41,205 nucleotides of DNA from Pirellulales bacterium (GTDB taxonomy: Bacteria > Planctomycetota > Planctomycetia > Pirellulales > S012-138), in the NCBI GenBank assembly GCA_028066245.1, contig JALCBR010000038.1:1-41205 (forward strand). Direction: 5' to 3'. The stretch's first letter is position 1. Each line of letters begins with the position of its first letter. The notes under the pieces were generated by a model. The model was given only the letters and a program-made list of their open reading frames with translations. It was not told the origin of the DNA and did no database searches. Of the stretch, positions 1 to 41,205 are shown in pieces. The position numbers and the translations under genes are program-made.

Positions 1-1
1 A

Positions 2-328
2 CGTCGCAATCCCAAGAAGTACATCGATGCGAATCGCCGCCGTCGCATTGCTGCCGGTAGTGGTGTACAGCCCAATGAGGTCACCGACTTGATCAAAATG
101 TTCGAGCCGATGGCCGACATGATGAAGAAGATGAACAGCATGGGTCCCATCGCCAGGATGAAATACATGCGGCAAATGCAGCGAGAAGCGATGGCCAACC
201 CCAACGGTCAACTCCGCAAGGAGAAAATCGGCACCGGGAAGCGTCTGAGCCCGAAGGAAAAAGCCAAGCTGAAGAAACAGAAAGAGAAAGAGCTTCGACG
301 GCTCAAGAGGAAAAAGAAAGACAAGTAG
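2..328 (+). CDS. ffh: Signal recognition particle protein Ffh (SRP54), C-terminal part
   Basis: This is the 3' end of the SRP GTPase gene; the 5' part, with the NG GTPase domain, lies outside the window. The frame is open from base 2. The visible residues start RRNPKKYIDANRRRRIAAGSG and continue with a Met-rich helix region (MFEPMADMMKKMNSMG). This matches the end of the M domain, which binds 4.5S RNA (RRxRIAxGSG motif) and signal peptides (Met bristles). The protein ends in a strongly basic tail rich in Lys and Arg. Ffh acts in the cytoplasm with 4.5S RNA and FtsY to target membrane proteins to SecYEG. No 4.5S RNA gene was recognised nearby. The family call is secure. Confidence 0.95.
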   Translation, partial: RRNPKKYIDANRRRRIAAGSGVQPNEVTDLIKMFEPMADMMKKMNSMGPIARMKYMRQMQREAMANPNGQLRKEKIGTGKRLSPKEKAKLKKQKEKELRRLKRKKKDK

Positions 329-413
329 CTTGGCTTGCTTGCTGTCAATCACACACTTCAACCCATAATGCGGACAGCACTTCCACCCAACCAAACGGGC
401 AAACCGCGACCGG

Positions 414-1424
414 CTACGAAAGTCTAGACATCAAGCGGTCCAACCAACTCTTTCGCTGCGGATGAAGCATTTTCATGATCGCTTGACGATGCCGCTGGTT
501 ACGCTCGCGGTTGGTATTGCTGTAATACTCTAGGTCGACCAACTTCCAATCCGTCACGACGTTCCCTGACGTCGTGATGAGAAAGTTGTTCGCATGGAGA
601 TCGACCGTATCGATCAAGGCGCGTGACTTAGCGCTGCTCAGCGGGTCAATATCCAATCGGCCAGGCTGAAATCGTAATTCTTCTGCTTCTTTGAAGAAGG
701 AAACAATCTGCGTAACAACATCGGCTCGGTTCTCCATCTGCTGCCAGACAACTTCCGGTGAACGCACCCCCGGATAGCGCTCAAACAACAGGCCGAAGCG
801 CTTAGAAACACCAAGGCAAGGAATAATGCGGGGATGCCTGACCTGGGCATGGATCTGATACTCGCGAATCTGCTTGAGCGGATCATCTAGAATCCGCTTG
901 CCAAACCGAGTTCGTCCGGAGGAGTTATCGAGCAAGTGAAAAAACTGTGTGCCGGAAAAGATCCGAAACTTCACCCGCTCGGTTTCAGCTGCTTCCACGA
1001 GTCGCTGATTCATGGCACCTTCGGTACGTCGGAACTCGGAGATAGCCTCAAGCTGTTCATCATCTATATAACCTTGATTGTAGATTTGCTCGGGCGATGC
1101 TTTCAGATCGTGCTCACTTCTAAGGGGATGCAGCTCGAAACGATGCAACAAACGCACTGCATTGTGGATCGGGAGTTCGGCAACAACGTCCATTCTCTTC
1201 AGCCGCGGCCCCATTCGGCGAATCAACTCTGAATAATAGAGTTCGTCACTGCCAATCTCACGCAAGATGGCATCCTTCCAGTAGTACTTGCCTTCTTCGG
1301 CCAAAATGCCTGTCTCAAAGAATATCTGCGAGTTTGTATGATCAATAATGTCATTCCATAGCTTGAAAGCAGTTTCCTTGCCGTATTTTCCCAGCACATG
1401 ATGGAACACGGCATTGAAGATCAC
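414..1424 (-). CDS. Methyltransferase C-terminal half fused to a kinase-like domain (WbdD-like architecture)
   Basis: This is the continuation of the methyltransferase at 1421-1717, read in a different frame. Its first ~100 residues (from VIFNAVFHHVLGKYG) complete the methyltransferase fold. Residues ~150-336 look like an aminoglycoside/LPS-kinase-type fold. They carry a DLHANNFLI stretch resembling the HxxN catalytic loop and a later WKLVDLEYY resembling the metal-binding Asp segment. A methyltransferase followed by a kinase is the architecture of WbdD, which caps O-antigen chains by phosphorylation and methylation; here the match is by order of domains only. The listed start is a GTG that overlaps the preceding stop. 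The true product is probably one ~435-aa protein spanning 414-1717. Substrate is unknown, but a cell-surface glycan is a reasonable guess. Confidence 0.65.
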   Translation of the reverse strand: MIFNAVFHHVLGKYGKETAFKLWNDIIDHTNSQIFFETGILAEEGKYYWKDAILREIGSDELYYSELIRRMGPRLKRMDVVAELPIHNAVRLLHRFELHPLRSEHDLKASPEQIYNQGYIDDEQLEAISEFRRTEGAMNQRLVEAAETERVKFRIFSGTQFFHLLDNSSGRTRFGKRILDDPLKQIREYQIHAQVRHPRIIPCLGVSKRFGLLFERYPGVRSPEVVWQQMENRADVVTQIVSFFKEAEELRFQPGRLDIDPLSSAKSRALIDTVDLHANNFLITTSGNVVTDWKLVDLEYYSNTNRERNQRHRQAIMKMLHPQRKSWLDRLMSRLS

Positions 1425-1717
1425 AGCATCGTAGGTTTGGTCGAATCGAAATTAACGACATCAGATGCAGTGAAACGAAAACGGGAATCCTTCAGCAACG
1501 ACGGCGCAACGACGGACTGGTCAAGATCAACGCCGTGGCACTGGGTGCTCGGGAATCTCTCCAAGACTGCGGCGTCCACGTAGCCGGCATTACAGCCTAA
1601 GTCGAGGAGCGTTTTCGGTGGCGAGAGGTTTTCCAGAATCTGTTGGACCTTCTTTGCATTACGTCGCGGATAACGTGCTGCATACGTAGCATCAAAGATA
1701 TTCCGGTCTTCAGCCAT
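1421..1717 (-). CDS. SAM-dependent methyltransferase, N-terminal fragment (frameshifted)
   Basis: This 98-aa reading frame holds the first half of a class I methyltransferase Rossmann fold. Motif I is visible as LLDLGCNAGY (about residues 37-46), followed by the acidic end of strand 2 (HGVDLD) and a motif-II-like stretch (ASDVVNFDS). It then ends abruptly at TGA. The rest of the fold (YDAVIFNAVFHHV...) continues in the next frame at 1424, so the gene appears to have lost one base near 1430-1445. The stop overlaps a GTG in the other frame (GTGA). Translational coupling is therefore conceivable, but a split inside the Rossmann fold favours a frameshift or a sequencing error. The DNA 5' of the start contains a 7-bp hairpin at 1765-1781. 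Confidence 0.7.
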   Translation of the reverse strand: MAEDRNIFDATYAARYPRRNAKKVQQILENLSPPKTLLDLGCNAGYVDAAVLERFPSTQCHGVDLDQSVVAPSLLKDSRFRFTASDVVNFDSTKPTML

Positions 1718-2033
1718 GATTTCAGTCTAATCAGGCCAAAATGTGCGAACAGCCAATTTGAACTGGCTGCTGACAGCAGCCCCAGCTCCATGCGGTCCTG
1801 TTCTTTGCCCCGTACGAGCCTTCGAGGCGCATCTAGCTCACGCCATCGCTTCACGCGAAGGTTTTTGCTAGTTTCCTAGCCGCATTTTTAGAGACAGTTT
1901 CAAAACCTCTGGTGCAGCATTGTAAGCAGCGATTTCGCCACAAAACGATCGCCGGAAGACGCGAAATGGATTTTGAACTGTTTCCAGCGCAGCCTGTGAT
2001 TTCTTCTACACGACACAACCGTTTATCGTTGCT
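1718..2033. other. Divergent intergenic region with a short hairpin
   Basis: This region lies between the leftward methyltransferase gene and the rightward EI24 gene, so it should hold both promoters. I see no convincing -10/-35 pair. A perfect 7-bp inverted repeat with a 3-nt spacer (ggctgct gac agcagcc) lies at 1765-1781, in the leader of the leftward gene. The left arm can pair alternatively with a cagcc just upstream. No protein-like ORF was accepted here. Confidence 0.4.
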
Positions 2034-2822
2034 ATGACCACAAACGCAACGGACCCGGCCATCCGCTCTCCGGCCGGCACATTCCTGGGTCAGCTCTCTG
2101 AAGGGTTCTTTGCGCCCTTTGCCGGATTTGCATTTCTCAACCGGAATGCGGGCCTTTGGCGGTATGCCATGCTGCCGATGTTGATCAACCTATTGCTGAC
2201 GGCGCTGATCATCGCAGGTGCCGTTTGGTTACTGTGGTGGGCTGCTCCGCAGGTCAATGAAGCGTTTGACGACACATGGATGGGCTGGCTGATGCTTCTT
2301 GCGTCTTGGCTGGGGCTAATCTTTGCCGTCGTCGCCGGCGTCTTTCTCCTGTACTTGATCTCACTTCAGGTCTTATGTGCATTCTTTTTTGGGCGCCTGG
2401 CTGTGGAATCGGAAGTAGCGCTGGGAATGCCACGGGAAGAACTTCGCGAGGTTTCGCTGTGGCAACAGACGGTTGACGCCACGCGAGATGTGTTCTCGCT
2501 GCTTGCCGTGATGTTTGTCTGCTTGGTGCTGAATTGCGTGCCGGTGATTGGCACCGTGGTGGCGCTCGTGGCCGTGTGGTACTTCGATGGCTTTGTCTTT
2601 GGACGAGATTTCCTCGACTACCCCCTCTCTCTGAGGGCGATGCGCCGCGCCGAGAAACTTGCCTTCTGCCGGCGCAATCGAGCTCACACTCTGGGGCTGG
2701 GAAGTTCCGCGCTGTTGATGAGCCTGGTCCCAGTACTGGGTTCGATCTTTCTAGCAACGGCTGTCACAGGCGCGGTCATCCTCCACCGCCGAATTGAACT
2801 GGGAAATGTAAAACCTCAATGA
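2034..2822 (+). CDS. EI24/CysZ-family membrane protein
   Basis: A 262-aa integral membrane protein with about five to six hydrophobic segments (roughly residues 38-66, 81-118, 150-196 and 220-253, some long enough for two passes). The opening motif GQLSEGFFAPFAGFAFLNRN, the aromatic LWRYAMLPMLINL and the later VWYFDGFVFGRDFLDYPL are typical of the EI24 (former DUF540) family. That family includes E. coli CysZ, a sulfate permease. Actual substrate is unknown here; there are no cysteine-biosynthesis genes beside it. The ATG at 2034 has no strong ribosome binding site. The gene is convergent with the DUF1080 gene. Confidence 0.85.
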   Translation: MTTNATDPAIRSPAGTFLGQLSEGFFAPFAGFAFLNRNAGLWRYAMLPMLINLLLTALIIAGAVWLLWWAAPQVNEAFDDTWMGWLMLLASWLGLIFAVVAGVFLLYLISLQVLCAFFFGRLAVESEVALGMPREELREVSLWQQTVDATRDVFSLLAVMFVCLVLNCVPVIGTVVALVAVWYFDGFVFGRDFLDYPLSLRAMRRAEKLAFCRRNRAHTLGLGSSALLMSLVPVLGSIFLATAVTGAVILHRRIELGNVKPQ

Positions 2823-2941
2823 GCCGTTTCCGGTGCGGCATGCACGATCCGCTGCGCCATGACCGGCTTCAACGCATCGCGTAGATATCGGGAGCGGTCG
2901 CCTGAGCGACCATCGGCGAACACGCTACAACCGGCGGGCTT

Positions 2942-3694
2942 CTACTCGTACACCTTGATGCGTATATCTTTAAATTCTACCCACATCGGCGCGCCGGCAT
3001 GCAGTTGCAACGCCAGGATGCCTGTCGTCTTGGCGTGCTGCGGATGATTGTCTGTGCAATCAAGGATGAGCTGGCCGTTGAGATAGTGCCGAATGTGTGG
3101 ACCCTGAGCGATGATGATCACTTCGTTCCAATCGTCCAACTTGAAGAGCCGTTCATAGTCCTCGGCGGTGAGAAATGTCTCCAGAACTTTCTTCTCACCC
3201 TCGACGGCCCACTCCACTCTTTGACCAATCAGGCACATCCGCCCTCGTGGTCCGCCCTCTTCATAAATGAATCCGGCCACGTCAGGCAGCTTGTTCTGGT
3301 TGCGAATTTCATGTTGATAGCCGCGGACAATCCACTTGTTGCTGAGGCGATTGCCTCCAGTGGCGTGCTTGGAACGGTATTGAATGCCGGAATTGTTGGT
3401 GGCGTTGCAGCGGAAAGAAAGCCGCAGTTGAAAGTCCTTGGTTTGGCCTTCTTGCCAAATGAGAAATGTGTTGCCGTTGGCCTTGTTTTCTTGGGTTGTT
3501 TCACCGCGAATGGCACCATCTTTGACCGACCACAGCCGTGGATCACCGTCCCAGCCACTGAGATCTCTGCCGTTGAAGATGCTCTGCATGCTCTCAGGTT
3601 CCGGCGGAGCCTGGCGGTCAATGTCTTGTCCAGAAGCGGTCGCCGTCAATGTAAAGAGGGGGACAATCGCAGCAAGCAAGCGGAGCGTTTTCAT
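2942..3694 (-). CDS. Secreted DUF1080 (3-keto-disaccharide hydrolase family) protein
   Basis: A 250-aa protein with a clear signal peptide (MKTLRLLAAIVPLFTLTATASG, cleavage probably before Q23). A single DUF1080 domain (Pfam PF06439) fills the rest. Visible family signatures are FNGRDLSGWDGDPRLWSVKDG, then FQLRLSFRCNATNNSGIQYRS and GLHAGAPMWVEFKDIRIK-like end residues (LQLHAGAPMWVEFKDIRIK). The fold is a concanavalin/LamG-like sandwich. Members are very numerous in planctomycetes and some cleave 3-keto-glycosides. The product is likely periplasmic or extracellular. It is transcribed alone or at the end of the leftward 5338-2942 run, with a 165-bp gap upstream. Confidence 0.9.
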   Translation of the reverse strand: MKTLRLLAAIVPLFTLTATASGQDIDRQAPPEPESMQSIFNGRDLSGWDGDPRLWSVKDGAIRGETTQENKANGNTFLIWQEGQTKDFQLRLSFRCNATNNSGIQYRSKHATGGNRLSNKWIVRGYQHEIRNQNKLPDVAGFIYEEGGPRGRMCLIGQRVEWAVEGEKKVLETFLTAEDYERLFKLDDWNEVIIIAQGPHIRHYLNGQLILDCTDNHPQHAKTTGILALQLHAGAPMWVEFKDIRIKVYE

Positions 3695-3859
3695 GGTTTA
3701 GAACCTTTCAAAAAACCACAGGGGTTCGCAGACCGAATTGTCCGCTATCCACAACAATGCCACAAATAGGTTACCAAGAAGAATGAGTTAGCCGGCGCTC
3801 AGCCGTGTTTGACCTACTCATCCGCTGAAAACACCGCGGGCGAACCACGTATGGCTTGT

Positions 3860-4423
3860 CTACGCCCGCGAGACAAACTGCGCCGTCCGTGTATCGACTT
3901 TAATGACGGTTCCTTCGGCAATGTACTCTGGCACCTGGATCACTGCACCGGTTTGTAGTGTTGCCGGCTTGGTTCGACTGGTGGCGGAGTTGCCTTTGAC
4001 TCCAGGGTCACACTGGGTGATCTGTAGTTCCACGGTCAGGGGAATCTGAATGCCAACGCACTGGTCGTTGTAAATCAGCGCCAGCATGCCATCCAGTTCT
4101 TCCGTCACCCAAGGCATCTCGCCTTCCACTTCTTCCAGCGTCAGCGAGTACTGATTGTAGTCTTCCTGATCAAGGAAATGGGCATGCGTGGTATCCGTGT
4201 ACATCAGCTTGACGGGACGGCGATGAAAATCGGCAGCGTCCAGGGATTCGCCGCTGCGAAGTGTGATATCGACCTTCTGCTTGGTCATCACATTGCGGGC
4301 TTTGAACTTGTAGAACGTTGCGGCTCCCCGCGCTGAAGGGCTTTGCACATTGATCGACTCGATCAAGCACGGGACGTCGTTGTGCACAACAATCATGCCG
4401 TTTTTGATCTCTTTGGCGAGCAT
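3860..4423 (-). CDS. Elongation factor P-like protein (EfpL/YeiP type)
   Basis: A 187-aa, three-domain EF-P homologue: a KOW-like domain at ~1-62 and two OB folds at ~65-125 and ~128-185. The C-terminal signature (VELQITQCDPGVKGNSATSR, then GAVIQVPEYIAEG) is standard for EF-P. The domain I tip reads VQSPSARGAATFYKF, as in E. coli YeiP/EfpL, and not the PGKGxA form whose lysine is modified by EpmA or deoxyhypusine-like chemistry. Arg32 sits where EF-P carries its modified residue. EF-P relieves ribosome stalling at polyproline; EfpL has overlapping and extra motif range. It acts on cytoplasmic ribosomes. It lies 60 bp after the 284-aa gene on the same strand. Confidence 0.9.
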   Translation of the reverse strand: MLAKEIKNGMIVVHNDVPCLIESINVQSPSARGAATFYKFKARNVMTKQKVDITLRSGESLDAADFHRRPVKLMYTDTTHAHFLDQEDYNQYSLTLEEVEGEMPWVTEELDGMLALIYNDQCVGIQIPLTVELQITQCDPGVKGNSATSRTKPATLQTGAVIQVPEYIAEGTVIKVDTRTAQFVSRA

Positions 4424-4483
4424 GGCAGATGCCGGAACGTGATGAGGAATATACAGAGCCGCTTGCGAATTATCGCTGCCTGA

Positions 4484-5338
4484 TCACTTGGTGTCTGCCT
4501 GGCGACAATACGCCAGGATGCCAGGAATGTCTTTGGGCAACTCGCCGGATGCGGGCTTGTCAGTAGCAGGCTGGGATTCCGCTTGTGGCTCCTCAGAGAC
4601 GGGCTCCGGAGCCGATGTTTCCTCCGCAGGCTCCTCTGGAGCTTGGGCCGGTGTGGCCGCTCCTGCATTCCCTCGGGCTGCGGCGAGGATGTCCGCAGTA
4701 CTCATCTTGCCGCCGGAAGCTGACTTCTCAGTCGCCTTGGGCGATTCCTTTTTGGTTGGCTTGTCAGCTTTTGGTTCTAACTTGGCCGGGGAAGCGGCCG
4801 CTGTCCCCCCCCGAGCCGCCGCGAGGATGTCAGATGTGCTCATCTTACCACCGGAAGCTGGCTTGGCAGACTTCTCGGCAGGGGGCTTTGCGCTCGCTTT
4901 GTCGCTGCCACCCTTTCCACGAGCGGCAGCTAAAATATCGGCCGTGGAGGGCTTTCCGCCGCTGTCCTTTTTCTTGGCTGCGTCCATTTGCCGAGCCATC
5001 TCCAGGGGCGAAAGCTTTTCGCTATCGGCCGACTTCGTGGCAGATTTCGCTGGAGCTTTCTTTTTCGGCGCTGCTTTCGCTGCTGCTTTCTTCTTGGCTT
5101 CAATCGCTTCAAAGTCGGGCTTCTCAATGACTTTGAGGTAGTTCAGGTCGATATCAATCCAACCTATATCGAGTCCCCCATGAAACTCTACCAATGCGCG
5201 GCCGTTCATGTTGACCGTCTTCACCTGACCGAAACGCTCACGATAGCGTGAGAGTTCCGGGGCCTGCCCATCCAGGACAGAAACCCATTTGTCCGTGTAC
5301 TCACGCTTGAGTTTCTCGATTTGATCCGAGACCATCAT
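4484..5338 (-). CDS. Ala/Lys-rich protein with repeated STADILAAARG motif
   Basis: A 284-aa protein of unknown function. The N-terminal ~75 residues look folded and read like a small barrel (WVSVLDGQAPELSRYRERFG, NMNGRALVEFHGG, IGWIDIDLNYLKVIEK). Residues ~80-125 are a Lys/Ala-rich, histone-H1-like linker. Three near-identical motifs GGK(M/P)ST(A/S)DILAAARG follow at 127-141, 163-177 and 209-223, separated by Pro/Ala/Lys/Glu linkers. The C-terminus ends with a diverged fourth copy, GELPKDIPGILAYCRQ (265-280). The linkers shift from basic to acidic towards the end. There is no signal peptide, so it is likely cytoplasmic. The motif could be a docking peptide, but no partner is known. The start is ATG-ATG with a weak RBS. 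Confidence 0.8.
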   Translation of the reverse strand: MMVSDQIEKLKREYTDKWVSVLDGQAPELSRYRERFGQVKTVNMNGRALVEFHGGLDIGWIDIDLNYLKVIEKPDFEAIEAKKKAAAKAAPKKKAPAKSATKSADSEKLSPLEMARQMDAAKKKDSGGKPSTADILAAARGKGGSDKASAKPPAEKSAKPASGGKMSTSDILAAARGGTAAASPAKLEPKADKPTKKESPKATEKSASGGKMSTADILAAARGNAGAATPAQAPEEPAEETSAPEPVSEEPQAESQPATDKPASGELPKDIPGILAYCRQADTK

Positions 5339-5668
5339 GGGCGGAACTCGTTTCGTCCAAAGAGTTTCGTGGGTTTGGCGGCCGCTGACCGCAAGGATTG
5401 GAACGCGGCCAAATTATTCTGCCGAAACCGACCTTGAGAATCAACCGCCACTGCGGAGCGGAGCTGTTGGGCGATATGCGTCGCCTTCTAGGTGTACTTA
5501 CCCGATGAACTCACTGTCTCTCACGGCAGCTAGCAACGTGGCCCACGTTAATTTCAAGCTGAGCGGCTGGCCACAGATCCGCCTAGCCCCCACTGACCGC
5601 GTTTGCTAGAGTCCCGCCCGCTTTTCCCAAGAATTCCGTACTCCTTCGCCCAACGCTAGGGGAGATCC
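5339..5668. other. Divergent intergenic region
   Basis: This lies between the leftward 284-aa gene and the rightward 401-aa gene. A GGGGAGATCC ribosome binding site sits at 5660-5669, just before the ATG at 5669. A 90-codon frame on the plus strand crosses most of the region, but it has no recognisable protein character and begins inside the opposite gene. It was not accepted. Confidence 0.4.
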
Positions 5669-6874
5669 ATGCGCCGGTTTCATGTGCTGAGCACGTCGGT
5701 AGTGACACTTGCGGTTCTCGTTGGACTCACGGACTCCGCTTTGTCCGGACCATTGCGAAACCTATTCCGTCGTATCGATGCGGACCCCAGCAAGGAGTAC
5801 GCTCTGCAGCCCGATCATGGTCCCTGGATGATCATGGCAGCTACATTCGCCGGGCAAGGAGCCTATGACCAAGCGCGGGAACTCGTTCTGGAACTGCGGT
5901 CCAAGTATAAGCTCGAGGCGTTCCAGTACCGCATGCGATTTGACTACGACAAGGATGGCGCGTTGGGGCTGGAAGTTGACCGCAACGGCATTCCCCTCCG
6001 CAAAGCACAACGGGTCGACCGATTTGGCAACCCGCTGAAGATGCAGACGCTGCGGGATGAAATGGAAGAATGGGCCGTGATGGTGGGCAACTATCAAAAA
6101 GTTGACGAAGCCGACGCGCAGCGAGCTTTATATACGATCAAAGACGCGGAGCCCGATGCGTTGAACATCACCAAGATCCGTGAAGCCGGTAAGCAACGAA
6201 CTTATCAAGTCTTGGCCGGATTCCGATTGATGTCCAAATACAACGCACAAAAAAAAATGAACGACATGCAGCAGAAAATCGCAGAGCTCTCCAGAAATCC
6301 GCGAATCAAGATTCGTAGCGAAACCCAAAAGTGGGGCCCAATGGGTAGCGCGTTCCTCACTCGCAACCCTCTCCGCCGGGATGATGAGGAAAAATCGAGC
6401 ACGGTTGACAAGTTCGTCTACGAGATGAACAAAGGCGTGGACCTCAGCTTGCTGAAAAATTCAGGCAAGTACACAGTCAAAGTTGCCACGTTTGTCGGCG
6501 GCACAATTGTCGATCAGCGGAAGATTGACGACTACCTCCGCGGCGTCGATCAAGCAGTTACCACACGGCTGGAGAAAGCGGCCATCAAAGCCCATGAATT
6601 GACGGTGGCGCTGCGAGCCAAGGGCGTAGAGGCCTACGAATTTCATGACCGCAAGGCGAGCATTGTATGTGTTGGCGGGTTTAGCAATTTGGGCACGCAA
6701 TTACCGGACGGCCGAATCCAACTCTCACATGAGATTCAGCGAACCGTCGATATGTTCGCCCCGCAGGCGAATGGACAGCCGCAGACGTTGATCGGAATTC
6801 CCTTTGACGTCACGCCGACGATTGTCCACGTTCCGCGACGTTCGATTGGCTCCGACTATGCCACGTCGTGGTAG
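5669..6874 (+). CDS. Secreted protein with two SPOR-like stretches, function unknown
   Basis: A 401-aa protein with a signal peptide (MRRFHVLSTSVVTLAVLVGLTDSALS, ~1-26). Two segments share the pattern of SPOR-type domains: an initial strand, then a helix with alternating Ala, then a second strand. The first (GPWMIMAATFAGQGAYDQARELVLELR, ~51-77, shown in part) is close to the N-terminus. The second (GKYTVKVATFVGG at ~266, then LRAKGVEAYEFHDRKAS and VCVGGF) is nearer the C-terminus. SPOR domains bind denuded peptidoglycan glycan strands at division sites, but this match is by eye and may be only fold-level. The strong RBS (ggggag) supports the start. The protein is probably periplasmic; no enzyme motif was seen. 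Confidence 0.75.
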   Translation: MRRFHVLSTSVVTLAVLVGLTDSALSGPLRNLFRRIDADPSKEYALQPDHGPWMIMAATFAGQGAYDQARELVLELRSKYKLEAFQYRMRFDYDKDGALGLEVDRNGIPLRKAQRVDRFGNPLKMQTLRDEMEEWAVMVGNYQKVDEADAQRALYTIKDAEPDALNITKIREAGKQRTYQVLAGFRLMSKYNAQKKMNDMQQKIAELSRNPRIKIRSETQKWGPMGSAFLTRNPLRRDDEEKSSTVDKFVYEMNKGVDLSLLKNSGKYTVKVATFVGGTIVDQRKIDDYLRGVDQAVTTRLEKAAIKAHELTVALRAKGVEAYEFHDRKASIVCVGGFSNLGTQLPDGRIQLSHEIQRTVDMFAPQANGQPQTLIGIPFDVTPTIVHVPRRSIGSDYATSW

Positions 6875-7041
6875 ATCGGGCCCTTCACGAACAAAATGAC
6901 CTTGTCGCAATCAGAGAGCGCGGCCGCAATGCTGAGCGCGGGCGCGCTCTTTCTCCAGCTGTCGCCCAATCTGTTGCTAAATGGCTGGGACGAAGCGGGG
7001 CCCCCTATGAGGCCAGCCCATCCTTGAATTAGACTGGCCAC

Positions 7042-8112
7042 GTGAAGCAATCCTTGTTGAAACATGCCGCCATTGTCCCGCCGAAGGTCCGTCATCTCGA
7101 TACTGCGAGCGCTGGCTTATTGTTTGGGATCATTGCGACCGCTGGTTACACGCTCGCCGGCATCATCTTGCGTGACTTAGCCGACGATACGGACCCGTAT
7201 TGGGTCTCGTGCATCAAAGCCGTCCCTACACTGGTGGTTGCCATGTGGTTGATCCACCAGCGGAAGAAGCGAGGACAGGCGATCAAGGTGCCCCTTCGGC
7301 TGATTCCGGCACTATTGGCCATTGGCGTGATTGTGCAGATTGGTGGAAACGCGGGGAGCCAATGGGCGTTTGAAATCATCGGGCTGGCGATCACCATCCC
7401 CATGATGTTCGGCACGTTGATTGTCGGGAGCGCCGTGATTGGCGTATTAATGTTTCAGGAACGGCTGACGACAAGGCGGCTTGTGGCCGTTGTGATGCTG
7501 ATTGCCGCCGTTAGCATATTGAGCTTGGCTGCCGGGGGCGAAGCGACTTCATCTGAAAATGTTGCTGCAAACGCCCAGGGTGCAAGGGAGGCATCAACGT
7601 CGGCGACCACCGTTCCGGCCGTTCTGAAACTCACAGCGATGGGCGTTTTGGTGGCTTGTCTTTCCGGCATCGCCTATGCAATTAGTCATGCCGCGATCCG
7701 ACAAATCACCTCGCCTGAGATACCGCTCTCCGTCCCGCTGGCCGTTTTCAGTATCGCAGGCATTGTTGCCTTAGGAGCAATCAGCGGTTGGCGGATAGGT
7801 TGGGACGGGATCGTCAATACAACAGCCAATCAGTGGTGGCGACTGTGGGCTGCGGGTGTCGTCAACGCGGTGGCCTACTTTGCGCTCGGGCGGACCATTC
7901 AACTCCTCCCGCTGGTTCAGGTAAACATCATCACTGCATCCCAAGTGGCACTTAACGCTGTCGCTGGGATCGTGATCTTCAGCGAGCCAATTTCCGCCGC
8001 GCTGATCATTGGAGTTAGCTTGACAATGATGGGATTGCTAATTCAAGGCCGTTGGAAGCGGACTCCCGCGGAGGCCTCCAAAATTCCGTCAAACGGTACT
8101 CAAGAAGCGTAA
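7042..8112 (+). CDS. EamA-family (drug/metabolite superfamily) transporter
   Basis: A 356-aa multi-pass membrane protein with about ten hydrophobic helices in two EamA-like halves (~15-150 and ~195-340). Typical features are the opening GLLFGIIATAGYTLAGIILR, the PTLVVAMWLI helix, and the second-half NAVAYFALGRTIQLLPLVQV and MMGLLIQGRW ends. A hydrophilic Ala/Ser/Glu/Thr-rich loop (~160-195) joins the halves. DMT carriers move small metabolites across the inner membrane; substrate cannot be inferred here. The start is GTG at 7042 with no strong RBS. It follows the SPOR-like gene by 167 bp on the same strand. Confidence 0.85.
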   Translation: MKQSLLKHAAIVPPKVRHLDTASAGLLFGIIATAGYTLAGIILRDLADDTDPYWVSCIKAVPTLVVAMWLIHQRKKRGQAIKVPLRLIPALLAIGVIVQIGGNAGSQWAFEIIGLAITIPMMFGTLIVGSAVIGVLMFQERLTTRRLVAVVMLIAAVSILSLAAGGEATSSENVAANAQGAREASTSATTVPAVLKLTAMGVLVACLSGIAYAISHAAIRQITSPEIPLSVPLAVFSIAGIVALGAISGWRIGWDGIVNTTANQWWRLWAAGVVNAVAYFALGRTIQLLPLVQVNIITASQVALNAVAGIVIFSEPISAALIIGVSLTMMGLLIQGRWKRTPAEASKIPSNGTQEA

Positions 8113-8512
8113 CCCATTAGCGCATAGCGAAAAATACAAAAATATCGCCAGCCTCCCTGAATGCAGCTTGCCCTAAAGGATTTCAAGAAAATCATTGCAC
8201 TTTTGTGCGGCGATTTGCGTGCCATCAGGAAACGCACCCCCCACACTGGTCTCGACTGGAATCGCCCGATGGCGTTTTCCCACCGGCTGTCAACATGGCC
8301 AAGCAGGCATTTTGTCTGGAATCGAGATGCGTTCTGCCGACATCTCTACTATGTTATGGTCTGCACGATGCTATTATTTGCGAGTGATGCACTTGATTGC
8401 ATGTTGTGCAATTTGATACGGGCTTTGGCGAAGGCAGAGCGTCGCCTCAATCGCGATGTTCAACCGTGTCTGGCAAGAACGAACGCGCCTCAAGGCGGAA
8501 AGGAGATTGTGT
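8113..8512. other. Leader/promoter region of first selenoprotein gene
   Basis: A 400-bp non-coding stretch. An inverted repeat attgca-tgttg-tgcaat at 8396-8412 could be an operator. A small hairpin cgcc-tcaa-ggcg lies at 8488-8498, directly before the Shine-Dalgarno AAGGAG at 8500-8505. The second selenoprotein gene has the same arrangement (gcc-gtaa-ggc before AAGGAG). A 156-codon plus-strand frame runs through here into the selenoprotein gene in another frame and was rejected. Confidence 0.4.
8500..8505 (+). promoter_or_regulatory. Ribosome binding site fixing the start of selenoprotein 1
   Basis: AAGGAG lies 7 nt before the ATG at 8513. The same AAGGCGGAAAGGAGATTGTG leader precedes the paralogue at 10139. 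It selects ATG 8513, which opens a signal peptide, over the upstream in-frame start at 8456. Confidence 0.8.
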
Positions 8513-9586
8513 ATGATTCGAGCCGTCCTAATGACGATGGCGGTGTGCCTGATTGCGCTCCCCAGTGCCGCACTGGCACAGGATGCGCAAGGGTCGGACG
8601 CTGCCAAAGAACTGCAAAGCCTTCAGGCTGAGCAAAGCCAGGCGGTGCAAGAGCACCGAGCGAAGGTTCGCGCAGCGGAAACACGTGAAGAGCGGGCTAA
8701 GCTTACCGCAGAGAATCCTGCGGAAAAATTCGCGCCGCGATTCCTTGAATTGGCCGAGAAGTATCCCGGCACGGAGGAATCATTAACGGCGCTGCAGGTT
8801 GCCATGCGAGCTCGCGACAGCGAGGTCCAAAACAAGGCCTTGGCCATCATTCTTCGTGACCACAAAGAGTCGAAAGCATTGGGAACAATGGTTTCCGGTT
8901 GGGCGCGCGATGCTTCCAAGGCAGATGCACTGCGTCAGATCATCGATGCGAGCCCGCATCGTGAAGTGAAAGGCCTGGCGACGTATTCTCTGGCCACCCT
9001 CAGCTTGCGGTCAGCCCGCAATGACGAAGCCAAGCGAGAAGCCGCCATCAAGCTTCTGCAACAAGCAGTGGAAGTCTACGGTGATGTTGAGATTCGCAAC
9101 CGGACGATTAAGCAAGTCGCCGGTGGTCAATTGACGGAAATCACCAAGTTGCAGATCGGCATGGAGGCTCCGGATATCGAAGGCACAGACGTCGATGACG
9201 TCGCGTTTAAGCTCTCCGATTACCGCGGCAAAGTTGTTGTGCTTGACTTCTGGGGAGACTGGTGACCCCCTTGCCGGGCAATGTACCCACACGAGCGGTC
9301 GCTCGTAGCACGGCTTGCGGATAAACCTTTCGCCTTGATCGGCGTAAACAGTGACCCCAAGGAAAGAGTCAAGTCAGCCATGGAACGTGAGAATATCACG
9401 TGGCGCTCTTTCTGGGACGGTGGCGATACCGGTGGACCGATCGCCAATTCCTGGAACGTGACAGGTTGGCCAACCATCTACGTCCTGGACCACAAGGGCG
9501 TGATTCGCTTCAAAGGCGTTCGCGGTGAAGCGATGGATAAGGCTGTTGACCAACTGCTTGCGGAAATCGAAGGGGACGAGCGCTAG
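8513..9586 (+). CDS. Periplasmic thioredoxin-like (TlpA/ResA-type) selenoprotein, UPPC active site
   Basis: Read through the in-frame TGA at 9263-9265, this encodes 357 aa with selenocysteine at position 251. Residues 1-23 (MIRAVLMTMAVCLIALPSAALAQ) are a signal peptide. Residues ~24-215 are a helical N-terminal region. Residues ~222-357 are an AhpC/TSA-thioredoxin domain: IGMEAPDIEGTDVDD, then GKVVVLDFWGDW-U-PPC-RAMYPHE, then NVTGWPTIYVLD with the cis-Pro loop, then GVIRFKGVRG. In relatives the TGA position is the first Cys of CxxC, so U251-P-P-C254 is the redox pair. Likely role: thiol-disulfide or peroxide chemistry in the periplasm. A SECIS-like hairpin follows at 9291-9306. The AAGGAG RBS fixes the start. 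A tandem paralogue lies at 10139. Conventional ORF calling would stop at 9265. Confidence 0.9.
9291..9306 (+). promoter_or_regulatory. Candidate bacterial SECIS element of selenoprotein 1
   Basis: ACGAGC-GGTC-GCTCGT forms a perfect 6-bp stem with a GGUC loop. The loop begins 31 nt after the TGA. Bacterial SECIS elements lie just 3' of the UGA in the coding sequence, with an apical loop about 16-37 nt away and a G among its first two loop bases; this fits. SelB would bind it to deliver Sec-tRNA. The element is predicted by eye, with no folding energy computed. Confidence 0.65.
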
Positions 9587-9685
9587 TCGCGCATCTGTCC
9601 TATGTCACTGTGTACGAACTGATTGAGACTTGTCAGCCATGATGCCTTCCCCTTGAAGGCGCGCCTTCGCCAGGCTCATCAAACA

Positions 9686-9727
9686 CAACGCCGCAGATCA
9701 CCAGATCTGCGGCGTTGATTTTATTTG
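9686..9727 (+). terminator. Rho-independent terminator after selenoprotein 1
   Basis: A perfect 13-bp stem (caacgccgcagat / atctgcggcgttg at 9686-9698 and 9705-9717) with a 6-nt loop is followed by the T-rich run attttattt. It lies 100 bp after the stop codon. It suggests that each selenoprotein gene is its own transcription unit. Confidence 0.8.
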
Positions 9728-10125
9728 GCAAGCAATGCAACTGGGGGAAGGTGCCCGTTGGCAAGAGTTCAGTCAGCGTAACCTCACAGATCCCCCGTCG
9801 AAAGACGCACGCAAACGTCACCTCGCCAATGTCATGCCTGGGCTTTCCTTAATTCCTGGTTTGACGAGAAGCTGTTGCGAAACCTCACATCGGTCAACGC
9901 CATCGTAATCTAGGCAAACGCGACCAGCACTGTTCCTGGCAGGGTTTTGAATCGGCCTCGGGCAAACGACACGCATTTTGTCTGATTTCCTCAGGCGATC
10001 CTGGATTGTTCGATATGCTTACCTTCCGGACAATGCGCATGATGACCGGACCTGGCGAAAGCATGAACGTCTCGATCGATCGTGACGTCACTTGGTGCCT
10101 GACGAAGAACATGCCGTAAGGCGGA

Positions 10126-10131
10126 AAGGAG
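10126..10131 (+). promoter_or_regulatory. Ribosome binding site of selenoprotein 2
   Basis: AAGGAG lies 7 nt before ATG 10139, in the same sequence context as at 8500-8505. The leader duplication supports both starts. Confidence 0.8.
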
Positions 10132-10138
10132 ATTGTGA

Positions 10139-11218
10139 ATGATTCGAGCCGTCTTATCGACGATGGCGCTGGTGGTGATTGGGCTGCCCGGCGCCGCGGT
10201 TGCGCAGGATGTCCAACGTTCTGACGCTGCCAAGGACCTCCAACGCCTGCGGGACGAATGCAACGAGGCGATGCGGGAATTCATGAATCAGTATCAAGCT
10301 GCGGAAAACGATGAACAACGAAGCACTTTGCTTCAAGAGAGCTATCCTGTACCTAAGTTTGGTGCGCGCTTCTTGGAGTTCGCAAAAAAGCATCCACGGA
10401 CTGCTGAGGCGCTCACCGCATTGCATCGTGCAATGCAGAGCGCTCTCGACGAGGAATCCCAAGATGAGATCATCAAGATCATCGTCAGAGACTACTTAAA
10501 ATCAGAAGCGTTGGGCGAAATCGTGCCAGCCTGGACGTATGACCCATCCAAGGCTGACTTGCTCCACAAAATCATTGAGGTCACCCCTTACCATAGCGTC
10601 AAAGGCATAGCAACTTACACGTTGGCAAAGTCCGCAATGCGGATTGCCGACTCTGACAAAGATGCCCAGGCGGAAGCTGTCGCACAATTTGAAGAGATCG
10701 CTTTGAAATACGGCGATGTCAGTTTCCGCAATCGTACGCTGAAAGAAGTTGCGGAAGCTGATGTCTTTGAAGCGACCAGGCTGCAAATCGGCATGGAGGC
10801 TCCCGATATCGAAGGCACAGATGTCGATGACATTGCTTTCAAGCTCTTCGATTATCGCGGCAAAGTTGTTGTGCTTGACTTCTGGGGGGACTGGTGAGGC
10901 CCTTGCCGGGCAATGTACCCACACGAGCGGTCGCTTGTAGCACGGCTTGCGGATAAACCTTTCGCCTTGATCGGCGTAAACAGTGACCCCAAAGATAGAG
11001 TCAAGTCAGCCATGGACCGTGAGAACATCACGTGGCGTTCTTTCTGGGATGGCGGTTCTACCAATGGACCAATCGCCGCGGCTTGGAATGTTTCCGGTTG
11101 GCCAACCATCTATGTCCTGGATCACAAAGGCGTGATTCGCTTCAAGGGTGTTCGCGGTGAAGCCATGGATAAGGCTGTTGACCAATTGCTTGCGGAGATC
11201 GAAGGGGGCGAGCGCTAG
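10139..11218 (+). CDS. Periplasmic thioredoxin-like (TlpA/ResA-type) selenoprotein, UGPC active site
   Basis: Read through the in-frame TGA at 10895-10897, this encodes 359 aa with selenocysteine at 253. It is a paralogue of the gene at 8513: signal peptide MIRAVLSTMALVVIGLPGAAVAQ, a diverged helical region (~25-220), and a nearly identical thioredoxin-like domain. The active site reads GKVVVLDFWGDW-U-GPC-RAMYPHE, so U253-G-P-C256 restores the usual WCGPC motif with Sec in place of Cys. The cis-Pro loop is GWPTIYVLD. The C-terminal domain matches its neighbour almost throughout; the largest differences are around FWDGG(S/D)TxGPIA. A SECIS-like hairpin lies at 10923-10938. A second independent gene with the TGA at the same codon makes sequencing error very unlikely. 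The likely partner is a periplasmic thiol substrate; SelA/B/C/D are not in this window. Confidence 0.9.
10923..10938 (+). promoter_or_regulatory. Candidate bacterial SECIS element of selenoprotein 2
   Basis: ACGAGC-GGTC-GCTTGT forms the same 6-bp stem as in the first gene, with one G-U wobble replacing a G-C pair and the same GGUC loop. The loop again begins 31 nt after the TGA. The only base change in the hairpin preserves pairing and is a synonymous Leu codon change. Confidence 0.65.
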
Positions 11219-11261
11219 TCGCGCATCTCCCATGTTACTGTGTGCGAACTAATTGAGACTT

Positions 11262-11309
11262 GCCAACAACAACGCCGCGGATCAAATGGTCTGCGGCGTT
11301 GTTGTTGGC
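11262..11309 (+). terminator. Terminator-like hairpin after selenoprotein 2
   Basis: Two 20-nt arms (11262-11281 and 11290-11309) pair along their full length with a single G-U wobble, around the 8-nt loop tcaaatgg. The core aacgccgc/gcggcgtt is shared with the terminator at 9686. No T-tract follows on the plus strand, so it may protect the RNA 3' end or terminate weakly. Confidence 0.6.
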
Positions 11310-11394
11310 ACTGACCGGATTGCGCGCAACTGCAACATGTGGCAAAACGATGAATTCCTTGTAGGTCATCTCGGATGCGAGATAATGAGAATTG

Positions 11395-12462
11395 ATGGAT
11401 GATTCACGCCAGGCAATCAGCGATGCGCACAAAACGAACCCAACTCAATTTGGGATTGGACACTTGATGGGTGTCATCTGGCTGATTGGGTGCTGGCTGG
11501 GTGGATTCCTCAATGGCATGGTCTTCTTCTCTGCGGCTGCTCTCCCTTTGGGGTTGATTGGTTATGGAGTCTTGGCCAGACGGGTCCCATGGCGGAACAG
11601 GCAACGTGCATGGCGCACCGCTACGTGCTTCATACTCTGCGCGCTGTTGTTGCCGCCGATCTTTCGCGTCGGCACGCCCGGTGATTTCATCTCTTGGATG
11701 ATCATCTGGACGCTGGCAATCTACAGCTTTGCTCCACAGCCCGGACTTCACTTGTTCGCTGCGGTTGTAGGCATGCAAGCTTTTGTAACGGCCAGCTGTG
11801 CTGATCCGGTTCTTGTCAGCAACTTGTTTGGGATACGCAGGCAGATTGCCTTCCCGGAGTTTCGCGGAACCCGGCAGGGGCAATTGATCGGGCCAATCTT
11901 CCTGATGACCAAGACGTTGAACACACCACTTATCGAGAAATACGTTCCCAGCATCGAACAGAAACCGCTAAACCCTTTCAGCTCAATCGAAGGTGAACTG
12001 CTGCTGTATGACCCCGAGTTGAAAGACATCTTGGCTCTCTTGCCGCATGATCAAGCGCGCACCGCTGTGCTGGCAGCACTTGTCGATGACAAAAATCACT
12101 TGAGGTTCCACCAAAATATGGTCATGTATGCGATTCAAGCTTTGGGTTATCCTGCTGGTGAGACTGCGGAGTCATGGTGGCAGTCACATGCTGAGATCTT
12201 TGCCGTTGAACATGATCCCGACCGCGCCGCGGAACGAGCTTGGGGCTGGGGATTTCACCTGGAGATGTGCCACGTGAGGGCTGTGTCATTCCATTTGAGA
12301 TTCCGACGCAGCTACCGTGCCGCGTCCCGTCAAGAAGTTACGGACATGCAGGGGACTCCGGGTTTCGCGAGCGCGTGGACACGGCTCTCAAGTGCACTTG
12401 CGCATGATCCACAGCGTGCCAAGGCGTTGAAGAACCGCAATGAACAACTTCTTCGCTGGTAG
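11395..12462 (+). CDS. Membrane protein of unknown function
   Basis: A 355-aa protein not recognised as any family. The N-terminal ~130 residues contain about four hydrophobic segments (GHLMGVIWLIGCWLGGFLNG, ALPLGLIGYGVLARR, a Thr/Cys/Leu-rich helix near 70-90, and FISWMIIWTLAIYSFAP). A longer, mostly soluble C-terminal part follows (PFSSIEGELLLYDPELKDIL, SWWQSHAEIF, DRAAERAWGWGFHLEM). No catalytic motif was seen. An ATG at 11395 directly follows an in-frame TTG at 11392; the ATG is preferred. The gene lies 85 bp after the selenoprotein 2 hairpin and is probably separate from it. Confidence 0.7.
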   Translation: MDDSRQAISDAHKTNPTQFGIGHLMGVIWLIGCWLGGFLNGMVFFSAAALPLGLIGYGVLARRVPWRNRQRAWRTATCFILCALLLPPIFRVGTPGDFISWMIIWTLAIYSFAPQPGLHLFAAVVGMQAFVTASCADPVLVSNLFGIRRQIAFPEFRGTRQGQLIGPIFLMTKTLNTPLIEKYVPSIEQKPLNPFSSIEGELLLYDPELKDILALLPHDQARTAVLAALVDDKNHLRFHQNMVMYAIQALGYPAGETAESWWQSHAEIFAVEHDPDRAAERAWGWGFHLEMCHVRAVSFHLRFRRSYRAASRQEVTDMQGTPGFASAWTRLSSALAHDPQRAKALKNRNEQLLRW

Positions 12463-12511
12463 CATCACCAGGCGTTGGCAGCACGTTTTCCGCGTCAAGT
12501 GATGTTCCGTG

Positions 12512-12517
12512 TATAAT
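12512..12517 (+). promoter_or_regulatory. Perfect -10 box (TATAAT) before the amidohydrolase gene
   Basis: TATAAT overlaps the first possible ATG (12516). If used, transcription would begin near 12524, excluding that ATG and favouring the ATG at 12555. No good -35 box was seen. Confidence 0.4.
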
Positions 12518-12554
12518 GAGGGCCAACAACCCGAGGTCCGTCTTTTCTTTTGCC

Positions 12555-13787
12555 ATGACTTCACTCGCTCGATATGTCTTTCTGCTGTTTGTCCTAATTT
12601 CTCTGGCTGTGGTTGCCCTCACCGAATCAAGCCGTGGCGCGGACGAGCAAGAGAGGCAGCCGCAGAAGCTCGATGGCCGGGAAGGACGCGATTTGCTGCT
12701 GCGCGAGTTTCGCCCCCGTCCGATGCTCCGCGTTGCCGAACATCAACTGCACCGCTCCCGGTTTCCATCGGTCGATATTCACACGCACCCCTCCGCGCGG
12801 CTGCGAGGTTCCGCAGAAGCTCTGACGGATTTCGTGTCAGCCATGGACGGCAACAACATTGCCGTGTGCGTCAGCCTAGACGGACGCCTGGGGGCGGAGT
12901 TGGCCGAGCACTTGGCGTATTTGAAGCCCTACGAAAATCGCTTTGTTGTCTTTGCCAACATTGATTGGCAGGGAACCGGCGAAGATGACAGGCCGGAGAC
13001 CTGGTCCGTCAATCAATCTGGGTTCGTTCGACAGACCGTCGAGGCACTTCGAGAAGCCCGTCGCCAAGGCGCCGTGGGGCTCAAGATTTTCAAAGGTTTT
13101 GGCCTAACGGTCAAGAATGTCGATGGCTCGCTGCTTCAGATCGACGACCGCCGGCTGGACCCCATCTGGCAAACCTGTGGTGAACTCAAATTACCGATCC
13201 TGATTCACACGGCTGATCCGGCCTCCTTCTTTGAGCCGATCGATCAATTCAACGAACGCTGGGCCGAACTGCAGAACTACCCAGAGTGGAGCTTTGCCGG
13301 TTCTGAGTTTCCCCGCCGGGATGAACTGCTGGCCGCGCGGAACCGTGTCATCAAGCGGCACCCTAACACAAAGTTTATTGGCGCCCACGTGGCCAACAGT
13401 TCAGAAGATCTGAGCGTGCTCGGCGGCTGGCTGGAGGAGTTTCCCAACCTGTATGTGGATATCGCCGCCCGGATTTCAGAACTTGGCCGGCAGCCATACA
13501 CGGCTCGGGCGTTCTTTGAGAAGTATCAGGACCGCATCCTGTTTGGGACTGATGGCCCTCGCCCGGCGCGGCTGATGTACTATTGGCGATTCCTAGAAAC
13601 GTATGACGAGTATTTTCCCTATGCCGATTTGCCTGTTCCACCCAAAGGCTTTTGGCGAATCTACGGAATCGGCCTGAGCGACGATGTCCTGCGGAAGGTC
13701 TATCACCAGAACGCCTGCCGGCTGATCCCGGAGATCAACGAGAAGTGGGAGCGAGCGACAAGCAAGGCTCGATCAATGCAGAAATAG
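12555..13787 (+). CDS. Exported amidohydrolase-family (amidohydrolase 2) metal-dependent hydrolase
   Basis: A 410-aa protein from ATG 12555; a longer version from 12516 is possible. It starts with a signal peptide (MTSLARYVFLLFVLISLAVV, ~1-28). A TIM-barrel amidohydrolase-2 domain follows. The metal ligands are all present: H76-T-H78 in DIHTHPS, H218 in ILIHTAD, H278 in FIGAHVANS, and D333 in LFGTDGP. The family includes decarboxylases and lactonases such as ACMSD-type enzymes; the substrate here is unknown. The C-terminus has the typical NACRLIPE end seen when a helix packs on the barrel. Planctomycetes carry many exported members. It is convergent with the cyclophilin gene. Confidence 0.85.
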   Translation: MTSLARYVFLLFVLISLAVVALTESSRGADEQERQPQKLDGREGRDLLLREFRPRPMLRVAEHQLHRSRFPSVDIHTHPSARLRGSAEALTDFVSAMDGNNIAVCVSLDGRLGAELAEHLAYLKPYENRFVVFANIDWQGTGEDDRPETWSVNQSGFVRQTVEALREARRQGAVGLKIFKGFGLTVKNVDGSLLQIDDRRLDPIWQTCGELKLPILIHTADPASFFEPIDQFNERWAELQNYPEWSFAGSEFPRRDELLAARNRVIKRHPNTKFIGAHVANSSEDLSVLGGWLEEFPNLYVDIAARISELGRQPYTARAFFEKYQDRILFGTDGPRPARLMYYWRFLETYDEYFPYADLPVPPKGFWRIYGIGLSDDVLRKVYHQNACRLIPEINEKWERATSKARSMQK

Positions 13788-13812
13788 TTCCCACTGAGCT
13801 GATCAAACTGGC

Positions 13813-13849
13813 AACGTCCCACCGTCGGTCGCCTCGACGGCGGGACGTT
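13813..13849. terminator. Shared hairpin between convergent genes
   Basis: Arms 13813-13826 and 13836-13849 (aacgtcccaccgtc / gacggcgggacgtt) pair with one A-C mismatch around a 9-nt loop. The hairpin lies between the stop codons of the rightward amidohydrolase and the leftward cyclophilin. It probably acts in both directions. No long T-tract is visible. Confidence 0.55.
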
Positions 13850-13862
13850 GAAGTGAAATCAG

Positions 13863-14510
13863 CTATTGCCGACTGGGGAGCTTTTCCACTTTATACTCCT
13901 TGCGGCGCTTTCGCGTGACTGTCACTTTGAGCATCTTGTCCGCTTGAGCGCCGGGACCCGTCCTGTTGAGCTTGTCGACAACATCCATCCCCTCGGTCAC
14001 TTTGCCAAAGACCGTGTGCTTGCCGTCCAGGTGTGGGGTATTCACAAAGCAAATAAAGAACTGCGATCCCCCGGTATCCTTGCCGGCGTGAGCCATACTC
14101 AACGAGCCTCGCTCGTGCTTGCGAGCTTTGTCGGTATAGCACTCGCACTTGACGGCATGGCCGGGGCCGCCTGTCCCGGTGCCAATCGGGCAGCCGCCTT
14201 GAGCCATGAAACCATCTATTACGCGGTGGAAAGTCAGGCCATTGTAGAAGCCACTCTCTGCCAAGGTGATAAAGTTGGCGACGGTGTTGGGAGCTTCGTC
14301 TTCGTAAAGTTCAATGACGACATCGCCCTTGGACGTCTTCATCTTGATGAGCGGCAGGGCTTTTTCGTCGATCTCGGCTTTGACATCCTGCCCTGTGTCT
14401 TGAGCGGCGGCTTGGAGATCATCGCTGGACTCGCACGCTCCACTGAATGCGGTCAACGCGACGAGGCACAACAGAGAAACAAACTTTGCGTGGATCAATT
14501 TCGAAAGCAT
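13863..14510 (-). CDS. Exported cyclophilin-type peptidyl-prolyl isomerase
   Basis: A 215-aa protein that catalyses cis-trans isomerisation of Xaa-Pro bonds, here in the periplasm. It has an N-terminal signal of ~26 residues ending SGAC, which could be a weak lipobox (Ser at -3 is unusual). The cyclophilin domain spans ~48-205. Family motifs are clear: [16 protein letters not shown] with the catalytic Arg, [19 protein letters not shown], and [20 protein letters not shown]. The cyclosporin-contact Trp of human CypA is His here (GKH), as in many bacterial forms. A basic C-terminus ([11 protein letters not shown]) follows. It seems to be transcribed alone. Confidence 0.9.
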
Positions 14511-14702
14511 AGTTGCTCCTGAGTCTTCTTGGGAATGGCTTCACGGTATCTGTGTGAGATGGCCGCGGTCCGGTCGCAGCCTGCCGATCCTGGAATCATC
14601 CGCATTTTGCCACCGATTGGCAAGTCGGCAGCGTAGCTGGCGCTGAACGAAATCTCGCTGACACCCACATCGGATGCGGGCGGACAGCCGCCCTGGCGCC
14701 AA

Positions 14703-14734
14703 CAAAAAACGCGGTATGCCGAGGCATACCGCGT
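14703..14734 (-). terminator. Rho-independent terminator for the Tyr-rich protein gene
   Basis: On the minus strand an 11-bp perfect stem (acgcggtatgc / gcataccgcgt) with a 4-nt loop is followed by TTTTTTG. It lies 52 bp after the stop of the leftward gene at 14786. Confidence 0.85.
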
Positions 14735-14785
14735 GCGTTGCGTCCTGACTTTCGCAATCACTGCTGCTCTTGCAATGATTTGCGA

Positions 14786-15265
14786 TTATTCACCATCGTC
14801 CTTGGGGAGATCGTTCAGCGGCGGAACGTCGATCTGGGCACCTTCATCCGTCGATTCCGGAATAGCCGGCATGTCGCCCGGCGTGGGGAAAGCGTCTTCA
14901 GAGATATCGCTCAACTTTTCAGCCTGATCCTTCTCCGCTAACAACGAGTAACCCTTGGCTTCGATGTCATAACGACCCCAGTAACGCCTGCGGACGGGAT
15001 TGTAGTAGTAGACGTATCGTGGTCGGCTGGGGTAGTAGATGCAGTAGTGGTACTTGTACGTTGGGTAGCTTGCGTACGGCTTGTAGTAGTAGTTGCGGTA
15101 GTAGTATCCGCGTGTCTGGTAGTAGGTGTTGGACCAGCCGGCGTAGTACTGTCGACCGTATTGCAGGTTACCAGCCTGGGCTTCTTGCGTGGCGGACGAC
15201 GGGCCGCTGACGAACATGGCGGCGGCCGCGAGAGGCGCCAATGCAAACAATTTCCAAGACTTCAT
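14786..15265 (-). CDS. Secreted Tyr-rich protein, function unknown
   Basis: A 159-aa protein from ATG 15265, preceded by the strong RBS AAGGAG. An upstream in-frame start at 15328 would add 21 residues and hide the signal peptide, so it was not chosen. Residues 1-31 (MKSWKLFALAPLAAAAMFVSG...) are a signal peptide. Residues ~35-100 are extraordinarily Tyr-rich with YY and YYY clusters (YYRNYYYKPYASYPTYKYHY, then RYVYYYNPVRRRYWG). The C-terminal ~55 residues are acidic and Pro-rich. No domain is recognised. Such Tyr/Arg-rich secreted proteins occur in planctomycetes and could contribute to the envelope or a cross-linked layer, but this is a guess. Confidence 0.75.
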   Translation of the reverse strand: MKSWKLFALAPLAAAAMFVSGPSSATQEAQAGNLQYGRQYYAGWSNTYYQTRGYYYRNYYYKPYASYPTYKYHYCIYYPSRPRYVYYYNPVRRRYWGRYDIEAKGYSLLAEKDQAEKLSDISEDAFPTPGDMPAIPESTDEGAQIDVPPLNDLPKDDGE

Positions 15266-15478
15266 GACTTCTCCTTGTGAAACAGAACTTGGCTGTGGGT
15301 CATGCCCAGAGTCATCTTCTCGTAACAAATCCCTTGGTTGCTTTCGGGCGATTGGTGGGACAGCTCCGTCGCCCGCCTCTCCTTTCCAAACTTTGAATCC
15401 CTCCTGACAAGCCCGGCGTTGATTCTCGCTGCATTGAACTTCATGAAAAGATCGCAGCCGGGCTGAGTTGGTTGCGTC

Positions 15479-16657
15479 TTACCCGCCATCAGGCAGGTCA
15501 AGCGGCTGGACTGGCCGAGCGTATTGCACGCTGATTGCCCCGATGATCTCGTTCGCTGGGATTTTCACCGGAACGCGAGTGTAGACCATTTTGCGTGGCG
15601 TGCCGAACCCAACGCCAGCCTGATCGCTGCCGATATTCGCAGTGTTGCCGCTTTTGTCTTCGTAGGCTTTGAAGAAGGTGACTGTGATTGTGCCGACACC
15701 TTCGACAACTCCCAGCTTCGCCGCCGCACTTTCACCGTAGTTGGTGACTTTGAAGGAGAAGCTTTGATCTGCTTGGTCATGCCAACCCTTGATGAGGGGA
15801 GCTTGCTTGGGAAAGATCGCCATGCGACCGAAGTCGCGGAAGAAGGAGTTCTTGCTAAAGGCATACATGTTGATGCCATCGAGCGTGATCTGGGCTCCCA
15901 CGAATTCGTTGGTCTCGTTATGGACGCGGATCGCAAATTCCTGAGTCGGTTTGACATCGCACTGTGCGACGCCGGCAGACTTATCCACCGGGGTGGGCGA
16001 ATACTTCGTACCGTCCCACACCAGGATCTCAATACCGTAAGGGCTGTCCGGTGTAGCTTTGATGACGGAGTTGGCCGTGAACACGTTGGGCTTCTCGACG
16101 GCTTCCGTAATTGTTTCCTTAAGCTGCTGCGGCTGCTGAGCGGGGCCCTGAGAAGCGTCAAACGTGGGTGCCAGCAAATTCACTCCATCACGCAAGTCCG
16201 TGATCTCTTGTTGATATTCATTGACTTGCGCTCCGCTGCGGTCGAGCAATTGCACATTGAAGCGGGCAACCGATTGGCCGTCACGCTCGCCAGTTTGGAA
16301 TCGGCCGGTCACGGTATACGCGCCACCGCCAACAATCTTGTATTCCGCCTTTTCAAACTCAGTTCGCAAGAGTTGGGCGACGCGGCCACTAACGGTGCGG
16401 TTGGGACCTCTGAGCGTCTCCAGAACGATGCTCTTGCCAGCAGCTTCATCAGCCGCCATGTATTTCATGATGTCTTGTGCGAGCGAACCGATCGCTGTGT
16501 CCAACTTGCCGGCGGCTTGACCGCCTGCGTTCTGTTGCACCGCGTCCTGAACGCCGTCTTGGGCTATTCCGGGAATCGCCAGCCCGCAAGCGATCGCCAC
16601 TGTGGCGATGCATGCGACAATGCGCCTTGCAGGACGTTGGGTTGTTTTTGTGAACAT
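15479..16657 (-). CDS. Secreted protein of unknown function
   Basis: A 392-aa protein with a signal peptide (VACIATVAIACGLAIPGIAQ, ending near residue 33). The N-terminal half (~50-190) resembles a FlgO/CsgG-like lipoprotein region by pattern (IGSLAQDIMKYM, then LRTEFEKAEYKIVGGGAYTV, then a DRSGAQVNEYQQEI strand). The C-terminal half (~200-392) is a beta-rich domain (EFAIRVHNETNEFVGAQITL, WHDQADQSFSFKV, GVGTITVTFFKAYED). The family assignment is uncertain. The product is likely periplasmic or outer-membrane-associated. It lies downstream of the cytochrome gene on the same strand, with a 156-bp gap. Confidence 0.7.
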   Translation of the reverse strand: MFTKTTQRPARRIVACIATVAIACGLAIPGIAQDGVQDAVQQNAGGQAAGKLDTAIGSLAQDIMKYMAADEAAGKSIVLETLRGPNRTVSGRVAQLLRTEFEKAEYKIVGGGAYTVTGRFQTGERDGQSVARFNVQLLDRSGAQVNEYQQEITDLRDGVNLLAPTFDASQGPAQQPQQLKETITEAVEKPNVFTANSVIKATPDSPYGIEILVWDGTKYSPTPVDKSAGVAQCDVKPTQEFAIRVHNETNEFVGAQITLDGINMYAFSKNSFFRDFGRMAIFPKQAPLIKGWHDQADQSFSFKVTNYGESAAAKLGVVEGVGTITVTFFKAYEDKSGNTANIGSDQAGVGFGTPRKMVYTRVPVKIPANEIIGAISVQYARPVQPLDLPDGG

Positions 16658-16813
16658 TCCTAAATCCCCTGTGTCGCTTGACTTACGGTTGTTTTGTTGG
16701 CTGGATTAACCCCGTTAGGAAGACATCCGATATTCTTCTGGCGACCGGACAGACAATTCGACAAATTCTCTCGATCGCCGGCTCGGCCGTATTGGCCGAA
16801 GCAAGACTGCCTA

Positions 16814-18619
16814 CTAGTTTGACGACTGGACTGGCTGCTTGGCGCTGCCAATCCCCAGAATTTGCGCCGCTCGCTGGAACACAGAAGCCGAAGATTCCTC
16901 CAGCGTGTCCCACATTGCCCTTGGGATCGTACGGCTTTCATCGAGTGCCAAGGGGGCCAGCCCCAAGTTTTGCAGCGCTTGAATCCCGAGCTGTCCCTTG
17001 AACTCTTCGATGTCTTCATACCCAAGCTCCCGGGCGGCCTCTTCCAGTGTCATTTCTCGCTGATACTTGCGGACGATCTCGTTGATCGGCTCAGGGACTT
17101 TGGCGATCGCCTCGACCAAGTTTCCTTCGATCTTTCCATCCTTAAAGAGATAGGGGACAACGGCATCAGCCATGGCTTGGGCGAATTCGCGGCGGTCACG
17201 TTCGATGAACGCGGAAGTTTCGTCTTCCTCAGCGTACAAATTCAAGACCTTCTGCCGAGCGTCGGCTGTCACGGCCAGTGTTTCACGAACAGCATCGCTG
17301 TACGGATTGACGCCCACTCGGTGACAACCGAGGCAGGAAACCCCGTTGACGACGACCGGGCCGCCAGAGATCTCCGTCAGGTCGCGGACAACGCTGACCG
17401 GGGCTTCATCCAAACGGTTCCCCTGGCCATCGGTGATGTAATAGGCTTGGAAACCGTTAGGCAACGCCCAGATCACTTCGCCACCATCGTGCTCGAAAGC
17501 AAAGCGATCGAACTCATTGCCGGTGAACCGGGGCCCGAGCGGAAAACGGAAGAGCACGCTACGTCCGAAGGACTTGCCAAAGTCATAACTGCGATAATAG
17601 TACCGCGTATTGCGACCAACGTGACGGTCGACCAAGCGGTTGCTGCGTGAAACTCCGCTGCCGGCAAACCCCGCCCGACGCATCTGATCATTGCGGAAAT
17701 CGCCGATCATGTCTACGCCCAGCGTTTGCTCCAACTCATCAATCGTCTCCGGCAATTCCAACAGCCGGTGATAATGCGGGGGGCGCGCCGCGTTGACCAC
17801 AAACCAATCGGCGCGAACGTAGGGAATTCCGTCAGTCACGAACTCCCCGATCAGGCGGTCAATGTCTTCAGAAATCTCCCGACGTTGGTCATTCCAACTC
17901 AGACCATAGGGATAGGCCGCCAAGACGCTGCGCCAATCGTTGAGCTGCCAGCCGACCTTACGCAGGTCGAGCACGAAGATTGATCCCGCAAATTCGTTGT
18001 CCGGGTCGGGGTCAACAAATTCAGGCCTGAGAATGACGTTTCTACGCGTCAGGCTGTTGATCAGCTTGACGAACGATGCCCGATAGACGCGCATGTCGTC
18101 ATCGGTCACGGATGGGTTGTTGTGGAGATGGTGCAAGCTGAAGTATCGCTGATGCGGGCGATCAGACGAATCCAGGTTTTGCAGGTGGTCACGGATCTTA
18201 CGAAGAACTTCTTCTTCGGAAACAAAATCACGGGGACCGTCCGGGCTCTTGGGAAACGGTGCACCAGCAAGAATCCACTTTCGCAACGTTTCGATTTCTT
18301 CTGCCGAAGGACGGTCAGTCACACCTTCCGGAGGCATGCTGTTGTCTTCGACTCGCTGAAACAGGTATGACTTTTCCGGAGAACCAGGCTTCACATAGGG
18401 AGGAGCGCCTTCAATTTCCGCCTTGAGCGCTTCTTCATTGAGAACTTGAAAGCCTTCAGCGTATTCCACACCGTGGCAGCGACTGCACTTCCCTTTGAGG
18501 ATTGTGTACGCAGCCGTGGCCAGTTCTTCGCTATCTTGGGCTGCAACGCGGTTTTCCGTGATAGCAAGCATCAACGAAACAGCGGTCGCAATCACCGCAA
18601 TCCTGGAATACACCTTCAT
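16814..18619 (-). CDS. Exported planctomycete-type cytochrome c with two CxxCH motifs
   Basis: A 601-aa protein from ATG 18619; a TTG at 18634 would add 5 residues, but GGAG sits about 8 nt before the ATG. A signal peptide covers 1-27. An N-terminal cytochrome c domain carries C45-S-R-C48-H49, followed by ~65 residues including the PPEGVTDRPSAEEIETLRKW helix typical of PSD1-type planctomycete cytochromes. A second motif C429-L-G-C432-H433 lies in a VNGVSCLGCHRVG loop. The middle and C-terminal parts are unrecognised. Both motifs could bind haem covalently. The usual PSD1-DUF1549-DUF1553 arrangement is absent. Electron transfer in the periplasm is likely; the substrate is unknown. Confidence 0.8.
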   Translation of the reverse strand: MKVYSRIAVIATAVSLMLAITENRVAAQDSEELATAAYTILKGKCSRCHGVEYAEGFQVLNEEALKAEIEGAPPYVKPGSPEKSYLFQRVEDNSMPPEGVTDRPSAEEIETLRKWILAGAPFPKSPDGPRDFVSEEEVLRKIRDHLQNLDSSDRPHQRYFSLHHLHNNPSVTDDDMRVYRASFVKLINSLTRRNVILRPEFVDPDPDNEFAGSIFVLDLRKVGWQLNDWRSVLAAYPYGLSWNDQRREISEDIDRLIGEFVTDGIPYVRADWFVVNAARPPHYHRLLELPETIDELEQTLGVDMIGDFRNDQMRRAGFAGSGVSRSNRLVDRHVGRNTRYYYRSYDFGKSFGRSVLFRFPLGPRFTGNEFDRFAFEHDGGEVIWALPNGFQAYYITDGQGNRLDEAPVSVVRDLTEISGGPVVVNGVSCLGCHRVGVNPYSDAVRETLAVTADARQKVLNLYAEEDETSAFIERDRREFAQAMADAVVPYLFKDGKIEGNLVEAIAKVPEPINEIVRKYQREMTLEEAARELGYEDIEEFKGQLGIQALQNLGLAPLALDESRTIPRAMWDTLEESSASVFQRAAQILGIGSAKQPVQSSN

Positions 18620-19102
18620 GTGACGACTCCGCAAGGTTCAACTTCGCCGTGTGAGCAAATGTGCCTGGAGCAGTGTGAGCGTGTCTCGGCACCGTTCAGG
18701 CGATACAATCGTGAATCAAAAAACAACGTTCGGCGAGATCTGCTGTGGGCCACGATACGTCATCGTAGCACCTGGATCGAGCCGGTCAATTAAACGCATA
18801 CAGGCGCAGAGTTTGCGCAAAACCTCCCCGATGGACGCACCCGCGCTGATGCTGTCAAATCAGGTTCCAAACGCAAAAACGGACAGGAAATCTTGAGAAT
18901 ACGCGCCACGGCGAAAAAACGGCTCCCGATCACGGTCGGCTGCGACCGAAAACGCCGCTGGACGTTGAACCACTGACGCCTGCATGGCGGAGCGGCTTGG
19001 AACAATTGTCTGGCTTTCGCGGCACTTGCGGACGTTGCTGCGTGCCGCCTTGGCCGAGTAACGCCCGTCTCCAAGAACTCGAACCAATTCACGATTGAGA
19101 TC
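18620..19102. other. Divergent intergenic region
   Basis: Non-coding DNA between the leftward cytochrome gene and the rightward epimerase gene. It should hold both promoters, but no convincing promoter boxes, hairpins or conserved RNA were seen. Several leftward frames overlap here and extend into the epimerase gene antisense; they show no protein character. Confidence 0.35.
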
Positions 19103-20047
19103 ATGCCTACCGCACTTGTCACCGGCGGAGCCGGGTTTATCGGTTCCAATATCGTCACCGCCCTGGTCGAACGGGGGGATCAGGTCCGCGTGCTGGACAA
19201 TCTCTCCACAGGCTCGTTGGAAAACCTGGCCGACGTTTCCTCGGAAATTGAACTCTTTGAAGGGAGCGTGCTTGACCGCGACCTGGTGGAACAAGCAGTT
19301 GCCGGCGTGGATGTGATCTTCCACGAAGCGGCCCTGGCCAGCGTGCCTGCGAGTGTGGAACGACCGCTAGATTCCCACGCAGTTTGTGCGACGGGTACGG
19401 TGCAGATGCTGGATTGCGCGCGGCAAGCCGGCGTTCAGCGATTGGTCTACGCGGCCAGCAGCAGCGCCTACGGGGATCAACCGACGGCCGCCAAACGGGA
19501 ACTCGACCCACTAACTCCAATTTCCCCGTACGGCGCTGCCAAGCTGGCCGGTGAGTTGTACTGCCAGGCGTTCACAGCCACTTACGGCTTTGAGACCGTC
19601 GGCTTGCGATACTTCAACGTGTTTGGACCTCGACAGGACCCAGGCAGTCCATACTCGGCTGTGATTCCACTCTTTATCACGGCCATCTTGGAAGGGCGAA
19701 AGCTGATCGTTTTCGGCGATGGCCAGCAATCACGAGACTTTGTGTATGTGGGAAATGTGGTTCAAGCCAATCTGCTGGCCGCCGAGAAACCAAGGGTGGC
19801 TGGCCAGGTGTTCAATATCGGGACAGGCCGAAGCGTCACCCTGTTACGGCTGCTCGCGGCGCTCCGAGATCTCCTAGAAACCGAATTTGAAGTTGATTTT
19901 CAGCCGCCCCGCGCCGGGGACGTGCGCGATAGCCTGGCCGATATCACGCAGGCACGGACCCAACTCGGCTTTGATCCCGATATCGAATTTGAAGATGGAC
20001 TGCGCCGTTCCATCGAATACTACAAGCAGATCGCTGCTCTGCGATGA
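19103..20047 (+). CDS. NAD-dependent UDP-sugar epimerase (GalE/WbpP-like SDR)
   Basis: A 314-aa extended short-chain dehydrogenase/reductase. The NAD-binding motif TGGAGFIGSN (residues ~7-16) and the D of VLDNLSTG are clear. The catalytic triad is visible as Ser in AASSSAYGD and YxxxK in SPYGAAKLAGE. Later motifs RYFNVFGPRQDP, SRDFVYVGNVVQA and NIGTGRSVTLLRLL match UDP-glucose or UDP-N-acetylglucosamine 4-epimerases and related sugar enzymes. It acts in the cytoplasm, likely supplying nucleotide sugars for surface polysaccharide. A short GAG precedes the ATG. Which sugar is used cannot be told by eye. Confidence 0.9.
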   Translation: MPTALVTGGAGFIGSNIVTALVERGDQVRVLDNLSTGSLENLADVSSEIELFEGSVLDRDLVEQAVAGVDVIFHEAALASVPASVERPLDSHAVCATGTVQMLDCARQAGVQRLVYAASSSAYGDQPTAAKRELDPLTPISPYGAAKLAGELYCQAFTATYGFETVGLRYFNVFGPRQDPGSPYSAVIPLFITAILEGRKLIVFGDGQQSRDFVYVGNVVQANLLAAEKPRVAGQVFNIGTGRSVTLLRLLAALRDLLETEFEVDFQPPRAGDVRDSLADITQARTQLGFDPDIEFEDGLRRSIEYYKQIAALR

Positions 20048-20193
20048 ATCAGGCGGCACACCAAATCACGGCGGTGCTTTTCGATCGGTGACGTCTGTGC
20101 CAGATGTCCTCAGGGATAACGAGCCCAGGTGTGGTCGATCCCAACACACGCGTCTGCTCAGATGCACGCGCTTCGTAAAACCGGAAAGGTGTT

Positions 20194-21228
20194 TCAACTG
20201 CTTGCCAGCGGCATTGTCGTGGCGTCGTTGACAACCTTGCGGAAGATCGTTCCTTGGTCCACCTCTTGGAATCCAAGGTTGCTAAGTAGCTTGCCGATAC
20301 CTTCGTCTTGGCGAAATGTTTGCCCTTCCACCGTCGCGAAGTTTCTTAGCTTCAGTTCCCTGAGAGCATCGCCAACCAGAAAAGTGCCAGCACCTTGTCG
20401 GCGGAGGTCTTCATCAACCAGCAGGTCCATTACCCCAGCGGACCGAATGAGCATACCCTCGGTTTTCCGCTCCATCGTCCAAAGCGTGACACTGGCTTTG
20501 ACGTCACGGGTCGTCTTGCAGACTAGCTCGTAGCGAACCTGCTCAAGAGCCTCAGCCGTATTGGCTTCCCACCACGTTGCTGGCTGTGGGTCCGCGATGG
20601 CGCGGACATCGAATTGCCGTTTGACTTGAAGTTGCTGCCGATTCATAGGCGGCTTGAATTGATCGAGATCGCAACGCCACAAAACAGTGCGGCCGAAGAC
20701 CTCAAACCCTGCTGACTGAAATAATCCTTGAGCGGCCGGTTCTGACGCCAAGACACCGGGAAACTCCGCTCCGCCGTACAATCCCCAATAGAACGGATTG
20801 AACGGGCGAGCACCGCCGCCGTAGATGAGTTTAGCCCCACGTTCGAGCAGGAATTGTTGCGCGAGGGCAAGCAGGCTTCGCCCAACGCCCTGCCCACGAT
20901 GAGAATCATCAACCAAAAGAGCGCAAATAACGCCCACATCGGACGAGATGGTTGAGAAGTCCTTTGATGGACCGAAGGCCGCATGTACGAATCCCACCGG
21001 CACGCTGTCTTCAGTGGCTACGATCAACCCTTTGCGGTCAAAGTACTGCTTGGAAAAGACCAAGTCATCCAAGAGTTCGGGTGTGACTCGCTGAAAATGC
21101 GCGCGAGCAGCAGCGCACTTGGTCCAAAGCTCGGCCAGGCGGGGAGGATCCGTGTTGATGAAGCTTCTGTAGTCGATCACTGCAGAGAATCCTGCGGCGT
21201 CGGATCGCACAGGTGGGTTTGGGCTCAA
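20194..21228 (-). CDS. Tandem GNAT-family N-acetyltransferase
   Basis: A 344-aa protein with two GNAT folds, as in mycothiol synthase-like proteins. The first (~18-190) has the acetyl-CoA pyrophosphate loop DSHRGQGVGRSLLALA at ~105-120. The second (~205-335) has DEDLRRQGAGTFLVGDALRE and a C-terminal GKLLSNLGFQEVDQGTIF strand. It transfers an acyl group from acyl-CoA to an amine; the acceptor is unknown. It is cytoplasmic. It is convergent with the epimerase gene. The N-terminal half is more canonical; the second may be regulatory or have its own activity. Confidence 0.85.
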   Translation of the reverse strand: MSPNPPVRSDAAGFSAVIDYRSFINTDPPRLAELWTKCAAARAHFQRVTPELLDDLVFSKQYFDRKGLIVATEDSVPVGFVHAAFGPSKDFSTISSDVGVICALLVDDSHRGQGVGRSLLALAQQFLLERGAKLIYGGGARPFNPFYWGLYGGAEFPGVLASEPAAQGLFQSAGFEVFGRTVLWRCDLDQFKPPMNRQQLQVKRQFDVRAIADPQPATWWEANTAEALEQVRYELVCKTTRDVKASVTLWTMERKTEGMLIRSAGVMDLLVDEDLRRQGAGTFLVGDALRELKLRNFATVEGQTFRQDEGIGKLLSNLGFQEVDQGTIFRKVVNDATTMPLASS

Positions 21229-21351
21229 GATAGCCGGTCGCCTGGGGCCCGTTAAGAGGTACCTGGCGGAATCTCACTGCGTTGATCACGATTCGCGGTG
21301 ATCTGCCTGCGACATCCACATTGGACGGTCAGGTCTTCGCGCTCCCCGTGG

Positions 21352-22746
21352 TTACTTTGACTTCACGGCATCCTGATCGTCGATCCCCAGTTTCTTCATC
21401 TTCTTGTAGAGCGTGGTCCGGTTAATGCCCAGGAACTCGGCGGTTTGAGTGCGATTCCAATTTCGGGCCTCCAAGGCATCCAAAATGATCTGCCGTTCCG
21501 GGTTGCGGAGCGCTTGCTTCAAGTTGCGTTGATCGGCTTCAGACAGCGTGCCCTCATAGCTTGCGTTTTCCAGCACCTCCGCCGGCAGGTCACGCAGACG
21601 AATGGATTCATTTTTGGTCAGCAGTACGGAACGCTCAACAACGTTTTGCAGTTCACGGACGTTTCCTGGCCATTGATAACGCTGCATGGCGGTCATGGCG
21701 TCATCCGTGAAGCCGCGTACTTGACGTCCCGATTGTTGATTGACGTTGTCAACAAATTGTTGGGCCAGTTCCGGAATGTCGGCGATCCGCTTCCTCAGCG
21801 GTGGGATTTCAATGGAGATCACGTTGATCCGGTAGTACAGATCCTGGCGGAAGGTGCCGTTTTCAACCAGCGATGCCAAGTCTTCATTGGTGGCCAGGAC
21901 AACGCGCGTATCAACTTCAAAGGTTTGGTTACCGCCCACCTGCTCAAAAGAGAACTCTTGCAAGACGCGGAGCAGCTTGACCTGCATTTGCGGAGAAGCG
22001 GTTCCAATCTCGTCCAGAAAAAGCGTCCCTCCGTCTGCCTGTTTGAACTTTCCAATTTTGTCTGTGCTCGCCCCGGTGAATGCCCCGGCCACGTGTCCGA
22101 ACAACTCACTTTCCAGCAATGTTTCCGGAAGTGCGCCGCAGGCGACTTCAACAAACGGCTTGTCTCGCCGTGAACTCAATCGGTGCACAGCTCGCGCGAT
22201 CATCGATTTGCCGGTGCCGCTTTCGCCGGTAATGAGCACCGTCGTCCTGGTGTCGGCAACGGATTCAATTAGGTCAAAGATCTTCAGCATCTGTGCGTCG
22301 TGTCCAACGATGCTGTCCAGCCCATACCGCTTGTCCAACTGGGCTTTGAGGTTCTTGTTTTCCTGAACCATCTCTCGTTGGTTGAGAGCCCGACTGATTG
22401 CCAGCTCCAACTCTTCATCAATCAACGGCTTGGTCAGGAAATCAAACGCACCTGCCCGAATGGCGTCAATGGCCGTGTCAACGGTCCCATAGCCAGTGAA
22501 CAGAATGACCGGGCAATCTGGCTGACTCTCGCGAGAGTGCTTTAGCACCTCAAATCCATCGTGATCTCCCAAGCGAATGTCTGCGACAGCCAGATCAAAC
22601 ACCTGATTGTCAATGGCAGCGTTCGCTTCTTCGACGCTTCCCGCCGGATGGACTTTGAGCCCTTGGTCTCGCAGCCAGAGCGTCATGGACTCCAGCAAGC
22701 GAAGGTCGTCATCGACCAAGAGTATAGAGGCGCCCTTTATCGACAT
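21352..22746 (-). CDS. Sigma-54-dependent NtrC-family response regulator
   Basis: A 464-aa three-domain regulator. The receiver is at ~5-125, with acidic D12-D14, phospho-acceptor D56 in VADIRLGD, and the TKP lysine. The AAA+ domain is at ~145-380 with Walker A GESGTGKS, the sigma-54 contact loop GAFTGAS, Walker [11 protein letters not shown], and the arginine finger region [18 protein letters not shown] Fis-type HTH is at ~415-460 ([20 protein letters not shown]). It activates transcription from -24/-12 promoters. No typical sensor kinase adjoins it; the nearest is the hybrid kinase at 24147-25838. Targets are unknown, and no clear -24/-12 site was found in the window. Confidence 0.93.
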
Positions 22747-23695
22747 CTCGTCTTCCCGTCCCGTTGTAAGCCTCGTTCCCCGCCATCAAGTTTGGCGACA
22801 TATCTGACAGCAAGGCGGAAGCACAGCCCCGGCGAGCACCAATGTCAACGCATGCTCAAAACGGCAACAACCTCTGTCGAGAAATATCTACGTCAGCGCT
22901 GCCGCGAGGTCAAAAAACGCTCAGGAACAGTGCGCGTCGTGCCGAATGATCCTGTTATTCCGTTCGGCTTCCTCGTGGGGCTTTCGCATGCGGTAATTGC
23001 AACTGTGAGTCTTTGCGCGGGCGGAGCAGGTCCGTTTGATAAGCTACGATTGGTAAACGGCCGCACGCGAGCGCCGTCATCATTCCACTCCGCTCGAAAC
23101 AGGGCAGTCAGTATGTTCTGGACCTATGTCGCTTTGACCTGCACGGTTGTCGTCTTCGCCATCTTCGGCAATGCCAAGCAGGCGCGCGTCAACCAAAGCA
23201 CCAAGTGAGAGTTAGCAGCTTCCCCTTTGAAGGCTCGCCTTGGGCCAATGGACTCAGGCCACCTTCCCTGGTCGCGCGTCGCCTGTCCCACATCTACTTT
23301 CGCTGCGCCAGGTGATGAAGAGAGCCTGAACGAAGAATGAGACTGCATGGAGCCGAATCATCGCCGCGCGAAATTCCTGTCTCAACTATTTTGGCTTGCC
23401 TATCCCCCTGAAAGACGGGCCAAACAGCACCCCTCTCATGTGGGGATTTGGTCGAAGTTCTAACAGCTGCGCCAACAGGGGTTCCACCAGGCGCGCCACG
23501 AGGGGGTTCCACAGTGTTTCCAGGAGGGGCGCCAACCGTTCGTTGGACCGTAGCGCATCAACTGATCGAGTCAAGTTAGGGCCGAGCGATCGCATTTTGT
23601 TGCAACGTCGCGTTTCTCAGATTGACGAGGAGCAATCTCGCCCTGATGCAGCGGTGCAACACGATCGGCTCAAGTGAGGAGAGGCTGTCAATGAA
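22747..23695. other. Long intergenic region
   Basis: A stretch of 949 bp before the response regulator with no convincing gene. It contains a possible 31-codon membrane peptide (23113-23208), a G/C-rich patch with short repeated ggggttccac units (about 23474-23520), and a sequence at 23219-23241 close to the palindromic patch at 9647-9668. A leftward 69-codon frame (23386-23595) translates the repeat patch as amphipathic Leu/Pro text (LAPLLETLW, LVEPLLAQLLEL). It has no support as a gene. Confidence 0.4.
23113..23208 (+). CDS. Possible 31-aa membrane peptide
   Basis: MFWTYVALTCTVVVFAIFGN, followed by a polar basic tail (KQARVNQSTK), would make a single-pass peptide. An AGGG lies about 10 nt before the ATG. 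It sits in an otherwise empty region. Evidence is only composition and the weak RBS. It could equally be chance. Confidence 0.25.
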   Translation: MFWTYVALTCTVVVFAIFGNAKQARVNQSTK

Positions 23696-24145
23696 TCACT
23701 TGGCCACCAGACGGACTTCATCAGAAGGGCGTTCGTCAGGGTCAATGATCGCAAAGACTTCGTCAACGATGTCAACTGTGGAGACAATGCCGATCACATG
23801 CCCTCGGTCGTCAATCACAGGAACGCGGTGTATGCGGTTACCGCGCAACGTTGCGGCTACCTCCAAGAGTGAATCGTTTGGCTCGACGGAAATCACGGGC
23901 GAAGACATGTGTTGAAAAACCTGATGCTTCTCTAAAGTTTCAGCATCAAGCATCAAAAAATCTTTGGCACTGAGAATGCCGACGCACGTGCCATCAAACG
24001 TGACAACCGGCAAACCCGTAATGCGGTTATCCAGCAAGACTTGCGCGGCCGTGCTCATTTGCTGGTTCGCATACACCGTAACGACTTCTCGAGTCATTAC
24101 GTCTTTCGCCTTGCGCAAACTGAAATGGGAATTCGCTGACGGCAT
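23696..24145 (-). CDS. CBS-domain pair protein
   Basis: A 149-aa protein made of two CBS domains (~12-65 and ~80-140). Visible motifs are AKDVMTREVVTVYANQQMST, GLPVVTFDGTCVGILSAKDF, and VPVIDDRGHVIGIVSTVDIV. CBS pairs bind adenosyl ligands (AMP, ATP, SAM) and regulate partner proteins. ATG 24145 follows the histidine kinase stop by a single base (TGA-C-ATG) with GAGG upstream, so it is cotranslated with that kinase. The longer 24190 start would overlap the kinase by 44 bp and is less likely. Confidence 0.88.
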   Translation of the reverse strand: MPSANSHFSLRKAKDVMTREVVTVYANQQMSTAAQVLLDNRITGLPVVTFDGTCVGILSAKDFLMLDAETLEKHQVFQHMSSPVISVEPNDSLLEVAATLRGNRIHRVPVIDDRGHVIGIVSTVDIVDEVFAIIDPDERPSDEVRLVAK

Positions 24146-24146
24146 G

Positions 24147-25838
24147 TCAAACCTCGGCAACTTCTTTCTGCAACGCGTATTGAGCAACAAGCGAGATCAA
24201 GCCGTTGCGATTGATCGGCTTGGTCGCGTAATCATCACAACCGGCGGCCACACATTTCTTGCGGTCATCGCTCATTGCGTGCGCAGTGAGCGCAATAATT
24301 GGACCTGAATATCCAGCCGCACGGAGTTGCGACGTGGCCGAATATCCGTCAAGCACTGGCATCTGCATGTCCATGAGGATCACATCAAACGGATTCCCTT
24401 CACGGAGGGCAGTCATGGCAAGGTCAACGGCTATTTCCCCGTTGTCTGCAACCGCAACTTCGCTGCCGGCTTTCTTAAGAACAAACGAGATCAACCTTTG
24501 ATTATCGGGACCGTCTTCCGCCAAGAGCACGCGGCACGCTAAGTCCTCACGTACTTCACATGCTGACTCGGCTGCGGGAGCCGGTGTTGAACTGTCCGGG
24601 GTTTCTTCCACGAATTGCACACCGGCCAAAGGCCCCGTATCGATTTCAAGGGAGAACATGCTGCCTTCGCCAACTTTGCTGGTCACACGAATGTTGCCAC
24701 CAAGCATCTCGGCCAATCGATTACTAATGGTTAGGCCTAAACCCGTTCCCCCAAACCTCCGCGTTGTCGATGCATCCGCTTGTCCAAATGGAGCAAACAG
24801 TCTCGGGATATGCTGCTCACCGATTCCGATGCCGGTGTCGATGACATCGAATCGCAACTTCCCTGCGGCACCATGTTCGTGAAGCTGCACAACCAACCGC
24901 ACCTGGCCTGTTTCGGTAAATTTAACCGCGTTGCCGACGAGGTTGATCAGAATCTGACGCAACCGCGTGGGATCTGACAAGATGCATTTTGGGATGGGGC
25001 CTCTGAAGTCCAGCTCAAGCGCGATACCTTTCGCGGTAGCTCGAGTTTGCATGAGCTGCCACACATCACGAGCGACATCACTCGGGGAACATGCGATGTA
25101 CTCCACATCGAGCTTTCCCGATTCAATTTTGGAAAGGTCCAAGATGTCGTTGATGATGCCGAGCAGGTACTCGCCGTTTTGCCGAACAATTTGCAGCACT
25201 TGAATGCTTTCTTCTTCCTTGGCATTGCTCAAGGCAATCTCTGAGAAGCCCAAGATAGCAGTCATCGGCGTGCGGATTTCATGACTCATGTTTGCCAAGA
25301 ATTCGCTCTTTGCTCGATTGGCATCTTCTGAGACCTGGACCGCTTGTTCAGCCGTTCTGTTTGCAATCACCAACGCTTCCATTTCACGTTTAGCGGCGAG
25401 CTGATCCAAACGTGCCTGAACCTCAGCCTGCGCATGACGTTTTTGCAAGAGACACACAACGGCCGTCACCCAAATTGCCATGAACGCCAGAAGCCTGTTG
25501 GTGATCACCTTCCAAAGTTCTCCTCCTGTCGGCGAGGCGACGAACCCGATTATCGTCAACACTGTTGCGATGATTGCTGTCGCATATGTCGTTTTCTGAC
25601 GTGTTGAGCGCAGGCTGTAGAGCACAAGGATGATGTAGGGAACACCAGCGGCAACTCCCAAAGGCACCGAGAGATCAAAACAAAGAACAGAGATGGCGAT
25701 CGTCAACCAAACGATATAAAACTTGCGCGTCAGCGGTTGCGCTTCATGTTCAGTGCTGAACCCTTCCGCTTTTGCGGCGGCTGCGCTCGCAGAGCCAGAC
25801 TCTACCCGGGGAGCTGGAAGTGTGTTCATCGTTGGCAT
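24147..25838 (-). CDS. Membrane hybrid histidine kinase with C-terminal receiver
   Basis: A 563-aa sensor kinase. About five hydrophobic helices span ~40-150 (FYIVWLTIAISVLCFDLSVP, then VPYIILVLYSL, a pair near 70-90, and the helix near 115-130), with no large periplasmic loop. A coiled coil leads into HisKA with the phospho-His in FLANMSHEIRTPMTAILGFS (~185-205). HATPase_c follows with NLVGNAVKFT (N box), DTGIGIG, and GGTGLGLTIS. A receiver is at ~440-555 (VLLAEDGPDNQ, LMDMQMPVLDG with the phospho-Asp, ALTAHA, TKPI). Signal and target are unknown. The start could also be Met4 (25829). It is coupled to the CBS gene. Confidence 0.92.
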   Translation of the reverse strand: MPTMNTLPAPRVESGSASAAAAKAEGFSTEHEAQPLTRKFYIVWLTIAISVLCFDLSVPLGVAAGVPYIILVLYSLRSTRQKTTYATAIIATVLTIIGFVASPTGGELWKVITNRLLAFMAIWVTAVVCLLQKRHAQAEVQARLDQLAAKREMEALVIANRTAEQAVQVSEDANRAKSEFLANMSHEIRTPMTAILGFSEIALSNAKEEESIQVLQIVRQNGEYLLGIINDILDLSKIESGKLDVEYIACSPSDVARDVWQLMQTRATAKGIALELDFRGPIPKCILSDPTRLRQILINLVGNAVKFTETGQVRLVVQLHEHGAAGKLRFDVIDTGIGIGEQHIPRLFAPFGQADASTTRRFGGTGLGLTISNRLAEMLGGNIRVTSKVGEGSMFSLEIDTGPLAGVQFVEETPDSSTPAPAAESACEVREDLACRVLLAEDGPDNQRLISFVLKKAGSEVAVADNGEIAVDLAMTALREGNPFDVILMDMQMPVLDGYSATSQLRAAGYSGPIIALTAHAMSDDRKKCVAAGCDDYATKPINRNGLISLVAQYALQKEVAEV

Positions 25839-26260
25839 ACTGATGTCGGCGAACGAAGAGGGTGGGTCAAGTGCAGACCGATGATATGCACCTACACAGA
25901 ACTGCTCTTCCGTCGAAAGTTCATCCAGAGAGCGGAATCCGTGCAGTGAGGAGAATCCTAGCCATGGAACTCTCCCATCGCCGGTCGATCATCAACGGCT
26001 GCTAGTCTTCCAAGATACCCTAGGTCACATTCTGCGCTCCGGCAGGCAAAACACCGCACGCAAGTTGGAGATACTCGCACCCATTGTGCTGATTGTCCGT
26101 TCTTCTCGCCTTGCAAAACCTCAGTTGAGATTGGCGCCAACTTTGAACCAAATAACGAAACACGGGAAGGCACAGCACGACCAGCCCACAGAAATCGGCA
26201 ACCCAGTTTGCGATCAACTCTGGTGTGGTAACGCCTGTTGATGCTTCACCAGCCGCTGTG
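25839..26260. other. Intergenic region, no gene accepted
   Basis: This 422-bp stretch separates the hybrid kinase gene from the GGDEF-HD gene, both leftward. A 121-codon leftward frame (26020-26385) includes a hydrophobic piece (ELIANWVADFCGLVVLCLPV) but overlaps the end of the GGDEF-HD gene and has no RBS or recognisable relative. It may be a remnant. Nothing else was seen. Confidence 0.35.
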
Positions 26261-28732
26261 CTAAACCGCAGGGGTGATCGCTTGGGGAATGTCGACTCGG
26301 TCAAATTCTGATTCGATGAGAGCCCGCTGCACAGAACGGCAAACATCGAGCAGTTCCATGGCAACCCGTAGCGTTGCAGAAGCATCTTGATCTTCTCTCA
26401 AGGCACTGCGTAATTCGCCAGCCTTCTGTCCGATGTTGGCCTCTCCGTAGTGTTTGGCTGTCATTTCGATGCGTTGTGCCATGGCGTCCAACGAATCGAA
26501 ATCTTGTTCGTCAAGCATCACGCACAGCCGTTCGATTTGCACGCCAATTGCGAGTGCCGTTTCCTTGGAAACCTCGCCCGGCTCAATTTCGGGCTCCGCT
26601 CGCAGACGATTGTTGAGCGCGGTTACAAATCTCTCCACCAGTTCAGGATCGAATTGCACGCCGGCACAGCGTCGGAGTTCCGAGACGGCCTCGCTATGTG
26701 AGCAGCCTTGGCGGAAAACGCGGTCATGGGTCATGGCGTCGTACGCATCAGCAATCGCCAGGATTCGCGCTGCCAGCGGCAACCGGTTCCCCACGGGCGA
26801 GGCAGGGCGGAATGTTGGATCACCGTAATGCGCGGGGTAGTGCTCTAGGATCTCCGTCAATTGTGGCGAATTGAATGAAGCGCGGACAATCTCCTTCCCA
26901 ATCACGTCATTCCGACGCATAACCAGCCATTCTTCCTCCGTGAGCGGGCCTGGCTTGAGCAAGATGTGGTCAGGGACGCCCACCTTGCCGATATCGTGGA
27001 GGACTGCGGCACACTCCAGGAGGTAACACTCTTTCATTGACAAGAGTCCTTCCGCGCAACTCACGCAGAGGTCTGCCACTCTCCGGCTGTGTTGAGCCGT
27101 CATTTGATCGCGATAGGCGAGTGCAGAGACCAACGCCGCCACAGCGTGATACGGCACCAACGTTTGTGATTCGTCGGCATCGCTCCCTTTTGTCCGGCTG
27201 ATGGATGATTCATCTACCACAAGATCAGTCGGCAACTGATCCCAGCGGACGACGCGATTTCGTCCATCGCGTTTTGCCACGTAGAGACCTTTATCAGCCT
27301 GATCCAAAGCATCCTGTGGTTGGCAGCACGTGCCCGATCGCTCCGAAACTCCAATACTGGTGGTCACACGAAAACCAGTAAATTGAAGGCTCTCAATGGC
27401 GGTTCGCATACGCTCGGCAACAAGCGACGCCTCGGCGATGGACGTCGATGGAAGCAAAACCGCAAACTCCTCGCCCCCGTATCGGCACACGACGTTATCT
27501 CCGCCGGCTTCGCTCAACAATGTTGCACCAACGCTTTTTAGGACCTGATCGCCGGTACTGTGTCCGTAGTTGTCATTGATCGCCTTGAAAAAATCGATGT
27601 CGACCATCATCACGCTAAGGGGCTGACGATCACGCGCAGACTCATTCCAATCTTTTTCGAACCGTTCGAAGAATGATCGTCGATTCAGGCATCCGGTCAA
27701 AGGATCACGAGAAGCAAGCAGTTCAAGTTCTCGATTCTGCCGCTTGATTGCCACGCTTGAGGCGCGCAGGCATTCAACCATGCCGCCGAGCTCTTTCTTC
27801 TTCTCTTCTAAGAGCGTGACGTCTTCAAAACTGGCAAGAATCCCCCGCGCCTGTCCCGTGTCGTCAAAGATGGGCGATGCGCTCACAGAGAATGTTCGGT
27901 CTGATTGATCACCTGCGGTCAGCCCTAGCAACCGACCAGTGACCGTGCTTCCGTCCTCGAGAGCTTCCGCCCAAGGCGACCGATCGAAATGCGTTTCATT
28001 GCGATTGATGAAGTCAAGTTCGGTCACAGAATTGCCCAGCAGCCGGTTCTTGCTCCGCCCGGTTGTGCGCTCAAATGCTCGATTTGCCAGCACAACCCGG
28101 CAATTGCCGTCGAGGACTAGCAGGCCTTCAGCAAGTGTATCGAGCGCCTCGCGCACGCGCGCTGGAACGGCGCTGGATGGGTCAAGATGCTTCAGGACGA
28201 TGCGGAGATAGAAATAGAAAACTCCAAGGCTGGAAAGCACCACGATTAACGCGAAGACCACATTGGGGCTTGTAAGCGCTCCCAGCCACCCTGGCGCAAG
28301 AGGTTTGAAGACAACTTCAAAACGTCCCCATGGTTTTTCGTTCGCATAGAACTGAACCCAAACGTTGGAATCAGTCGCCGCGGCGGCATCGCTTTGATTC
28401 CAATAGGCGGCATGCTCACCATGCTCGATGATCAGCTCACCATCATCATTGCGCACGGCGAGTGAGTGAACGTCATCGGCGTCTCTTGACAGAGTTTCCA
28501 TGTACTGTCGCATGGTTTCGATGTCGGCGCGTTCGGCCATCATCGAAAACGCGATGGCTGCATTCTCGCAGAACTGTTTTCGCCGCCGCAGAATCTCAGC
28601 ACGGGTGTCAGGAGTCAGCCCCGTCAGTGACAAGACCGTCAAAATTGTTGCCAACAGTCCGACCAAGCCCAAAGTGATCCTGGCCAGGACGGGGAGATTC
28701 CAGCGAAAGAGTTTTTTCAGTGAGATTGCCAT
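26261..28732 (-). CDS. Membrane PAS-GGDEF-HD(GYP-like) signalling protein
   Basis: An 823-aa protein from ATG 28732. A TTG at 28750 overlaps the giant gene's stop by four bases and would add 6 residues. Two membrane helices (~12-40 and ~158-180) flank a ~115-residue periplasmic sensor region. A PAS domain is at ~195-310. A GGDEF domain is at ~345-500 with DPLTGCLNRRSFF and an intact active site RYGGEEFAV. An HD domain is at ~530-720 with HSRRVADLC and HDIGKVGVPDHILLKPG. The usual HHExxDGxGYP segment is replaced by LEHYPAHYGDPTFRP, while ADAYDAMTHDRVFR is normal. The protein probably makes c-di-GMP; phosphodiesterase activity is doubtful. It sits directly after the giant surface protein, suggesting control of it. 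Confidence 0.88.
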   Translation of the reverse strand: MAISLKKLFRWNLPVLARITLGLVGLLATILTVLSLTGLTPDTRAEILRRRKQFCENAAIAFSMMAERADIETMRQYMETLSRDADDVHSLAVRNDDGELIIEHGEHAAYWNQSDAAAATDSNVWVQFYANEKPWGRFEVVFKPLAPGWLGALTSPNVVFALIVVLSSLGVFYFYLRIVLKHLDPSSAVPARVREALDTLAEGLLVLDGNCRVVLANRAFERTTGRSKNRLLGNSVTELDFINRNETHFDRSPWAEALEDGSTVTGRLLGLTAGDQSDRTFSVSASPIFDDTGQARGILASFEDVTLLEEKKKELGGMVECLRASSVAIKRQNRELELLASRDPLTGCLNRRSFFERFEKDWNESARDRQPLSVMMVDIDFFKAINDNYGHSTGDQVLKSVGATLLSEAGGDNVVCRYGGEEFAVLLPSTSIAEASLVAERMRTAIESLQFTGFRVTTSIGVSERSGTCCQPQDALDQADKGLYVAKRDGRNRVVRWDQLPTDLVVDESSISRTKGSDADESQTLVPYHAVAALVSALAYRDQMTAQHSRRVADLCVSCAEGLLSMKECYLLECAAVLHDIGKVGVPDHILLKPGPLTEEEWLVMRRNDVIGKEIVRASFNSPQLTEILEHYPAHYGDPTFRPASPVGNRLPLAARILAIADAYDAMTHDRVFRQGCSHSEAVSELRRCAGVQFDPELVERFVTALNNRLRAEPEIEPGEVSKETALAIGVQIERLCVMLDEQDFDSLDAMAQRIEMTAKHYGEANIGQKAGELRSALREDQDASATLRVAMELLDVCRSVQRALIESEFDRVDIPQAITPAV

Positions 28733-28746
28733 GGCGTAGCTTCGCG

Positions 28747-31700
28747 TCAACGAACCAGGTCGCTCAAGCTTTCGTCATGATTTGGCACTCCGCCAGCCTG
28801 ATCGAAGGATGTCAGGATCGGCAGGGGATCAAATGATGTCCAAGCTGGCAGCGAAGCGACCAAACTGGCAACAAGCGTGGTGCCTCGAACCAACCAGATG
28901 ACATATCCGACAGAAACGGCAGAAGCTGCAACAGTGGTTGCGCCAAGAATAATGTCCTGGCTGCTCAGCTCCCCCTCGCCTTCAACCTGAGCGCCCCACT
29001 CCCCAGCGTTTGAGTACAACGTCAAGGGCGCGTTGGACACGGCGTCAATAACGAAGGGATCAACGCGAGGTACTTCCGTGGCAACGTCCGCGAATTCCGT
29101 TGGCTGTGACTCGCTCCTCAGGAATCTCGTCCGCGCCTGACTGTCTTCGCTCAAGCCTTGGGTGTGAAGATCGATCGCCTGCACGCTTGGAGTCGTATCG
29201 GCTTCCGTAGAGGCATCCGACGACTCAATGGGGCTTCGATCTTCTGAAGCGGAGACCTCGCCAGCAAACAAAGGCGGTTCGGTAGCAATGTTTTCAAAGA
29301 ACTGATCATCTTCCTCTGACGGTTCTACCGTCTGCCCGTCTGAGGAATTGTCTTCATTTGCGTCAGTGCCGCCTCCACCCGGATCCGCCAAGGCTTGGAC
29401 TTCGAGCGTCACGGTAACCGAACGCGAGGTTAAAGTGCCGTCCGTCGCGACGTACGTGAAGCTATCAATTCCGGTGAAGGTCACGTCAGGGGTGTAAGTA
29501 AATGAACCGTCCGCGTTCAGCGTTAGCACACCATGCGAAACATCGCTCAACAGGACGGCGCTCAGTGGATTGCCATCGATGTCGGAGTCATTCGCCAACA
29601 CTCCCGGTTGAACAACGGTGATGGCGCCCACAGCAAACGACGTAAACGACTCTCCCTGCGCGATCGGACTCTCATTGATGTCATTCACGGAAATCGTGAA
29701 TGATTGATCGTATGTCAACCCACCGGAGTCCGTTGTTCGGATTGTGACAATGTGGTTGGCGGCCGTTTCGTGGTCGAGCGCTGAGCCCGCCGCGACCGTG
29801 AGATCACCTGTGACGCTGTTAATAGCGAAACGACCGGCAGCGTCATCCACCAAAGAGTAGGTAAAGACATCGCCAACGTCAGGGTCGACGGTGGACGCTG
29901 TGCCAACGAGCATGCCGTTGGCAACGTTCTCGTCGACAGTGGATCCGGCTAGGTTGATTGCCGTCGGCGTATCATTAATCGAAGCAATGTCAACGTTGGT
30001 TGTTCCCAGCGCAATATCGCCACCCCCGCCAGCACCAAAGTTGCCGTTGTCAGTCACTGAAACTTGGATCGTATCTGCGTTGTTTCCGTTGGTCCCCGGA
30101 GTTCCATGCAGGTACTGAACATTGGAAGGCACGTCGAGGTAAGCATTCAGGTTGGCGAGTGTGCCAGTCAAGGTCAACGCTCCTGTTCCGAGACCAACAA
30201 CGTTAACCCCGCCACCAGAAATCGCGTACAGATTGCCGCCCGTCGAGGTGGCCAGAGTCAGGGTGAGGTTGCCTGCGCCAGCGTCGGAGTCGAACAGATC
30301 AATCGCCGAAAGATCGACGTCGCTCAAGATGTCTTCCGTGACCGAGATGTCTAGCGGGAGACTCCCGGCATTCACAGGGTCATCATTGACGGCCGTCACG
30401 GTGATGGTAAACGTCTGGCCGCTGACGGCGTTGCCTTGGCCGTCGTCCACGTCGAAGGTGAAGTTCCCGCTGGTCGTGTTTGAGCCATCGTGAACGTAGA
30501 CGACCCGATTGTTGTTGAGGTCATCTTGGGTGAAGGACGTAATCGCCACGCCGGGGTTGGTGGTCAGTTCAAGCTGGCCATTGGCCGGGCCGCCGGTGAC
30601 CGTATAGGTCACGGCCGTGGCTGGTTGTTCGGTGTCGGTGAACTCCAACTCGGCCTGGCTGAGGGTATCCGTGCCTCCCTCCGCCACCGTCGAACCGGTG
30701 TTGGCCACCTGGGTCGGTGCGTCGTCATCGACGGCCGTCACGGTGATCGCGAACGTTTGCCCGCTGACGGCGTTCCCTTGGCCGTCATCCACGTCGAAGG
30801 TGAAGTTCCCGTTGCTCGTGTTCGAACCATCGTGGACGTAGACCACCCGGTTGTTGTTGAGGTCATCCTGCGTGAACGACGTGATCGCCACGCCGGGGTT
30901 GGTGGTCAGTTCAAGCTGGCCGTTGGCCGGACCGCCGGTGACCGTATAGGTGACGGCCGTGGCCGGCTGCTCAGTGTCGGTGAACTCCAACTCCGCCTGG
31001 CTGAGAGTATCCGTACCTCCCTCCGCCACCGTCGAACCGGTGTTGGCCACCTGCGTCGGCGCGTCGTCATCAACGGCCGTCACGGTGATGGTGAACGTCT
31101 GGCCGCTGACGGCGTTCCCTTGACCATCGTCCACATCAAAGGTGAAGTTCCCGTTGCTCGTGTTCGAGCCGTCGTGAACATAGACCACCCGGTTGTTGTT
31201 GAGGTCATCCTGCGTGAACGACGTGATCGCCACGCCGGGGTTGGTGGTCAGTTCAAGCTGGCCGTTGGCCGGACCGCCGGTGACCGTATAGGTGACGGCC
31301 GTGGCCGGCTGCTCAGTGTCGGTGAACTCCAACTCCGCCTGGCTGAGAGTATCCGTACCTCCCTCCGCCACCGTCGAACCGGTGTTGGCCACCTGCGTCG
31401 GCGCGTCGTCATCAACGGCCGTCACGGTGATGTTTGCCGACGCATTTTCTGCGGAATAAGCCGTCGTCCCGCCGCCTGATCCGGGGTTGGAATAACTTGG
31501 CGATCCATTTGTGGATGCTGTGCCAGTTGTTTGATCCCAGGCTTTGAATGAGAACGTCGCCGTTTCACCATCATTGCCATCCGGAACATAGCGAACTTGG
31601 GATGTTGATGTAATCAAGAGAGCGTTTGATGACGAAACAGCGCCGAAGGCCGCCCAACTGATTCCATCTGTCGAATATTGCCAGGTGCCATTTCCGGTCA

Positions 31701-34700
31701 TCCCGGTGATTGCCAAGCCACTAAGGGCGGCCGCATCAACATCTGACCAAGAAACAGACGTGAGGATTGCGCTGGCGAGAGTTCCCGAGGAGGTTGTATC
31801 TTCGTCCGTTCCGGCCAGACCAACCGTGGCACCATTGGTGATCGTAGGAGCATCATTCACGCTCGACACATTGATGCTGGCGATCTCCGTAGCGGAGCTG
31901 AATGCTGTTGTGCCCCCGTTTGTGCTCGCGTCAACCTTGGTTCCAAAAGCGCCGCTCGATTGATCCCATGCGCGGAATGTGATGTCCGCGGTCGTGCCGT
32001 TCTGTCCATCAGGCACAAATCGCAAGATATCCGTATCGCGTAGCAAGAGAGCCGATGAATCCGACACGGCGCCGACATTGGTCCAGCTTCCTCCACCGTT
32101 GGTCGAATACTGCCAAGTGCCGTTGCCGTTGTTGGCAGCGGTGATGGCGATTCCCTCGATTGCTCCAGCATCAATATCCGTGATTCGATTACCGCCTGCT
32201 GAGGAAATCACTGACGCGACCGTTTGCCCTCCGTTAGCAGTCTGATCTTCCGTGATCGATGTGAAGCTCATTGTCCCAGAATTGTCCAGCACGGGCGCGT
32301 CATTAACGGCGTCAACCGTAAGCAAAACGTTCCCTGTTACCTCGGTTTGATCCGTCGCAAGAGCAAGGATTTCATCGGCCGAAAGTGCTCGTGTGTAGAT
32401 CCTTGCGTCGTCGATTCTGCCGAAGAAGTTGAAGTTGGCGCCCGTTCCATGTCTGCCGATGTACGTATCGGTGCCCTGTGAATAGGAAATCGAGTCGGTT
32501 GTATTCGTGGCGCTAACTGCCACTCCGTCAACATACAGAGTTGCCGTGTTTCCCACGTCATCAAAGCTGTACGCGACATGGTGCCATCCCGCTCCAATAA
32601 GTGACGTGGCGTAGGTCGTTTCGATCCATGTGCTTCCGTTGTAAAAGAACCCCGTCAGAGTTCCGCCGGGTTCAACACGAATGGCCACGTTATCTCCCGT
32701 CGAGATGACATCCGAGCCGGACGTGTCTGTATTTGTGACATTCACCCAAGCCGCCAGCGTTACGTTGGCTGGTGCTGAGAAGGTTCCGGTGATCTGCACA
32801 CTCTCCCCGAGTGAATTTAATTCCAGCACTTCCCCTCGGTCGGCATCTGTCGTCGTGGCTGCCCCTCCAAGCAATGTCCCGTCCTGTGTTGTTCCGGCGC
32901 TGTCATCGGCGGCGTCTGCCCCATCAAACGTGTAGTGCCCTACCAACTCGGCTCCAAGGGAAGTCGTCACCGTCAACGTGTCGTTGCCGGTGTAGTTGCC
33001 AGTTGGCGAGTATTGCAGGCCCTCAAGAGCGGCGTTAATGTCCGACTCGGTGCCGTGAATTGTCATCGTCGCGCTATTGTTGGCGCCCTCAACAAACAAC
33101 AAACCGGTTATCTGGGACAGGGTCAATGTGCCGTTGCTGACACTCAAAGTCACCTGTAGCCGATCGTCGGTGACAGGACTAAAGTCGACCGCAATTGCGT
33201 TCCCGTTACCGGTTGAGAAGACCAACGTTTGGTCTTCATCCACTGATTGATTGAGCGGAATGGATTGCGTGACTTCGATGCGGTCCAATGCCGTTGCATT
33301 CATCGCGAACTCGGACGTGTCTGAATACGTCGAGTAAGTCGCGTCCGATGCAGTTGCCGTCGCTGTGACGAGTTCATTAACCGCCACGGCACTTGTAAAC
33401 TGAGTGGAGAACGACGCGTTACCAGAAGCGTCTGTCGCGACGTTGATGTAGCCCAGGTAGCGTTCGGCTTCACCGTGCCCGGTTGAGTCGCCAGTCGCAT
33501 TGGCAAAAAATTCGATGCGGTAGTAGCTGTTGGCCTCTGAGTGGATTGTTCCATCAATCCAAACATTTGTGCCGTTGGTTGTTACCGTTCCGAGAACGGG
33601 GAAGTTCTGCAGGTTGTTTCCGCCGGTGTCAATGTCATCGGCATCGTTACTCGTTACGCCGTCTCCGCCGTCATTGGAAGTCGCCCCCAGGTCGATTCCG
33701 CGCGCGGCATTGCCGCTGACGACGTTTCGTAAGAGCGAAATTCCCGAAGCCGCGTTGGTGACCACAATGCCATCCCCCGCATTACCGGTGATTTCATTGT
33801 CTTGAATCACCGAGTTGCTTCCCGACCGAACTCCGATTCCTGCCAGCTGCGTACCACCACCGACTCCACTGTTTCTGATGATATTTGAGTCGATGGTGAC
33901 GTTACTAATTGCTCCTGAGGCAAAATCGATTCCGTACCCAGCGTTTCCGGTGATCACATTGCCGGAAATGGTGAGGTTGGTGACGGTGCCGACGAGAGAA
34001 ATCCCATCTCCTGAAGTCCAGTCGATGCCATTATCGCGAAGGATGCTATTGGTGACCGTGCCGCCTGTTGAGGTATTGAACCAAACCCCTGATCCTCCGG
34101 ACCGAGTCACCGTGACTTGGTCGATGAAGGCGTTGTTTCCGGAAACATGGATCCCATGGTAGGCGTTTGTTTCCGTGCCATTGACGCCAATCGCGATGAT
34201 AGAGACATCATCCGCCTGCACGTCTAAACCGTGGCCATGAATCAATTCCTGGTAATCAATAATGACTTCAGGGCCGGTTGTGACTTCGTTAACGGATGGG
34301 TTGTCATCTCCCCCAAATAGCTCTTGTGACGTCCCGTCAATAATCAGCGCATCAGTGATGGCGGGCAGCGCTGAAGCAACGTTGATTGTGTGAGGGCCTG
34401 TCCCAGCAATGTTGAATTCGATTGTATCCAGGCCGGCCAGGTTGTTGGCATCAATGATCGCCTGTCGAAGCGAACCTGCGCCGGAATCGTTGGTGTTCGT
34501 GACCGTGAATGTGTTCAGCAAGCCATTCCATTCGGACTCAAAGCCTTCACTGAACGCTGAAGCGGTCTGCACGGATCCCAGTGCAAACTCAAACTCCCAG
34601 TTGCCGCCAAGCGCGGCAGCTCCCGTGTCATCTGTACTCGCGGCAACGTCTGCTCCCGTCAGATCTTGAAACGTGGACAAGATGAGCTGGCCGTCTTCTC

Positions 34701-35361
34701 CAGCGGCAAGCTGACATCCATAGAACAAAAGGTCCGCGTCATCAGCAAGAGCGCTGTTCCACGAGGCAATCGACTCTCGATAGGAGTCTAGGTTGTCTGT
34801 CGTGAGCCACAGATTGCCAAGCTTGACCGCTCGGTCTGTCCCGTGCGACACAATGTGAACTGCCGAAACATCGGTATGTCCACCAATTGTCTGTGAGATC
34901 TGTTCGAGCCCGTCTCGCGAACTATCGAGCACAATGACCTCAAAAGTCCGTTCCGTGCCTGGCTGCAAGGCAAGGTCGGCGAGAAACGCGTCAACATCTC
35001 CCACTGATTCGTCAACGAACACTAGTTCAAGCTGCGCCGCCGAGTCCTCCGTCGAGGAACCCTCTTGTTGCGTGTTTCCTACATCGTCAGAATTCAATTC
35101 AGCATCGATTGCCTGATCCTCACCGATAAGTAACACGACATCAGATTGAACCTCATCAGCTGCCATATCATCGGACGCAGAATCCACGCCCACCGCCTCG
35201 GCAACGGCAAGCGGAGTCGCACTCATCAGAATGCGATTCTCTAGGCGCTCAATGTCGATAGGTGCGGCTGTCGGGCCTTCAGGTTGCCAAGCACGCGCGG
35301 CTCCAGCGCAAGCCTCGTCAAAGAGTAATTTGGTCCGAAACAGGAGAGCGCGAAATGTCAT
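28747..35361 (-). CDS. Giant LEPR-XLL/DUF4347 surface protein with cadherin-like repeats
   Basis: A 2204-aa protein. Residues 40-50 read LENRILMSATP, matching the planctomycete LEPR-XLL motif (LEPRxLLSA) after a basic/hydrophobic leader. A DUF4347 domain is at ~110-265 (VVLDSSRDGLEQI, VHIVSHGT, LLFYGCQLAAGEDG, FQDLTGADVAAS). Parallel beta-helix repeats are at ~275-600 (NTNDSGAGSLRQAI, NNAFIDQVTV). A LamG-like domain is at ~820-1010. Two related ~100-aa repeats (ITDIDAGAIEGIAI / WSDVDAAALSGLAI) precede three almost identical 114-aa cadherin/CSPG-like repeats at ~1317-1657. Cadherin-like and VCBS-like domains lie at ~1780-1990, then an acidic linker. The C-terminus has a membrane segment (VGYVIWLVRGTTLVASLVAS, ~2145-2165). 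Likely a cell-surface adhesin, exported by the cluster upstream. Confidence 0.9.
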   Translation of the reverse strand: MTFRALLFRTKLLFDEACAGAARAWQPEGPTAAPIDIERLENRILMSATPLAVAEAVGVDSASDDMAADEVQSDVVLLIGEDQAIDAELNSDDVGNTQQEGSSTEDSAAQLELVFVDESVGDVDAFLADLALQPGTERTFEVIVLDSSRDGLEQISQTIGGHTDVSAVHIVSHGTDRAVKLGNLWLTTDNLDSYRESIASWNSALADDADLLFYGCQLAAGEDGQLILSTFQDLTGADVAASTDDTGAAALGGNWEFEFALGSVQTASAFSEGFESEWNGLLNTFTVTNTNDSGAGSLRQAIIDANNLAGLDTIEFNIAGTGPHTINVASALPAITDALIIDGTSQELFGGDDNPSVNEVTTGPEVIIDYQELIHGHGLDVQADDVSIIAIGVNGTETNAYHGIHVSGNNAFIDQVTVTRSGGSGVWFNTSTGGTVTNSILRDNGIDWTSGDGISLVGTVTNLTISGNVITGNAGYGIDFASGAISNVTIDSNIIRNSGVGGGTQLAGIGVRSGSNSVIQDNEITGNAGDGIVVTNAASGISLLRNVVSGNAARGIDLGATSNDGGDGVTSNDADDIDTGGNNLQNFPVLGTVTTNGTNVWIDGTIHSEANSYYRIEFFANATGDSTGHGEAERYLGYINVATDASGNASFSTQFTSAVAVNELVTATATASDATYSTYSDTSEFAMNATALDRIEVTQSIPLNQSVDEDQTLVFSTGNGNAIAVDFSPVTDDRLQVTLSVSNGTLTLSQITGLLFVEGANNSATMTIHGTESDINAALEGLQYSPTGNYTGNDTLTVTTSLGAELVGHYTFDGADAADDSAGTTQDGTLLGGAATTTDADRGEVLELNSLGESVQITGTFSAPANVTLAAWVNVTNTDTSGSDVISTGDNVAIRVEPGGTLTGFFYNGSTWIETTYATSLIGAGWHHVAYSFDDVGNTATLYVDGVAVSATNTTDSISYSQGTDTYIGRHGTGANFNFFGRIDDARIYTRALSADEILALATDQTEVTGNVLLTVDAVNDAPVLDNSGTMSFTSITEDQTANGGQTVASVISSAGGNRITDIDAGAIEGIAITAANNGNGTWQYSTNGGGSWTNVGAVSDSSALLLRDTDILRFVPDGQNGTTADITFRAWDQSSGAFGTKVDASTNGGTTAFSSATEIASINVSSVNDAPTITNGATVGLAGTDEDTTSSGTLASAILTSVSWSDVDAAALSGLAITGMTGNGTWQYSTDGISWAAFGAVSSSNALLITSTSQVRYVPDGNDGETATFSFKAWDQTTGTASTNGSPSYSNPGSGGGTTAYSAENASANITVTAVDDDAPTQVANTGSTVAEGGTDTLSQAELEFTDTEQPATAVTYTVTGGPANGQLELTTNPGVAITSFTQDDLNNNRVVYVHDGSNTSNGNFTFDVDDGQGNAVSGQTFTITVTAVDDDAPTQVANTGSTVAEGGTDTLSQAELEFTDTEQPATAVTYTVTGGPANGQLELTTNPGVAITSFTQDDLNNNRVVYVHDGSNTSNGNFTFDVDDGQGNAVSGQTFAITVTAVDDDAPTQVANTGSTVAEGGTDTLSQAELEFTDTEQPATAVTYTVTGGPANGQLELTTNPGVAITSFTQDDLNNNRVVYVHDGSNTTSGNFTFDVDDGQGNAVSGQTFTITVTAVNDDPVNAGSLPLDISVTEDILSDVDLSAIDLFDSDAGAGNLTLTLATSTGGNLYAISGGGVNVVGLGTGALTLTGTLANLNAYLDVPSNVQYLHGTPGTNGNNADTIQVSVTDNGNFGAGGGGDIALGTTNVDIASINDTPTAINLAGSTVDENVANGMLVGTASTVDPDVGDVFTYSLVDDAAGRFAINSVTGDLTVAAGSALDHETAANHIVTIRTTDSGGLTYDQSFTISVNDINESPIAQGESFTSFAVGAITVVQPGVLANDSDIDGNPLSAVLLSDVSHGVLTLNADGSFTYTPDVTFTGIDSFTYVATDGTLTSRSVTVTLEVQALADPGGGGTDANEDNSSDGQTVEPSEEDDQFFENIATEPPLFAGEVSASEDRSPIESSDASTEADTTPSVQAIDLHTQGLSEDSQARTRFLRSESQPTEFADVATEVPRVDPFVIDAVSNAPLTLYSNAGEWGAQVEGEGELSSQDIILGATTVAASAVSVGYVIWLVRGTTLVASLVASLPAWTSFDPLPILTSFDQAGGVPNHDESLSDLVR
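30389..31414 (-). repeat. Three tandem 342-bp coding repeats
   Basis: Units begin at 30389, 30731 and 31073 and a new copy of the start sequence acggccgtcacggtgat recurs at 31415, so the period is exactly 342 bp (114 codons). The three copies are almost identical at DNA level. They encode CSPG/cadherin-like domains (TVAEGGTDTLSQAELEFTD, QDDLNNNRVVYVHDGSNT, FDVDDGQGNAVSGQTF). Copy-number change by recombination is likely. Such repeats can also collapse in assembly. Confidence 0.95.
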
Positions 35362-35659
35362 CGTCGAAGCCCAACAGCAGCATGTTGAATATCAGCAGGC
35401 TGCGCAAATCCCATGAAATGAGATTCCAATCGTGGCACGGATGTGCCGTGATTTGTGAACTATGCAAGCTCTCTACCCTTGCATCTAGCTCAGATCGAAA
35501 CGCCACGATGACATTTCAACAGCCTGCCAAGCGAAAACTCAAGTGCGCATGCACCAAACGAAGGTGCACTTAGAAACCCTACGCTATTGCGTGGCTTATT
35601 GACGGCTAACGCGGTTGCCTTTGACGCTTGGTTGGGTTTTTCGCATTGAGACGTGCCGG

Positions 35660-37837
35660 TCATCGTGAATCCGGCAGGAAGAGTCGCTTGATCCATCGAG
35701 AAGATTTGATCCAGGCGACTTCTCCGATGCTCTCACGGCGTCTGCCGAGCAGCGCATAACCTTGCTCGCCGGCGCCCAGCTGACGCGCGGCATTCTCGGG
35801 GAGGGAAATCACCGCCCTAAACCGCGGCTCGGTCAGGAGTAATTGTGATTCTCGAGTCGTCGTGTCGTGCGAGTCGGAGTCTTCTCTGACGATAAGCGGG
35901 CCTCCCACCGTGGAGCTCAATGCCGGGTGGGGCAAATACGTTGACGCCCGTGGGTCAATTTGCTCAAGAACCCCCTGGTTCAGATTTTGGCCATCGATTC
36001 GATAGGTGATTGATTCTCCGACGAGTGGAACCATGGCGTCGATTTCTTCCTGCCCAACGGAAACCGTCAACTCTTTGATTCGATCGTCACCGATGGCGAG
36101 AACTTCGTCTCCTTCATTGAGGTAAGTACCGATTGCATATCTCAAATTTCGTCCGAGAATTCGTCCATCTCTGGGGGCAACAATTTTCAAGCTTTGTACG
36201 TGCTGCCGCAGTTCAAAGATACGCTCGTCTAGCGCCTGAATATTTTGCATCGCAACCTGCGCCGCTGCCGCATCTTGGTGATCAAGTGCGTGGCGGTGCC
36301 GGAGGTGCTCTTGTTCGAGCAGAAGTTCTTCGCCGCGAAGTTCCGTCGTCAACTCGTCATTCCTGAGTTCAACGAGGAGCTGTCCTGCCTTAACCTGTTG
36401 ACCATTGTGGACAAGAATGTCCTCCACAAAACCAGAAGCTCCACTACGTAGAGTGGAAAGATCCGCATAGTCAACAATCGCTGGTGCCGACATCGCACCA
36501 GGCCACGACAATTGAGTCAGGGTCAAAACACTCGCTGACGACAGCAGTGCCCCTACGAAGACAGCTCGAAAGAACCGAGCTGGCGCCGTCTGGGCACGAC
36601 GAAGCATCTCAATCGCCAAACCCCAGACCGGGCGGCCAAACCAGAGCAGGAGGGCAACCAGGGAGAGAACAATTCCTGCGCCATTCAGCAGCACGGAAGC
36701 AGCCGTGGCGAGCGAAAGACAAATGAGAACTCGCCACAACGCCGCCGCAATGCCATACACGCCGACAAACCCATTGCGAACTCCGGTCATGCGTGGGGCT
36801 TGCGTCGTTGTCCCAAAGAACAACTTCGACGAGACTTGCCGCACGAATTGGCTACCTTGGTTGGCGAGATTCGGGATTCCGACAAGGTCGCTGAGGATGT
36901 AATACCCGTCGAATTTCATCAGCGGATTGGCGTTGAAGACTAACGTCGACAAGCTTGCCATAAGAATGATGCTATGCAAGAGGTGCTTTGCATACATTGT
37001 CTCGGCGTTTACCCAGATGATCGCGGCTATAGCAGCAATGATGAGCTCGACATACATTCCCGCCACGGCTACATGAATTCGACGCCATTTTGAAGTGAAT
37101 CGCCAACTTGAAGTGACGTCAACGTAGGCGAGCGGCGCGAAAAGAACAAAAATCGCACCAGAATCTCGCACTTCTCCTCCGTATGATCGACACGCGATGC
37201 CGTGCGCAAACTCGTGCGCAATTTTCAATCCCAACCAGGCTAAGCCCAACCACAGCCAGTTGTCAGGCGCGAAAACTGCCTGGGAGCTTGTGACGAAACG
37301 ATCCCAGTTGGCACCAAGACAGGTTGCTCCTAATAAGATGACACCGATACCGAACACGGTAGCCCACCACTGCAACAGCCACGACAGGTAGGGAACCGCG
37401 AGGACGAACAACCTATCGGGGTTACCGAAAGGGATTTTGATCCAGAACGGGTTGAGCTTCCCGCTACTGTTGGCACCGTGTTTGGTTTCCGCTGACGAGG
37501 GCTCCGGAGCCGCCAGCTTGTCTTGATCCAAATCCCGTGCCAGCCCATTTTCTAACAGCCACCGGCAGAGTTGCACGCCCGCTTGCTTGCTCAGCGCATC
37601 AGAGCGCCTTTGTCGGGCCATCACGGTCAGCGCTTGAGCGATGGTGAGCTTTCCGTTGAGCAGTGAGATAAAGACATACTCGGCGTAGCCAATCCGGTAG
37701 AACGTGTTCTGCGATTTGGATTCGAGGTGATAGTAAACCTCGTTCAAATGCACTTGCGGGACAAATACCAAGTCGTCGACAAGTTCGAGTCTTGTCTGGG
37801 AAGCGTCACGCGTGGATGGATCAATGGCAAGGGCCAT
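35660..37837 (-). CDS. M50-family (site-2-protease-like) metallopeptidase fused to HlyD-type module
   Basis: A 725-aa membrane protein from ATG 37837, two bases after the stop of the previous gene; a TTG at 37855 is less likely. Residues ~20-105 resemble a PqqD-like/winged-helix region (YRIGYAEYVFISLLNGK). Membrane helices flank the zinc motif H208-E-F-A-H212 and the third ligand region NANPLMKFDG (D310), as in site-2 proteases. More helices follow (~370-455). Residues ~465-700 form a lipoyl/HlyD-like part: LRSGASGFVEDILVHNGQQV, a coiled coil at ~510-575, then IVAPRDGRILG and a barrel. The fold suggests both intramembrane proteolysis and an adaptor role across the envelope. The downstream neighbour is the giant surface protein. 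Confidence 0.88.
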   Translation of the reverse strand: MALAIDPSTRDASQTRLELVDDLVFVPQVHLNEVYYHLESKSQNTFYRIGYAEYVFISLLNGKLTIAQALTVMARQRRSDALSKQAGVQLCRWLLENGLARDLDQDKLAAPEPSSAETKHGANSSGKLNPFWIKIPFGNPDRLFVLAVPYLSWLLQWWATVFGIGVILLGATCLGANWDRFVTSSQAVFAPDNWLWLGLAWLGLKIAHEFAHGIACRSYGGEVRDSGAIFVLFAPLAYVDVTSSWRFTSKWRRIHVAVAGMYVELIIAAIAAIIWVNAETMYAKHLLHSIILMASLSTLVFNANPLMKFDGYYILSDLVGIPNLANQGSQFVRQVSSKLFFGTTTQAPRMTGVRNGFVGVYGIAAALWRVLICLSLATAASVLLNGAGIVLSLVALLLWFGRPVWGLAIEMLRRAQTAPARFFRAVFVGALLSSASVLTLTQLSWPGAMSAPAIVDYADLSTLRSGASGFVEDILVHNGQQVKAGQLLVELRNDELTTELRGEELLLEQEHLRHRHALDHQDAAAAQVAMQNIQALDERIFELRQHVQSLKIVAPRDGRILGRNLRYAIGTYLNEGDEVLAIGDDRIKELTVSVGQEEIDAMVPLVGESITYRIDGQNLNQGVLEQIDPRASTYLPHPALSSTVGGPLIVREDSDSHDTTTRESQLLLTEPRFRAVISLPENAARQLGAGEQGYALLGRRRESIGEVAWIKSSRWIKRLFLPDSR

Positions 37838-37839
37838 GG

Positions 37840-39309
37840 CTACCACCCCAACCAACGAATTGCCGCGGCGAATGGCCGACGCAATAAGATCCAGCCGAGG
37901 GAATGAGATTCGCCTTCAATGCTCGCGGAGCCTTTCATTCCCGGACGAAGGAGGTTGTTGCTGTTATCCAGCCGCACTTCGGCGATGAAAACATTCTCAT
38001 CGTCACGCAATTCTGCTCGAGGGTGAACGCAGGAAACCACACTTGTAAACGGCCGGAGAGGGTATGCGTCAAACCGTATTGTCACCTGCATTCCTGATCG
38101 CACATGGGCAAAGTCGTCCTCAGCAATCTCGAGTTCGACAACCATCAACTCGAGCGGAGCAACCTCATAGAGTGTTTGCCCTGTTTGCAGTGTGGTACCC
38201 TCGGAGTTTTTCCAATCTCCACTAACGATGACTCCGTCGATTGGACTGCGAACTTCCAACACCTCGGTGCGATATTCCAAGAGTTCGGTTCGTGATTGCA
38301 ATCGCTCGACTTCCAGCCTGGCAAGTTCCGCTTGCCCAGAATCGTGCGTCGCCAGAAATCCGGCGCGTTCCTTAGTGGCTCGATGCAAATCAGCACGGAT
38401 ACCGGCGAGTTCCCAACGAATTTCTCGGCCATCCATGAGCGCGAGAAGTTGCCCAGCCTTAACTTCAACTCCTGGTTCAACGTGAGTCACTTCAAGCGCC
38501 CCGTCAAATGGCGCCGCTACATACCGTCGCATGACAGGTTCGACAGTGCATCCGCAATCAGGGTGATATGTCAACGGAATGGCCGCCAAGAAAATGCTGA
38601 CAACCAGTCCGAGCAAGACCGCAACGCTTTTCCGTTTACGGGCGATGCGAAGCGCATTACCCACAGACCGGCGTAACGTGCTTTGCTCCGCCCTCTCTAT
38701 CAGTCCAAGCGCTGATGCGACGGGCTCCTCCGCCGCCTCTAAGAATCGGCATACGTTGGTGTTGGCAGGAAGATTCTCACGAAAACCCAACATGAGCGCG
38801 CCTTGCAGGCGTCCCGCAGCGTCGCGTAGCGGGGTGCTCACAATCAACTTTAAGTTGTGTTGGTGGCAATAGTCCTGATGAACCACCAAGCCAGCGGCAT
38901 TCCCAGCCTCGCCCACCAACCAACGTGCAAGAGCTCCCCGAGCGAGCGACTCTTGCATAACAGCCTGAGCTGCTAGGGAGTTGGACGTACCGGCGCCACT
39001 CGAGTTCATTGTGGACGAGGCGATGACTCGGCAGGCAACAGATCCGGATCTACACACCGCAACAAAGGCCTGTGCTGCAGAATAGTATCGCTGGAGCTGT
39101 TGTGCCAGAACTTCGCATGCATTCCGATGATTTGAAGCCGATTCGATGCGGGCGACAAGATCGGCAATTGCCGCCATTTCTGTAAGTTGTTCCGCTCGAT
39201 CAACGCTCTCTCTTTCAGCTTTGCTCATTCCCATTGCCGAATCTTGCAGAGATCGGCTCGGAGGCTCTGCAAGTTCGGGCGTCAGCGGATTTGTTGTAGC
39301 AAGCGTCAC
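37840..39309 (-). CDS. GAF-transmembrane-HlyD adaptor protein
   Basis: A 489-aa protein with an unusual order of domains. Residues ~40-205 form a GAF-like domain (ARIESASNHRNACEVLAQQL, LKLIVSTPLRDAAGRLQGAL). One membrane helix is at ~225-245 (SVAVLLGLVVSIFLAAIPL). A HlyD/membrane-fusion part follows: a lipoyl half-motif (VAAPFDGALEVTHVEPGVEV), a coiled coil at ~300-345, the second half-motif (EVRSPIDGVIVSGD), and a beta-barrel. The GAF would be cytoplasmic and could sense a small ligand such as a cyclic nucleotide while the HlyD part reaches the periplasm. The start is GTG at 39309; Met26 (39234) is an alternative. It lies 56 bp after the HlyD gene and its stop is two bases before the M50 start. 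Confidence 0.85.
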   Translation of the reverse strand: MTLATTNPLTPELAEPPSRSLQDSAMGMSKAERESVDRAEQLTEMAAIADLVARIESASNHRNACEVLAQQLQRYYSAAQAFVAVCRSGSVACRVIASSTMNSSGAGTSNSLAAQAVMQESLARGALARWLVGEAGNAAGLVVHQDYCHQHNLKLIVSTPLRDAAGRLQGALMLGFRENLPANTNVCRFLEAAEEPVASALGLIERAEQSTLRRSVGNALRIARKRKSVAVLLGLVVSIFLAAIPLTYHPDCGCTVEPVMRRYVAAPFDGALEVTHVEPGVEVKAGQLLALMDGREIRWELAGIRADLHRATKERAGFLATHDSGQAELARLEVERLQSRTELLEYRTEVLEVRSPIDGVIVSGDWKNSEGTTLQTGQTLYEVAPLELMVVELEIAEDDFAHVRSGMQVTIRFDAYPLRPFTSVVSCVHPRAELRDDENVFIAEVRLDNSNNLLRPGMKGSASIEGESHSLGWILLRRPFAAAIRWLGW

Positions 39310-39365
39310 TGTGGCGTCGAGGTGTTTGGATCGATAGGTCCTTTGAATTATCCATACAGTGAACG

Positions 39366-40196
39366 TCAGTCGAGAATCAGGCGACAGCTTGCGCCGCAGG
39401 GAAGGTCTTTATCGTGATTAGAGAGCCGCACACGAACCCGCTTGGTTCCGCTCTGTGGATCAACAATGGGTGAGATGTACTCAATCTCGCCTGAAACGGT
39501 GGTTTGCGATAGCGTGAACTGCACCGTGGCAGACTGACGAAGCTCAAGGCGATCACAGACCGGAGCCGGAACCGAAAACACGACGAGCAGAGAGTCAAGC
39601 TGCACGACTGTCATAATCTCAGGATCGCTCAACGGGACAAACTCGCCTTGATCGCGAAAGACTCGCGTTACGACACCATCAATAGGGGACACGATTTGCC
39701 GCTGCCGAAGTTGAGCGAGGATCTTCTCATACTCCAACTGGCGGACCTCTTGTTCTTCAATGACGGCCAGTAGGTTGCCCTCAGCAACGCGCAACTGCAA
39801 CTCAGCCCTTTCAAGCTCCTGTTGTGTTGCATGGTTGCGGGCGCGAAGTTCTCTTAGTTTCTCTAATGTCCGCGATCGCAATTCACATTCGGCCTCTGCG
39901 GATTCACGCCGTGCCCGTGAATTCATTGCGGACCGAGCGATATCCAGCGCTGCCTGCAAAACAGAGTCATCGAGCAGAGCGACAACTTGTCCCTTTTTGA
40001 CGGTATCTCCCTCTGCAACTTGGATCCCTTTCAGAAGCCCCATCTCCGCAGCTGCAATTTCGATCTCAAGATATGGCTCGGTGATGCCTTCAATTTCAAT
40101 GTCTTGAGATGTGCGCGCACTACCCACCCCGGTTGTGGCGAGCAACATCACAACTCCCATTGAAAGAGCTCGAATTTGAGCGCGGCTTCTTGACAT
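39366..40196 (-). CDS. HlyD/RND-type periplasmic adaptor
   Basis: A 276-aa protein from ATG 40196, with AGGA spaced about 8 nt upstream; a GTG at 40217 would add 7 residues. A signal peptide covers ~1-28 (LSMGVVMLLATTGVGSA). A lipoyl domain is split by a coiled-coil hairpin: EPYLEIEIAAAEMGLLKGIQ and EGDTVKKGQVVALLDD, then helices at ~78-155 (RSAMNSRARRESAEAECELR), then RQIVSPIDGVVTRVF. A beta-barrel (TVQFTLSQTTVSGEIEYISP) ends the chain. It is short for the family and lacks a clear membrane-proximal domain. It acts as a periplasmic bridge for a transporter, here probably with the neighbouring SecA-like and M50 proteins. It lies 138 bp after the SecA-like gene. Confidence 0.88.
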   Translation of the reverse strand: MSRSRAQIRALSMGVVMLLATTGVGSARTSQDIEIEGITEPYLEIEIAAAEMGLLKGIQVAEGDTVKKGQVVALLDDSVLQAALDIARSAMNSRARRESAEAECELRSRTLEKLRELRARNHATQQELERAELQLRVAEGNLLAVIEEQEVRQLEYEKILAQLRQRQIVSPIDGVVTRVFRDQGEFVPLSDPEIMTVVQLDSLLVVFSVPAPVCDRLELRQSATVQFTLSQTTVSGEIEYISPIVDPQSGTKRVRVRLSNHDKDLPCGASCRLILD

Positions 40197-40334
40197 AACT
40201 CGTCCTGTGACAGTCACCTACTGTCTTCAACGAGACCTTGAACAACTGCCCCTGTTACTTGCTCCACTCGCTCGGGTTTGCGAGTCAAAGGCATCCCTTG
40301 GTGAGATCAATATGAAAGACTAGCTCACGCCAAG

Positions 40335-41204
40335 TCATTTTTCCGCATAAACGGAATCACGCATCAAATCGTCTCTGAATAGAGCCTTGCGAACCGAACA
40401 GGCCTGTCTTTCCGCAACTCGTTGTAATCTAAGGAGATGCGACATCACATCAACATCCGCTTCCCCTTGAGCGTTGGCATGCCGCTCAATGGTCTTGGCC
40501 AACCAGGGCCCAAATTGGACCAAGAGGGCGTCTTCGGCAGATGTAAAAAACTGAGCTGAACCAGGATCGCCTTGCCGTGCACAGCGACCAATCAGTTGCC
40601 TGTCCATCCGATGTGACTCATTGCACTCGCTCACGACGACATGCAACCCTCCGAGTTGTCGCACACCCTCTCCTAGTTTGATGTCGGTTCCTCGGCCGGC
40701 GAGATTCGTAGAGATTGTCACTGCCCCAAGCTGTCCAGCGGCTGCGACAATGTCAGCTTCTTGAGCGTCTTGCCGGCCGTTGAGGATTTGAACCGGGATG
40801 CCGTGCTGCTCAATAACCGATGCCAGGAGTTCACTTTCGCTAATACTCCGAGTGCCAATCAACACTGGCCGGGCCTCAGCGTGTATCCCCTTGACGCTTT
40901 CAGCAATTCCAGCCCGTTTGGCTTGCTGCGTTGCAAAGAACCGAGCAGGCAACAGCCTACGTTTGCTCTCAACTCGCAAAGGAATGGATTGAATCTTAAG
41001 CCCATAGACACTCCGGAATTCCCGCTCACAGCCCGTTGCTGTTCCCGTCATGCCCGCGAGGAGCGGGTAGAACCGTGCGAAACGTTGCCGGGTGATTTGC
41101 GCAAGGGTAAGGCTCTCCTCCGTAATGGAAAGACCTTCCTTAGCTTCCACGGCTTGGTGTAACCCTTCGCTCCACGTGCGATCTTCGTAGACACGCCCCG
41201 TAGT
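40335..41204 (-). CDS. SecA-like ATPase, C-terminal part (gene runs off the window)
   Basis: The frame is open to the window edge, so the start is missing. The upstream residues TTGRVYEDRTWSEGLHQA join to EAKEGLSITEESLTLAQITR and PLLAGMTGTA, as in SecA. Later come ILNGRQDAQEADIVAAAGQL, STNLAGRGTDIKLGEGV and QLIGRCARQGDPGSAQFF, the SecA second RecA-fold motifs with the Arg finger. The canonical QLRGRSGRQGDPGSS is altered to QLIGRCARQGDPGSA. The chain ends soon after VRKALFRDDLMRDSVYAEK, corresponding to the beginning of the scaffold helix. The helical wing and zinc-binding tail of housekeeping SecA are therefore missing. This suggests an accessory, SecA2-like or specialised ATPase, here next to HlyD/M50 genes. 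Confidence 0.88.
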   Translation of the reverse strand, partial: TTGRVYEDRTWSEGLHQAVEAKEGLSITEESLTLAQITRQRFARFYPLLAGMTGTATGCEREFRSVYGLKIQSIPLRVESKRRLLPARFFATQQAKRAGIAESVKGIHAEARPVLIGTRSISESELLASVIEQHGIPVQILNGRQDAQEADIVAAAGQLGAVTISTNLAGRGTDIKLGEGVRQLGGLHVVVSECNESHRMDRQLIGRCARQGDPGSAQFFTSAEDALLVQFGPWLAKTIERHANAQGEADVDVMSHLLRLQRVAERQACSVRKALFRDDLMRDSVYAEK

Positions 41205-41205
41205 C

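Follow-up and report, generated by a model that had tools for sequence, protein, structure and literature searches.

Why would an intramembrane protease be fused to an envelope adaptor, and what ties such a fusion to the giant protein encoded beside it? The question arises from the window studied here, a stretch of 41,205 nucleotides from a Pirellulales bacterium (GCA_028066245.1, JALCBR010000038.1) that makes up the whole of contig C57 in a genome of 4.94 Mb. A minus-strand operon starts at the contig end and runs from a SecA-like ATPase through an HlyD protein, a second HlyD protein, the RRE-M50-HlyD fusion and a giant protein to a PAS-GGDEF-HD protein (Table 1). The fusion gene and the giant gene are separated by 299 bases, a spacing that makes their co-transcription likely. 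The contig ends inside the SecA-like gene, and no OEP gene lies on it.

Table 1. Features of the operon and of the proteins that it encodes, in window coordinates, in the order in which the genes are read.
Feature	Position	Strand	Basis and remarks
SecA-like ATPase, 3' part	40335..41204	(-)	PF21090, 1.4e-49; gene truncated where the contig stops
Short HlyD / RND-type periplasmic adaptor	39366..40217	(-)	TIGR01730, 139.5 bits, above the cut-off of 94.9
Second HlyD protein, N-terminal region weakly GAF-like	37840..39309	(-)	PF16576, 1.5e-18
RRE-M50-HlyD fusion, 731 aa (TTG) or 725 aa (ATG 37837)	35660..37855	(-)	ORF calling, Pfam, NF041824 (152 bits), AlphaFold2
Putative RRE (PqqD-like) domain at the N-terminus of the fusion, residues ~20-116	37508..37798	(-)	PF05402 in relatives, AlphaFold2, structure alignment
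HEFAH zinc motif of the fusion, H208-H212 counted from ATG	37202..37216	(-)	Conserved with the Asp in 86/88 homologues
Third zinc ligand of the fusion, Asp D310, in NANPLMKFDGYY	36908..36910	(-)	Kept in 88/88 homologues
HlyD-type adaptor part of the fusion (barrel/lipoyl and helical hairpin), residues 454-705	35741..36496	(-)	Pfam, AlphaFold2, Foldseek
Giant protein, 2204 aa: LEPR-XLL, DUF4347, LamG, cadherin-like repeats, C-terminal membrane motif	28747..35361	(-)	Pfam, profiles, hydropathy
LEPR-XLL leader motif (IERLENRILMSA) of the giant	35218..35253	(-)	Candidate region for RRE recognition and cleavage
C-terminal membrane motif (GYVIWLVRG...SLPAWTSFDPLPIL) of the giant	28759..28983	(-)	A1 profile, 3.5e-30 (window is one of five A1 rows); hydropathy
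PAS-GGDEF-HD protein, directly 3' of the giant gene	26261..28750	(-)	Pfam; outside the core module

The fusion gene can be read from a TTG start at 37855 or from an in-frame ATG at 37837, two bases past the upstream stop. The original prediction, which placed an M50 protease fused to an HlyD-like part at 35660-37837, agrees with the ATG start, and Pfam finds both parts: the HlyD part with PF16576 (5.4e-9) and PF13437 (3.5e-8), and the M50 part with PF02163 at an E-value of 5.3e-6, where the 26.4 bits lie slightly below the cut-off of 27.2. At E <= 1, PF02163 is matched by all 32 aligned relatives. Counted from TTG, HEFAH occupies residues 214-218 and the Asp of FDGYY is residue 316; subtracting six gives H208, E209, H212 and D310, so the zinc motifs had been numbered correctly, and they are intact. 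The zinc ligands are complete in 86 of the 88 aligned homologues, the exceptions being L052, which has HEPD, and the fragment L128, and identity to the window falls to about 20% among the 32 sequences of alignment A2. An AlphaFold2 model of the fusion (32 sequences, mean pLDDT 85.7) comprises a helical membrane part, with HExxH and the distal Asp inside the membrane helix bundle, as well as barrel/lipoyl strands and a helical hairpin at residues 500-554. This barrel-sandwich and hairpin have the form of an HlyD/RND adaptor, and Foldseek matches the adaptor part to the MexA and MacA adaptors in the PDB. By motif and modelled fold, the fusion is an M50-family intramembrane protease whose proteolytic activity is predicted, and the idea that it joins proteolysis and envelope bridging on one chain holds at the level of domain architecture.

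The chain also has a third, N-terminal part, which precedes the M50 region and was absent from the earlier description, giving the architecture RRE-M50-HlyD; an RRE is the domain with which RiPP enzymes bind leader peptides, and this one is of the PqqD type. Before the membrane part, the model of the fusion contains strands and a winged helix. Pfam PqqD (PF05402) is found in six of the 32 relatives scanned at full length and in six of 18 domains that were excised, with no match in the window's own N-terminal domain. Modeled on its own, the excised domain (pLDDT 92.7) shows antiparallel strands and a winged helix that can be aligned to known RREs: leader-bound TbiB1 (VIA Z 9.9, with 87 of 88 residues aligned), TfuB1 (Z 9.8), TigE (9.3), PqqD 5sxy (8.8), TruD (8.6), MccB (8.5) and the RRE of PbtF (8.2). 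Non-RiPP proteins score equally high with it (8hkr, Z 10.9; GdmN, 9.5), and the best Foldseek E-value is 9e-3. Of the eight hits of a PDB sequence profile search, none of which is significant alone, PqqD 3g2b ranks first (E 0.055), another PqqD structure, 5sxy, third, and TfuB1, an RRE from lasso-peptide synthesis, fifth. An RRE is the best reading of this domain because the fold, the Pfam matches and the M50 relative described below combine in its favor.

That the fusion might be peculiar to the window genome was rejected, as it is matched by 55 of the 57 genomes of the order, the window's own included. A single scan of genome contigs yielded 78 loci (79 with the window), distributed over Planctomycetota, Gamma- and Alphaproteobacteria, Magnetococcales, Verrucomicrobia, Fibrobacteres and others. 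The three adaptor genes, for the two separate HlyD proteins and the fusion, stand together in 62 of the 79 loci when truncated ones are counted, and in 34 of the 40 that are well flanked (>= 6 kb to the left and >= 4 kb to the right of the fusion). Among these 40, OEP profile matches occur in 19 and a SecA-like gene in 17. The module thus often includes an OEP/TolC component, and PF02321 confirmed all eight candidates scanned. The label GAF-HlyD, suggested for the second HlyD gene by the appearance of its sequence, is weak: the Pfam GAF domain is found in one of seven homologues and is absent from the window copy.

The SecA-like ATPase has DEAD, preprotein-binding and P-loop domains, as do SecA2 and the accessory Sec system, and the nucleotide-binding residues are invariant among its complete relatives. 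Unlike SecA, these relatives (frames of 607-720 aa) extend no further than the second nucleotide-binding domain, where alignment A4 also ends; the end point corresponds to about residue 607 of the 783 in SecA 3jv2. The gene also differs in that it adjoins the fusion. A Pfam scan of two complete relatives, L056 and L072, gave no wing/scaffold domain (PF07516). Given this ending and the missing domain in the two relatives scanned, an assignment to ordinary SecA was rejected. We surveyed 69 genomes of a gammaproteobacterial order, namely all 48 that carry the fusion and 21 of the 146 that lack it, and found a near-full-profile match in 10 of the 48 fusion-bearing genomes versus 0 of the 21 fusion-free ones, each match lying 119-262 bases from that of the fusion. 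Most loci lack a SecA-like gene and, with it, any known energy source.

Presence in 55 of 57 genomes is uninformative about linkage in the window's own order, and we therefore tested the linkage of fusion and giant in the gammaproteobacterial order of Neptunomonas qingdaonensis, from which 194 genomes were evenly drawn. The curated LEPR-XLL model (NF012209) matches 21 of the 194 and the fusion is found in 48, with both in 20 (Fisher p 3.5e-13, a guide only, as Fisher p-values come out too small because the genomes tested are related). The genes also lie close together: for 16 of the 26 LEPR genes a fusion gene is found no more than about 6 kb away, and for three more at up to about 16 kb; the other seven comprise five on a different contig from the fusion, one 58 kb off and one in a genome without a fusion match. 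A wider LEPR profile, A3, finds 41 genomes at E <= 0.01, of which 37 carry the fusion. With the 10 seed genomes removed, the fusion is present in 27 of 31 at E <= 0.01 and in 27 of 28 at E <= 0.005, a stricter cut-off that favors linkage, since the three genomes it drops (G107, G119 and G199) are all without the fusion. The adjacent giant, which the original prediction had singled out as the partner of the fusion, is well supported in that role by this co-occurrence and proximity.

The linkage is strong in this order and less complete elsewhere. Among 23 non-planctomycete genomes found via the fusion, curated LEPR matches at E <= 0.05 occur in 12, compared with 1 of 14 control genomes, and are absent from 11; in two of these 11, G067 (with L095) and G071 (with L110), a LEPR variant adjoins the fusion. 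In the order of N. qingdaonensis, four of the five fusion loci without a curated LEPR match that were inspected (L187-L191) show LEPR variants, for example LEPRMLFDGA, and in the fifth, L190, the neighboring large ORF is cut. LEPR is present and the fusion absent at E 1e-30 in G244. In the window's order, G038 shows two weak LEPR matches but is matched by the fusion profile in its HlyD parts only, and G039, which is 73% complete, shows neither LEPR nor fusion. Six fusion-bearing genomes are without LEPR, A3 and C-terminal motif matches alike. The large ORF is cut by the contig start in G087 and on contig C41 of G097, whose contig C101 has a shorter ORF only; the contig concerned in G224 is 3.8 kb long; in G109, the ORF next to the fusion is masked; the M50 match of G094 falls in a 437-aa frame without HlyD; and G089 has the fusion with no giant beside it.

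What do the partner giants offer to a protease of this kind? Giants with LEPR-like N-termini adjoin the fusion in Planctomycetota, Gamma- and Alphaproteobacteria, Verrucomicrobia and Magnetococcales, and LEPR-XLL giants reach lengths above ten thousand residues in the genomes searched. In Neptunomonas japonica, the only curated LEPR match of the genome lies next to the fusion. The window giant shows no evident signal peptide and, taken as a whole protein, reaches 16.7 bits with LEPR-8K / NF012209 (cut-off 17) and 6.5e-8 with A3, of whose 20 rows the window is one. The consensus of the motif is phi-E-x-L-E-P-R-x-phi-phi-[SD]-[AG]. At two positions not fixed by the search pattern, we find a hydrophobic residue at -3 in 21 of 23 sequences (background 0.41) and Glu at -2 in 16 of 23 (background 0.052). 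By hydropathy, a hydrophobic N-terminal segment is found in none of 23 LEPR ORFs, not all of which adjoin a fusion (17-residue maxima 0.32-1.28), and a Sec signal peptide is therefore unlikely. One paper notes a LEPR-XLL domain in a giant protein of a Vibrio, and the open-licence literature yielded no published function for the motif. Since the LEPR leader is what most partners have in common and the RRE gives the protease a leader-binding fold, the N-terminus of the giant is the better general candidate for a substrate, and we infer that the RRE reads the LEPR leader.

The reading that we favor, with a little more belief than doubt, is a leader-guided machine for the processing and export of giant LEPR-XLL surface proteins. 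The RRE of the fusion, presumably cytoplasmic, would bind the N-terminal LEPR leader of the giant, which the M50 site would cut off in the membrane or at it. The route across the envelope would be formed by the HlyD part and both companion HlyD proteins, together with an OEP/TolC channel. In the window's branch, the SecA-like ATPase without wing and scaffold could supply the push, and in a subgroup that includes the window, the membrane motif at the C-terminus may keep the giant in the inner membrane, or within the machine, until its release.

An alternative hypothesis places the cut at the other end of the giant, at the C-terminal membrane segment that the original prediction had proposed as the substrate, so that the giant would be freed from the membrane and the HlyD parts would act as a bridge. 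This segment is the only strongly hydrophobic stretch of the window giant (19-residue hydropathy above 1.5 at residues 2137-2172 alone), and the motif that it contains, GYVxWLLRGG...SLPAWxxFDPLPVL, is common to five seed giants from Planctomycetota, Gamma- and Alphaproteobacteria. Confident matches (E <= 1e-8) were found in 14 of the 194 genomes, none of them an A1 seed, and all 14 carry the fusion (p 6e-10). Weak matches (E 0.002-0.007) were taken as noise because five of the six are in genomes without the fusion; with these counted, 15 of 20 genomes carry it. Within the window's order, the motif is found in 4 of 57 genomes, of which the window and G043 are rows of the profile, while G032 (8.7e-12) and G029 (9e-4) match more weakly. 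However, 34 of the 48 fusion-bearing genomes have no confident match, 28 fusion-bearing genomes have a LEPR giant without one, and in L071, L072, L074, L176 and L177 the large ORFs that adjoin the fusion have other C-termini. Cutting at the C-terminus would also leave the RRE domain and the LEPR motif unexplained, and the closest described RRE-M50 protease removes a leader, according to PMC10036551. We rejected the motif as a general M50 substrate, given that a minority of fusion genomes have it and that neighboring giants end differently, and this alternative seems to us unlikely. The motif is a subgroup feature and perhaps an anchor; what stands of the proposed C-terminal substrate is that such cutting is possible in one subgroup, the window included.

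Another alternative, which we consider less likely still, retains recognition of LEPR by the RRE but treats the motif as a sorting signal only, with the M50 fold serving as a membrane scaffold or channel and proteolysis being dispensable for export. The RRE and adaptor parts could suffice for docking, and apart from the small residues that follow the LEPR core, there is no evident cleavage site. A relic, however, would not be expected to keep HExxH and Asp intact in 86 of 88 homologues, with identities down to about 20% among the 32 of alignment A2.

The closest named relative of the fusion is the daptide protease MpaP/DapP (NF041824), in which an N-terminal RRE is likewise fused to M50. The NF041824 model matches all 32 fusion-family members, and membership of the daptide equivalog itself was rejected at 152.1 bits for the fusion versus a cut-off of 300. 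As described in PMC10036551, daptide clusters contain an RRE N-terminally fused to an intramembrane site-2 protease, MpaP is said to remove the daptide leader, which has the motif ELExMEAP, and the companion RRE protein MpaB needs the leader residues Leu at -7 and Met at -4. The daptide ELExMEAP and the LEPR phi-E-x-L-E-P-R are both short and acidic/hydrophobic, and L-E-x-M-E-A-P parallels the preferences at -3 and -2. By analogy with this resemblance, the RRE of the fusion may bind a leader peptide; for a group of RREs including PqqD, a recent survey of RREs (PMC12710340) gives the recognition pattern W/Y/LxxP/L/I. Unlike the daptide protease, the fusion adds a C-terminal HlyD part, and unlike daptide clusters, the module has two extra HlyD genes, an OEP and, in some loci, a SecA-like ATPase. 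While the daptide substrate is a short peptide, the cargo proposed here is a protein of thousands of residues. The epipeptide protease YydH/LiaK/EpeP (NF058609) is also an M50 membrane protease, to whose model the fusion scores 29.5 bits (cut-off 225) over residues 212-329 only. According to PMC10885120, EpeP is believed to perform both cleavage and export.

These relatives raise the possibility that the module matures or exports a small RiPP-like peptide, or an efflux substrate, and that the giants are mere neighbors. RRE-M50 proteases do work in daptide clusters (PMC10036551), HlyD and OEP are efflux parts, and 11 of the 23 non-planctomycete fusion genomes have no curated LEPR match. Yet the fusion is present in 20 of the 21 genomes with curated LEPR giants, and the two genes are adjacent in several phyla; both facts speak against it, and we regard a small cargo as very improbable.

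The export of the giants through adaptors and a channel has a parallel in type 1 secretion. A type 1 secretion system consists of HlyB, HlyD and TolC, some ABC exporters contain a peptidase, and leader-guided tripartite export is a known principle. HlyD-type adaptors and an OEP channel are common to the type 1 system and the module, and the peptidase-containing type 1 exporters cut a leader, as is proposed for the module. The difference lies in the membrane component, which is an ABC transporter in the type 1 system and the RRE-M50 protein in the module. A Walker A motif with an SGGQ-like signature was detected in 1 of the 40 well-flanked loci (L083), by a pattern that a distant ABC gene or an unusual signature would escape. 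With ABC signatures in 1 of 40 loci, the module is not an ordinary type 1 system, and membership of that class was rejected.

Our search of the open-licence PMC literature, by title or start of abstract, found no description of this gene set, and within the same literature we found neither PqqD, M50 and HlyD together nor an export route for LEPR-XLL giants; the passages of PMC3482391 covered by the search do not mention the gene set. The fusion is part of a widespread set of genes, apparently not described before, that accompanies giant surface proteins. The linkage thereby names a candidate export machine for the LEPR-XLL giants, and the LEPR motif becomes a testable leader. We suggest, tentatively and at somewhat less than even chances, that the gene set represents an undescribed class of secretion system in Planctomycetota, Proteobacteria and Verrucomicrobiota, in which LEPR-XLL is the export leader, the RRE-M50-HlyD protein acts at once as receptor, as adaptor and as the peptidase for the leader, and one branch is driven by the SecA that it carries, which has neither wing nor scaffold. 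If true, this would be an export route without an ABC transporter, in which an RRE reads a leader outside natural-product synthesis and the leader logic of RiPPs is reused to export proteins whose length can surpass ten thousand residues.

Regulators are frequent substrates of site-2 proteases, and signalling genes lie downstream in the window, but the view that the fusion is an ordinary regulatory site-2 protease joined by chance to an adaptor is hardly credible, given that the three adaptor genes occur together in 34 of 40 loci across phyla and that the sole many-locus neighbor cluster besides the giants is loose (11 of 79 loci, the window's downstream signalling genes included) and identified in part. 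Control by c-di-GMP, an idea drawn from the PAS-GGDEF-HD gene, was not supported, as strong homologues (E < 1e-80) occur in only three other loci; the PAS-GGDEF-HD protein is possibly a regulator.

The earliest possible start codon of the PAS-GGDEF-HD open reading frame overlaps the stop codon of the gene for the giant LEPR-XLL protein, and because of this overlap the two genes are probably co-transcribed. Strong homologues of the PAS-GGDEF-HD protein (E < 1e-80) were found at three further fusion loci (L063, L075 and L123). Against the window's sigma-54-type response regulator, the PEP-CTERM-box regulator model scored 411 bits, below its cut-off of 502.6.

Window features downstream of the giant gene
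Feature	Window positions	Location
PAS-GGDEF-HD ORF	26261-28750	directly downstream of giant gene
Hybrid histidine kinase and sigma-54-type response regulator	21352-25838	same strand, downstream

In the LEPR-XLL search of the 194-genome order set, one open frame (G147:C1:3518859) spans 14672 codons and has both a fusion gene and a SecA-like gene nearby; other frames of that set reach 12843 and 10907 codons. Open reading frames near the fusion in Magnetococcales (L115, L117) and Verrucomicrobia (L091, L095) carry variant LEPR motifs with the pattern LE(D/P)RIAP, which the curated LEPR-8K model may overlook.

Large open reading frames adjoining the fusion module at L066, L072 and L074 share a second conserved C-terminus, EFNTRVYFTPA-like and without a membrane segment, and that of L071 ends similarly. 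Adaptor or fusion genes are frame-split at L052, L055, L068, L078 and L128, which may reflect sequencing errors or decay.
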